From the NCBI GenBank assembly GCA_943736015.1, contig OX031057.1:56063001-56127000 (forward strand): a stretch of DNA of 64,000 nt, written 5' to 3'. The stretch comes from Tridacna crocea. Taxonomy: Eukaryota; Mollusca; Bivalvia; Cardiida; Cardiidae. Made by a program: the position numbers and the translations under genes. Under the pieces are notes generated by a model. The model did not search any database. It had not been told where the DNA came from and saw only the letters and a list, made by a program, of their open reading frames with translations. Of the stretch, positions 1 through 64,000 are shown piece after piece; the first letter of the stretch is position 1; each line of letters begins with the position of its first letter.

Positions 1-850
1 GAGTATAATGAAGACAGGTTTTGAGGGTTTTTTTTTTCAAAATCTAATGATATTTGCTGGAATTAAAGATATTTCTTGCTGTTAACTCATTGATGTCAGG
101 ATTGTATTTATCACTTCTATAATCAGTACAATGGTTGATACCGTGTTGAACCCAGTAAATAAAAATTTTTAGACCTTTTTCTTAATGGTGCCCCTTCATA
201 GAGTTGAAACTAATACGAAATTGCCTTTCAATGAAATGATAACAAGGATGTTTACCACATATTCCATGCTATATGAAAGTCTTTTCACCATTACCGATGG
301 ACCATATTCATGCAGTCAACATTGTTATTGTCCTCCTTATTGCATGCTTAGATTTCACATTGTTAACTAAATTCATTGCTGCGATTTATACTCTATTATT
401 TTATACACGTATTGCATGTCTATGACAAAGGGAAGAACCCAGTAAACAGAATAAAAATTCAATAAAGTTTTTTTCCTGTTTACAATATGACATGTTTACC
501 AAAATTGGAAATAAAATAATATGAAATGTATGCAATTTATGCAAAGAGGGCCTGATTAAAGCCATCTTTGAAACACTCCGGGTTTGTTATTCTCTAAATG
601 CTTCCAAGGTAGGATTTTGCAAATCAAGATTTACTTTTGTTTAACTACAGAGACTTCCCTTTTAGCATAGACTTTGCAAATGAGAAATCGGGTCAGAAAA
701 GAAGAACCTGTCTCCCCATTAGCTCACTGATCATTTCATCCTACAATTGTGCATTCATTGGTGTATCACTTATAGGTAAATGATAACTTAACAGCTAAAA
801 TATCCAAAAAGGTTCTGTCTTTCGTAAATGTGTACAATATCAGACAAAAA
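1..850. other. AT-rich stretch, no gene recognised
   Basis: No coding pattern, splice-bounded exon or known repeat was recognised. The one short open frame (185-370, 61 codons) has no family motif and is what chance gives in DNA this AT-rich. Confidence 0.5.
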
Positions 851-945
851 GCTAAAATTAAAGCGAGTTTTGGATATAAACATATAATAAAGCATTAGAA
901 TACAATGTAATCGAGTAAAGTAGGGCAAGCCTTGAAGTTATGCAG

Positions 946-1135
946 CCAAAGTAAGAATCGGTATAATTTCGTAATTGCCCTACACAAAAAGAATTCCTAC
1001 TTTGTCTGCCGATTCTGAAATTGTATCGGATTGCATACGAGAGATATATTGTATTATGGTCAGATAATGGTCTATGCGCAAAGTAGGAATAGGCTGGGAC
1101 AAAGTAAGAATTCAAATTTTAGTGTAAAGTGAGAA
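946..1135. repeat. CTACTTTG/CAAAGTAG motif cluster, left
   Basis: Four to five copies of the motif CAAAGTAGGAAT or its variants (AAAGTAAGAAT, AAAGTGAGAAT) occur here, mostly in direct orientation, with one inverted copy (GAATTCCTACTTTG) near 990. The same motif returns mostly inverted at 3,186-3,450. The pair could be degenerate ends of one foldback-type element of about 2.5 kb (called F0), but no clean terminal boundary or target duplication is visible. Confidence 0.4.
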
Positions 1136-1139
1136 TAGT

Positions 1140-3185
1140 CGGACTGAGTGAAAGTAACCAAAGTGATTTCTATACAAAACATTTAACGACGTTTGGTATA
1201 AATGTTCACGCGCATTCATACTGCGCATGTGTATTTCTCACAGATAGTAAAACTATCAGCGCTATTGTGTATTTTTCACACAAATGGCACTTGTAACAGC
1301 GGACCAAAAGTGCACCTTTACAAGAAGAACATTCTACGGATGGTACCAGCACGGTTGCACCAGCCATAGTATTCAATGGTCGAAATAAAACGGGCAAGTT
1401 TTCATCAACACGAACGCTTATTTGTCGTGGAAAAAAAGAAATTTTTACGCAATGTCAGCCATCCAACGGGGAAAATGATACAGCTTCTGACGTTTTCCTG
1501 ACAATGGCAGGCCAGTTGTCATGCTATCCTTTCAGGAATAAAGTGATAGCATCAAAACTGGCCTGCCAGTGTAAGGATGATATGACTGGTAAAGAACTAG
1601 CTGGAAAAAAATCCAGTTACACAGCAAACAATGAAACAGGCAGAAAAGTGAAGCTGTTGAAGTATACCTATTTCTTGAAGTATAACTATTTCCTCTTTGA
1701 AAAATACTGAATAATTTTTTTTCCTTTTTCCATAATGTCTGCCAAGCTTTTATCCCATTTTTTCCACAGACATTTTCTTTTTTGTATTTCTATGAGCCAC
1801 ATGGCCATAATCATGTATGCAAATTTATAAAAAAAGAACTACATGTAGACAATGAAGGGTTTGATATGAATTTGAGGTACATGTATATAGGCTATGTTCA
1901 TTTTTTGAAGGAGTATAGGATCCAAAATTAATGTGGGAAAAGGAAAAATCGCTTTTAATGAGCATGAGAAATTTCTTCTTTCCCTCCATGTCTGCTGAAG
2001 TTCTATTATATAGTTTTCCTCGGGAAAAATTAACTTCCAACGTGACCTTCATCCCTGTTTCCTGGGGAAAGAAGCACGGGTAGGTGCCATTTTTATTCTT
2101 TGTTATTGTCAAGATTTATAAGTACTATGATTGTGGAAATTTTAAAAAAAAATCTGTCCGTCAGAAAGTATGTTTTTATTGAAAATTAACCCGTTCAAAT
2201 TATCTCCCTTTTTCACTAAATAGTCTATATATAAAATGCATATTGGTACATTTACCATGCTCAGAACCAGGCTTTTTCATGTTTTTTGTGCAAAACTGAA
2301 TTATTTTTCTATAAAGTGATGTATATTTGTATATTCTTCTTGTAATTTTCCTCTTTAATTGACTATTAAAGGAAAGTGGGTTAAATCCAGTATATGCTGA
2401 ATTTTGGAACTGTATATACCTTTTTCAAAAGCGAATTTCTCAGAAACAAGCACGGGGACCCCCTTTTTTTTACATTGTAATCTACAAGAGATATGATGAT
2501 CTTTGTATGTGCAAAGTTTTAAAAAAATCTGTCCGTTGGAAGAATTTGTCATAAACGTCTTTAAAGTAACAGCAAACGTGAATGGATTGTCTGCAACTGA
2601 ATACATTTGTCCATTCCCACAAGAATCAACTAAAGTCAAGCGATGGCGGAGGTGTAGATCAAAACATTCATGCTAAACTATAAAGCGTCGCAAGAAAAGG
2701 AGAAAAAAGCTTGTAACCAGCAATTTATCCTTATCCCATGATGTGTTCTACATTTTCAAAGACAAGTTCTATCGTTTAAGCAGCAGCTAATTTGCTTTTT
2801 GCATATTTTTTCATTTCAATCGCTCAAAAATGCATAATATGGAAGGGGTAAAACTACAAAATATCGCAAATTCAAAGTTCTTTTCACCAGGAAAAACCTT
2901 ACTGTGAAGATCCAAGATCAGACTGCACCTCTAGTGCTTTGTTCGTTTATCAGCATTTTCTCGTCTATCAACGCTGTTTTCAGTAAACTTCTTCTTCACA
3001 GCTGTTAAACCCAGATCGTGTTGTAAGGGATAAGTATTATCAAAAATATTTTAAAGACTTTGCTTTCCTTTTCCAACAGTGCTCGTGCTAGATTACATTC
3101 TATTTATTTCTCATTACACATATAATGTTGACTCTTCATTAAGTTTTCATGACTTACCGGTATACTACATGATTTATTTGTCTCC
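1140..3185. other. Interval between motif clusters, no gene recognised
   Basis: AT-rich. Short open frames on both strands show no family motif. It contains the hairpin at 1,505-1,568. The phrase AAAAAAATCTGTCCGT occurs twice (about 2,145 and 2,522), suggesting an old internal duplication. Nothing else is recognised. Confidence 0.4.
1505..1568. repeat. Inverted repeat (hairpin), 64 bp
   Basis: Outer arms TGGCAGGCCAGTT and AACTGGCCTGCCA are perfectly complementary over 13 bp. After a short offset an inner pair GCTATC/GATAGC extends the stem. The loop is about 17 nt. It may be a MITE remnant or a terminal hairpin, and no flanking duplication was found. Confidence 0.55.
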
Positions 3186-3450
3186 GATTCCTACTTTGCA
3201 CAGGGAAAAATAATAAATTCTTACTTTTCCCCTATTCCTACTTTGTGCAGAGACAATTCCAGAAATGAATCACCCCAGGTAGGAAATTTTACCCCAGCCA
3301 GCAAAGTGAGAATTCCTACTTTGTGCTGGGACAGTTCCGGAATTGGACCACGCCAGGTGGGAATTTTTACTTCAACCAGCAAAGTGAGAATTCCTACTTT
3401 GCGAAGGACATTTCCAGAATTGTCCTGATTCCTACTTTGCGCAGAATAAA
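3186..3450. repeat. CTACTTTG motif cluster, right
   Basis: Six copies of ATTCCTACTTTG or variants occur in about 260 bp. Two are the palindromic unit CAAAGTGAGAATTCCTACTTTG-like arrangement (near 3,303 and 3,381), spaced about 78 bp apart within a repeated block that also contains GGAC-TTCC-GGAATTG. The orientation is mostly opposite to the cluster at 946-1,135. Confidence 0.5.
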
Positions 3451-4515
3451 TATATGCAAGAACGAGATAATCTGAGCAATAAAAGGATTGCTATGTGAAT
3501 GATGGTAATTTGCATGACCTTTATGCCAAAAAATATGTTAATGACAAGAAAATTGACAGTACAGTAAAACACAAAATGACCTTCATTTCAAAGATAACAG
3601 GAAAGGGAAAAAATAGTTAAAAGGTTAAAAAAGAATAAATTGAAGACTGACTTAAGCATTTTATATCAAACCCAATGCATCTTGTATCAAATATTCTATG
3701 TAGCATTCTTTTATAGTCTTGGCACGATGCTTCATATTATTTCATTGTTTCTTAATGCCAAGCACTTAACTTGACATAATTCTGAACAGATAAGAAGGGA
3801 AAAGCGTTTATCAAAGTTTTTCGTAACAAAAATGTAAAGGCACAAATATGGCTGGTAAGCATGAGAATGATGATGATGACGGTTTTACTGAACAAATAAA
3901 AGTGTAAGTCAGTAAATGTGAGTGTAACAAAGTGGTCCTCCACAAATGAATACTGACCAACAATATGAGATCTTGATAACTCACATTGCTAGTAATTCAC
4001 CCGATTAGTTGATTGATGTGTGTAAAAAGGTACAAGATTAACTAGGAATAACAAATATCTGATTTTTGGTAGTTAACTCTTTTGGCACCAGATATTTAAT
4101 ATCGACTTCTTTCGATACCTGGAAATAATACACCACTAAGACACAGACAGAGTTTTGTAATGTTAGGCTTGACCAAACGAGCAGAGATCAGTCTGCATGT
4201 TCTGTGCAGTTTGATCTTAATTTATGTTGTCTGTAAAGGCCTCTCTGTTTTTGCCTATAGCGCTTAAAGATTTAAACTCGTGCATAATTATGTATCCTGT
4301 ATTTGACCTAAAAGGGTGAATATGACTGTAGGTTATACCTTTACTACTACGTCATTGCATGTTCAAATTTTTGTACTTAGATATCATTGGCTGAGAGAAC
4401 TAATTGATGAAATAACAAGAGAAAGCACCTTACATGGCATATACAATATCTTCTTAGTAAATAAAAATGTTCGTTTTTTAGATGCAAGAGTTAGGCCTAA
4501 ATGGCACACAATTTA
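3451..4515. other. No gene recognised
   Basis: AT-rich single-copy-looking DNA. It includes a degraded fragment around 4,150-4,250 (AGCAGAGATCAGTCTGCATG and neighbours) that resembles the CAG-CTG palindromic core seen at 17,865 and 31,715. The 68-codon frame at 4,316 has no recognisable motif. Confidence 0.4.
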
Positions 4516-4522
4516 TCAGTAA

Positions 4523-4541
4523 CTTCAGTACTTTGATTTGC
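4523..4541 (+). repeat. Terminal-like motif AGTACTTTGATT
   Basis: One of about eight occurrences of a small stem-loop followed by TTGATT (others near 5,440, 7,052, 24,950, 26,755, 31,905, 39,590 and, on the minus strand, 62,344). The stem is weak in this copy. It may mark the 3' end of an old rolling-circle or SINE-like element. Confidence 0.35.
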
Positions 4542-4695
4542 ACAAAAAGTTTCTCTTTACTGTAATGAATATAATTACTAAGCTCATGAAAATAAGCATG
4601 TCATAAAATTCTATAGTCTTTTTATCTAAAATAAAGAAATGAACCAGATAGTTGTTGACTTTTCAGCCATTGATGTGAAAAAGTTAAAATGTATA

Positions 4696-5241
4696 TTAAA
4701 GGTGGGTATCTAGAATTTTCACATCACACCAAATCCAAAAATATATATATCACTGAATTTTTTATGAAAAAACAATACAAATCATCAATGATTAAGAATC
4801 ATAAAATTACAAAAAAAAAAAAAAAAAAAAAAAAAAATGGGTGGTATTCCCTTAAAAGGCTACCTAGCCTCTTAAGCTATTTTTTTATTTCGCGCAAAAA
4901 AAACCAAAAAAACAAACGTGGGAATGTTACGTGACTGGCACGTAACTAATGACGCTTGAATTCCATTACATAACAAACATGTAGTTATTTTTTCATAATA
5001 TCTTCCTCAGACGCTATGTTTAATGTTTCGTCTATGTATTTCCAGTATGTACATGAGCCAGTTGCTCATGTAAAAACAGAATGTTTTTACCGTCGATGTC
5101 GACCTGGGCCATAGTTAGTCTCTAATTTCTCTTGTTGTCTTCGACTACTGGGTTTTTACGAATGACAATTATAAATTTTGGGAGTATAAGGATGACATTT
5201 TTGTAAAATTTTCGTCCCAAATTCTGAAGGGCCACCTTTAA
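4696..5241 (+). mobile_element. P1 MITE copy a (TTAA-flanked, 538 bp)
   Basis: This starts TTAA-AGGTGGGTATCTAGAATTTT and ends AATTCTGAAGGGCCACCT-TTAA. The terminal inverted repeat AGGTGG is flanked by TTAA on both sides, as expected of a piggyBac-type MITE. No transposase is encoded. Five further copies lie in this window (30,617; 34,298; 49,059; 61,728; 63,309). This copy has a poly-A tract of about 28 at 4,810 that is shorter in the others. Confidence 0.8.
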
Positions 5242-5755
5242 TGAACTCTTGTTATATGCGCTTCCATTTTATTCACACATATGACAAATCGACATACAGT
5301 AAATCTGAAAATGTCATTTTGGTTGCTTCTAGGATGCATTCAAGGCATTTTGTTGTCAAGGAAACGTGCTTTTTCTGAAAAATATCCATGTAGTTTCTCA
5401 GATTATGATGTTTTGGAAGCTTGAATCACGAAAAATAGCGCTGTCGGTGCTTTGATTTGCTTGAACTGTTCTCTTAATTTGGTAGAAATGCATAGAAATA
5501 TCCAGATATATGCTTATTACATCACCTGAGCTCATTCGGGACTTTCACAAGGTATGAAATTTCCAAAACATGTCATTTGAGGATCAACTGATAACATTAG
5601 GGTTAGAGTTGCACTTGATGACCTTTGACCTCTATAACTTCCAAAAGCCCCACTCGCCAAACGGCAGACTCTCAGAATTTGCTCAGGGGACCTTGGGGTT
5701 TAAGAAAATCATAGTCCCGAAAATTCCCCAGGGGGGGAGCAAACACCCTGCTGGC
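5242..5755. other. No gene recognised
   Basis: Single-copy-looking sequence. It contains the stem-loop AGCGC-TGTCG-GTGCT followed by TTGATTT near 5,440, and a GC-richer patch at 5,640-5,750. No coding exon could be supported. Confidence 0.4.
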
Positions 5756-5987
5756 TAATAGTCTTTTACCACATAATCCTGAGTTTTCACATGTGGGGAA
5801 GAAGCCCTTTGAAAACAATGCGGGAAAAAAAAAGCAAAAAATGCTGGTTACAAGCATTTCCCCTTTTTTCATGCTGTTTTTAACCCTTTTAGAATATGTT
5901 TTCATCAATTTAGTCACATTTAACTTTATCGTCTGGAACAGCTTTTAATGTGGAGGGCCGTAAAATGTTTCGTTTTGTAAAGAGTTA
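5756..5987. mobile_element. P2 hairpin MITE, diverged copy
   Basis: The termini resemble TCTTTTACCACA and TTTGTAAAGAGTTAA, the pattern of the P2 family (consensus near TTAACCCTTTACCACA). The centre holds a degenerate hairpin around AAAAATGCTGGTTACAAGC. The right half has the family's usual GTCTGGAACAGCTTTTAATG-like segment. It is non-coding. Confidence 0.55.
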
Positions 5988-6013
5988 AATAGTTAACTAT
6001 TGCATCCTGAGCT

Positions 6014-6213
6014 GTAAGCCCTTTACCACAAAATGACAACCTTTTGAAAACACTGTGGGAAAAGGAGAAAATGCTGGTAACCAGCATTTTCTCCTTTTCC
6101 CACAATGTTTTCTACCCTAAAGAAATTGCACAATTTGAGCCACTTTGAAATTGCCATCTGCAAATGCTTTCAATTTGGATAGGTCTAAAATTTTGCTGTG
6201 TGGTAATGGGTTG
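6014..6213. mobile_element. P2 hairpin MITE with perfect central palindrome
   Basis: Left end CCCTTTACCACAAAATG, right end TTTGCTGTGTGGTAATGGG. At 6,055-6,103 lies a perfect palindrome with two 24 bp arms around a single central A (arm begins GTGGGAAAAGGAGAAAATGC). The same 49 bp palindrome recurs at 31,250-31,298 with central T, meaning the other orientation. The right half carries GCAAATGCTTTCAATTTGGA, the diagnostic block found in all copies. Confidence 0.75.
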
Positions 6214-8138
6214 ATTAGCTGTATAATCCAAGTTAAATCCTCAACCTGCTAAAAGAAGTTAGATAAAACTTTCTGGAGGATGGTGAAAACCTAAATATTG
6301 TTATTTCAAAGTAATATTTTTGAAAAAAAGAATCCCATTATCGGTTAGTGTAGATCCAAGATCAGATTGTACAGACTTTGTAGCCTGATCTTGTTCCACA
6401 CTGTCTGTCCCCTCCTCTGTTCAGATAGACATCTTTTAAAATCCTTGATGAAAATTTGTGAAACATCATTCATGTATTCCTTAAAATAGTCCATCGATAA
6501 AGATTCTTTTTCTCATTTGATGCCGTGTCATCGGAAAAGCAGGCTTGATGTATATTTCCATTATGGACTGATATCTCTTTAAGTTTTGCACAAAATTTTA
6601 TGAAACTTCATATTCATTTTGTTCGTCATAGGCCACAGACAATCATATTTGTTTTATCTTTTCAAATGCTATGCTATGGAGTTAACTAAAAGGCAAGGTG
6701 CACATGCAAAACACAATTTACCTCTTATTTGTTTCTATCTAAAGATGTCTTTTTTGGCAGGAGATTTCATCTCAACAAAATAACCTGTTTTAAAATAATG
6801 TGAACGAACTGAAATTTTTCGTAATATTTCTTGTTAAGAGAAGAAAGTATTCAAGAACGTCGGGTAAAGTCAATGGATTGAACTGCATTTGAATTGAACC
6901 GGATAATTTATAACCAGAATGAACTGATGAACCTGGAACGGACTCAGAAACCAAACATTACAATATTTTTTCAGTCTGATATAAATCAACAAAGATTGAC
7001 ATTTACCGTGGCCACTAACTAGCTTCAAATTCGCTAGTCTGTCAGTACTTTCAGTACTTTGATTATTACCGTATGGATCTGAGACTTACAGCCTTCTCTG
7101 TACCAAAACAAGGTTAGTGATAAGACTTTCCGCCAAGTATTTGAAATAACCTGCAGATCGAAATCTTTATCATGGCTGAATTATGTTTCATTTTAAGATT
7201 CTAAGTGAAAATGAAACTGTAAGCCAGTTGTTGATAGAATCGATGTGGCTAAGTAAACCATGTTAGTGTGAGACATCTTTAGATATGTTGAGTGGTATTT
7301 TTTGTCAATGGGTTACGGAAAAATTGTTATTCTGAGAAAGTTATTGTAATAGGAGGAATTAACTTTGGAAAGGGCAATTGATGTAGCTCTAAGTATGGAA
7401 TTGATGGAAAGTGAAGTATCATACACTGGGGGCCCATGAGAGGGTTTTCTCACAGTGGTTCAGGGATGGTAAAACTAATCATGACAGAAATGTTTCTACA
7501 CGAATGCCAAGTTTCATAGCTATAATGGTCAGATCATAGAAGTAAGATGTCTCAAAAAATGGCTATTAAAAGACCAACATAAAATCATAGCCTATGGCCA
7601 AACGGGACAAGAGAAATAAAAAAATGTCCAAAATTCACCTACTGAATGAACATCAAACTTTAGAAAATGAAAACGAGGCAGAATGACAACTTTTTAGACT
7701 AAGATCACTGTCTAGCTCAGAATTGATTTTTCAGTGGTGATTGTGGGTAAAAAACTGTGATAGGGAATTAGATACATTTAGATACAGGGAACACTTTGAT
7801 TATTGTTATGGAAAAATTCCATGAAAGTACTTTTAGTCATTTGAAACTTGAGATATATTTTGTGTTACTAGAAACATACACCGGATATAAAATTCTTGAC
7901 AAAGTGTAGTAACTATCAAATGTCAAATATGGTCATCAAAAGAAATGTCTACCATTACTTATTGTGTGTGGAGATAGTTTGTCTGTTTCAAAGAAGTTAC
8001 TTTATGGAACTTGAGCTTGATTGGGAAAATATTAAATGGTGTCATGAAGTTGGTTCTGTATAGCAATGGTTGTCAAAATAATCTTCTTTGTTTGACAAAA
8101 CTATTGGAGCAATGAAAGCTATTGAAGCAAAACTGACT
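6214..8138. other. Mostly unassigned; one old repeat fragment
   Basis: About 6,560-6,790 is a diverged relative of the repeat at 61,590-61,716 (shared CACATGCAAAACACAAT and CCTCTTA blocks, same order). A stem-loop AGTAC-TTTCA-GTACT followed by TTGATTA lies at about 7,052. The rest shows no coding pattern and no repeat I can name. Confidence 0.4.
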
Positions 8139-9960
8139 TTAAATTATTACTCCAAAATGTTGGAAACCGAGACCTGTGAGGGTAGCACTAGAGAACAACA
8201 TTAAAACAGAATTAAAAAGAGTAGTTGATAGTATAAAAAAGTCCAAACTTTGAATGGGCAACTCAGAATTGTCCCGTACAAACTTATCTTCGTTGTCTGT
8301 AATTGAGTGGTTTGGAGAGCTGCGTAATCTAAGTAGTACACCAAAAATTGTCAAAGGTGATAGAAACAGTAATATCTGTGTGTCGACCAGCCCTAAGAAA
8401 GGTTGTAAGTTTTCAAAACTATCATTATTTTGCCAAGCAATTTTGATAAAGTCACCTGTAAAAGCCATTTCAAAATCTATCACCACCCCTACAATCATCA
8501 CTACAGCAATGATTTTGATGAATCAGAATTCCTCAAATAAATATCTGAATAGATCACCCAAGGACAATTTCTTGAAGAAGAGCACATCATCGATAGTGAC
8601 TAAAAACATTAATCGAACAATAGAACCACATGCAGCAATTGACTGTTGTTTTTCGAAGGATAAAAAATTCCCTAACACTTTTTGAAAAAGGATCACCCTA
8701 GGAACATTTCTGTGAAATTATTTCATAATCTGCACAGACGTTCAGTAGAAGAAGAATTGAGAAATTCTTCTTCCTGTCCCTACAGTGCAAATAGCCGCAA
8801 CCACCAGAGCCATGTTTCTTCACAGATCACAATTTTATGAACACTTTTTGTAAAGAATCACCCGAGGAATATTTCTGTAAAATTATTTTAAAATTTCACC
8901 ATCGGTTTCAGAGAAGATTTATTTTAGAATTTCTTCAAGTCTATATAGCGTAAATAGCCAACAGCCACATTTCGTGATAGATCAAAATTTTACAAACAAT
9001 TTGCAATAAAGGGTCACCAAAGGAACATTTCTGTGAAATTATTTCAAAATCTGACCAGCAGTTCCAGAAAAAAAGAATTTTTAAGAATTTCTTCATGTTC
9101 CTATAGTGCATTAAGAACTTCTTCATGTTCCTATACTGCAAGTAACCCCCCCCCCCATCAGAGGCATTTTTCTTAACGGATCAAAGTTTTGCGAACACAT
9201 TTTGAAGAGGGTCACCTAAGGAACATTTCTGTGAAACTATTTCGAAATCTGACCAGCCGTTCCAGAGAGAACGATTTTTTAAGAACTTCTTCATGTCCGA
9301 ATGATGCAAGTAACCCCAAATCTGAGCCATGTTTCTTGAAAATTTCGCGAACACTTTCTGAAAAGGGTCGCTAAAGGAACATTTCTGCGAAACTATTTAA
9401 AAATCTGGCCAACCCTTCCAGAGAAGAAGAATTTTGAAGAATTTCTTCGTGATCGTATAGTGCAAGTAGTCCCCCTCCTCCCCACCATCCCTCAATCTGA
9501 GCCATGGTTCTTGACGAATCAAAATTTCAAGAACACTGTTTGAAAAGGGTCACCCAAGGAACATCTATGTAAAATTATTCCAAAATCTGACATGCCATTT
9601 CAAAGAAAAAGAATTTTTAAGAACGTCATCATTACAGTAGAGTGCATGTAGCAAGCAGTCACCAGAGCCATGTTTCTCGATGGATCAAAATAATGCGAAA
9701 AGATTTTGAAAAGGGTCACCCAAAAAAGATGTTTGTGAAATTATTTCAAAATCTGACCAGCTGTTTCAGAGGAAAAGGATTTTTAAGAATTTCTTCATAT
9801 CCGTATTGTGCAAGTAGCCCTCAGTCACCCGAGCTATGTTTCTCGACGGATCAAAATTTTGTAAACAAATTTTGAAAAGGGTCATGCAAGGAACATCGCT
9901 TTTAGATTACTTCAGCAGTTTCAGAGGAGAAGATATTTTAAAGAATTCCTTAGAAAACTC
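8139..9960 (-). mobile_element. Family-1 pearl/Helentron-like element, end-less fragment
   Basis: From about 8,400 the sequence matches, in reverse, the sub-terminal module seen at 53,090-53,290 and 57,720-57,960. It is followed by a tandem array with the phrase GAGCCATGTTTCTT at 8,806, 9,323 and 9,664 and variants at about 8,961, 9,160, 9,499 and 9,830. The unit is usually 155-175 bp. Neither the hairpin end nor the GCTCACCTGAG end survives. The 143-codon and 120-codon frames crossing 8,139-8,685 are openings in this repeat, not genes. Units differ from each other considerably, so this looks like an old copy. Confidence 0.65.
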
Positions 9961-10781
9961 CACTTAGATTTTAGTCTTTATTTTTAGATTTTATTCTCGC
10001 CTTCATATGTCAGCGCTCGGCAGTCTGCTGCAAATGCCTCTGAACAGCATTATGCAAACGCCTTTCAAATAGTTAGATACTTCTTGAGTACATAAAAACA
10101 AAATAATGTCGAGACCACTGTAAATTTAATCAGAACAGCAAGAGGAAACTTCAAGTTTCTAGAAGGAATGAAATCGAATTCGTAAAAAGCATCGTTTTTG
10201 ACAAATGCAAAATACTTTGGATCAGTTCATTGATACAATGATGTTGCTACAGCAACAAATAAACCGTAGCTGTCATAAACCAATCGAAAGCTACTAAAAT
10301 GACGTCATTCGGACCTACTTCCACTTCACAACGCATAAACACCTAACCAGTGGGATCGTATATGTAAAGTTTACGACCCCTGAACTAATCAAATATGGAA
10401 GGGGATTTCGGTAAAAAATCCATACGTATAACTGATTCATTCTTGCATTCAAATTACTTTGGTATTATGGTAAATGAGTATTCCATCAACATTGCGTACA
10501 TGTCTATTTATACTTTTGTTACATGCAGATAGTGATATGACTACTGCTAGGTATCAAATACTATAGATGGGTACTCTATAATCATTGTTAAATCATGTAT
10601 CTCTACAATTATTACTATATATATATCTATATTAGGTCTTTACAACTCTTTCGTCCCAATTTCCTGTCATATATCAGAAACTTAACTATTCGAAGAGTTT
10701 CATTCGTAATTAAACTACTTATATACGTGCCATTTTGGTTTGTACTTCACTGCATAAAAAAACTAGAAGGCCTGAATATGC
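9961..10781. other. No gene recognised
   Basis: AT-rich DNA with an (AT) run near 10,610-10,630. No known repeat or exon was identified. Confidence 0.4.
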
Positions 10782-10821
10782 TCTACTGGCAGAGAGTTTG
10801 CTTTTAAATAAAGCATTAATA
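10782..10821. repeat. 40 bp exact direct repeat, copy 1
   Basis: It begins TCTACTGGCAGAGAGTTTGC and recurs exactly at 13,252-13,291, 2,470 bp downstream. The core CTACTGGC is complementary to the GCCAGTAG at the end of the adjacent family-2 element (about 12,204). Confidence 0.8.
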
Positions 10822-12212
10822 GGATTTCAATACGCAAAAAGACAAAAAAATTGACATTTTCAACTCAAAATGGCTACTTTTCCATTACTGTTTGTTGAAT
10901 TTAAGGGTTTAAAAGCTATTGATGGGATAAACAAGCTGAAAAATTCATAAAAATCTGATCACAAATAAATACTTTATCATGTAAACAGGCAATGAAATTG
11001 TTCAATTTGAAATGGCTACTTATCCCATACTGTTTGTCGGATTTTTTTTATAATAGGCAGGGTTAAAGCTATTGATTAGATAAACAAACTGTGTAAGTTT
11101 CACAGAAATCTGACCAAAAATGAAGACTTTATCGCGTAAACAAGAAATGAAAGTTTTCAACTTGAAATGGTTACTTTTCCCATACTGTTTGTTGGATTTT
11201 TTTTTCAAAATCAATAGGGTGAAGCTATTAATATGATAAACAAACTCTGCAAGCTTCATGGAAATCTAACCCAAAATACAGACTTTATCGCGTAATCAAG
11301 AAATGGAAATTTTAAACATGAAATGGCTACTTTTCCCATACTGTTTGTCGGATTTTTTTCAAAATCGGTAGGCTTAAAGCTGTTGATGAGATAAACAAAC
11401 TGTGTAAGTTTCACAGAAATCTGACCAAAAATGAAGACTTTATCGCGTAAACAAGAAATGAAAGTTTTCAACCTGAAATGGCTACTTTTCCCATACTGTT
11501 TGTTGGATTTTTTTTCAAAATCAATAGGATTGAAGCTATTAATAAGTTTAACAAACTCTGCAAGTTTCATGGAAATCTGACCCAAAATACAGACTTTATC
11601 GCTTAAACAAGAAATGGAAATTTTAAACTTGAAATGGCTTCTTTTCCCATACTGTCGGCCGGATTTTCTTTGTTCAAAATCAATACGGTTAAAGCTATTG
11701 ATGAGATAAACAAACTGTGTAAGTTTCACAGAAATCAAACTAAAAATGAAGACTTTATCGCGTAAACAAAAAATGAAAGTTTTCAACTTGAAATGGCTAC
11801 TTTTCCCATACTGTTTGTTGGATTTTTTTCAAAATCAATAGGGTTGAAGCTATTGATAAGATTAACAAACTCTGCTTTTCCCATACTGTTTGTTGGATTT
11901 TTTTTTTCAAAATCAATAGGATTGAAGCTATTAATAAGTTTAACAAACTCTGCAAGTTTCATGGAAATCTAACCCAAAATACAGACTTTATCGCGTAAAC
12001 AAGAAATAGAAATTTTAAACTTGAAATGGCTACTTTTCCCATAATGTTTGTCGGATTTTTTTAAAATCGGTAGTCTTAAAGCTGTTGATGAAAATCTGAC
12101 CAGAAATGGAGACTTTATCGCGTAAACAAGAAAAAGACTAACGGACGGACGGATGGACGACGGAAACCACGCCATGACATAAGCTCTGCTGGCTTTCAGC
12201 CAGTAGAGCTAA
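10782..12212 (-). mobile_element. Family-2 rolling-circle-like element with 155 bp array
   Basis: Eight or so tandem units run from about 10,865 to 12,130, each with a phrase like GGCTACTTTTCCCATACTG (near 11,013, 11,324, 11,480, 11,798, 12,029) at 150-160 bp spacing. The right side has a GACGGACGGATGGACGACGG tract, then CTGCTGGCTTTCAGCCAGTAGAGCT, whose GCCAGTAG is complementary to CTACTGGC at 10,783. This is the same end plan as the element at 37,942-39,383. The 176-codon frame at 11,256-11,786 is an open reading of the array and is not counted as a gene. Confidence 0.6.
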
Positions 12213-12252
12213 TGAAGGAGTTTAGTTGTGTTAACCAAATAATAGTTAACAC

Positions 12253-12480
12253 TGTTACGTAGCCGACAAGAAGGACTCAAGAAGCCTTTGTACGAATTGA
12301 TTAAGAATCTGTATGCATATATAAAGCTGGGAACCAGCATCTTCGGTCTTTTCCGTAATCAGTTCAAAGGTCGACCGGTGTAGGCTAGCCCTTGAAAAGT
12401 TCCATCTGGGGGTGCAAGCAAAGAGACGACGATCTAGCAGACGCGGTAATATGTGTTATTGCAGGTATTATAAATTGTTT
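12253..12480 (+). promoter_or_regulatory. Possible solo LTR or promoter-like stretch
   Basis: It starts TGTTACGTAGCC, a start typical of many Ty3/gypsy LTRs. At about 12,318 it holds a TATATAAAG box, followed about 25-35 bp later by CAGCATCTTCGG, and it is GC-richer than its flanks. No matching second LTR, primer-binding site or clear CA end and target duplication was found. It could equally be a gene promoter with an untranslated first exon. Confidence 0.3.
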
Positions 12481-13097
12481 AAAATCACTTTATATCGAGT
12501 ATGAAAGAAACTTTTGCGATACATCGATAGGTAATCAAAAATCTACCAATGTGTACCCAAAATGAAATTGCTGAAATTTCGGACAGTACAATTTCAGATA
12601 AAAATGTACGGTGTTTTTGTACAAGTCAAATAGATGCTGCGAGTTTAATTAGTGTCTGATCTAGGGTTTGAGAAGTGGGGGATTGTCTCCCATCACTCTG
12701 AAAAGTATCGGCTATTTCTAAACAGTATTTCTGAAAACTATTCGGGATCAAAGTTGACTAGAAAATGAAAATAAAAAGACAGAACGAATATCAGAGAATA
12801 TGTAGTCCCTCACTTTAATCAGTTACGCTTACCTCTGCAACCCCTTTGCCGTGAATTGTTGGATGAATACCAGATTTTTCTGAGACTGGTTGTACATTGA
12901 TCGCATTCGTGTTCATTTATCGTTGCCACCGGTTTCCCATATGGGCGACGTCCCCTGAAGCCTGTTAGTATTGTTATGGGAGATAAAGCAGATACAGGAC
13001 GAAACCCATCATAAGTTTCGCCTGGTTCTTTTATGTGCTCGATGTATAGCACAGTCACACTGGACCTTGGTTTAACATCTTATCCTATATTTTAGAT
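12481..13097. other. No gene recognised
   Basis: The minus-strand frame at 12,819-13,058 (79 codons) is GC-richer than the surroundings but has no motif I recognise. It leads into the tRNA-like sequence and may be the body of the same SINE. Confidence 0.35.
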
Positions 13098-13170
13098 GGC
13101 CAGCCGTGTGGATCGAACCCTCACCCTCATGATCACAAGTCCTACGCTCTACCAACTCAGCTATACAGGC
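13098..13170 (-). tRNA. tRNA-like sequence (SINE head or tRNA pseudogene)
   Basis: Read on the minus strand, 73 nt contain a good A box (TAGCTGAGTTGGTAGAGC), a 7-nt anticodon-loop-like CTTGTGA (anticodon would be TGT, Thr) and a good B box (GGGTTCGATCC). The acceptor, anticodon and T stems have several mismatches, so a functional tRNA is unlikely. A tRNA-derived SINE promoter is the better reading. Which SINE family it belongs to cannot be told here. Confidence 0.55.
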
Positions 13171-13251
13171 TTTTCATGGTTGTACATCTTCATTGCCACC
13201 CACTTTATATGTCAGAGCTCCAGATAAGAGGGAGTGATGGTATTCTAAAGT

Positions 13252-13291
13252 TCTACTGGCAGAGAGTTTGCTTTTAAATAAAGCATTAATA
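13252..13291. repeat. 40 bp exact direct repeat, copy 2
   Basis: Identical to 10,782-10,821. Immediately followed by the hairpin at 13,296-13,363. Confidence 0.8.
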
Positions 13292-13295
13292 CGAA

Positions 13296-13363
13296 ACCCT
13301 ATGTTGTGGGTAGTCAGAATCATCTTGATGAGATGATTTTCATGAGTACCCACAACATAGGGT
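13296..13363. repeat. Two-tier perfect hairpin
   Basis: Arms ACCCTATGTTGTGGGTA and TACCCACAACATAGGGT are perfectly complementary over 17 bp. The 34 bp loop holds a second stem ATCATCT/AGATGAT around TGATG. A weaker relative of the right side occurs near 32,845-32,895. Confidence 0.65.
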
Positions 13364-13984
13364 GTAGTGGAGAATAATTAATATTTTCAATTTTTAAATC
13401 AAAACCAATCTCTCAATCTGGAGCTCTGTATGGAAAAAATCCAAAATTTTATGTTTTTTGTCGACTTATCCATCCTGAAAAAACGGAACTGTCAGTGTCG
13501 TCTGCAATTCGTTTAGGCTTACATGCAAAGAAAATATCAACATTCAGAAATCCGTATAATTGAAACAAGCAATGTTGAAATAAACTCATCTTGATAACTT
13601 TGGTATGTGCTTGGATGGAAAGGCAGTATTTAGCTCATATTTAATTTCATAAAAAAAGTTTTGAAGACTTGTAATACAAATTGAAATCAAGAAGAAAAAA
13701 ATGGCAGGTATTTTTATTTTTGTAAAATATAATCTTTGAATTAAGAAGGTGAAATTACCCTTGATTCATAGGAATGATCCGACGCAGTTTACCGCCTGTC
13801 AAAGTCTTTGTACATCAGCGTTCGAGCCGTAACAAGTTACACTTCTCTGCATTTTGAAAAACTTCTAATTCTCAAGCTAGGGAGAGTTGGCAGAGGCCTA
13901 AGTATTAAAACTTGACAATAAAGTTGGTATTGAAAGAGATTCCAAAGTCATGTTTTATCCTGTATTTGTTGTAGGAGAATATAG
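13364..13984. other. No gene recognised
   Basis: AT-rich spacer between the hairpin and element F1. No exon or repeat was identified. Confidence 0.4.
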
Positions 13985-14036
13985 GGTTAATTCACGTTTT
14001 TTTCGGTCGTTAACATTCGCAGGGGCCCGAAAATAG

Positions 14037-14182
14037 AGAATACGTACCTAGTGTTGTAGAATATCAAAAATATCTAACGAGGTTGGGAGAATTGATAATT
14101 GTCGAGCCTTGGCGAGACAATTATCAATTCTCACAACCGAGTTAGATATTTTTGATATTCTACAACACTAGGTACGTATTCT
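14037..14182. repeat. 146 bp near-perfect palindrome
   Basis: Arms of about 70 bp begin AGAATACGTACCTAGTGTTG and end with its reverse complement. Three mismatches cluster near GAGGTTGGG/CACAACCGA. The loop is only a few bases (around CCTTGG). It lies inside the left end of F1. Confidence 0.85.
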
Positions 14183-14939
14183 ATTTATCTTTCAACGTCT
14201 GATTGTTCGGTTTTTGTTATTCCTGTTTATTATTCAACAAGAAAAAACACGAATTTATCGCTATATGCAAATTAGCTAATGATACAGCACGCGCTTTTAA
14301 TCTAATACACAAACAATTTACTCACAGACGTACAAGCCTGCACAAAGAAAGAAGTTCAAGATGTTTCTTCGTTTTTGTACACAGTCAAACGTTTTCAAAA
14401 AAACAAACCGACAGAAATTGAATTTTTGTCAATTTTGTAACAGAAATCAAGTGTGCATTTGACCAGAAATACGTTGGATAAGCCGTCGCTTAAAAAAAAA
14501 ATATGTCACGGGTAACCGGCAAACTGTTTGTGTACTCTCAAACGGTCGTGTAGTATAAACCATTGAATTTTAAAGGCAGGAGAAAAGTACAAAGAGTTTT
14601 TGACAATTCTATCGATCAGATAAGATTAATGATATGGATACACATTTTATGTGCCGACGTTTAAGACGGTTCCGTAGAACATTGGAGTTGTCACACTGCT
14701 ATTTCTAGTGGAGATATTCAAGTTTGGAATATGCATGCAGCTGTTCGGGTATGGCGGGTGGAGTTACTTGGCCTTCACACACTGGATTTCCATGGGCTCT
14801 AGCTTCATTTGCAAATGCGAATTGATTGGGAAGCTGAGATTGGGCTGTGGAGATTTGAGACACGCTATTACTGGGTGGGGGACAGTGATTTTCAAGACCT
14901 GACAGCCGGTGAAAGGTACGTGTCACCGCTGCATAATTG

Positions 14940-15089
14940 TGTTTGCCAAAATGTTTGACCATATTTTATCCCGTTTCCACGATATTTTCTAGACGTTTCA
15001 AAACTTATTTCAAGATGCGCTTTGAATTTGATTTGTCATCTGCAAATGATTTCAGTTTGGACTGTTGTATAATTTTTGTAAAGAGTTAC
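14940..15089. mobile_element. P2 MITE fragment (right half)
   Basis: It contains the family block TCATCTGCAAATGATTTCAG-TTTGGACT and the end TTTTTGTAAAGAGTTAC. The left half and central hairpin are missing or degraded. Confidence 0.45.
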
Positions 15090-16354
15090 ATTACGTATTT
15101 TTTCTCTGATATATTGAAAACAATGTGGGAAATGGATAAAATGTGCATAACAAAATTTTTTCATCCTCCTCCTTGTACTGTTTAAAAACCTTTCTTCCCT
15201 ATGGTGGATAATTTGGAATTGTGTGCTAAAGGGATAAATTGTTTTGAAGTATGTATGAGAAAGAAAATCAAATATGCCAACATAATTATAGAATATCAGG
15301 GAAACTCTCCCCTCGAGTAGATTTGCCACTCTCATAGTCACTGTGCTATTCTGTAAATCTTCATTCAGAAAATCAAGAAAATGTGCTCATAACAAGACAG
15401 TTTTCCATTACTGCAATGCTTTCTACTGTAAAAGTCTGCTTACTCTGAAAAAGACATAATTATGATGTAAAGGGTTACTCTGCTGATTTTCTTTCCCATA
15501 ATTAGGCATTCAATTTATAATTTCTTTTTTCTAATTTCAGAGCAAGACAACTCAAAATTTTAACTGAAATAAGGCATGGAGTTATGGAAGAAACTTTAGT
15601 AAACATTTAAAGATTTTGGAAGACAGTCAGCATTTTACCTGCCTACAGAACTACACCAGACTTGCAGTGTGACATATTCTGTATTTGTTTAATTTAAATA
15701 AAGACAACAAAAGTACTGTTTTTTGTTCTATAGATTTTTTTTTCTATCGACTGTTGTCTTGCTTGGATTTGTGTAATGACAAAATGTCAAGAAGAGGTCA
15801 TGTTTTAGGTCGAAAGTAGTTCCGGCATGTGCTATAAATATCCGTGGTATATCATTGTTCTAAAAATAACCGTGGTATATCAAAAAAAATATATCATGGG
15901 TGATATTGCATGGATATTCGCGTAGTTGAAAGATAAAATGCTTTAACGCCCGAGTGCGAAGCACGAGAGTGTTTAAGTATTTTGAGGGCCTCTGCGAATG
16001 TTAACGACCGAAAAAAACGTGAATTAACGCTATTATTGCATAAAGTAAAGGTATTTTAACAATAATTTGCAAAGATAGCAAAAATATTTCGATAGAAATG
16101 CATATAAGCGAATTTCAATGTATTTTACGGACATGGGTCAAAACAGGACGTCGGCAAAGAAGTTTTTGTTACGATTAGGAAAGGGCCGTTAGTCCTATGC
16201 CAGTTTTGATTCTCTCGGTGTACATACACTTCTATTTAAGAAATAATCTTTTTTCTATCGTGGTATATCGTTCATTCTAACATGACACGCGACTTTGGCT
16301 CTATAAACATAGTGCAAGGAAAACGTGGTAAAATCTGCAACAATCCATGTAGAG

Positions 16355-16382
16355 TGACGTCATCGTATATCGAGTGACGTCA
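16355..16382. promoter_or_regulatory. Two TGACGTCA (CRE-type) motifs, left arm of F2
   Basis: Exact TGACGTCA at 16,355-16,362 and 16,375-16,382, 20 bp apart. This is the consensus palindrome bound by CREB/ATF proteins. Whether it functions here is not shown. Confidence 0.4.
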
Positions 16383-16895
16383 TTCAATGAGTGAGTTATT
16401 CAATGGAACATAATCTTCATCCGCGTTTTTACTCTAAGTTTGAACTTGTTTTCATTTAACTAAGAATTGGTCATGTTAGAATCGAAATAATCTTCTTTCT
16501 ATCGTGGAATATCGTTCAATAAACCACGTTGTGAGTTATGAGGCGCAATGAATAACCCACTCGGGCTATCGCCCTCGTGGATTATTTATTGCGCCGCATA
16601 ACTCACAACTGTGGTTTATTGAACGATATACCACGATAGAAAGAAGATTATTTCTTAAATAAACCACAGTTGTGAGTTATGAGGCACAATAAATAATCAA
16701 CGAGGGCGATAGCCCGAGTGGGTTATTCATTGCGCCTCATAACTCACAACGTGGTCTATTGAACGATATACCACGATAGAAAGAAGATTATTTAGATTCT
16801 AACTTGGCCAATTCTTAATGAAAGGAAAACAAGTTCAAACTAAGAGTAAAAACGCGGATGAAGATTATGTTCCATTGGATAACTCATTCATTGAA

Positions 16896-16923
16896 TGACG
16901 TCACTCGGTATAGGATGACGTCA
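16896..16923. promoter_or_regulatory. Two TGACGTCA motifs, right arm of F2
   Basis: Exact TGACGTCA at 16,896-16,903 and 16,916-16,923, the mirror copies of the left-arm pair. The spacing of 20 bp is preserved although flanking bases differ. Confidence 0.4.
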
Positions 16924-17712
16924 CTGTACAAGGATTGTCGCAGATTTTACCACGTTTTCCTCGCACTGTGTTTACAGAGCCAAAGTCGCGTGTCATGTTA
17001 GAATGATTTTTAATACACACTGGAATTATGTGGAATAAACTTGCACACATTTGGACGATTACAACTAGGACGAATGCGTGGATATAAATTTCTGTAACTG
17101 AAGGCGACTACGGAATCCTGTTTCCGCCATCCACTTTTCGACCTACGAGGAACTCGAAAAGTAGAAATTAGGCACACTAACTTCCACTTTTCTAGCCAAA
17201 ACGTTACCTCGAAAAGTCGACAAGTTGAAGTTTTTGACCTGACAATTGTCATAAAACTTTCCACTTTTCGACTTCACGTTTGCCTAGAAAAGTAGAAATT
17301 AGAAAGCACTAACTTCCACTTTTCGCCTTAAAATGCTAGGTCGAAAAGTAGAAAAGTGGAAAATTTTCACATGACAATTGTCAATAAAACTTCCACTTTT
17401 CGACCTAGAAAAGACAAAGTCGAAAAGTTGAAAAGTCGAAAAGTGGAAGTTAGCCGATTAAAACTTCCACTTTTCTAGTTAGGACTAATTTTTCGCAGGA
17501 TAAATTGGTCGCGTTATTATTTTAAATGTACACCGGACAAAGGAAGATGGCGGGAGCGAATGGTAGAGGTTAAATGTACACCGAATAAGTCTGATGTCAG
17601 CCATTATACGGCAACTCCCTAATTTTCATTTTAAACCCGCCCTTATCGCATTGCTACGTCCGTAAGGCTTGAACAGTGTACACATTATTTGATATATTGA
17701 AACCATGTGGCC

Positions 17713-17945
17713 TGCAACACGCGAAAAGGGGCATACGGACATTTGCGTAAAGTGTCGCTTCGCATCAGCCCTCGCAGTTCGACACTTTCCGTTTTATGTA
17801 ATTTTCAATTTAGCGCAAGCCTACTGTGGCACAAAATCTAATGTGATCTTACAGTGCCGTGTCGGATCAGCCTGTACGATCTGCGCAGGCTGATCCTAGA
17901 CGACACATTATGGAAATGTCGGAATGCCCTTTTTCGCATATTGCA
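17713..17945. mobile_element. 233 bp MITE with about 30 bp inverted ends
   Basis: Left end TGCAACACGCGAAAAGGGGC, right end the near reverse complement (GCCCTTTTTCGCATATTGCA). The middle carries a palindrome GGATCAGCCTG...CAGGCTGATCC (17,865-17,897). Related CAGCCTG/CAGGCTG cores occur near 31,715-31,770 and 39,415-39,460. The overlapping 62-codon frame is not considered a gene. Confidence 0.6.
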
Positions 17946-18599
17946 AGCCATATATAGTTGACACTTTGGACACTGATTAGTCTTTAAAGTTTAAAGGACC
18001 CATTTCACCGAAAAATATTCCCTGAAGATTGAGTTGCGATCTCAAAATGTGGCTTGATCGCCGCTGATTGCAAGTAATCGGCGGTTGAACACACCTTGGT
18101 CTTCTGTAGTCGCACAAGGTCGAGGGAAAGTATTCCCCACCCCCCACCCCCCAAAAAAAACGATCGAAACTAGGTTTTTGACATGTCAAAAAACTAATCT
18201 GCGACCTGTGCGATCTGGAAAATCGCAGATAGATTGCCGAAAGATCGTCCGTTAAACCATTTTTTAAGGGACCTTACTTTGAGAAAACCTGCTATAGGCG
18301 AAAAGTTTCAACATGGCACAATTCCTGCAGTCTGACCAGATCGAGATGGTCCCTTTTCCTGTGACGGGTTGCATATCATGAAATGATACTACTAGACATT
18401 ACTCAACCGAAATACCAACGCGGCAGATTCGGGGAGGTCATATTGATGTTAATGTAACAATGGGGAAAATATCGAGTTCCGAGGACAGAAATCCGTAATC
18501 GAGTTCGGAGGACATTTATAAATCCATAATCGACTCCGATCAGCATCATAGATAGGCCTACATCGACATTTTTATTAACCTTGCAAAGATTATGAAGGA

Positions 18600-18662
18600 T
18601 CCCGGTGCCCACGCCATACCAGTGTTCGAACCAGCAACCCAGATGTTGACAAGTCACACATT
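18600..18662 (-). repeat. tRNA-like SINE fragment (B-box)
   Basis: On the minus strand GCTGGTTCGAACACTGG resembles a tRNA T-arm/B-box, preceded by GACTTGTCAACATCTGG, like an anticodon arm. The A box is not convincing. It abuts the P2 MITE. It is probably a decayed SINE. Confidence 0.3.
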
Positions 18663-18882
18663 TTAACCCATTACCACACGATTCCTGTTTTTGACACTTT
18701 TGCAAAATATCATTTTGGAAAACATTGTTAGAAAAGGAGAAATAACTTTTTACAAACTATTTCTCTCACAATGTTGTCTACTCTATATTACACTTAGATT
18801 TCAATGCACACTTTGAAATGTTGTCTTCAGTTTCTTTAAATTCGGACAGTCTTTTATTTTTTATCAACTCCTAATGGGTTAA
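18663..18882. mobile_element. P2 hairpin MITE
   Basis: TTAA-CCCATTACCACACGATT at the left and TCCTAATGGG-TTAA at the right, both flanked by TTAA. The central stem is degraded to GGAGAAATAACTTTTTACAA...TTTCTC. It is nested inside F3. Confidence 0.7.
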
Positions 18883-19470
18883 AACTCAGCCCATAGGCGG
18901 TATCGGATAAAGATATAGACGTCAGACTTAAACAGTGTACATGTATACTTATTCGGTGGAGGTTTAACTTTCACCGGGTCCATATACGAAGGACAGGTGA
19001 CAGGAATTTTTACCCCTACACTGGCTCCAACATTATTCGGTGCTGATAAACAAACATCCCGTGATAATCAGTCCTAACTAGAAAAGTGGAAGTTTTAACG
19101 CTAACTTCGACTTTTCGACTTTTCGACTTTTCAACTTTTCGACTTTTCAACTTGTCGACTTTGTCTTTTCTAGGTCGAAAAGTGGAAGTTTTATTGACAA
19201 TTGTCATGTGAAAAACGTCCACTTTTCTACTTTTCGACCTAGCATTTTCAGGCGAAAAGTGGAAGTTAGTGCTTCCTAATTTCTACTTTTCTAGACAAAC
19301 GTGAGGTCGAAAAGTGGAAAGTTTTATGACAATTGTCAGGTCAAAAACTTCAACTTTTCGACTTTTCGAGGTAACTTTTTTGCTAGAAAAGTGGAAGTTA
19401 GCGTGCCTAATTTCTACTTTTCGAGTTCCTCGTAGGTCGAAAAGTGGATGGCGGAAACAGGATTCCGTAA

Positions 19471-20398
19471 GGCGACAGAGGGTTCGATATACATCAAGCG
19501 AGCGGACAGATCACGTTAAAATGTGGGTGGGATGTAGCTGGTTTAGAGTACATTTCACGGGTGAATTTTTGATCAGATCTCGATTAAACTGAGATTCTGT
19601 GCAAAGGTTTGTTTGTGGTGTACTTATATCATCAAAGACATGCCATGAAAAGGATCGAATATGGTGCGAATTCCTACAGTTTGATGGTCGGAGTCTAGGG
19701 AAAATCGGACAAGGACAAACGTTGTTTACAAGGTAAGCCCGAATCGAGGATATTGATAGTACAAAGCCGGTCGTTAACAGCGCGTGAATTTACTGATTAA
19801 TACACGTTTTCTCCCGTTAACCGCCCGATTTTTACCCGTTAATACATGCTTATAACGGCCCGAAAAGGCACGTTTTATGCAATGATATCCTTTAGCTACA
19901 GCAGAAGATGTGTTTATTATGAGATTAGAGTGGGGACAAAAGTTTTTATTTAAAAAGAAGTTGACGTGCGTCATGTGTACTAACATATGGAGCGCGACAT
20001 GGGAAAAGGGTGATTCGGACATATTTTATCGAAATTTATTTTTTCGTCAATTCTGAAAATATAGACTTTTCTGAACTAAATGGTGTTTATTTTGTCTTTT
20101 AATCTTCAATATATGCTGAGCTATGGCTTATTATTTATGACAATACCATTTCCGATATTTAAGAAACGGCGACGTCAAATTGACGTTACTTAGCTGTAAA
20201 CGTCTTCTTCTGACTATACATCGCCGTCTACTCTTCACCGCTTTGTTTGAAACAAACATATACTCTTACCTCAGTTACCTACGTAGCTAATGATGTGAGA
20301 ACATTTCATGAAAAGTTAAATCTATATAGTCTTGAAAAGTATCAATCAAACACCAGAAGTATGATAAAACTTTCACGTATTTATTTGACTTTTAACGA
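19471..20398. other. No gene recognised
   Basis: Mixed-composition sequence. The stretch near 19,985-20,020 (GCGACATGGGAAAAGGGTGA-TTCGGACAT) resembles one end of the MITE at 17,713. No exon could be supported. Confidence 0.4.
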
Positions 20399-21524
20399 TT
20401 GGACTTTGAAATTATTGCTTCGGTTTTTGTTGATCTAAAAAAGGCTTTTGATTTAGTAGATCACGAAATTTTATTACATAAGTTGAAATTGCATAATTTC
20501 TCTACTAAGTCCATAGCAATATTAAATTCTTATTTGACTGACAGGAAACAGTGTGTCAGGCATAACAATGCATTTTCGTCTTCTCGAATCTTCTTATCAA
20601 GCGGTGTCCAACAAGGCTCTATTTTAGGGCCCCTGCTGTTTTTAATTTATATGAATGATATGTGCTTACACATTGATGCCTCTAGCCTAGATCTTTATGC
20701 AGATGATTCAACGTTATATAAAAAAATAGTTTAGAAACTATGCTCTCTTGGTGTACTGTTAATAATATGCTTGTTAATCCAAATAAAACAAAATGTATGC
20801 TAATTGGACCAAAACATAAATTAAATTCTATTAATCTAGAACTAAAAATTAATGACGTTTGCATTGAACTTGTTGAGTCTCATAAGATATTAGGTGTACA
20901 CACTGACAGGCATTTGTCGTGGAATGTACACATTGATAAAACTTGCACTGCGATCAACAATAAAATTAATTTGTTTAAAAGGATTTCGACTTACCTAAAA
21001 TGGAAATGAAACAATTATTTTACAACTCGTACATACTACCTCTCTTCGACTATTGTTGTACAGTTTGGTGGAAGAGCGCTAAATATAGGACCTCTAAACT
21101 ATCTGTACTTCAAAAAAGAGCAGCTCGCATCACAGTAGGGGCTCCATCTAGAACACCGTAGATTGAACTTTTCGCAGAACTAAATTGGTTGACCTTTGAC
21201 AATAGATGTGATTATCACGCTGGTGTTTTAATCTTCAAGTGTCATATTAACCTTTCACCACGATATATAAGGGACATTATTTCGTTTTCTAGCAACACCA
21301 AGTATAATTTACGATCATCTGCTCATTAGGATATCATTAACTCAAGATTTAACACTTTGTTCAAGAAAAAAGCATTCTCTTATTACAGCATGAACATATG
21401 GAATGAAATTCCTATTTCAATCAGAGGAGCAACTTCCTTATCTAACTTTAAACATCAACTTACACAGTATTTGTTCAGAAAGCAATCTATCACCTCAGCA
21501 AATAACACAAACAAATTACCGTAA
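20399..21524 (+). pseudogene. LINE reverse transcriptase, 5'-truncated and frame-broken
   Basis: This is the catalytic and C-terminal part of a non-LTR retrotransposon reverse transcriptase that would copy the element's RNA at the target site. Visible motifs are FVDLKKAFDLVDH (first catalytic Asp), SSGVQQGSILGPLLFLIYMND, and LYADDSTLY with the YADD active-site pair, then the thumb region (ILGVHTDRHLSWNVHIDK) and the typical C-terminal block ELNWLTFDNRCDYHAGVLIF. The finger region and any endonuclease domain upstream are missing, as in most LINE copies. The frame shifts near 20,730 and 21,007, and in-frame stops lie at 21,159 and 21,327. The reading ends at TAA 21,522-21,524. The style is CR1/jockey-like, but exact clade placement needs a tree. 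It is dead. Confidence 0.9.
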
Positions 21525-21637
21525 ATAGTGTATCTGTCCGCTGACTTATAGACTCATTTTCATGTTATTTTCTTTCATCATCCACTTATTTATTATCGCA
21601 TCTGTTTGTGTGTGGGTGTAGGGGTAAGTGTGTGGAG

Positions 21638-21677
<40 letters not shown>

Positions 21678-21775
21678 AGGAAACATTGTAAAAATGATTC
21701 TATTTTCAGGTCATTTTTCTTGAAATTCTGTCTTAATGTTTTAACCTTCAAGAAATAAAGATTTTTTTTTTTTTA
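21525..21775 (+). mobile_element. LINE 3' untranslated region and tail
   Basis: It continues the LINE. It contains a TG-rich then (AG)n tract (about 21,604-21,677) and ends AAGAAATAAAG followed by a T-run at about 21,762. AATAAA is a polyadenylation-signal match. Confidence 0.6.
21604..21677. repeat. Microsatellite (TG)n-(AG)n
   Basis: An interrupted TG repeat passes into about 14 AG units. It lies within the LINE tail. Confidence 0.9.
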
Positions 21776-23215
21776 TTATTGATGAAGCGTGAATGATTAA
21801 AAAACAATAAAGAAAATAAGTTTAAAAAGTTCAAATTATGAAAACAACGGTACTAAATTCATTCGTAACGCACACATTAGAGTTCCATTGGAGAGTCAAA
21901 GATTACTCTTCCGTAATGTCGGTGAGTGCGGGGAAGGTAATATCCTTGAAAGGTGCGCACATGAAAGGTTGAACATTCTGGAACAAATATTTCTGTCTTT
22001 CTCTACTAAGACCTGCTGGCTGAAGTTGCTCTGGATATGACCATATAGATATATAATCAGTCGATTTCAATAGCTTTATCCTTCTTTCTTCTCCTGCCGA
22101 TCTCTCCTTTACACGTTTTGTCCGCGGCCGTCAGTCTGAAAGCATACCTGCGAAATAGTTAAAACTTGATGTTTTACTGACGGCTTAAAATTTAATTTCA
22201 TTTATTTAGCAGATTAAGGATTAAATCGTCTTCGTAGCCCCTCTTCATCTCCTTCCATCCACGGCACGGCTCACCAGTAAACATGTTTCTTCTTGATGTT
22301 ATTCTAAAGACTGATATCATTCTGTCAAATGTTGACTAAACAATTCTGTGGGACTCTAAAATGCAGCATGTTAGACTTTTTTCTCGTCATTTGAAATAAT
22401 TTCTACATTTGTAATTTCACGGCAAGAGTTGAATAGAACATTATCATAGAAGAAAAAAGTGAAAGCGTAAAAAATAAACTCACTTAACCATATATTCTCC
22501 ATAACTGAATCAACTGACCAAGGAAAAGGCTTTTTTTGGCGATGGCAGATTCATACCACACTGCATAGAACATGCAATCAGATCTTGAGTTTGTTAGGCC
22601 AGTTTTCTAAGATATTCTAATAAAACAGCAATGGTCCAGAAATAGGCTACTTTTCCATGCTTAACATATCGATTTCATTAATTCATTGCTTAACTTTTTA
22701 GGCCAGGGAATCCCTCTCAAGGGATTTCCTTGCCTAAAGCGATCGTAAGCTGCCTTTTCAGACAAAAATGTTGGACGGTGTGTCCGCCAAAACAACTAGT
22801 TTCCCAAGTATATAGAGAGATTGCTTATCACACGGTGTGAATGCTTTCCTTTCCTCAAAGCTTTCATCTGCAAAATGCCATGGAATTGCAAGGGTATTAC
22901 GAACCTTTAATAACTGACGAGTGTGTGTGTTTTTTATCCCGTTTTTGTCATTAACACTGACCTAATAAAGGCGTAACCTTATAAATTTAGCTTTATCTGG
23001 CAGTTGTGTATTCCTACGCGCTATATACGGTTAATATCTATGACGCTCTCTCTTGCACTCCGGATTATTCACATTCATGTATGGTGAGAGTAACGAACGA
23101 CAACTGTGCTCGGAGATTGTCTATGACGTTGTGTTGACATTTGAACATATGTGTCACAAAACGCGTCTCCGCTAAAATGCGATTGTAAATATAGCAAACT
23201 ACATATAGAATATTG
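21776..23215. other. No gene recognised
   Basis: Moderately AT-rich. No convincing exon, RNA gene or repeat seen. Confidence 0.4.
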
Positions 23216-23415
23216 GCCTGTGTTATGTTTATCACTTTTTCTTATGTATATCGACTAAATCTAGGGTACTTTAGCGGAATGCTGGGGAAATCGGCCCCTG
23301 GAGAAATCGTCCCCAAACTGCTTGGCCCGTGTTATGTTTATCACTCCGGAGAAATCGTCCCCTGGAGACGATTTTTTTGGTGAAATCGTCCCCAAATAAA
23401 ATTTTAGAAAAATCA
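23216..23415. repeat. Short local repeats (GAAATCGTCCCC)
   Basis: GTGTTATGTTTATCACT occurs at 23,220 and 23,328. The motif GAAATCGTCCCC (or GAAATCGGCCCC) occurs about four times between 23,287 and 23,395, one copy next to its own inverse (GGAGACGATTT). No gene is visible. Confidence 0.5.
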
Positions 23416-23739
23416 ACCCCAACATCAAATTTCATCCATATCGTTAATCATTTTGTCTATAAAAATATTTTTGAAAGTTCGTGGTCTTTAGTATGTACAT
23501 TATGTGTATTAGTTACCTTTATCCAAGAGTTATTTGGTAGTTTTGTCATTGTTTATACTGCCTATTTCACACTGATAGGATGTATTCACACCTTTTACAC
23601 CTGTCAGAAATAGATTACACCTGTGTGATTCTTAAAATATGTCTTTGATTGACTTTGATTTGAAACCAAATAAATGCTTATATTTTTTTTTTCTATAGTC
23701 GTTCGCTTGTCATTTAATGTATTTTTTTATTATCTCTCT

Positions 23740-24150
23740 CTCTACTAGTGTCATATGACATACCTGTGACCAATACCATTTAGCAGAGGCATCAGTGTCT
23801 CTGACACACCTATTTCTAGTGTTCACTAGGGCTTGTGTGCATCCGAATATTTCCGGTCCATAACTTCTACAATTGTGGATGGATTTCAAAAAAATTTGGC
23901 ACAATTGACCTCCATCACTAATGGATGTGCCATTTGAAATATCTGTTCAACTAGGTTCAAGATCAAGGCCACATTGAAGGACAATTTTTCGTCCGAACCA
24001 TAACTCCTACATTTTTGGATAGATTCCGATATAAATAAGCATAATGCATTGTTCTCCATCATGAGTAGAAGTTCTCTTTAAAACATTTATTCAGGTCCAG
24101 GGTCTAGGTCAAGCTTGATACAAGTTGTCCTTTGACAACGATTATGAATT
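23740..24150. mobile_element. Family-3 tandem repeat element fragment
   Basis: It shares with 32,430-32,790 the ordered phrases TATGGTCCGGAC / CCATCATGAGT or TCATGATGGAGAAC / TGACCTT and a unit of roughly 130-170 bp, in opposite orientation for part of the stretch. It lacks the GCTCACCGCGAGC end seen in the other copy. Confidence 0.45.
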
Positions 24151-25130
24151 CGGATTAACGTCTTTTTATATTGCGTAGATATAAGTATCGAAGCTCAAGT
24201 CACTGGGTCTTGTTCGTAAAATAGGCAACTAAAATAGGTAAACCGAGCCTAATCGTTTTCCCAAAACAATCCAACCTTTTCACAGTATTTTATTTAGAAA
24301 ATATTTTGGCTAAAAGAGAAATTGCTTGTAACAAGCAATGCCTCCAAATTTCCCCAAAATCTTACTTTTCAATAAACACGAAGAACTACTTTGGATTTTC
24401 ATCTACAACTTCCTTCAAATATGACCAGTTCAAAATTTCGTCGACTTGTGGAAGGTAGAGACAACATGACCAACTGCCATATCACTCCAATCTTTATTAT
24501 TCATCACATTTTACATTGATATCTATCTTACTTGTATTTTCATTGAAATCAATAAAAATAAATATGTTCTTGCGTCATAAATGTAAAAGATAACGTCATT
24601 CAGGACTACAAGACATCACATGTCTCAGAAAATTTAGATAACCAAAGTTGGTATTGCACCGAATGAATAGTTCAATTTTGACTTGGGATTGTTTACAAGC
24701 ACGACAAATTACTAAGTATTCTAAGCCATTATCAAGCACCCTATATCTGTGAGCACATGCCTAGCTCTGGCTTAATTAGTTTCTGGCTGGTGCTTTCTAG
24801 TATCAGTTTAAAATTTCCTGTTAAAACCAAGAATTCCAGGGGCTTAGTGGAATCCGCTTGTATCCCTGTCCGTCTACCTGTTTGTATTAATTAAGATTGA
24901 CCTCTTGTGTTGTTTCGTATCCTCAATTTCCTGGCCTTCAATACTATCAGTACTTTGATTAAACTCAGTGAGGTGTTTGTCTTATTACATAATCCACCAT
25001 ATTAATTGAATCTCATCCTCCATGTTTCAGGTTAAGAGCACGATAATTTCTGTAGTGATGCACTGGCTCATTATAATGGCTCAAATAAAATGACCTGTGT
25101 TGTCTAAGGACAAGTGCTGCCACCTTTGAA
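24151..25130. other. Unassigned; decayed P2-like hairpin and TTGATT motif
   Basis: At about 24,310-24,350 AGAAATTGCTTGTAACAAGCAAT resembles the central stem of P2. At about 24,950 ATCAGTACTTTGATT matches the terminal-like motif. No exon is supported. Confidence 0.35.
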
Positions 25131-25640
25131 GACAACAAAAGCCTATTTATATGTATGTTCAAGTGAACGTTATAGAATCGGGATCAGAGTGCACGATATA
25201 TGCGGTCTTTTCTTGGTCTTTGTCTTCCGCAAAAAACCTATGTTTACTTGTGTACATTCCGTGCAGTCTGAGCTTGAACTATGCCTTTTACAAAAGCCTA
25301 TTTATATGAATGTTCAAGCGTAGGTTATTTTTTCGGGATCAGAGTGCACGATATATGCGATCTTTTCTTCATTTATGTCTTCCGCAAAAAACCTATGTTT
25401 ACTTGTGTACATTCAGTGCAGTCTGATCTTGAACTATGCCATTTCCAAAAGCCTATTTATATGTATGTTCAACCGTAGGATATTGATTCGGGATCAGAAT
25501 GCACGATATGTGCAGTCTTTCCTTTGTCTACATCTTCTGTAAAAACCTACGTTTACTCTTGTACATCCAGTGCAGTCTGATCCTGAACTATGCCTTCTAC
25601 AAAAACCCATTTATAAGTATGTTCAAGTGAGCTTTAAAGT
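25131..25640. repeat. 155 bp tandem repeat, about 3.3 units
   Basis: The phrase GCCTATTTATATG starts at 25,141, 25,296 and 25,451, and as CCCATTTATAAG at 25,606. The period is exactly 155 bp each time. Units contain GGGATCAGAGTGCACGATAT and CCTATGTTTACTTGTGTAC. Short frames on the plus strand are repeated with the array and are not treated as genes. Confidence 0.8.
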
Positions 25641-25654
25641 CACTCTAAATATAT

Positions 25655-25740
25655 GTCTTTTCAGATTATTTTGTATTTTGGGCCGGTGGCCTTCTATATG
25701 TTGAATAAACTATTTGTATTTGTATTTGTATTTGTAAAAG
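25655..25740 (+). mobile_element. LINE 3' tail with TTGTAT repeats
   Basis: GGGCCGGTGGCCTTCTATAT, GAATAAACTATTTGTAT and several TTTGTA units are the typical short-repeat tail of a CR1/jockey-type LINE. No coding part precedes it, so it is a severely truncated copy. Confidence 0.6.
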
Positions 25741-26925
25741 GTCAAGATCAGACTGTCCTTTGAACGCAATGCAGATCAAGAAAAATACTTATCTGAGATC
25801 TTAATTGTCTGTGTATATGTGTATATATTTTACGCCATGAAATTGCAATGTTTGGATATTGTTTTTGTGACTGTAAAAGGCCATAACAAAACTCATACCC
25901 AAACCATACCGTTTTTGATGACCCAGAAGAAAATGGCTTTTAAAACATTGCACAAAAAGGAAGATACAGACAACTATCATTTTCTCCTTTTCCAACGATT
26001 TTTCTTTACTCTTTGCGACGACTCACATCATCATTTGGTCTACATTTTATCTATACATGTATTTCATTCGTATATGCAAATGCTTTCGATTTGGACGAGT
26101 CCAAAATTATAATTATCATTTGGAAAAGGGGTAAGGGTTGGGATGACATTGAAAAAAATGTTGGAGAGACTGGTCAGCCAATGTTTTGAACAGAAAGATT
26201 ATGCCGATATCAATTTTGCCTGTAAAAAATAGATAGGATAATTTGTCCAAATAAACATGATGGCTTCTTAAAATTTGAAAAAGTAAAGTGCCTTCTTGCA
26301 GCAAAAAGTTAACAACTTGATAGTTATAATACAGTCATATTTTATACGACTTATTCATAGCATTTTAAAGTATGTATGTCATTGATAATACATGTACCTG
26401 CCTAGATATTAGCCTACAGTTACCACAGTTGCAAAAGTTACAGAAAAGAATATTTGTATATTGTTAGACAAATTTAAAAGGTTGATAGGTACTATTATTA
26501 TGGATGAGTGATATCTAAAGCTTGATGTTAGGTACTACTGATCAAAATTGTCACATATATTTTACGTTCTATTGCAGTCAACATATATTTGTAACATTCC
26601 ATTCAACTACTAATTTGTAAAGGGCAGTTCAAAAAGGGGTTTCCACGTGGCTCTGTTGTAATGTATAAGATTTCTATCCCATACACAGTTTACACGACTG
26701 CCATTTGATTTATGATTTCAAACTTTTGTAGTTATTCCGTGTCGAACGATTACAGTGCTGACAGCACTTTGATTTCAAATGGCTCCAATACCAATTTAAA
26801 GAGCTTTGCTTTACTTCAGATAATTGTAACTTCTCAACACAGAGAAGTTGTTCAAAGTCCTCACATTCATCGCAAAGACAGCCCGCCCCATAGTAAAAAA
26901 TAAGGCAGGACAATATTTGTTTGAA
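25741..26925. other. Unassigned, with decayed P2-like sequence
   Basis: About 25,975-26,125 has TTTTCTCCTTTTCCAACGAT and GCAAATGCTTTCGATTTGGA, the right half of a P2 MITE. The perfect small stem AGTGC-TGACA-GCACT followed by TTGATTT is at about 26,754. No gene is recognised. The 97-codon frame at 25,819 has no motif. Confidence 0.4.
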
Positions 26926-26929
26926 ACAT

Positions 26930-27293
26930 ATAGTTGGAAATGTTTTGTTTGAAGGAAGAAAAAGTAGGTGAATGTCTCAAAAACAGTGGAAGTTGATTCC
27001 GGAGGGAAATTTAAAATGGAACACACGAGCTTTAGAACAGCGTAATGCAGCAGTGATTCACGAAATCGTCATTATTTCTCAGATTATAACTGACAGAGTT
27101 ACCAATCGTTTTGTGGTAAAGGAGAACTTAGATATTGCGGAACTATAGCATGAGTGATTTTGAAGGTAAGAACAAGCTTTTGATATTTACGTCTCTCTAT
27201 TAATGTAAGCCAGTCTAGTTCACGAAAAGGATTATGCAAACTGGTTGAACGCATCAAACCAGTCTGTATAATCTGTTTCGTGAAGTGGGACAT
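26930..27293 (-). pseudogene. LINE C-terminal fragment
   Basis: On the minus strand, the frame reads FRELDWLTLIERRKYQKLVL then FKITHAIVPQYL, the conserved block downstream of a LINE reverse transcriptase (compare LNWLTFDNRCDYHAGVLIF in the LINE at 20,399). After a frame change it continues with SYNLRNND and then ISLRNQLP, also expected in that order. The catalytic domain is absent and frames are broken. It is a different and more decayed copy than the one at 20,399. Confidence 0.75.
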
Positions 27294-27951
27294 TATTTCT
27301 AAAAAAATGTTCCAGATATCATGTTGAACTCCTTCAGCTATTTAATACTTTAAGACATCTTTATCGTTTATTACATGGTAACACCTAATTAACTTTACAA
27401 GCAAATATTTTCTTTTGACACCGTACATAAGTAAATAGCTGCTATAGGGCGCTTCATATCATGCCGGATATTTGACCCTTCATATATATTTTTTTTTCAC
27501 CCTGTTCTCTCTTTGACTTAATATTATTATATTACTTTTGTTGAACTAAGATACATGTATATTGCCATAAATAGTTCTCCGCCATAAAGTAAAGAATGTT
27601 ATTTCATCGATACATAGGAAATGCCGTCACTAAGTTTATCAACTTGCGGCCCAACCCATTTGCCACTTTTTGTTTGTTTACTAATATGTTTACTATACGA
27701 ATATTTACTAATATGTATTACACGAATATTTAAATCATGGCAGTAAAATATTTTTAAACACACAAATATGTCAGTTTTTAACTTCGGAAAACGTATTGTT
27801 TCCTCTTTATTCTGTATAAACCATACTTTCATTTTTTAAGTTAAAAAAAGGACCAAAAGTTTCTTTTACGAAATTTATAAAATTAACTTTATTTGAAGGA
27901 GAATAAATTCAATGTTCTTACCTCAGTTTAGATAAATTTCATTTCTGAAAA
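27294..27951. other. Upstream of the unrecognised coding segment
   Basis: AT-rich. A polypyrimidine-plus-AG (TTCTTACCTCAG, ending about 27,926) just ahead of the frame could be a splice acceptor. No TATA box or clear first exon was identified. Confidence 0.35.
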
Positions 27952-28371
27952 ATGATGCAGTTATTAACGTTTGTCTACCAAGGCCCTTCATATGAAAAAG
28001 TACAGGTAAAATGGGCATATATCGACTTTTACATGTCCACGAAAGATGGCTATGAGTGTTCCGCAAACACCATCACAATGGCTATATATACCAGACACTA
28101 TTTGCCGTTCCTGTTTCCCAATACAATCACAATATTGAACCCCATCCCAGCCAATGACTTATCACCAAACACCTGGAATGAAGCAGCAACCAGTATACAT
28201 CTGCACACAGTTGTATACACCGCAATAGCATCGAAACACTGGCCTGACAACGTGACAAAGGGAACGCTTAAGATACACATACCAATGTTTTGCCTTGAAA
28301 ATCGAATAGAGAGTGAAAAAAATATAGATGTGAAATTAGAAATACTAGATTCACAAAAGTCGGTTACGTAA
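27952..28371 (+). CDS. Unrecognised coding segment, 139 codons
   Basis: I do not recognise the product. The frame opens at ATGATG after an in-frame TGA and an acceptor-like CCTCAG 25 bp upstream. It is visibly less AT-rich than its surroundings and uses varied codons, unlike the repeat-derived frames. The predicted protein is rich in beta-formers and aromatics (for example YEKVQVKWAYIDFYM) and has one possible N-glycosylation site (NVT, about residue 101). It has two cysteines, no obvious signal peptide and no membrane segment. After the stop at 28,369 another frame stays open to 28,466 with similar character (TRLGIRVRIIDDRVTSLELK). A one-base change in the A-run near 28,355 would link them, so either the gene is broken or the end is a splice junction. 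It could be a single exon of a larger gene. Confidence 0.45.
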   Translation: MMQLLTFVYQGPSYEKVQVKWAYIDFYMSTKDGYECSANTITMAIYTRHYLPFLFPNTITILNPIPANDLSPNTWNEAATSIHLHTVVYTAIASKHWPDNVTKGTLKIHIPMFCLENRIESEKNIDVKLEILDSQKSVT

Positions 28372-28466
28372 CACGCCTTGGTATAAGGGTCAGGATTATA
28401 GATGACAGAGTTACTTCCTTGGAACTTAAACTTGTTGAATCAAACAACACTCGGGGTTACCTGATA
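28317..28466 (+). pseudogene. Continuation of the coding segment in another frame
   Basis: Open from about 28,317 to the TAG at 28,467. The plausible part starts near 28,359. The sequence is hydrophilic with an amphipathic stretch (DDRVTSLELKLVES). It runs into the left end of element F4 at about 28,455, where coding character stops. Confidence 0.35.
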
Positions 28467-29135
28467 TAGCACACTCGGAGGGTTGGGGAACTCGGAGGTA
28501 AACAAAGACAGTCACGCTAGATTAGGGTCGATATTTATCCTGGTTTATCTTTAAAAGACAAACCTTTTCGAATATTAAATAAACGTACATATTAAGTTTG
28601 GAAGCCAAATGATCTATAACCGTTTTTGCTGTAAGCTTACAGGCCATCTAATAATGAAAAAAAATCATCTAAACTGGAAATTTTACTGTTTTAAAAATCA
28701 ATTTCAACTCTAACCGTCTCGTTGTAGGTTAAGGGGTGATTTGTCGCAATACCTCTATTGGTGTCTTAAATTATAGGGTCTCTTTTTAGGACCTAACACA
28801 TTTTCAGTCTCCAGTATGTAAAAAATCATGTTTTAAACCAGATGAAAGTGGGAGGTATCAAAAAAAAATTTTGGGTATGGTAAATCTCGGAGGTATAATA
28901 TTGTTAACTCGGAGTATCATCATATTCATGACATGGGTGAACTCATGGGATTTATATACTGCAGAATTTGCTCGTTTGTCTCTGAACCTTACCAGGCTTT
29001 AATTCTACGAAATAGTGTCCTGTTTATCATAAGCCTCTGAAGATATACCGAGTAATACAACCTTTAAGCAAATATCTCAAGGTAGCGTATGAGTTAACAC
29101 TATTCCAAACAACAAATTTTAGAATCGTTCAAACT

Positions 29136-29275
29136 GAACAAGTTTGCAGACGATAATTTAAACTAGATGAATATGACGGAACGTTCTCCAAACGGATATA
29201 ATACACTTGGGGAAAAGGACAAATTGCTTGTTACGAGCAATTTCCGCTATTCTTACGGTGTTTTCAAAATGTTCG
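29136..29275. mobile_element. Decayed P2-like MITE
   Basis: GGGGAAAAGGACAAATTGCTTG-TTACGAGCAATTTCC shows a weakened central stem, and GCAGACGATAATTTAAACTA resembles the flank block. Ends are not clear. Confidence 0.4.
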
Positions 29276-29845
29276 TACTACAGACACATAAAAAGAAAGG
29301 TTTGTTTGGGAAGTGTTACATCAAAAAAATTGTTAGATAAAATAGCCATTTTTGGCAGCGGGTGAAACCCGCTGTCATTGTCCCCATATGAGTAACTGAT
29401 TTTCAACGCCTACGATATTTATCTAGGTCGAGAATTCTTGCATCCGGCAGCTTTTTCCTGGATACGTGAGGTAAGCAAAACTTGATTCCAACGTGTGACT
29501 AAATAGCTCCTCCATGAATACCCAAACGATCATGTATAAATGCGCGCTACTCGCGCAGACGACACCCTCTAAGATCGTTTTATACATGTACCTTACGAGT
29601 TCATCCGTAATGTTACAATGTAGAATAGAAATGGAAAGAGGGCGTCGGTATCTACAAAGACCGAGAAAGTGCAAAAGAAAATATTTTCAGAGCAAACGTT
29701 TTTATCGGTGTTTGTTTGCGTGATGAATTTTGAGCATAGGGCACCCTAATGGGATTCATGTAGTTCATCGCCTTTTATCACCAAAGTCGTATGGATTCGG
29801 CAATAAAAGGTGATGTTAAACGAAAAGTCACCTACAGTAGGATTA

Positions 29846-30053
29846 AGTCTTTAACAGACGATAAAATTTCAACTGTGTTCAAAGCATTTGCAGACCGCAA
29901 TTTCATTGTGGCTCAGATGGCACAATTTTTATTTTATAGATTAGAAAAGATTGTGGAAAATGGAGAAATTGCTGGTTCCCAGCAATTTCTCCATTCCCAC
30001 ATTGTTTCTTTCTCATGGTTGTTAGAAGTCGGCATTAGGTAGTAAAGCGTTAA
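29846..30053. mobile_element. P2 hairpin MITE with altered stem
   Basis: The central hairpin GGAGAAATTGCTGG...CCAGCAATTTCTCC carries changes in both arms relative to the 6,055 copy, keeping the pairing. The left end is near ATTAAGTCTTTAACAG and the right end is AGTAAAGCG-TTAA. The overlapping 83-codon frame is not counted. Confidence 0.65.
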
Positions 30054-30302
30054 AAGTAGTGATAAGTGCTGATTATGTTATACATTTACTTGTACAACAC
30101 AATCCCAAGTTTTAACGACCCTTAGAACTTTTTACATACAAACATTGTAGGAATGGGAGAAAATGCTGGTAAGCCTTCTGAAAACATTGTTGAAAAGGTT
30201 GTTGTTTCTACTTCAGCTGTTGCTGTTCATGATTTTGGACATTCTAACAAGTTTCCTTTAAGTCATGCACTGAATAACAATATGGCATAAATGACAAGTG
30301 GA

Positions 30303-30385
30303 TCAGAAAGAAGACCATGCTGGAAATTTAAACCAGCGACCCTGATTTCAAGTTTTTGAGCTACCAACTCCGCTAAAGGGATCGG
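30303..30385 (-). repeat. tRNA-derived SINE-like sequence, copy 1
   Basis: On the minus strand TAGCGGAGTTGGTAGCTC (A-box-like) is followed 31 bp later by GCTGGTTTAAATTTCC (B-box-like). It lies within the duplicated segment, and the paralogue is at about 37,440-37,506. Tail and target duplication are not evident. Confidence 0.45.
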
Positions 30386-30616
30386 AAAAACTTTTATAAA
30401 GCATATTATTTGGCCTACAAGAATTTTGAGCTGTAAAACCTCAAAATTATACTAAAACTGGTTTTCAGTACGCTTAGATGCCTTTCAACAATTGCATTAT
30501 TGTTACAGATTGATATGATAGAAAACATTGGTTAGAAACACTTTCTCCATTTCCACAAATGTCTTTAAAGACCTCTTCCACAGGATCATAAAAACTTGGG
30601 ATTGTTTTGGAAAGGA

Positions 30617-31506
30617 TTAAAGGTGGCCCTTCAGAATTAGGGAAGAAAATTTTACAAAAGTGCAAAAAAAATCATCCTTATACTCCCATAGCCTTTTGTG
30701 TTCATAAAACCCCAGCAGTCAAAACCATCCGATAACACGAGAAATTAGAATTTTATTACGGACCAGGTTGACACCAACGGGAGACACGTTCTATTTTTAG
30801 ATTATCAATTCTCTCATTTGAATACAGGAAAACACAGACAAAGCTTCAAACATCCGTCCGAAGAATACATTATGGAAAATAATTATAACATGTTTGTTAT
30901 GTAATGGACTTTAAGCGTTATTAGTCACGTGCCAGTAACTTGACATTCCCACAATGCTTTATTGATTTTTGGCCCGAAATCTAAAAATCTCTTAAAAGGC
31001 TACGTATCCTTTTAAAGTAATACCATCAAAAAAAAATTTTTTTTTGTAATTTTTAATGATTCTTAATTATTGATGATTTATATTGTTTTTTTGGCGCGAA
31101 ATCTAAAAATAGCTTAAAAGGCTACGTATCCTTTTAACTCTTTACCACACGAGAAAATTATAGATTAGTCCAAATTGAAAGCATTGGCAGACGACAAAAT
31201 AAAGGTGACTAAGAATTACAAATTTGTTCTGGGAAGGGTAGAAAACACTGTGGGAAAAGGAGAAAATGCTGGTTACCAGCATTTTCTCCTTTTCCCACAG
31301 TGTTTTCAAAAGTCTTCTTTTTCAGAGGCGTCAAAACTAGGGATTGTGTGGTAATGGGTTAAGGTAATACCATCAAAAAAAATTTTTTTGTAATTTTTAA
31401 TGATTCTTAATTATTGATGATTTGTATTGTTTTTTCGTATAAGTTTCAATAATTAATATATTTTTTAATTTGGTGTGATGTGAGAATTCTAAATACCCAC
31501 CTTTAA
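30617..31506 (-). mobile_element. P1 MITE copy b, with nested P2 and internal duplication
   Basis: Bounded TTAA-AGGTGGCCCTTCAG and AAATACCCACCT-TTAA. A block of about 115 bp (about 30,975-31,090) is repeated in direct orientation, and a P2 MITE (31,134-31,362) has entered a TTAA of the repeated block. The paralogous locus at 37,723-37,726 has only TTAA, showing the exact insertion point. Confidence 0.85.
31134..31362. mobile_element. P2 hairpin MITE, intact, nested in P1
   Basis: TTAA-CTCTTTACCACACGAG at the left and GATTGTGTGGTAATGGG-TTAA at the right. A perfect 49 bp palindrome at 31,250-31,298 (24 bp arms, central T) is the same as at 6,055-6,103. This copy best defines the family's ends. 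Confidence 0.85.
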
Positions 31507-31926
31507 TATCATTTATTCAAGTTCTTGTTTTCTGCCTGTGCTCATGTACTAGATTTTATCTTTATTTAGCCACAAACAAATAAGCTGTGCTTTTGCAAAA
31601 GGGGGCTTCTTGCATCCTCGTGATGGATTATTCCAAGCAAGACATAAATAATTATTGATCCATAGACCGATCCTTCGATGTACAGAAAATTGACAAATGG
31701 CGAAAAGTTTCAGCCCATGTCAGCCTGTGCAGACTGCACAGCCTGACCGTCTGCACAGGCTGACCTACGTCTATACTGTTTGCAGATCGATTACGGCACC
31801 CTTTGTTTTTTTTTTTGGTTTTTTATAGTCAAGTATAAAGATAACCTGTGCAAAGAGAAAAATACCTATAAGATCTGTGGCTGGCAAAAACCCGCTGCCT
31901 TCAGTGCGTCAGCGCTTTGATTTTCT

Positions 31927-32270
31927 GTCAGTCTAGGGTTACCTTTGGATTATGGAAATTTCCCCTTTCAAAAGCATATTTTTACCCCCCTGGAAACTAC
32001 TTTCAAGTTTTGAAATGTGCTTATATTGTCGTCTGCAAGTGCTTTCAATTTGGACCTGTGCAAAATTTTGCCGTTTCGTAAAGAGTTAACGAAACATTTC
32101 CACACTATATAGTTATATGGTACTATGGCTTGTCGATTGATTTATTTTTGTAATTGACTATAATGATCGATGCAGATGCAAATCTATCGTTTGTCATCTA
32201 TAAAGAAAATGTATACACTATGTTAAATACCATAATCGTTCGTGCTCATTCTCCACTTTTCTGGCTCTTT
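31927..32270. other. Decayed P2-like sequence then unassigned DNA
   Basis: About 31,935-32,091 shows GTCTGCAAGTGCTTTCAATT-TGGACCTG and TTCGTAAAGAGTTAAC, the right half of a P2 MITE. No gene is seen. Confidence 0.4.
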
Positions 32271-32400
32271 TTCTGTTTTTCTCTCTCATGTATTGTTATG
32301 GCAATTTTTTAGGTGACCTATTAGATGTCAAATATGTATTTGTATGTACGAAATGCATGTGTATTCATAAGTATTCAATAAATTCTTCTTCTTCTTCTCT
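32271..32400 (+). mobile_element. LINE 3' tail with TTC repeats
   Basis: It ends CAATAAATTCTTCTTCTTCT, a polyadenylation-like signal running into a short TTC repeat. No coding part is present, so it is a truncated copy like the one at 25,655. Confidence 0.45.
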
Positions 32401-32429
32401 TCATGAAACTCTTAACTAACTAGAAGGTT

Positions 32430-32795
32430 GTCCAGGAAAAACATGTCGAACCCGCTTGACCTTGTCCTTGGGCCTACGTTAAAAATGTTTCAAATGGCAT
32501 ATCTACTCATGATGGAGAACAATTGTGCAAATTTATACTGAAATCCATCCAAGATTGTATGAGTTATGGTCCGGACAAAAAATTGACCTTCAAGTTTGAC
32601 CTTGGGCCTACCTGTACGAATGTTTCAAATATCACATCTACACGTGATGGAGAACAATTGTGTCAAATTATTTTGAAATCCAACCACAATAGTAGAAGTT
32701 ATGGTTCGGACGGATGGTCGCACGCACGCACATACACCGAACTGTGATTGTGACATCTATGTCTCGCTCACCGCGAGCGGGCTGGACAAAAATTG
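32430..32795 (+). mobile_element. Family-3 tandem element with hairpin end
   Basis: Two and a half units repeat GACCTTGGGCCTAC / GTTTCAAAT / GATGGAGAACAATTGTG / TATGGTCCGGAC at about 130-150 bp. It then shows CGGACGGATGG, ACGCACGCACA and a terminal stem CTCGCTCACCGCGAGCGGGC. This matches the tandem units plus GACGGACGG tract plus hairpin plan of the other rolling-circle-like families here. Confidence 0.5.
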
Positions 32796-33350
32796 TTGTC
32801 GCTGAAAAATCGTTTTATAAGAAGCTTCAGCCTATGTTTTGGTACTCACTATAATCGTCTCGTCATGATTATTTTCATGGGTATCAATAACACAGGATTT
32901 GGTTGAATCTCGTGTAAAATTTTATCAATGGAAACCAGATTTGTACCTCTTACTAGGACAAACTAGTACAAATATACATTACAATAAGACTTCTATGCAA
33001 TATACAACGACTTCACAGCTCTCAAAGTGACAAATTCTCAGTTGACTTTTATTCACAAATGAAGTTTTAGCGTGTAGGCTAGAACAGCATCTATGAGCGG
33101 TTCTAACAAGTACACAAAGCCGCAATTAAGAGCTAAAATATGAAATAGTAATGTACATTCCAGTTTAATAAAGGTGGGATGCGATCCTGTCTACATACAA
33201 AAGACGAATTATCCTGTTGGTTACTCATCTACTTTCATTGCATACATTGAAAACTTACGTTCCCTTAATACCTACCTCTGCCTACCTACCTACCGACACA
33301 TTCATATAATCTCACATTAACACTTTCGAAAACAATCAGCTCTTCGAAAA
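32796..33350. other. F4 interior, no gene recognised
   Basis: AT-rich. A short weak relative of the 13,296 hairpin (CATGATTATTTTCATGGGTA) lies at about 32,865. Nothing else. Confidence 0.35.
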
Positions 33351-33847
33351 GTTATAACCTCCAAGTTCCCAAACCCATACCTCCGAGTTCACAAAATTAC
33401 CTTTAGAAATTACTCCGAGAATTCCCGTATCAAATTTTCTGATACGTCGTTAATTTTTTATGCATATAGAGTTTATCCTTATACATGAGTGCACCGTGAC
33501 ACCTAAGATCTGTAGTAATATAACTGAATCTTTATTTAAAGATGGCAGTTTGTTGCTAAAATTGTATATTCGTTCAATATTAAACAGTGAATACGAACAA
33601 TCTCGCTGCATTAACATAATTCCGAGTTTAAAATAGTATATTATCTTTAAATGATCACATAATAAGAAAAGATGTTCATAAACTGTTTCATTATTATGTT
33701 GGCCAGTAACCTACAACACTAATAATATCCGATGTTGCTTTAACATCATATCATAAATGATATAATTCAGACCCTGGTCTACCGTGACTATCTTTGTTTA
33801 CCTCCGAGTTCCTGGACCCTCCGAGTGTCCTATATCGGGTAACCCCG

Positions 33848-33964
33848 GGTGAACAAGGCAAGTCTGATTTAGTTGTGCAAATAATACACTTCTCAGGGAC
33901 AAGGTTGGGACACTCTTTAACTGCTTGGGGCAGTGAAGATAACGAACAGGTCATGTGCATTTGA
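33848..33964 (+). CDS. Possible 3' part of the split unrecognised gene
   Basis: A 38-codon frame directly beyond the right end of F4 reads to TGA 33,962-33,964, with coding-like composition (for example GEQGKSDLVVQII and HFSGTRLGHSLTAWGSED). Its first codons line up with where the frame at 28,359-28,455 is interrupted, so F4 may have inserted in one exon. The link is an inference from position and composition only. No function is assigned. Confidence 0.35.
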   Translation, partial: GEQGKSDLVVQIIHFSGTRLGHSLTAWGSEDNEQVMCI

Positions 33965-34297
33965 ATTTCCCAGACGAAACAGTAGGTAATCTAAAAGCAA
34001 ATTATTCAGCATCAAATAAGCCATCATCATGATGGCTAGAAAACAAAACCATATTGCTTATGCAGAAAGTATTCTGAGTAAAAGAGAACCCGCCCGGTAA
34101 CAGAGATGCGTTCTCACTTAAGTTTGAAGTCGCCGTGAACAGATTTAATATTACGGAAGCCGTGGAGGGAAATTTTGACTTGCAGCTTATGACATAGGAC
34201 CTATAACCTAAGACTTTTGTCTAATGAGTATCGATTGATGCGCATTTCAAGAACTGGTGCAAAAAGAGGCTAGAAATTTAGCAAAATCACTTATCTT
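33965..34297. other. No gene recognised
   Basis: Sequence following the possible gene end, perhaps 3' untranslated. A small palindrome GCCATCATCATGATGGC is at about 34,021. No AATAAA closely follows the stop. Confidence 0.35.
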
Positions 34298-34825
34298 TTA
34301 AAGGTGGGTATTTAGAATTTTCACATCACACCAAATTAAAAAATATATATATTATTTATATGAAAAAACAATACAAATCATCAATAATTAAGAATCATAA
34401 AATTACAAAAGAAAAAAAATTTTGATGGTATTCCCTTAAAAGGCTACGTAGCCTCTTAAGTTATTTCTAGAATTCACTCCAAAAATCAATAAAGCATTGT
34501 GGGAAGATTAAGTGACTGGCACATGACTAATAACGCTTAAATTCTACTACATAAAAAACATGTAATAATTATTTTCCATAATGTCGTCTTCGGACGGATG
34601 TTTGAAGCTTTGTCTGTGTTTTCCTGTATGTAAATGAGAGAATTGATAGTCTAAAAATAGAACGTGTGTCCCGTTGGTGTCAACCTGGTCCGTAATAAAT
34701 CTCTAATTTCTCATGTTATCGGATGGTTTTCGACCGCTGGAGTTTTATGAACGCAAATTAAAAGGCTATGGGAGTACAAGGATGATTTTTTTTTTTCGTC
34801 CCAAAATCTGAAGGGCCACCTTTAA
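34298..34825 (+). mobile_element. P1 MITE copy c
   Basis: TTAA-AGGTGGGTATTTAGAATT to AAAATCTGAAGGGCCACCT-TTAA, 520 bp between the TTAA sites. Colinear with copies a, d and e, non-coding. Confidence 0.85.
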
Positions 34826-35357
34826 TAATATAAACAAATGTGCCTAACGCCAGCCATCTCCTCTGTACATTCTTGATATGCGTACCAAACTCACACAAGT
34901 AGTTTCATAAAAGTCACAAGTCATTAACTGGAAGTCAAAATTGGCATTCCATGATTTCCGTTTCAAACTGATGCAGACCGCTTATACAAACTCTCTGGTG
35001 AATTGATACGTCTAGACATGTTTCTCACTCTTCTATATAATGCTGCGTTTACACCAGTTTCCCAGCAACCACGGCAGCCTTACGTAAGACGCGGACGATG
35101 CGGGATTGACGAAATACAATGCAAAAGAATAGATTTATCTTTTAAGACTTTGATTGCCGTGCCAGCATTTTAGACCGCTTAAACATTACGACGGCAGTTC
35201 AGGTGCAGATAGAAATCTTAATACATCGTAATTAAACGATCGATCGCAACAGCACATGGTCAGCACGTTATATTCTATACCAAGATTCAGAGACAACCCG
35301 TGTTGCCATGTAGAAGCATTGTTTTCATTGGTATCTCAAGATTCTTTGACGCGCAAG
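34826..35357. other. No gene recognised
   Basis: GC-richer patch around 35,040-35,110. No exon could be supported. Confidence 0.35.
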
Positions 35358-35601
35358 TGCCGGTGTAATGCAGAGAAATGACCCCTATTACAAAATGACC
35401 TACGGTCATTTCTCGACGTAGAGGAATGACCCATGGGTCATTTCTCTACGTCGAGAAATGACTCATAGGTCATTTCTCGACGTAGAATGACCCGGGTCAT
35501 TTTTTCTACGTCGAAAAATGACCCATGGGTCATTCCTCTACGTCGAGAAATGACTCGGGGGTCATTTTGTAATGGAGGTCATTTTTCTGCATTACACCGG
35601 C
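35358..35601. mobile_element. Palindrome-array MITE, 244 bp
   Basis: Ends GCCGGTGTAATGCAGA and CTGCATTACACCGGC are inverted repeats. The interior is a run of small palindromes of the type AATGACCCATGGGTCATT alternating with CTACGTCGAG or CTCGACGTAG, in about six units of 30-35 bp. The whole element also folds on itself. No coding capacity. Confidence 0.8.
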
Positions 35602-35817
35602 TTACAGACATGACGGGTTATGACGCGTTGTGCTCTAGTACTACGGCCTGATCGCACGTGCAACATATCCGAGCAAAAGAAAAAGATGCCCACCATTACT
35701 GCATCACTATTAAAACCACTGGTGTAGGACCAGATTCAACCCGATGATCCACGACTGTCTGATGTCACTAAAACTCATGATGGGAGCTCTCAATGCATCG
35801 GGCGCCACAGTAACAGC
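35602..35817. other. No gene recognised
   Basis: Short GC-moderate stretch between the palindrome array and the duplicated segment. Confidence 0.35.
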
Positions 35818-36297
35818 TAGTTGGCAGCGAATGAAACCCGCTGTCATAGTCCCCTGGTATGAGTAACTGATTTTCAACGCCAATGATATTTATCTAGGTG
35901 GAGAATTCTTGCATCCGGCAGCTTTTTCCTGGATACGCGAGGTAAAGAAAACTTGATTCCTACGTGTGACTAAATAGTTCCTCCATGAATACCCGCTATG
36001 TATAAATACGCGCTACTCGCGCAGACGACACCCTTCAAAACCGCTTTACACCTTACGAGTTCATCCGTAAAGTAGAATAGAAGTGGAAAGAGGGCGTCTG
36101 TATCTACATACACCGAGAAAGTGCCAAAGAAAATATTTCCAGAGCAAACGTTTTTATCGGTGCTTGTTTGCATGATGAATTTTGAGTATAGGGCACGCTA
36201 ATGGGATTCGTGTAACATCGCGTTTTATCGCCAAAGTCGTACGGATTCGGCTATGAAAGGCGATGTTAAACAAAAAGTCACCTGCAGTAGGATTAAG

Positions 36298-36514
36298 CCT
36301 TTAACAGACGACAAAATTTCAGCTGTGTTCAAATTGAGAGCATTTGCAGACGACAATTGTGGCTCAAATGGTACAATTTTTATTTTATAGGTAGAAAACA
36401 TTGTGGAAAATGGAGAAAATGATGGTTCCCAGCATTTTCTCCTTTCCCACATTGTTTTCACAAGGCTTCTTTCTCATGGTTGATAGAAGTCGACATTGGG
36501 TGGTAAAGAGTTAA
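36298..36514. mobile_element. P2 hairpin MITE (paralogue of 29,846)
   Basis: The central stem GGAGAAAATGATGG...CCAGCATTTTCTCC is closer to the 6,055 version than the 29,846 copy is. Right end GTAAAGAG-TTAA. Confidence 0.65.
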
Positions 36515-36867
36515 AAGTAGTTATAAATGCTGATTATGTTATACATTTACTTGTACAATACAACTCCAACTTTTAACGACCCTTAGAACTTTTTACAAAC
36601 ATTGTAGGAATTATTTGAGCCATGTTTAAATTTTTGTCTGCAAATGGCTTTTTTCAGTATAATTTATTAGCATTTAATGCAATTTAAACAGCTTGGGCCA
36701 TATAACAGGGGCCAGTGCACCTATGCATGTGTTTCTTGGCTTTCTCGCACCAGTGACCAGTACTGACACAATTTTCTTTCCAAACCATGCATAAGAGGTA
36801 AGAGGCAATAATATCTGATGAAAGAAAGTTTGCTGAACAGGGTATTTTTGCAACACTATGAAGACTT

Positions 36868-37065
36868 AACGACCCTCGGGTAGAGGCCTTCTGAAAACAT
36901 TATTGGAAAAGGAGAAAATGCTGGTTACCAGCATTTCGTCCTTTTTCAACATTTTTTTTCTATTCTTTCAGAAACAAATTGAACTATCTGAATGTCGAAT
37001 TCGTTATCTTCAAATGCTTTGAATTTGGACTGGTCTAAAATTTCCTTTTGTAGTAATGTGTTAAG
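36868..37065. mobile_element. P2 hairpin MITE
   Basis: CTTAACGACCCTCGGGTAGA at the left, stem GGAAAAGGAGAAAATGCTGG...CCAGCATTTCGTCC, block CAAATGCTTTGAATTTGGAC, and right end GTAATGTG-TTAA. Confidence 0.6.
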
Positions 37066-37439
37066 AGTATGCTCATGAATTGATTCGTTCCCTATCATAC
37101 CTTAAACCAAATAGTAAGAATCTGCTGAAGCAAATTAAAAATTGGTACTTATCTGTAAATCAAACAGTCTAATATGGTGAAAAACATTATGGAAAAATGT
37201 GAACTTGCTTATTACAGAAAATTTCCACACTTCTCACAAAGTTTTCCTTGGACTTCTTCAGCAGGCTAGTAAAAATGTTCGATTTAAAAATAAATTTGTA
37301 AAAGAACAGATTAAGTATTAGTTGTTGTTTCTACTTCAGCTATTGCTGTTCATGATTTTGGACATTCTAACAAGTTTCCTTTAAGTCATGCACGGAATAA
37401 CAATATGGCATAAATGACAAGTGGATCAGAAAAAAGACC

Positions 37440-37506
37440 ATGCTGGAAATTTAAACCACAGACCCTGATTTCAAGTTTTTGAGCTATCAACTCCGTTAAA
37501 GGGATC
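37440..37506 (-). repeat. tRNA-derived SINE-like sequence, copy 2
   Basis: Paralogue of 30,303-30,385. A-box-like TAACGGAGTTGATAGCTC and B-box-like GTGGTTTAAATTTCC, both slightly more decayed. Confidence 0.4.
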
Positions 37507-37722
37507 GGAAAAACTTTTATAAAGCATATTATTTGGCTGTAAAACCTCAAAATTATACTAAAACTGGTTTTCAGTACTCTAAGATACCTTTCAACAATTG
37601 CATTATTGTTACAGATTGATAAGATAGAAAACATTGGTTAGATGCACTTTCTCCATTTCCACAAATGTCTTTAAAGGCCTCTTCCACAGGGTCATAAAAA
37701 CCTGGGATTGTTTTGGAAAGGA

Positions 37723-37726
37723 TTAA
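37723..37726. repeat. Empty TTAA target site for P1 copy b
   Basis: GGAAAGGA-TTAA-TATCATTTATTC here corresponds to GGAAAGGA-TTAA-[P1]-TTAA-TATCATTTATTC at 30,609-31,516. Confidence 0.85.
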
Positions 37727-37941
37727 TATCATTTATTCAAGTTCAATTTTTCTGCTTGTACTCATGTACTAGATTATATCTTTGTTTTAGCCACAAACAA
37801 ATGAGCTGTGCTTTGGCAAAAGGATGTTTCTTGCATCCTCATGATGGATTAAACCAAGCAAGACATAAATAATTATTGATCCATAATAGCCACTTCTTTT
37901 AACAACCCGCTTCGTTTTGGGGTAGACCGATCCTTGATGTA

Positions 37942-39383
37942 CGGCCAAGAGGGCCATGATGGCCCTGTATCGTTCCACTGGCTGGTAAGTCAAAACACTA
38001 CAAGCCAAACATTACAATACCTGGCCAATTTTTTAACTAGAAGATATACAAAATTTTCTTCTATAAAATCCTATGAGAAATTTATGGCCTCAGGGAAATT
38101 AAGTTTTTTTTGCAACAAAGCTACAATTAATTGAATCCTGATGGAGGTCCACAAGATACAGCCCCATACCAAATAAAACAGGTCTAGAACGTATGGTTAT
38201 AAACAAGAAGATTTTCAAAGTCTGCTCGATAAAAGATCCTGTAAAACTTGAGACCCATGAGACAGGTTAGCCCTAGATCTTATGGTTAGTCACAAGAAAA
38301 TGTATTTCAAAAGTTTTCAAAATAAAAGCCCGTGTGACCCCTGGGGTGGGGCCAAACTTGACCCCCAAGGTTATAATTTGGGTCTTCTTGGTAGAGGCCC
38401 ACTAGATAAAGGTACAGCATGTAAAATTTGGGAGCCCAAGGTCTTATGGCTACATACAAGTAGATTTTCAAAGTTTCCCTACAGAAGCCCAATGTAAAAT
38501 TTGTAACCCCCAGGGCGGGGACAAATTTGAATCCAGGGCTATAATTTGAGCGTCCTTGGTAGACACCAACTAGATAAAGCTACAACATGCAAACTTTGGT
38601 AGCCCTAGGCCTTATGACTTGGTGCGAGAACATTTTGAAAGTTTTCCCTGTAAAAGCCCATGAAAAGCATGTGGCCCCACGGGGCAAGGACAACTCTGAC
38701 CCGGAGGCTATAATTTGGACACCCTTGGTAGATAACCACTACATAAAGCTACATGCCAAATTTGGTAGCCCTAGGCCAGATGGCTACACAGAAGAGGAAT
38801 TTTAAAGTTCTCCCTATATAAGCCCATGTAAAACTTGAAACCCCTGGAGCGGGGCCAATTTTGACCCCGAGGCTATAATTTGGACACCCTTGGTAAAGGT
38901 CTACCAGATAAAGCTACATGCCAAATTCGCTAGCCCTAGGCCCTATGGCAAAATAGATGAAGAATTTTAAAGTTCTCCCTATATAAGCCCATATAAACTT
39001 GTGACCCCCGGGGCTGGGCCAATTTTGACCCCAGGGCTATAATTTGAAGAAACTTGATAGAGGTCTACTAGATAAAGCTACATGCCAAATTTGGTAGCCC
39101 TAGGCCTTACGGTTTCAGACAAGAAGATTTTCAAAAAAATTCAGTTTTGTTGCTATGGCAACCAGAGTTTTTGAAGGAATCAAATTATTTCAAGAAATTC
39201 TGAAGAGGACCATGGCAGAATCATTTCTATGAAGTTTCACCAAAATTGGATAGGTAGTTTCAGAGAAGACGATGTTTGAAATAAAAGTTAACGCAGGGAC
39301 GGACGTACAAACGGACGGACGGACGCACGACGGATGCCAGGCCATGACACAAGCCCGCTGGGCTACGGCCAGTGGAGCTAAAA
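37942..39383 (-). mobile_element. Family-2 rolling-circle-like element
   Basis: The left (3') end has hairpin AGGGCCATGATGGCCCT (37,950-37,966) then CCACTGGC. The right (5') end has GACGGACGGACGGACGCACG, then GGCCAGTGGAGCTAAAA (39,367-39,383), with CCACTGG and CCAGTGG complementary. Inside are about five units of 162-170 bp carrying AGCTACATGCCAAATT and GCCCTAGGCC. ATGTAC lies on both outer sides. Copy 1 of the duplicated segment lacks the element. It encodes no protein. Confidence 0.7.
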
Positions 39384-39606
39384 ATGTACCAATGGCGAAA
39401 ACTTTCAGCCCAGGTCAGCCTGTGCGGACTGCAAAGGCTGATCATCGGCACAGGCTGACCTAGGTCTATATTGTTTCCAGATCGATTATGGCACCTTTCT
39501 ACGTTTTTAGATTTTTAGAGTCAAGTATGAAGGAAACCTGTGCACAGAAAATAATAAGATCTGTATCTGGCACAAACCCGCTGCCTTCAGTGCGTCAGTG
39601 CTTTGA

Positions 39607-40011
39607 TTTTAACACTCGTTATCGTATCCGTCTATGATGCGTTACACAGTTTTCGCACCACGTGGCTTCACTAATTTGAGATGCTTAAGAAAGGCGCAAT
39701 TGTCCCCTATGCCAGATGTGTCAGAGTCAGAAATACCCTTCGACAAAATTTTAAGTCTAGGCGTTACCTCATGTCCGACCTCTCAGTGACTAGTGCAACC
39801 ATTTCAAAGATTTCGTCAAAGAGTTCTGGAGTGTCTTTTAACAGATGATTCTGGAATATGATGGTTGTCCTAGAAATTCGCGAACTTTTTCAATAACTCA
39901 AATACTCAACGTCCGATTATAATGTAATTTGTTGGTAGTGCGCACGAATCGTTTTCCTTTCTTTTGGTGTAATTACAACAGGCTTTCTGTAAAACTCGCG
40001 GGGATACCTAT
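39607..40011. other. No gene recognised
   Basis: AT-moderate, no repeat or exon identified. Confidence 0.35.
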
Positions 40012-41399
40012 AACAAGAGGACCATTATGGTCCTATATCGCTCACCTGAGTACCAAGCAGCAAAGGTCTATAATAAAAATGAATATCAAATATCAAGGTT
40101 TAGGCCAAATGATAATGAAACAAGAGCAGTAAGTTGTCGCAATTTGACTTGAGACTTCGAAATTCCGTTCCAGACAAGCAAGAAATACTCTAAGAACAAG
40201 AAATTTCGTTGAAATGATATCCTCCGCCGAAAAAGACCTTTTTTTATACAAACGTATTTATAAGAGGTATTGTGTTTTGCATGTACATGTGGCCTTTTTG
40301 TTACTGGTCCATGATGAAATTATACATTAAGCTCCCTTGTTCCTTGGCACAGAATTTCATTACATAAAAAAAAAGAGATAAAAGAGGTCCATAACAGAAT
40401 TATATATTAAGTACCCATTTCAGGATTTCATATATGTGGGAAAAAATGTATCTACGGACTATCCGATGGAAAACATGCATGAAGTTTCATCAATTTTTGT
40501 CAAGGACTTAAGAAGATATCCCTCTCAGAATATAAGCCGCCACACTGCTGCCATTTCAAGCAGGTAGCTAGAGACTAAAGTGTTGAAATTTGTAGCACCT
40601 GCCTGGGTAGCTGAATGGATATATGGTAGTACTTGTGATCTAAAAGGTTTACGAACAGACTGATGCATGGAGAGACAAATGCACAATTGACTCATTGGTC
40701 ACTGGCTTTGATCAAGCAATAGAGATATGAAGTTCTATGAAAATATGTGCAAAAGTTGGAGATACACTGATAAAAATTTAAATTTGACATGAAGTCCCCT
40801 TTTACCATGATACAGTGATAAATTGCAAAACCCTGACAACATGTACTAGGTCGCATGATCTGTGAAAATCTCATTCTAATCTATCGAGATATGTCCAGTA
40901 ATTGAAGAGATTCTGATGAAAAATGAAATTATATCATGAAGCCCCCTTATTCCATGATGCAGCTACAAATCCCAAAACTTTGACAATATGCCGTAGGTCA
41001 CATGATCATGTGAAAATTCCATCCAAATTTGCCAAGATATGTGAGAGGCATTGTGTTAGGTCACATGATCATGTGAAAATTCCATTCAAATCTGTCAAAG
41101 AATATGGGACGAGTTGCATTCACAAGAAATAAAGTGAAATAAAACATGAATCGCAAAGTGTTGACAATATGCAATAGGTCACATGACAAGAAATATTCTG
41201 TCAAAATTCTATTCAATTCCGTTAAGAAATGTGGAAGGAGTTGCCTTCACAAGAAATGGAATGAAATATAACATGAAACCCCCTTTTTCCATGAAACCTT
41301 ATTAGATAAACAAGGGCAAAAAACCAGCACTTGTCGCAGAACAGGATAAATTCATCAAAGGGTAGGTAATCAGTCAAAAAAAGCCTGTGAATCTAAATG

Positions 41400-42225
41400 G
41401 AAATGTGCGAACAAAAATCCAAAGTAAAAGTTTACAAAGGGCAATAACTCCAAATATACTGAAGATAGAATTATGGTTCTTGTGCACTGCACTCCTCCTT
41501 AATTAGTTCTATATGTGTGTGAAGTTTCAAATTCCTAGCTTTTATACTTTGGGAGATATACGCCAGACAAAAAAATTACTGAAGACAGAGTTTTGGTTTT
41601 TGTGAACTGCACTTCTCCTTAATGAATTCTATAAGTGTATACAGTTTGAAGTTCCTAGCCTTTGTACTGTTGGAAATATGCTCCGGACAAAATTCCAAAG
41701 TGAAAATTTACAAAGAGCAATAACTCAACAATTACTGAAGATAGAGTTATGGTTCTTTAACACTGCACTTCTCCTTAATTAGTTCTATATGCGTGTGATG
41801 TTTCAAGTTCCTAGCTATTATACTTTTTGAGATATGCTCCGGACAAAATTCCAAAGTTAAAATTTACAAAGGGCAAAATTACTGAAGACAGAGTAATGGA
41901 TCTTGTGCACTGCATGCCTCCTCAATGAGTTCTATATGTGTGTGAAGTTTCAAGTTCCTAGCTTGCATACTTTTGGATATATGCTCCTGACAAAAATTCC
42001 AGAAAAAAATGTACAAAGGGCAATAACTCCAAAAATACTGAAGATAGTGTAATGGTTCTTGTACACTGCACGCCTCATTAATGAGATCTATCCACTTGTG
42101 AAGTTTGAAGTTGATATCTCAAATACTTTTGGAGATATGCTCCGGACAAAAATGTGAGACGGAAGGACGGACGGAGACCATTACCATATCCCCCGCCGCC
42201 TTTTCAGCGGGGGATAATGAGGATC
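41400..42225. repeat. Tandem array, about 153 bp unit, ending in a GC hairpin
   Basis: GCACTGCAC(T/G)CCTCC-like phrases at 41,482, 41,603, 41,759, 41,908 and 42,062 (one unit is short). Units end CTCCGGACAAAA. The array closes with GACGGAAGGACGGACGG and the stem CCCCCGC...GCGGGGG at about 42,190-42,215. It is probably a separate element inside H1. Confidence 0.65.
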
Positions 42226-42239
42226 AAAGTGGAATTACA

Positions 42240-42845
42240 CAAAATTCACATTAGGTAGAGTTATTGTTTTTGCGCACTGTACTCCATAATAGTGCAAAAA
42301 ACATGCATATCTAGTTTGAAGTCATTCTGACTTGAGATGACAAAGTTACATTCCAGACAGGCACTAAATGCTGTCAAAATGACATTCGAAGGGAAATAAC
42401 TCAAAGACAGCACAAGGTAGAGTTACAATTCTTGTGCACTGCACTTCCAAATATTGCAACAAATAATCATACCAAATTTCAAGTCATTCCTACTTAAGAT
42501 GACAAAGTTTTACTCTGGACAAGCAAGAAATGCTATGAAAATGAAGTTCAAAGGTGAAGTAATACAAAATTCAAGCTAGGAAGAGTTATGGTTTTTGTGC
42601 ACTGCACTCCATAAATTTACAACGATCATGCATATCAAATTTGAAGAAGTTCAGGCCATAGATGACAAAGTTATATTCCAGACGAGCAGAAAATGCTGTA
42701 AAAATGACTATCAAAGGGAAATAAGATACAGACAGTATAAGGTAGAGTTATGGATCTTTCATACTGCACTCTGCATTATTGCAACAAATACAAATGCCAA
42801 GTTTCAAGTCAATCAGACTAATGATGACTAAGTTATGCTCTGGAT
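42240..42845. repeat. Tandem array, about 163 bp unit
   Basis: TGCACTGCACT at about 42,436 and 42,597 and TACTGCACTCTGC at 42,760. Units contain AGATGACAAAGTT and AAGGGAAATAA. Confidence 0.6.
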
Positions 42846-42866
42846 TAAGAACTATTATAAAGAACT

Positions 42867-43490
42867 TTCTAATTCAAGGGCAAATAACTCCAGTTGTTCC
42901 AGGCTGATTACACCCATAATCACACTTATCCAAGATCTTATAGCCATGTATATTTTGATCAAGTTCGGTGCTGATTGGTTAATAATTGTAGATTGTAGTG
43001 TAAACAAAGTCAAATATAGCATTTTTTCTAATTCAAGGGCAAATAACTCAGTCATTCTGTTACAATTGGACCTAAAATTAAACTCATCCAAGATCTTATG
43101 GCTATATATATTTTGGCCAAGTTTACAGCTGATTGGTTAAAAACTGTAGATGCTAGGGAGTACACAAAGTGCAATATAGCATTCTTTTATAATTCAAGGG
43201 CAAGTAACTCCAGTCGTTCCGGTCCCATTGGACCCATAATCAAACTCATCCGAGATCTTATGGTAATATAGATATTTTGACCAAATTTGGTGCTGATTTG
43301 TTGATTTTTGTAAATACTAGAGAGTAAACAAAGTGAAATACAGCTATTTTTCTAATTCAAGGGCAAATAACTCCAGACGTTCAGTTCCGATTACACCCAA
43401 AATCGAACTCATTCGAGATCTTATGGTCATATATACTTTGACCAAGTTTGGTGCTGATTGGTTGATATTTGTATATGCTAGAGTGTAAAC
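42867..43490. repeat. Tandem array, about 161 bp unit
   Basis: TTCTAATTCAAGGGCAAATA at 42,867, 43,026 and 43,350, with a variant at 43,188. Four units. Each contains ATCCAAGATCTTATGG and TGCTGATTGGTT. The overlapping 101- and 78-codon frames are repeats of the same unit. Confidence 0.7.
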
Positions 43491-43605
43491 AAGAAAATGT
43501 GAACAGACGGACGGATGACGGACGACGGACGTCGGACGCCAACGGACGGTGGGTGATCACAATAGCTCAGGTGCTCAGGTGAGCTAAAATTATTACATCA
43601 GAAAA

Positions 43606-45074
43606 TGGGTGTCGGCGCACGCTAATAAGGTCATTATGTTACCCATTACGTCATTTCAAAGATGTGAGTCTCTCCTTCTCAAAGTAGCGTCCTGCATGTT
43701 CCACACACTTGTCAAAGACACTCTGAAACCATTGTTGAACCAAGTGTTTGTTGAACCTTTTCACCCCGCCTCGAATATCGTCTAATCCTCCAAATCGTGT
43801 CCCGCTCAGATGTTGTTTCGGAGCGGGGAAGTACGCGAAATCGAGAAGTGCAAAGTCCGGTGAATACGGCGAGTGAGGCAGCCTCTGGAAGCCGAGCGAC
43901 ACCAGTTTAAGATCGATCTCAGATGCTTTGTCGGCGGGGGCATTGTCAAGGTGGTAAATTATGTTTTCAATGTCGTCCGCCATAGCAGGTATCTGTTTCC
44001 TGATCGCATGCATCAGATCGCGTCACACCACCCGAAAACACGTTTGGTAAACACTTTTTCAAAAGAGGTATCATTATTTCATTTTTGTTCATTAGGTTAT
44101 AATTATTACTATTTATCGCTATTATTTTAGGGGTAATGGTGCATTTTTTTTTTTTTTTACAGAACTTCGCTTACCTTTGAGTAATAAGCTGCATTTACAG
44201 TTTCTCCTTTTCGAACTGCGTGCACCAGAATGACTTCCCGTTGGTCCATGAATACCATGAACATAATCTTTCCCACAGACTTGGACACTCTTGCATTTCT
44301 TGGTGGCGGGGTGCTTGAAGATTTCCAAACACTGGACTGGTGCTTCCCCTCAGGTTCAAAACAATGCAGCCACGTTCCGTCTATGATGATAATTTAATCA
44401 AGAAAGTTCGGATCTCGTTGGCATCGCTTCAAAAACTCTCTTTATGTCGAAATACATCTACACATGTCCTGCTTAAAAGCCTCGGTACCCATCGTGCACA
44501 GACGCAGCTCATGCTCAGTTCATAGGAAAGCAACCTTTGCACTGCTGATTTGCTTATTCCTACCTTGTCGGCAATCTCCTATACTGTTTGACGGCGTTCT
44601 ACGTCAAGAACGTCTTTCATTTTTTTCATCTGCGCAGCTTGATTCTTCTTTGGTTGGCCTCTATTTTGTTGTATTCACAGCCAGTTCCGTTTTAAAATGC
44701 TTGTGCCAGGTGTATACAAGTGTCCGCGACACACTGCCAAAGTCCTTCATCTTTTCCATTTCTCTTTTGGTTTGTATTGGAGTCATCCCTCTTTCCACGC
44801 AATACTTTATTGCGGTTCTGTGCGCCGAACGTTCCGTGGACGTCGCCAATTCTATGCAGTTTAAATTTCAGCTGTACATAATAAAACGTCTTAACATCGA
44901 ACTGCGTGATGTAAATTGTATGAAAATGCATATATGCTAGGGCGCCAAAATTGGCTGTAGACGACAGTGTAGGTTCTATATCATACGCATTGTGGGAACT
45001 GGAAAAAAAAAGTGTTCGAACATTCACCATACAAGTTTTGTACGGGACAAATTTGGCGTGCGCCGACTAGCCCT
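43606..45074 (-). mobile_element. mariner element, near full length
   Basis: About 1.47 kb between imperfect inverted ends sharing TCGGCGCACGC (43,611-43,621 and, inverted, 45,056-45,066). It holds one dead transposase. A TA target duplication could not be confirmed at either edge. Confidence 0.75.
43640..44890 (-). pseudogene. mariner transposase, frame-broken
   Basis: The transposase would cut and paste the element through a D,D34D catalytic triad. On the minus strand the N-terminal helix-turn-helix is visible as KYCVERGMTPIQTKREME and YTWHKHFKT. A second DNA-binding helix region (KVGISKSAVQR) lies in another frame near 44,530-44,580. The first catalytic Asp is in MVFMDQREVILVHAVRKGE (near 44,245). 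The second and third are in HLDNAPADKA and PDFALLDF (43,880-43,990), exactly 34 residues apart, which places it in the mariner branch. At least two frame changes and several stops (for example about 44,555 and 44,665) make it inactive. The 158-codon and 112-codon frames here are shadows. Confidence 0.85.
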
Positions 45075-45149
45075 ACCGTTTATGCGTTTTATAGCTGCGT
45101 TCATGATGATACACATTTGAAATCCGTTACTATACGAACATGATGGAAT

Positions 45150-45497
45150 TCTTAAAAATTCTCTTTCTCTGAAACCCCTGGTCAAATTTTAAAAGAATTT
45201 CTCAGCAATGTTCCTTGGGTGACCCTTTTCAAAACTTGTTCGTAAAATTTTGATCCGTCAAGAAACATGGCTCTCATGAATGGGGGCTACTTGCACTTAT
45301 ACGGAAACGAAGAATTTCTAAAAAATTCTTCTTTCTGAAACTGATGGTCAGATTTTGAAATGACTTTTACTGGTGACCTTTTGAAAATTGCTTGGCAAAA
45401 TAATAATTTTAGTTCCAATGTTTCAATACCTCAAAAAATGCTATGGTCATCTCAAAAATTCAGGTGAGCGATCCAGGGCCATCTTGGCCCTCTTGTT
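45150..45497 (+). mobile_element. Family-1 element, 3' fragment
   Basis: About one array unit (CTCTGAAACCCCTGGTCAAA, AACATGGCTCTCATGAATGG), then the sub-terminal module and the full 3' end: CAGGTGAGCGATCC, hairpin AGGGCCATCTTGGCCCT, CTTGTTT. The 5' part is missing. Confidence 0.7.
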
Positions 45498-46446
45498 TCA
45501 TGAGTATGAAACCCTAGCAAATTTGGCTGGATTCCAAACCATGATGTTGAGAAATTGCACTGTTACTAGTATATTCAATTCACTACCCCTACTTGTTTTG
45601 CTTCTTTAATGGGTTTCAGCCAAGTTGCAACAAATCCACAACTTGTGTGTGCGTGTATCGGTCTTTTTTTTCCTTCTTTTTTGCATCATGATTGAAATCA
45701 TGATGACAGAAAATTAGCGCACGTCAGTAAATAGAGCGATTCAGCCGTCAAGGGCCACAAGTTTTTCCCTGAAATAATGAGATTTGTTTAAAAATGGTTC
45801 CAAGAGAAAACGGTGCCTTTCTATGTTTTTTTTCTTCAATTGGCGTCATCCACTGCATATGGCTCAGAAGTTGTTAAACTTATTTTACGACGGGTGTTTT
45901 TAGAAATGGCTGAAAATCATTTTATGAGAATGATAATCATACATGAAACAACTGTTCGAACTTACCGTTCAAGATATATGCTTTTTTATCATTCTGGAAA
46001 GATAAAATTTGTTGGAAAAAAAATTAGATCGATACAAGATGGTATATTAAAAATACACCAACAAGGTATGGTTGTGAAATAATGAGTATCTGAATTTTTC
46101 ATCATAGTCAATCCAGCATGTGCAACTCGCTTGCAAGCTAAACCGATATGTCTCACAACATATTCAATAAAGACATTAAATTTTGTTGAGAAATTTAGAT
46201 GGGTACAAACTAGCACGTGAAGGGCACGGAGTACGTATGAAATACGAGACATCTGATTTACTGACGAAGATTTATTGAACAGGTGCAACAGCTTGCAAAA
46301 TTCCACGATAAATGCACCATTATACCGTTGACGTAAAACGTCTGAAAAAAGTGAAATATGTTTTTACATTTCTGCAAATTCAAGAGAGGAGGCACTCCAC
46401 ATTAAAGAGGTTAAAATGACGAAATTATCAATTATCCTAAACACAA
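45498..46446. other. No gene recognised
   Basis: The 89-codon frame at 45,813-46,082 (plus) contains a basic stretch but no motif I recognise. It is AT-rich and not flanked by convincing splice sites. Confidence 0.35.
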
Positions 46447-46954
46447 ACAATAGGGCCAAGATGACCCTGGATCGCTGACCTAGATTTTTGAGAGGACCAT
46501 AGCCATTTTTTTTAGGTATTGAAACACTGGAAATAAAATCATTATATTGCCAAGCAATTTTCAAAAGGTCACCTGTAAAATTCCTTTCAAAATCTGACCA
46601 GCAGTTTAAGAAAAGAAGAATCTTTAGGGGTTTCTTTATTTCCGTACTGTGCAAGTAGCCCCCATTCACCAGAGCCATGTTTCTTGACCTTTCAAAATTT
46701 TGCAAACAATTTTAGAAAAAGGGTCATTCAAGGAACATTTCTGTAAAAATTATTTTCAAATCTGACCAGCCGTTTCAGAGAAGAAGAATTTTCAAGAATT
46801 TCTTCATGTCCGTCATGATAGTGCAAGTAGCTGCATTCACCAGAGCCACGTTTCAAAATTTCATGAACAAAGTTCGAAAAGGGTCACTCAAGAAACATTG
46901 CTGTAAATTTATTTTAAAATCTGACAGCGGGAAGAAGAATTTTCCAGATTTTTT
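46447..46954 (-). mobile_element. H2 family-1 element, left part
   Basis: 3' end AACAATAGGGCCAAGATGAC-CCT with hairpin at 46,452-46,468 (one arm base changed), CGCTGACCTAG, then array units. Interrupted at about 46,954 by H3 and resumed at 48,227. Confidence 0.75.
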
Positions 46955-48226
46955 TAGCTCACCTGAGCACGAAGTGCTCATGGTGGTGAGCTTTTGTGAT
47001 CGCCCAATGTCCGTCGTCCGTCGTGCGTCGTCCACAATTTCTTTAAACATTTTCTCCTCCTAAACCACTGGGCCAATCTTAATGAAACTTGTCAGGGATG
47101 TTCCTTGGGTGAAGCTCTACTAAAGGTGTTCAAAAGATTGAATTCCAGCCATAATTCTGGTTGCCATGGCAACCGAAAGGAAAAAAATAGCAAAATCTTT
47201 GAAAATCTTCTTCTCTATAACTAGAAAGCGCAGAGCTTTGATATTTGGTATGTAGCATCTCCTAGTAGACTTCTACCAAGATTGTTCATATGATGCCCCT
47301 GGGGTCAAAACTGGCCCCGGCCCGGAGGTCACAAGTTTGAAACATAGGAATAAAGAAGGAAAACTTCAAAAATCTTCTTCTCTGAAACTAGAAGGTGCAG
47401 AGCTTTGATATTTGGTATGTAGCATCTCCTAGTAGGCCTCTACCAGGATTCTTCATATGATGTCCCTGGGGTCAAAACTGGTCCCGCCCCGGGAGTCACA
47501 AGTTTGAAACATAGGAACAAAGAAGGAAAACTTGAAAAAAAATTCTCTGAAACTAGAAGGCGCAGAGCTTTGATATTTGGTATGTAGCATCTTCTAGTGG
47601 ACCTCTACCACGATTGTTCATATGAGGCCCATGGGGTCAAAACTGGCCCCGCCCCGGGGGTCACAAGTTTCAAACTTTGGGAACAAAGAAGGAAAACTTT
47701 AAAAATCTTCTTCTCTGAAACTAGTTGGTGCAGAGCTTTGATATTTGGTATGTAGCATCTCCCAGTGGACCTCTACCAAGATTATTCATATGATGCCCCT
47801 TGGGTCAAAACTGGTCCCGCCCCGGGGGTCACAAGTTTGAAACATAGGAACAAAGAAGAAAAACTTTAAATTTCTTATTCTCTGAAACTAGAAGGCGTAG
47901 AGCTTTGATATTTGGTATGTAACATCTCTTAGTGGTTCTACAAAGTTTCTTCATACTATGCTCCTGGGGTCAAAACTTGCCCTGCCCCAGGGGTCAAAAT
48001 TTCGAAACATAGGAACAAAGAAGGAAAAATTTAAAATTCTACTTCTCTGAAACTAGAAGGCGTAGAGCTTTGATATTCTGTAAGAAGCATCTCCTAGTGG
48101 ACCTCCATCAAGTTTTTTCTTAGGATGCCCCTGGGGTCAAAACTGGCCCCGCCCAGGGGTCACAAGTTTGATTTTACAGCTTGGTACTCAGGTGAGCGAT
48201 ATAGGACCATCATGGTCCTCTTGTTT
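46955..48226 (+). mobile_element. H3 family-1 element, complete, nested in H2
   Basis: 5' end TAGCTCACCTGAGCAC with palindrome GAGCACGAAGTGCTC (46,965-46,979), then the GTCCGTCGTCCGTCGTGCG tract. Six array units of 165-168 bp carry GAGCTTTGATATTTGGTATG (47,232 to 48,064). 3' end CTCAGGTGAGCG, hairpin AGGACCATCATGGTCCT (48,203-48,219), CTTGTTT. CTCACCTGAG at the start and CTCAGGTGAG before the terminal hairpin are complementary, the sub-terminal inverted repeat plan of Helentron-type non-autonomous elements and oyster pearl elements. Non-coding. Confidence 0.75.
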
Positions 48227-48982
48227 TCATTTCCATATAGTTCACCAGAGCCATGTTTCTTGACGATTCAAAATTTCCCTAACAGTTTTTGAAAAGGGCC
48301 ACCAAAGGAACATCTCTGTGAAATTATTTCGAAATCAGATCAGCCGTTCGAGAGAAGAGGAATTTTTAAGAATTTCTTCATTTACCTATAGTGCGAGTAA
48401 CCCCCATTCACCAGAGCCGTGTTTCGTGACGAATCAAAATTTCACGAACAATTTTTCAAAAGAGTTTCAGATAAGAAGACCAATCAAATTTTTTGCGAAC
48501 AATTTTTGAAAAGGGTTACCCAAAGAACATCCCTGAAAAATTATTTCAAAATCTGACCAGCGGTTTCAGAGAAGAATTTTTAAGAATTCCTTCATTTCAG
48601 TCTAGTGCAAGTAGCCCCCATTCACCAGAGCCATGTTTCTTGACGGATCAAAATTTCACGAACAAGTTTTGAAAAGGGTCACCCAAGGAACAGCTCTGTG
48701 ATATTATTTTAAAATCTGGCCAGCAGTTTTAGAGAAGATTTTCAAAGAATTTCTTAGAAAATTCCTTTTGGTTGCCATGGTAACCAGAGTTTTTGACAGA
48801 ATCAAATTCTGTGAAGAACTTTTAAAGAGGACCTCCTAAGGAACATTCCAGTCAAGTCTGGTCCAAATTTGCCGAGCGATTTAGGAGGAGTTGATGTTTA
48901 AAGAATTAATGACGACGGACGACGGACACCGGGTGATCCTAAAAGCTCCCCACGAGCACGTTGTGCTCAGGTGAGCTAAAAA
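48227..48982 (-). mobile_element. H2 family-1 element, right part
   Basis: Continues the array (GAGCCATGTTTCTTGACG units), then the 5' module (GTTGCCATGGTAACCAGAG, GGAGGAGTTGATGTTTAAAG), GACGACGGACGACGGACACC and the 5' end GAGCACGTTGTGCTC-AGGTGAGCTAAAA at 48,954-48,981. Confidence 0.75.
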
Positions 48983-49058
48983 GGCAATTTCTGTATATTA
49001 TATGTCTCTTATATTAATATATAGTAGATACGATTTTAAAAAATCTGATAAATTACAT

Positions 49059-49604
49059 TTAATGGTGGGTATTTAGAATTTTTACATCTCACCTAATTAA
49101 AAAATATAGTATCACTGAAATTCATTTGAAAAAATAATACAAATCATCAATAATTAAGATTCATAAAATTACAAAAAAAATTTTTTTTTATGGTATTCCC
49201 TTAAAAGGCTACGTAGCTCTTAAGGTATTTTTAGATTTCGCGCCAAAAATCAACAAAGCATTGTGGGAATGTCAAGTGACTGGCACGTGACTCATAACGC
49301 TTAAATTCCCTATCATAACAAACATGCAATAATTATTTTCCATAATGTCTTCTTCGGACCCAATGTTTGAAGCTTCTTCTGTGTATTCCTGTAAGTAAAT
49401 GAGCGGATTGATCATCTAAAAATAGAACGTGTCTCCCGTTGGTGTCAACCTGGGCCGTAGTAAATCTCTGATTTCTCGTGATGTCGGACGGTTTTCGACT
49501 ACTGGGGTTTTATGAATGAAAATTAAAAGGCTCTGGGAGTATAAGGATGATTTTTTTGCACTTTTGTAAAATTTTCGTCCCAAAATCTGAAGGGCCACCT
49601 TTAA
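49059..49604 (+). mobile_element. P1 MITE copy d
   Basis: TTAA-TGGTGGGTATTTAGAATT to AATCTGAAGGGCCACCT-TTAA. The first base after TTAA is T rather than A. Confidence 0.85.
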
Positions 49605-51892
49605 GCTGATATTCATCATCTATCTTCAGATTCACGATTTCAAGACACAGAATTATGCCAGATAAAACTATTTACGAAGATGACGACTAAAAAAAACACT
49701 GTTTGTAAACGTGCTTTTAAATGTCGTAAATTTTCCAGAATGACAATCTTAGCTATACATACTCGTTTCTTTGCTAAAAGAAACCTGTTCTCGTAGGTCA
49801 TATTTTAGTCTACTGATTGGAATTTATCTGGTTCACTGTCCCCTTTATCTTATTTTTCGAGTAAACTATATATACTATTTAATCTAATTTCTTCCTAAAT
49901 CTAGTTATTTTGACACGTAGATTTATTTTTATATCCGTTTTGTGGATTTTTTCACCCAGATAGTCCTGCAAAGAAATATGAATTGCAACGGAAATAAATG
50001 AATAAATAATTTTCTCGAAAATAATGTTCACAGTCCTGTAGTCGCCTTAAAAAGTAAAAACTAAAAGGCTGTCCTACTTTTGAAATAAAATGGTGTGAAG
50101 GCACATTTCGGAAGTCAGTTTAAATTAAAGACAAATGTGAATTTAAAGCCCGTGTAAGACGATATGCCACCCTGTGTAATACCATCTCTCCCTTTTGTTT
50201 ACAATCTTTTTATTTTGAACTCCCTTAAATTATTTATCGACCCGAAAATAAAAGGGAAACCAATCAATCTCTTTCTTATTCTCTCTTTTGCATACATGTA
50301 TGTTGCCAACTTTTTCGCAAACAGTGATACAAGGGTATATGTGTTATTTATTTGATATCGGTATGCCATGTCACGGCCTTCCGGTACTGTCCTATTATAA
50401 AGTTACGTATATATAACATGTCATATAATCAGTCTGACTCTCGTGAGTGCCTTTGATTATTGACGATTGGAATTTGGATTATACATGTTCATTGTGTAAG
50501 TCAACTTTATATCTTTTCCTATTACTCTGACAGAATAGTATAAAGCAGCGAATGCATAGAAATATGAATATATTTTTATTCGTTTCATTTTCCTCCTCGG
50601 ACCTCCCTCTAGGACTGAAAAAAAGGAAACAGTTTGGTTACCTATCATTTTATTTGTTTTTGTATATATCTTCCAATGTGAAGTCAAGAATCGGGAAATC
50701 ATTTTACACTGCTGAATACATGTATCGCTTGGTAATTCAAAAGGTTGCAAGTCTGGTTAAATTTATTAGGAATGTAATTAAGGAAATTGCGGACTAAATA
50801 ATGAATAATATGCGGAATTGAGGCTTGAACATTTTTTCCAGGTAACAAATGAATTGTTTTAGCAGATCAAGGATTGAGGACATGTTTAGGGCGTTCGAGC
50901 TTCATGTATTATATTACAATATCACATGTAAGAGTTTTAAGATTGCGTTTTTCAACTGACTCCCAGATAAACCAGCTTCTATTTCAATTTTCACACCCTA
51001 TAAAGTTCTTCGATAAACCTAATGCAAAAGATGTAAGTGTTTTAATTCGTTCTCTCGCTTATGTTATCTAGAATAATTATTTTATGACAGAAAAATTTCG
51101 AAGTAAGTTTCATATATCTCCGAGCTAGGTCCTAGTGTCTAATTTTTTGTCCAGAAATCTTGATTCGCAGACCACGTGAGGTCGTTTGGTTACTTGCTTA
51201 CATCCCTGACAATCACCATCCCTGACAATCACGTGATTTGAAACCGTGTTGTAGTCCACAAACACGAGTCTCGCGAGATCTTTGAAAATTTTTAAGGAAC
51301 TCGGGCTTTTCCGTTTGCTGGCTGAGTTGCAGAAATTCCGAATACAAAAATAAACATTTCGGGAATTAATCAAGTAGTTGAACCGTTTCGGGTGAGCAAT
51401 CGATTAATGCATTCAAGTTTTATCGATTATAAACACTTTGTTCATGTTTCATTCGGACGTTTTCCAAAACTATGTACGGTAGATATGGACGGATTGAGGA
51501 ACGCGTCATCATTCTGCCGTGTGGATGGATCTCTGATTTGGTGGGCATGTATAGTTCGACATGTTCTTAATTTATCAGCGGTTTGTCCTATATAGTATTT
51601 TCCTATTTGTTCTTGATTGATCTAGATGACATTAGAATCATTGTTATAAAATCTTTATCCGACCAATCTCTGTCAGCATTTACTTTGATGTTTTTGATAT
51701 TAGATTTATAGGTCTAGATTTCACTTTGATGGAAGATTTTTTTTGTGTGTGTGCAAGCTGTTGTTTTACCTGTCCACACACATATCACTAAAGGTGGGTC
51801 TACATTGTCGAGACTTCTTTTATGTTATTTCTAAGGATTTTTACCATTTCGATTAATGTCTTTTCAACAGACCATGATTTTTTTAACCTCAC
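49605..51892. other. No gene recognised
   Basis: The longest stretch without an identified repeat in the right half. Several short frames (for example 50,552-50,797 plus, 51,125-51,373 minus, 51,392-51,595 plus) lack family motifs and convincing splice sites. CATCCCTGACAATCAC is tandemly doubled at about 51,208-51,235. It could be intron or intergenic DNA. Confidence 0.4.
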
Positions 51893-53290
51893 CTAAACTC
51901 AACGTGCTGAAAGGGAGCCTTTAGGATCAGGCTGTGTCCGTCGTGCATCGTTCGACGTCAACAATTTCTATAAACATCCTCTCCTAGACCGCTTGGCCGA
52001 TTTGGACCAAACATGGCTGGAATATTCCTTGGGTAGTCTTGTTTAAGAATTGGTCATAGAATTTGATTCCATCATAAACTCTGGTTGTCATGGCAACCAA
52101 AAGGAATTCTCTAAAAAAAATCTTCTCTGAAACCGCTGGTCAGATTTTAAAATAATTTCACAGAGGTGTTCCTTGAGTGACCCTTTTCAAAAATTATAAG
52201 CGAAATTTGATCCGTCGAGAAACGTGGCTCTGGTAACTGGGGGCTATTTGTACCATACAGATATGAAGGAATTCTTAAAATTTCTTCTTCTCTGAAACCG
52301 CAGGTCAGATATATTTTGAAATAATTTCACAGAGATGTTCCTTGAGTGACCCTTTTCAAAAAGTATACGCAACATTTTGATCCGTCGAAAAACATGGCTC
52401 TGGTGACTGGAGGCTACTTGCCCTATACGGTAATGAAAAACTTCTTTAAAATTCTTCTTCTCTGAAACAGCTGGTCAGATTTTGAAATAATTTCTCAAAG
52501 ATATTCCTTGGGGCGACCCTTCTCAAATTTTGTAGCAAAATTTTGATCCGTCGAGAAACGTGGCTCTGGTGACTAGGGGCTAGTTGCACTATATGGATAT
52601 GAAGAAATGGTCGGATTTTGAAATGTGTTCACATAGATGTTCCTTTTGTGACCCTTTTCAAAACTTATTTGCGAAATTTTGGTCCGTCAAGAAACACGAC
52701 TCTGATTTGGGGAAGGGGGCGGGGGGGGGGGGGGGGCTACTTGCATTATACCGCCGTGAAGAAATTCTTAAAAATTCTTCTTCTGATCAGATTTTGAAAT
52801 AATTTCACAGAATTGTTTCTTTGGTGTCCCTTTTTGCAAAGTGTTGAGAAATTTTGATCCATTACGAAACATGGCTCTGATGGCTGTGGGCTATTTTCAC
52901 TCTATGGACATGAATAAATTTTTAAAGAAATCTTCTTCTCTGAAACCTCTGGTCAGATTTTGAAATAAATTCACAGATGTGTACCCAGAGTGACCCTTTT
53001 CAAAAATTGTTAGGGATTTTTTTTATACTTCGAAAAACAGCAGCCAATTATTTGCACCTGAATGTGGCTCTCTTGTTGGGCTTATGTTTTTAGTCACTGT
53101 CGAGCATGTGCTTTTCTTCAAGAAATTGTCCTCGGATGATCTATTCAAAACTTAATTTGCAGAATTATGATTCATCATTTATGTGGTAACGATTGTAGGG
53201 GTGGTGATAGATTTTGAAATGACCTTTACAGGTGACCTTTTCAAAATTGTCTGGCAAAATAATGATTTTGTTTCCAAAGTTTCAATACTT
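51893..53290 (+). mobile_element. H4 family-1 element, 3' end missing
   Basis: Degraded 5' end ACCTCACCTAAACTCAACGT, then GTGTCCGTCGTGCATCG and about six units with GATCCGTCGAGAAACGTGGC-type phrases. The sub-terminal module (53,090-53,290) stops at TTTCAATACTTAAA, where the inverted H5 begins. It holds a run of 16 G at 52,721-52,736. Confidence 0.7.
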
Positions 53291-53292
53291 AA

Positions 53293-54203
53293 AACAAGAG
53301 GGCCAAGATGGCCCTGGATCGCTCACCTGAATTTTTGGAGAACCATAGCCATTTTTTTCAAAATCTGATCCGCCATTTCAGGGAAGAAGAATTTTTTTAG
53401 AATTTCTTCATGTCTGGTTAGTGTAAAGAGTCCACAGCTATCAGAACTATGTTTCTTGATGGATCAAAATTTCTTAACTATTTTTGAAAAAGGTTAGCCA
53501 AGAAACATTTCTGTGATTTTTTTCAAAATCTGATTAGCCGTTTCAGAAAAGAAGAATTTAAAAGATTTTTTTCATGGCCATATAGTGCAAGTAGCCCCCA
53601 TTTACCAGAGCCATGTTTCTTGATGGATCAAAATTTCACGAGCATTTTTGAAAAGGGTCATCCAAAAAACATTTCTGTGAAATTATTTCAAAATCTGACC
53701 AGCAGTTTCAGAAAAGAAGAACTTTTAAGAATTTCTTCATTTCCCTAGCCCCCATTCGTCAGAGCCATGTTTCTTGACGGATCAAAATTTCACGAACAAT
53801 TTTTGAAAAGGGTCGCCCGAAGAAAATCTCCGTGAAATGATTTCAAAACCTGACCAGCAGTTTCAGAGAAGAAAGATTTTTGATAATTCCTTCATTTTTA
53901 TATATTGCAAGGAACCCCCATTCACTAGAGCCAGATTTCCTGAGGGATCAAAATTTCAAGAACAATTTTTGGAAGGAACATCTCTGTGAAATTATTTCGA
54001 AATATGACCAGCAGTTTCAGAGGAGAAGATTTTTAAAGAATTTCACTGAATGCTCCATTTAGTTGCCATGGCAACCAGATTTTTTGACGGAATCAAATTC
54101 TGTTAAAACTTTTAAAGAGGACCTCCCTAGCAACATTCAAAGTTTGGTCCAAATTGGCCAAGCGGTTTAGGAGGAGTTATGTTTAAAGAACTGTTGACGA
54201 AGT
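53293..54203 (-). mobile_element. H5 family-1 element, 5' end missing
   Basis: 3' end AACAAGAGGGCCAAGATGGC-CCT with perfect hairpin 53,299-53,315, CGCTCACCTGA, about four array units, then the 5' module to GTTTAAAGAACTGTTGACGA. The GACGG tract and GAGCAC palindrome are lost. H4 and H5 lie 3' end to 3' end. Confidence 0.7.
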
Positions 54204-54499
54204 TATTTTTGACTTAAAAAAAAACAATCTGGTATTATGCCTTTTTACATCCTGTTTTAATCTGCATTTAACAAATTTAACTTTTTTTTAAATTCAGACA
54301 GACAGTCAGCTGTATAGTTATCAATAAGAAATATCTGGCTGCGCTTGACCACACCCACCTGCTATTACTAGGAGTAATTTAGTAGGAACTCAGTTTCTTT
54401 GCTAACAACGCAATAAAACCGATTGTTCCCCTAGGTAGGCATAGTTATTCACGCTGCGAATGGAATCCTGACATTCAAGACACAAAACCGTTTTTTTTC
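54204..54499. other. No gene recognised
   Basis: Short AT-rich spacer. Confidence 0.35.
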
Positions 54500-54903
54500 C
54501 TCTTCATTGTAACAAGAAACGTAATAAGTTGTTTTACAACCCGTTTGAAATCGTGCAAGACAACAAAGCGATATTCTGCCGTCGTGGTTCATATTTGGTT
54601 TTACGCGAGGAAAAACGAGTACCATATTTCTTACACTAAACAAAATAGAAAACTCACCAATACTCATTGCTATTAGTTTATTAATATGATTTCGATTGTG
54701 GATGTGTTGCCGCCTGCATGGCCATAAAGAACAACTATACACAGGAAAATGTGATCATTATGTGATTTTTTAGTCATGAACAATTTTGTCCAATATCGGT
54801 AAATTTCTAATGTGGCCTTCATTTTTTGAGTAGTTTCAATATATTTGGCCAATTACTAAAAGAGTAACAATTCATTCTTTCCTAGTACTTAAAGTAGGTC
54901 AAA
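54500..54903. repeat. About 400 bp direct repeat, copy 1
   Basis: Shares CATTGTAACAAGAAACG, GTTGTTTTACAACCCG, CAGGAAAATGTGATCATTA and GAGTAACAATTCATT in the same order with 58,005-58,418. The two copies flank the H6-H7 block. On the minus strand a short open stretch (about 54,658-54,713) is bordered by CATGCAG and GGTGAGT, both kept in the other copy. See findings. Confidence 0.7.
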
Positions 54904-56562
54904 AATTAGTGAAACTTGTAGGCGTAGAGCTTTGATGTTTGGTATGTGGCATCTCCTAGTGGACCTCTACGAAGTTTGTTCAAATTATGCCCCTGGGGTC
55001 AAAACTGGCCCCAACCCGGGGGTCACAAGTTTGAGTATAGGAACAAAGATGTAAAATTTTAAAAATCTTCTACTCTGGAACTTGAAGGCGTAGAGCTTTG
55101 ATATTTGGTATGTGGTATATCCTAGTAGACCTCTACCAAGTTTGTTCAAATTATGCCCATAAGGTCAAAACTGGCCCCACCCCGGGGGGGAAAACAAGTT
55201 TGAGCATAGGAACAACGAAGAAAAACTTTTAAAACCTTCTCCTCTGAAAGGCGTAGAACTTTGATATTTGGTATGTGGCATATCCTAATGGAACTCTACC
55301 AAGTTTGTTCAAATTATGCCCCTGGGGTCAAAACTGGCCCCACCCCGGGGGTCACAAGTTTGAGCATAGGAACAAAGAAGGAAAACATTAAAAATCTTCT
55401 CCTCTGAAATTCGAAGGCGTAGAGCTTTGGTATTTGGTAAGTGGCATCTCCTAGTAGACCTCTACCAAGTTTTTTCAAATTATGCCCCTGGGGTCAACAC
55501 TGGCCCCAACCCGGGGCTCACAAGTTTAAGCATAGGAACAAAAAAGGAAAACTTTAAAAATCTTCTCAGAATCTAGAAAGCGTAGAGCTTTGATATTTGG
55601 TCTGTTGCATCTCCTAGTGGACCTCTACCTACCTGTTCCAGTTATGCCCCTGGGTTCAAAACTGGCCCCACCCTGGGGTCACAAGTTTGAGGATAGGAAC
55701 AAAGAAGGATAACTTTACAATTCTTCTCCTCTGAAACTAGATGGTGTAGAGCTTTGATATTTGGTATGTGGCATCTCCTAGTGGGCTTCCATCAAGTTTG
55801 TTCAAATCATGCCCGTGGGGTCAAAACTGGCCCCGCCCCGGGGATCACATGTTCGAACATAGGAGCAAAAAAATAAAATTTTGAAATTCTTCTTCTCTAA
55901 AACTAGAAGGCATAGAGCAATGATATTTGGCATGTAGCAATTCCTAGTAAGCCTCTACCAAGTTTGTTCATGTTATGCCCTTGGGGTCAAAACTGGCCCT
56001 GCCTCGGGGGTTACAGGTTCGAACATAGCAACAAAGAAGGAAAACTTTAGAAATCTTCTCTGAAACACGAAGGTGCAGAGCGTTGATATTTTGTATGCAG
56101 AAACTGGCCCTGCCCCGGAGGTCACAGGCTGGATTATAGGAACAAAGAAGGAAATTTTTAAATTTCTTTTTCTCTTAAACGGGAAGGTGTAGAGCTTTGA
56201 TATTTGGTATGTAGCATCTTTGAGTGGACCTCTACCAAGTTTGTTCCGAGGATGCTGCTTACGTCAAAACTGGCCCAGCGCAAAGGACCACAAGTTCGAA
56301 CATGGGACAAACAAGGAAAATTTAAAATTCTTCTTTGAAACTGGAAGGTGTAGAGCTTTGATATTTGATTGCCTTATGTCCGGCGTCTGTCGTCCGTCAA
56401 CAATTTCTTTAAACATCTTCTCCTAACCCACTGGGCCAATCTTGATGAAACTTGGCAGGGATATTCCTTGGGTGAAGCTTTACCATAGTTGTTCAGAGAA
56501 CTGAATTTCACTCGTAAGCTATAGTCTAAGGTAAGCGTTCCAGGGCCAATGGCCCTCTTGTT
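54904..56562 (+). mobile_element. H6 family-1 mosaic: array, then 5' module, then 3' end
   Basis: Ten units (GAGCTTTGAT phrases from 54,926 to 56,352, period 161-166 with one short unit) of the same array as H3. The 5' module (GTCCGGCGTCTGTCGTCCG, TCTTTAAACATCTTCTCC) then follows instead of preceding them. Last come CTAAGGTAAGCG and hairpin AGGGCCAATGGCCCT (56,542-56,556), CTTGTT. The part order is permuted relative to H3. Confidence 0.65.
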
Positions 56563-58004
56563 AGCGCACCTGAGCACAAGGTGTTCAAGGGGAGCATTTA
56601 GGATCACCCCGTGTCCGTCGTCAACAATTCTTTAAATACCACCTCCTCCTAAACCGCTCGGCCAATTTGGACCAAACTTTGCTGGAGTGTTTCTTGGGAG
56701 GTCCACTTTAAAAACTGTTCACAGAATTTGATTCTACCAAAAATTCTGGTTGCCATTGCAACCAAATAGAATTTTCTGAGAAATGCTTTTAAAGTCTTCT
56801 TCTCTGAAACCGCTGAAATAATTTCACAGAGATGTTCCTTAGTTGACCCTCCTTATAAATTGTTCGCGAAATTGTTTTGATCCGTCAAGAAACATGGCTG
56901 TGGTAAATGGGGGCTTCTTGCACTATACAGAAATGAAGGAATTCTTAAAAATTCTTCTTCTCTGAAACCGCTGGTCAGATTTTGACATAATTTCACACAG
57001 ATGTGTGATGACCCTTTTCAAAAAGTGCTCGAGAAATTCTGATCCGTTAAGAAACATGTCTCTGATGAATAGCGCTGTAGAAAAAAGAAGAAATTCTTGA
57101 AAATTATTTTTCTCTGAAACCGCTGGTCAAATTTTGAAATAATTTCAATAATTTCACACAGGTATTTCTTGGATGACCCTTTTCAAACATTTTCTGCGAA
57201 ATTTTGATCCGTCAAGAAACGTGGCTCTGGTGAACGGGGGCTTCTTGCACTATACGGAAATGAAGGAATTCTTAAAAAATTCTTCTCTGAAACCGCAGGT
57301 CAGATTTTGAAATAATTTCACAGTAATGTTCCTTTGGGTGACCCTTTTCAAAATGTGTTCACGAAATCTGCGAGAAACATGGCTCTTGTGAATGGAGGCT
57401 ACTTGCAATATAGGGAAATGAAATTATTAAATATTCCTCTTCTCTGAAACGGCTGGTCAGATTTTGCAATAATTTCACACAGATGTTCTTTGGGTGACCC
57501 TTTTCAAAAACTGTGTGCGAAATTTTGATCCGTCGAGAAACATGGCTGTGGTGAATGGGTGCACTTGCACTATGGGGCAAGAAGAAATTCTTAAAAATTC
57601 TACTTCTCTAAAATTGCAAGTCAGATTTCAAAATAATTTCACAGAAATGATCTTTGGGTGACCCTTTTTAAAAACTGTTCGTGAAACTTTGATCCTTCGA
57701 AAAACAACAGCCATTTGATGATGCCTGCATGTGGTGGTCTTGTTTGACTAATGTTTTTAGTCATTATCGAGAATTGCTCTTCTTCAAGAAATTGTCCTTT
57801 GGTGATCTATCCAAACATTTATTTGCAAAATTCTAATCCATTAAAATCATTGTTGTGAAGATGATTGTAGGGGTGGTTATAGATTTTAATATGACGTTCA
57901 GGTGACCTTTTCAAAATCACTTGGAAGTTTCAATACCTAAAAAAATGGCAATGGTCCTCTCAAAAACTTAGGTGAGCGATCTAGAGCCATCTTGGATTTT
58001 TCTG
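56563..58004 (+). mobile_element. H7 family-1 element, fused to H6
   Basis: 5' end AGCGCACCTGAGCACAAGGT starts right after the CTTGTT of H6. It has about six array units and the sub-terminal module (57,720-57,960), then TTAGGTGAGCGATC and a degenerate hairpin (AGAGCCATCTTGGA). Non-coding. Confidence 0.7.
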
Positions 58005-58418
58005 TTTTTTCATTGTAACAAGAAACGAAATAAGTTGTTTTACAACCCGTTTTCGTGTAGAATAACGGAGAAGTAGCCTCACCGTTGCGGTTCGTGTTTG
58101 GTTTTATGCGAGATAAAGCGGTTACTTAATCTCTTATACTTAACAAAATAGAACACTCACCAATACCCATTGCTGTTAGTTTATGAATATGACTTCGACC
58201 ATGTATGTTTAGCCTTAGTTTAAGAACTGCATGGTCATAAAGTACAAATTTACACAGGAAAATGTGATCATTACGTGATCTGTTAGTCATGAACACTTTT
58301 ATCCAATATGTACACTTCTGTGACCTTCATTTTTTTTGTAGTTTACATATATTTTGCCAATTACAAAACGAGTAACAATTCATTTCTTCCTAGTATCTAC
58401 TTAATGTAGGTCAAAAGC
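58005..58418. repeat. About 400 bp direct repeat, copy 2
   Basis: Paralogue of 54,500-54,903. It lies directly after H7. Confidence 0.7.
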
Positions 58419-59816
58419 GAGATCATACAGCTAAGCAGAAAAGAAAGATACCAGCTTGATGATCAAGCTGTTAAGAGTATAAATGTATGACAAAGTAACA
58501 GCAAAGACTTGGGACTCACAGAAATATCGTTTATGCAGATGTGTTTCTGTGAGTGAGTGTAATCCATTCCTATGTCAAAGCAAAGCTTTTGTTCTCATGA
58601 AATCTTGTATAAAACCGTGATTGTCCTGCCGGTCATGTAGGAGTCTCCTTGAGCAAGGCACACGATAGCCACAGGCTAGCTGTGGTTGAAACATTACTAA
58701 GTAAAAATGTCAATGACATTACCTAAGCTGATTTGCAATGGAAAGTAATATACAACTCCATTCAAATAAAATGTTACAAAGATTCAAATCTACAACTTTA
58801 AATCTCTGGAAATTCTTAATCTTTCCTAGACCTATCTGCCTTTATCTATGCATGTAAACCATTTTGTTTTTTTATAACTTTAATTGAGAAATTCAAATAG
58901 AGTGTCAAACAATTACTACATGGATATGAAATCAGTTTAAATGCCAATGTCAGATAATGATCGGGCCCATGGTATTTAACCAGCCTCTTTTGGCCTTATC
59001 CTCTTTGAAACTATTTTGGATGGATCAATTATTGCTGTTGTACTTCCATTTCAGTTGCATCACACTGACAGTTAACTTCCTATAATTATTTCCTTGGTTG
59101 TACAAGCTGCCCATGTTTGGGATGTTGCTTTGCCTTCCTTACCCATAGAAACCGCCATACAAGTAAAATATTATCTTGGCATAGGATCAAACGCAGGACC
59201 TTAAGATTACTGATTCAATACCTGAAGCACTAACAGATCCAAGACAACAGTTACTCAAGTTCTTTGAAGGCTGATCTTACATTCCCTAGAATATTCATTT
59301 AGGTGGTGAAACGTTTTCTGAAAAAAATAAAATCATGGTAAGCTTTGGTATCAAGAAAATTTTACATTGATCAGATCATATTTTTACACAAAATTTCACA
59401 TTTGTGCAAATGGTGACATTAAAGATGAAATAACTGTGAAAGTTCTACCTATTTCTGGACATATTTAAAAACTTAAATCCCATTTGAATGAACTCGGTAG
59501 TTTTGACTTCACAAAGTCGAAAATGAAACCTGTCCGGCCAGAAAGTTTTGTGGGTTGTCATATGCCTGACTCATGACCTGGTGGTTATGATGGCAGATCT
59601 ACTTATTGCGACAGAACTCATTCTCGTCTGTGCACTGATCACTGTTTCTATGATAGAAGTGTAGGACAGTTCTAAGAGAGGTCCATGTCAATATATCTAA
59701 AAGTCATCTGAGCAAAAGTGTCTGGGAACTTTCTTCAATTCTCTCTTACATTCTCTCTTAAATTCTGTCAATTCAATCTTCAAAGGTCAAGACATGTATC
59801 AGGTCCGAGAATATTC
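58419..59816. other. No gene recognised
   Basis: AT-rich. A small hairpin CAGCTTGATGATCAAGCTG is at about 58,454, and a weak tRNA-like B-box stretch (minus, about 59,165-59,240) may be a decayed SINE. No exon is supported. Confidence 0.35.
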
Positions 59817-59970
59817 AGATGTTGCTGCAAGCAGCATTTTCTCCTTTTCCCTCAATGTTTACTTCCTTTCCAAAAACAAATTTCAAGTTTTGAGTCACAT
59901 TAATTTTGTCGTTTGAAATTGCTTCCAATTTGGACTAGTGTAAAATAATGTTGTTAGGCAAACAGTTAAA
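59817..59970. mobile_element. P2 MITE, right half
   Basis: CAGCATTTTCTCCTTTTCCC, GTTTGAAATTGCTTCCAATT-TGGACTAG and GGCAAACAGTTAA match the right half of P2. The left half is missing. Confidence 0.5.
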
Positions 59971-60329
59971 AGAAAAAGAAAACAAACAGAAATTCCGTCC
60001 GTCCGTCAGTGTGTCCGTCCCGGCAAATATCTTCAATACCATTGGACGGAATTTCGTGAAACTTTATACACATGTACAATGACCCATTCCCCCGAGACCT
60101 TTTTTTGTTTTTTTTTATTCGATGCAAAATGGCCGACTGAGAGCGATTTTAAGTTTCACTCAAATTACACCTAAGTACACTCTTGATGTTTGGAGTCTTG
60201 TCTTCAAAACTATACACAGTTTTTACATTGAACTTGTCACATCTGTCAACCTCCATTAGGAAGTGCAGGAAAAAAAAGTTTCACCTACATTGACCGTGCA
60301 ACACCACAGTTATTTGCCCTTGTTTTTGT
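59971..60329. other. Repeat-like flank with GTCCGTCC tract
   Basis: GTCCGTCCGTCAGTGTGTCC at about 59,997 resembles the tract next to the ends of the rolling-circle-like families, followed by CGGAATTTCGTGAAACTTTA. No complete end is seen. Confidence 0.4.
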
Positions 60330-61716
60330 AATAAGTTGTCATCGAAAAAGGGGGTTTCATATTATATTTCATTCCATTTCTTGTGAAGGCAACTCCTTCC
60401 ACATTTCTTGATGGAATTGAATAGAATTTTGACAGAATATTTCTTGTCATCTGACCTATTGCATATTGTCAACATTTTGCGATTTGTAGCTTCGTCATGA
60501 AAAAAGGGGGTTTCATGTTATATTTCATGCCATTTCTTGTGAAGGCAACTCGTCCCATATTTCTTGACAGAATTAAAAAGAATTTTCACAGAATGTTTCT
60601 CATCATCTGAACTATAGCATATTCTCAAGGTTTTGCAATTTGTAGCTGCTTCATGAAAAAAGGGGGCTTCATGTTTATTTCATTCTATTTCTTGTGAAGG
60701 CAACTCCTCCCACATTTCTTGGCAGATTTGAATGGCATTTTCACATTATCATGTGACCTAACACAACGCCTCCCACATTTCTTGGCAGATTTGGATGCAA
60801 TTTTTACATGAGCATGTGACCTACGGCAAACTGTCAAGGTTTTGGAATTTGTAGCTGCATCATGGAATAAGGGGGCTTCATGTTATAATTTCATTTATCA
60901 CCAGAATGTCTTCAATTACTCGATATATCTCAACAGATTTGGATGAGATTTTCACAGATCATGCGACCTAGAACATGTTGTCAGGGTTTTGCAATTTATC
61001 ACTGTATCATGGTAAAAGGGGACTTCATGTCAAATTTAATTTTTTATCAGTGTATCTCCAACTTTTGCACATATTTTCATAGAACTTCATATTTTTATTG
61101 CTTGATCAAAGCCAGTGACCAATGAGTCAATTGTGCATTCGTCTCTCCATGGATCAGTCTGTTCGTAAACCTTTTAGATCACAAGTAATACCATATATCC
61201 ATTTAGCTACCCAGGCAGGTGCTACAAATTTCAACACTTTGGTCTCTAGCTACCTGCCTGAAATGGCAACAGTATGGCGGCTTATGTTGTGAGAGGGAAA
61301 AATTGATGAAACTTCATGCATGTTTTCCATTGGATAGTCCGTTGATACATTTTTTCCCACATATATGAAATCCTGAAATGAAAACAAATGAAAGAAATAT
61401 ACATAAAACCCCCTTTTTCTATGACATGTCATTATATATGACATGTCATGGGAAAAGGGGGTTATATGTTTATTTCTTTTATTTGTTTTCATTTTATGAA
61501 ATGCCGAGTTCTGCTAAAAGGGTAATCCTGTTATGGACCTCTTTTATATTTTTTTATGTAATGAAATCCTGTGCCATGAAACAAGGCAGCTTAATGTATA
61601 ATTTCATCATGGACTAATAACAAAAAGGCCACATGTACATGCAAAACACGATACCTCTTAGACGTTTGTATCAAAAAAGGTCTTTTTCGGCGGGGGATAT
61701 CATTTCAACGAAATTG
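60330..61716. repeat. Inverted copy of the 40,202-41,310 block
   Basis: Read in reverse it follows 40,202-41,310 block by block (CACATGTACATGCAAAACAC, CATCATGGACTAATAACAAA, AAGGGGGCTTCATG units). It is longer because of an extra 111 bp palindrome at 61,380-61,490. Four or five internal units of about 160-180 bp contain GCAACTCCTCCCACATTTCT. A 60-codon frame at 60,943-61,125 matches one at 40,692-40,874 (minus) with only a few changes, most simply because the DNA is duplicated. Confidence 0.75.
61380..61490. repeat. 111 bp palindrome
   Basis: Arms begin GAAAACAAATGAAAGAAATA and run through CCCCCTTTTTC and ATGACATGTCAT to a short TATAT centre. A few mismatches. The frames on both strands over it read nearly the same protein, as a palindrome dictates. 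Confidence 0.8.
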
Positions 61717-61727
61717 CTTGTTGCTTA

Positions 61728-62258
61728 TTAAAGGTGGGTATTTAGAATTTTTACATCTCACCAAATTAAAAAAAGTATTATATTACTGAAAGTCAGATGA
61801 AAAAACAATACAAATCATCAATAATTAAGATTCATAAAATTACAATAAAAAAAATCTTTTTGATTGTGTTCCCTTAAAAGGCTACGTAGCCTCTTAAGGT
61901 ATTTTTAGAATTCGCGCCAAAAATCAATAAAGCATTTTGGGAATGCCAGGTGACGACACGTGACTCATAACGCTTAATTTCCATTACATAACAAACATGC
62001 AATAATTATTTTCCAGTGTCTTCTTCGGATGCTATGTTTGAAACCTCGTCTGTGTATTCCTGTATGTAAATAAGCGAATTGATCATCTAAAAGTAGAAAG
62101 TGTCTCCCGTCAGTGTCGACCTCTAATCTCTAATTTCTCTTGCTGCCGGACGGTGTTGCGGTTTTATGAATGAAAATTAAAAGGCTTTGGGAGTATAAGG
62201 ATAATTGTTTTGCACTTTTGTACAATTTTCGTCCCAAATTCTGAAGGGCCACCTTTAA
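61728..62258 (+). mobile_element. P1 MITE copy e
   Basis: TTAA-AGGTGGGTATTTAGAATT to ATTCTGAAGGGCCACCT-TTAA, colinear with copies a, c and d. Confidence 0.85.
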
Positions 62259-62662
62259 ACTACTATAAAAAGAATAGAAACCAGGCTATCCTTAGACCTG
62301 AATGAGTTTATACAGCAAATATAGCAAAATGACAATATAACAATCAAAGTACTGAAAGAACTGTTAGAAGGCGAGTTTAGAATACAGGCATAACATATTG
62401 CATTACATTTTTTCTTATACTTAAATCGACTCTCCTGATACAGCAAAGTCTATAGAGTTGTGCAATGTTCCTGTGCAATGAAGACCAGTTTACCATCCTG
62501 AGTTGAAAAAGGCTTGTGAAAATATGTTTAAAAAAATGAAAACGAATGGACTTTTCTGAAACTCTTTTCCATTTCATTTGAAGGAAAAGTTTTATGTGAT
62601 AGCAAAGGGTTTTGATTTACCGTTACCCATATATGTTTTTACGTTGTATAAAAACTTATTTC
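62259..62662. other. No gene recognised
   Basis: Contains the terminal-like motif on the minus strand (TTTCAGTACTTTGATTG at about 62,343). No exon is supported. Confidence 0.35.
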
Positions 62663-62958
62663 TAACCCTCTATTACCCCAATAATGATTTTAAAAGGTCT
62701 AGGAAAAAGGCTTGAGAACTTTTGGCCTGAAAAGGAGATTACGGTGCTAATTGACATTTTTTCCTTTTCCTATAATGTCTTCCATACTATTTCACACAGG
62801 TTCCATCAATGGTGCCAGATCAAAAAGTTGCAACTTGAAAATGCATTCAATTTTGGAAAGTCTGAATTTTGAATGGCCTCTTTCTCAGGGTTGTTAAAAC
62901 TGTACTTGATAGGTTATGTAAAGAAATCTGTACTTGATAGGTTATGGTAAAGGATTAA
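62663..62958. mobile_element. P2-like MITE with local duplication
   Basis: CTAACCCTCTATTACCCC at the left and GGTTATGGTAAAGGATTAA at the right. The centre is decayed (AAAAGGAGATTACGGTGCTA...TTTTTTCCTTTTCC). CTGTACTTGATAGGTTATG is doubled at 62,901 and 62,929. Confidence 0.5.
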
Positions 62959-63308
62959 AGAATAGTTTTTGCTTGAAAATGCAATCAATTTTGATAGGTC
63001 TAAAACTGTAACTCTGTAATGAGATGATTAATTTCTTGAAAGTCTTCACAATTTTATTCCATGGACAATTTTATTGAGAGAGCATAGAGTTTCTAGAAAG
63101 TATTTTAGAGTATAGAAACTGAGATTCAGCCTTTTAGATCACAATACTGACTTTCAACAATGTTGAAGAAAAGGCTTTTCAAAGCGTTGTAGGAAATATA
63201 GCAAATAATGATAATCAACCTTTTATTTGACTTTCCCACAATGTTTTCCATCTTAGTAACCCTTTACAAAACCCTTCAGAAAATAACAAAAAATTAGGGC
63301 CATCTACA
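62959..63308. other. Decayed P2-like sequence
   Basis: TTTCCCACAATGTTTTCCAT and TTAGTAACCCTTTACAAAAC near 63,232-63,275 resemble the stem edge and end of P2. No gene. Confidence 0.4.
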
Positions 63309-63858
63309 TTAAAGGAGGCCCTTCAGATTTTGGAACGAAAATTTTTGAAAAATGTAAAAAAATCATCCTAATACTCCCAAAGCCTTTTAATTTTCGTTCA
63401 TAAAACCCCAGTAGTCTAAACCATCCGACAACACGAGAAATTAGAGATTTACTACGGTCCAGGTTGATACCAACGGGAGACACGTTCTATTTTTAGATGA
63501 GCATTTCGCTCATTTACATACAGGAATACACAGGCGAAGTTTCAAACATAGTGTCTGAAGAAGACATTATGGAAAATAATCATTAAATGTTTGTCATGTA
63601 AAGGAATTTAAGCATTATGAGTCACGTGCCAGTCACTTGACATTCCCACAATGCTTTAATGATTTTTGGTGCGAAATCTAAAAATACCTTAAGAGGCTAC
63701 GTAGCCTTTAAAGGGAATACCATCAAAAAAAAAATTTTTTTTCGCAATTTTATTAATCTTAATTATTGATGATTTGTATTATTTTTTCATATGAATTTCA
63801 GTGATATATATATATTTCAATTTGGTGAGATGTAAAAATTCTAAATACCCACCTTTAA
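63309..63858 (-). mobile_element. P1 MITE copy f
   Basis: TTAA-AGGAGGCCCTTCAGATTT to TTCTAAATACCCACCT-TTAA, reverse orientation, colinear with copy b without its duplication and nested element. Confidence 0.85.
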
Positions 63859-64000
63859 AGCAATTAGCAGATACTGCAATAAGTTAAGAACAGCCGTTTG
63901 GCTGGGAAAAAGTGCAAAACATAGTGATAAAAAGGGAAAATACTGGTGGCTAGCGTTTTCTCCTTTTCCAAAAGTATTTTGAAACATTTTTTTCCCTTGA
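63859..64000. other. P2-like fragment at the window edge
   Basis: GGGAAAATACTGGTGGCTAG-CGTTTTCTCCTTTTCC is a weakened P2 stem, cut by the end of the window. Confidence 0.4.

What the first reader, a model, noticed from the sequence alone, without database searches (positions are those of the whole stretch)
35358..35601. MITE built from an array of nested palindromes
Inverted ends GCCGGTGTAATGCAG enclose about six palindromes of the AATGACCCATGGGTCATT type, alternating with CGACGTAG/CTACGTCG. It folds as one long hairpin or as a chain of small hairpins. I know of no standard family with this design. It could arise by repeated hairpin-end processing or act as a replication-stalling or protein-binding array.
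Basis: seen in the sequence. Interest (0 to 1): 0.7.

Follow-up and report, generated by a model that had tools for sequence, protein, structure and literature searches.

The report
Palindrome-packed mini-transposon inserted at CCGG sites
This is one copy of a very common 'jumping gene' with no recognisable protein of its own, in a large eukaryotic genome; it is built almost wholly of small mirror-image DNA units, sits at CCGG sites, and is most likely moved by an integrase-like enzyme of the Ginger1 type.

Summary
Window 35364-35596 (233 bp) holds six 12-14-bp palindrome cores and five CGACGTAG/CTACGTCG linkers, and folds end to end (z -27). It is a mobile family: the 20-base end TGTAATGCAGRRAAATGACC occurs 5,766 times in the 1.05-Gb source genome, control 0, i.e. 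about 2,900 copies or more.

GCCGG is not element. Copies, and four occupied loci (all but one in copies of one repeat) set against unoccupied relatives, show the element is TGTAATGCAG...CTGCATTACA, flanked by a 4-bp target duplication, mostly CCGG (33 of 38 readable copies identical on both sides, 30 of them CCGG). TGTNR ends plus CCGG duplication are the published hallmark of Ginger1 DNA transposons (PMC2836005).

Palindrome number varies from 1 to 8, lengths in ~32-bp steps, in a chromosome-1 sample (60 complete of 80). Longer relatives (2.7 and 3.7 kb, no recognised coding) carry the unit in their ends and as a central minisatellite.

No autonomous element with these ends was found. One rve+OTU frame exists, single-copy and unlinked. 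Verdict: Ginger1-like foldback MITE, a new variant of a known kind.

The parts
35360..35363 (.). left 4-bp target site duplication CCGG (base G35359 is flanking host DNA)
35364..35596 (+). the transposon copy, 233 bp, TGTAATGCAG...CTGCATTACA, subfamily A, six-palindrome form
35364..35400 (+). left terminal inverted repeat (37 nt inside the element; with the target bases repeat finder gives a 42-nt arm, 93% complementary)
   Evidence: I3
35560..35596 (-). right terminal inverted repeat
   Evidence: I3
35396..35408 (.). palindrome core 1 TGACCTACGGTCA (imperfect)
35427..35440 (.). palindrome core 2 TGACCCATGGGTCA
35459..35472 (.). palindrome core 3 TGACTCATAGGTCA (imperfect)
35488..35499 (.). 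palindrome core 4 TGACCCGGGTCA
35519..35532 (.). palindrome core 5 TGACCCATGGGTCA
35551..35564 (.). palindrome core 6 TGACTCGGGGGTCA (imperfect)
35414..35421 (-). linker 1 CGACGTAG
35446..35453 (+). linker 2 CTACGTCG
35478..35485 (-). linker 3 CGACGTAG
35506..35513 (+). linker 4 CTACGTCG
35538..35545 (+). linker 5 CTACGTCG
35597..35600 (.). right 4-bp target site duplication CCGG

Best explanation
It is a non-autonomous cut-and-paste DNA transposon (a foldback MITE) of Ginger1 type. Shown: discrete ends TGTAATGCAG/CTGCATTACA; a 4-bp target duplication, mostly CCGG; thousands of dispersed copies; two subfamilies whose two ends usually match; a body made of 1 to 8 palindromic units of ~32 bp; and longer relatives without recognised coding that carry the same units in their ends and in a central minisatellite. 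Inferred: a Gypsy-integrase-like (Ginger1) transposase, supplied in trans, binds the ends, cuts at TG/CA and joins them 4 bp apart at CCGG. Inferred: the palindromic AATGACC-GGTCATT units, whose AATGACC half also occurs just inside the termini, are repeated protein-binding sites (dimer sites) carried over from the long terminal repeats of a larger element. Inferred: unit number changes by slippage or unequal exchange between direct copies, one unit at a time where the linker is symmetric (subfamily B) and mostly two units (63 bp) where linkers alternate in direction (subfamily A).
For: Copy number: 40 scored places, 2,692 exact GCCGG-flanked ends, 5,766 exact ends without a target requirement, controls 0. 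Target duplication: 33 of 38 readable copies (2 of 40 dropped by the end pattern) have identical 4-mers on both sides: 30 CCGG, 2 CAGG, 1 CCGC. Unoccupied relatives show one copy of the site: L009 against L025; L018 and L022 (same flanks) against L013; L013 against L018. CCGG background in the window is 54 in 64,000 positions. Ginger1 definition: TGTNR ends, TSD CCGG 75% or CCGT/ACGG 24%, TIRs 40-270 bp (PMC2836005, abstract and passages). Unit ladder and A/B difference. Recent activity: 54 rows of about 235 bp (52 distinct copies), median 2.6% from consensus, two with no substitutions, gaps ignored (39 of the rows were the best hits to the window copy, so biased young). Long relatives. A frame with the Ginger1 domain pair rve + OTU exists in the genome.
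Against: No autonomous element with these ends was found: 30 of 30 loci fetched for the variant end CCGGTGTAATGCAGB (149 in the genome) were by eye again this MITE, and 6 of 6 ORFs taken from inside the long relatives have no Pfam match. The rve+OTU frame (C3) is single-copy, and two slices beside it (1.1 kb upstream, 0.65 kb downstream) hold no TGTAATGCAG-like end beyond chance. GCCGG precedes at most 2,692 of 5,766 exact ends, and 35 of the first 100 listed (lists compared by eye), so many ends have another preceding base or a decayed or different target. Five of 38 copies do not have identical 4-mers. L035 lies in a divergent tandem repeat whose aligned relatives lack the CCGG, so it gives no clean empty site. 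The binding-site and slippage roles are inference.
Confidence: 0.75

Rival explanations
1. A MITE of some other or unnamed transposase superfamily that happens to make 4-bp CCGG duplications and TGT...ACA ends.
For: No transposase is linked to these ends. TGT...ACA ends also occur in IS481EU of parabasalids, which can make 4-bp duplications (PMC10045372, passages). Paired target bases CAGG and CCGC show the site is not absolute.
Against: IS481EU families also make ~15 and ~25-bp duplications and were reported from parabasalids; the identical duplications read here were scored as 4-mers, with varied bases outside. The CCGG preference is the one published for Ginger1.
Confidence: 0.2
2. A hairpin element that spreads by copying a folded single strand or extrachromosomal hairpin rather than by a cut-and-paste transposase, its nested palindromes being the product of repeated hairpin-end copying.
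For: 43 of 45 complete chromosome-1 copies fold end to end; such a model has been proposed for other MITEs (passage in PMC8268682).
Against: A 4-bp duplication at a preferred site, with exact ends, is the mark of a transposase with staggered joining. Unit number varies while both ends are kept.
Confidence: 0.04
3. A tandem palindromic satellite dispersed by recombination or captured by another element, with no mobility of its own.
For: The same ~31-bp unit forms a minisatellite of about 18 units inside the long relative L103.
Against: Copies with precise ends and target duplications at unrelated sites, with thousands of exact ends in the genome.
Confidence: 0.01

Closest known systems
Ginger1 DNA transposons (Bao, Kapitonov, Jurka 2010, PMC2836005; abstract and passages read)
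   Same: TGTNR termini; 4-bp target duplication mostly CCGG; long inverted ends in the larger relatives; the paper notes a few non-autonomous copies in amphioxus.
   Different: This family has thousands of copies, 78-292 bp in the sample, no recognised coding, and is built of palindromic units; no transposase is linked to it; the CCGT/ACGG class (24% in Hydra) was rare (1 CCGT and no ACGG among 60 right flanks, where the end call favoured CCGG).
Foldback transposons with subrepeats in their ends (Tetris PMC4079207, Galileo PMC4168063, Tm1 PMC3169594; search listing with abstract starts only; details recalled)
   Same: Long inverted repeats with subrepeats; variable length; Tetris gave the units of a satellite.
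   Different: Other superfamilies; the units here are themselves palindromes and the small forms are little more than units plus ends.
Bivalve MITEs and mobile elements with tandem repeats inside (Donax MITE, Pearl; seen only as references in PMC8268682; the Donax paper PMC3879986 is not held)
   Same: Small non-autonomous elements carrying repeat units (recalled).
   Different: Those details are recalled, not read; no palindromic 32-bp unit or CCGG duplication was seen in the passages read.

Membership tests
MITE (miniature inverted-repeat transposable element) | short, non-coding, inverted ends, target duplication, high copy number | tested here: met
   no ORF of 150 aa or more overlaps it
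Ginger1 | TGTNR termini | tested here: met
   left end TGTAA in 38 of 38 readable copies, right end TTACA in 37 of 38 (L038 reads ATACA); the end pattern itself required nearly this; of the 2 of 40 dropped, L016 starts TATAA and L018 has a change further in
Ginger1 | 4-bp target duplication, CCGG (75%) or CCGT/ACGG (24%) | tested here: met
   33 of 38 identical both sides, 30 CCGG (the search query carried the GCCGG); four occupied loci with unoccupied relatives, two sharing flanks; right flank CCGG in 43 of 60, one base off in 13, two off in 4, where the choice of end favoured CCGG and 20 of 80 were dropped
Ginger1 | inverted repeats of about 40-270 bp in full-length elements | tested here: inconclusive
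   L105 arms about 277 bp at 93%, L103 arms about 384 bp at 84%, target bases included; neither is shown to be autonomous
Ginger1 | transposase with Gypsy-like integrase plus OTU or Ulp1 domain encoded between the same ends | tested here: inconclusive
   rve and OTU in one 1160-aa frame at C3:50119756-50121012, single-copy, not linked to these ends; Ulp1 not searched
Foldback element | whole element is an inverted repeat built of subrepeats | tested here: met
   long relatives
IS481EU | target duplications of about 4, 15 or 25 bp | tested here: inconclusive
   the 4-bp class fits; no longer duplication was noticed in the 25-base flanks shown, but none was scored for; definition from passages of PMC10045372
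IS481EU | parabasalid IS481-like transposase | not tested
   no such search was made

The most novel reading that the evidence does not exclude
A Ginger1-driven system in which one palindromic 32-bp module is at once transposase-binding site, building block of the MITE and seed of minisatellites, so that the same module moves between terminal repeats, stand-alone hairpin MITEs (1 to 8 modules) and internal arrays. Module number would tune transposition or silencing, and symmetry of the linker would set the step size of number change.
Probability: 0.25. Interest if true: 0.6.

Novelty: new variant of a known kind. Interest (0 to 1): 0.42.

Why it matters
Ginger1 transposons share their integrase with Gypsy retrotransposons and gave rise to vertebrate host genes (PMC2836005, abstract). 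Little on their non-autonomous forms turned up here: 'Ginger1' with 'MITE' returned 2 papers; in one, read in passages, Ginger1 appears only as the annotation of an oyster satellite (PMC8268682), the other was seen only in the listing. A family of about 2,900 copies or more, two of them free of substitutions against the consensus, gives a natural series of module numbers for testing how subterminal site number affects transposition, and suggests how a transposon end can become both a hairpin MITE and a satellite.

Tried and rejected
Searching viral contigs for the 31-base unit found nothing. TSD of the outer GCCGG-bounded unit: a plain scan of the window flanks gave only a TGACGCG repeat not adjacent to the element; resolved by copies and unoccupied relatives. 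Looking for an autonomous element with the same end but another subterminal region: 30 of 30 fetched loci (of 149 ends) were the MITE again. ORFs of the long relatives: no Pfam family in 6 of 6 from inside the elements; a seventh, outside the element, gave a weak DDE_1 match below the cut-off. Subfamily typing by a loose pattern misassigned A/B and was replaced. A scan of held loci for other CCGG/ACGG-flanked TGTNR pairs found the same family and one unrelated inverted pair at window 16526-16752. The C3 rve+OTU gene as driver: single-copy, no matching ends, so not claimed. The pattern for all CCGG-flanked ends did not complete. Species not identified; 'bivalve' in my notes and paper searches was a guess from memory of the tandem-repeat style.

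Full report
OBSERVATION. Tandem Repeats Finder gives a 32-bp unit, 5.6 copies, and a 60-bp unit, 2.8 copies.

IT IS A FAMILY. The window is part of a 1.05-Gb genome (31 contigs). A DNA search with the element scored 40 places out of 3,147 first-look candidates. The exact end GCCGGTGTAATGCAGN{0,3}AATGACC occurs 1,351 + 1,341 times, control 0. Without the target bases, TGTAATGCAGRRAAATGACC occurs 2,915 + 2,851 times, control 0. At two ends per element that is about 2,900 copies as a floor, apart from odd arrays of ends such as C1:14840289-14840449.

TRUE ENDS AND TARGET. In 40 copies (39 fetched plus the window) the flanks differ, except L018 and L022, which share theirs; CCGG recurs on both sides and the base outside it varies. 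Of 38 copies whose ends matched the pattern (L016 and L018 dropped; L016 starts TATAA), 33 have identical 4-mers on both sides: 30 CCGG, 2 CAGG, 1 CCGC. The other five are L007, L012, L019, L020 and L037. Paired non-CCGG sites show that these bases belong to the target. Unoccupied relatives confirm it: L009 is ...CAT-GCCGG[element]CCGGG-AACAT, and its relative in L025 reads CATGCCGGGAACAT. L018 and L022 (same flanks, perhaps one insertion duplicated) have the empty relative GGCTGCCGGACTGTC in L013. L013, with CCGC on both sides, has the relative CATGCCGCACGCCGATT in L018; its relative in L022 is less clear. L035 lies in a tandem repeat whose aligned relatives lack the CCGG, so it is uninformative (all). 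CCGG occurs 54 times in the 64-kb window. In an 80-locus chromosome-1 sample, taken from the first 100 listed exact GCCGG ends (89 stretches after pairing ends, 80 of them fetched), 60 were called complete; the right flank was CCGG in 43, one base off in 13 and two off in 4. The end call favoured CCGG and allowed at most two differences, so this is an upper view. Against strictness: GCCGG precedes at most 2,692 of 5,766 exact ends, and 35 of the first 100 listed, the two lists compared by eye.

ANATOMY OF THE FAMILY. Complete copies run from 78 to 292 bp, clustering in steps of about 32 bp, with 1 to 8 palindromes counted. Two subfamilies differ next to the ends (CCATTACAAAATG against CCCCTACAAAATG) and in the linker (asymmetric CGACGTAG/CTACGTCG against symmetric CTACGTAG). 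In the first 45 complete copies, 21 are A at both ends, 16 B at both ends, 1 mixed, and 7 undecided at one end. In the 60, unit number estimated from length is 4 or 6 in 26 of 31 A copies (12 and 14), but spread over 1-7 in 27 B copies (8 at four, 7 at six); 2 were unassigned. The linker order of A-type copies of 225-245 bp is the same in 12 of 14, and in copies of 165-185 bp it equals that order minus one opposed pair in 7 of 12. I read this as slippage between direct copies, which lie two units apart in A and one unit apart in B; two founder forms in A would also explain it. 43 of 45 copies fold end to end. The window copy is 2.6% from the consensus of 54 rows of about 235 bp. These are 52 distinct copies, since L052 is the same place as L009 and L089 the same as L027; three are B copies (L053, L065, L066, 15-18% away). 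L007 and L008 have no substitutions, gaps ignored.

LONG RELATIVES. Three elements among the 80 sampled loci (four loci) share the end but continue into another interior (L048/L104, L051/L105, L060+L061/L103). L103 holds a 2,737-bp element with CCGG on both sides, arms of about 384 bp (84%) and a central array of about eighteen 31-bp units of the same palindrome at L103:1421-1980. L105 holds a 3,721-bp element with CCGG on both sides, arms of about 277 bp (93%) and a shorter array. L104 had no right end within the 6 kb held. Six ORF translations from inside L103 and L105 match no Pfam family.

TRANSPOSASE. A search for ends followed by a base other than A found 149; the 30 fetched were, by eye, all this MITE. 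OTU (PF02338) gave 40 matches from 77 scored candidates, and rve (PF00665) 150 listed of 2,019 candidates. At C3 an rve match (50119756) and an OTU match (50120713) each carry an open frame of 1,160 aa and start 957 bases apart, i.e. in frame: the Ginger1 domain pair. Other pairs may have been missed, since only 150 rve candidates were scored. Its N-terminal 155 aa give one match in the genome and match no Pfam family. Slices upstream (L156) and downstream (L158) carry no TGTAATGCAG-like end beyond chance; L157 was only read by eye. It may be a host gene or a lone Ginger1 relic; it is not shown to move this MITE.

CLASSIFICATION AND NOVELTY. Bao et al. define Ginger1 by TGTNR ends and 4-bp CCGG (75%) or CCGT/ACGG (24%) duplications (PMC2836005, abstract and passages). 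The family here meets both; the coding criterion is open. A survey of molluscs found Ginger among the less represented superfamilies, 98 elements (PMC10294476, passages), but the host here is not identified. Three paper searches on Ginger1 or Ginger with MITE and related terms showed no title or abstract start about such a palindromic family; Repbase and most subscription papers were not searchable, so it may be listed there. It looks like other MITEs and foldback elements in its make-up; the palindromic modular body is the unusual part.

Noticed in passing
window 16272-17006: Near-perfect foldback: arms of 352 nt, 93% complementary, 31 nt apart, with a nested inverted module.
   Followed up: no
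window 17109-19469: Inverted pair of 340-nt arms, 96% complementary, 1,681 nt apart, arms holding AAAGTCGA/TTCGACTT-type subrepeats.
   Followed up: no
window 30721-31074 and 34377-34730: Inverted pair of 354 nt, 86% complementary, 3.3 kb apart, a few hundred bases left of the element.
   Followed up: no
window 9499-11875, 25135-25627, 38333-39135, 41452-43492, 47193-48676, 52121-57706, 60338-60745: Many short tandem arrays, mostly with units of about 155-167 bp.
   Followed up: no
G000 C1:14840289-14840449: Four copies of the MITE end on the same strand at 47-bp spacing, i.e. a tandem array of the terminal segment.
   Followed up: no
G000 C6:15737362-16013931: Seven variant ends (CCGGTGTAATGCAGT) on one strand, tens of kb apart, suggesting local segmental amplification carrying one MITE.
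   Followed up: no
L156, L157 and L158 (G000 C3:50118150-50119800 and 50122600-50123250): Single-copy 1,160-aa frame with rve and OTU matches, preceded by a splice-acceptor-like tttcag; possible Ginger1-derived host gene.
   Followed up: partly
L013, L018, L022: Three copies of the MITE sit in related copies of a GC-rich repeat, two of them at the same position.
   Followed up: partly
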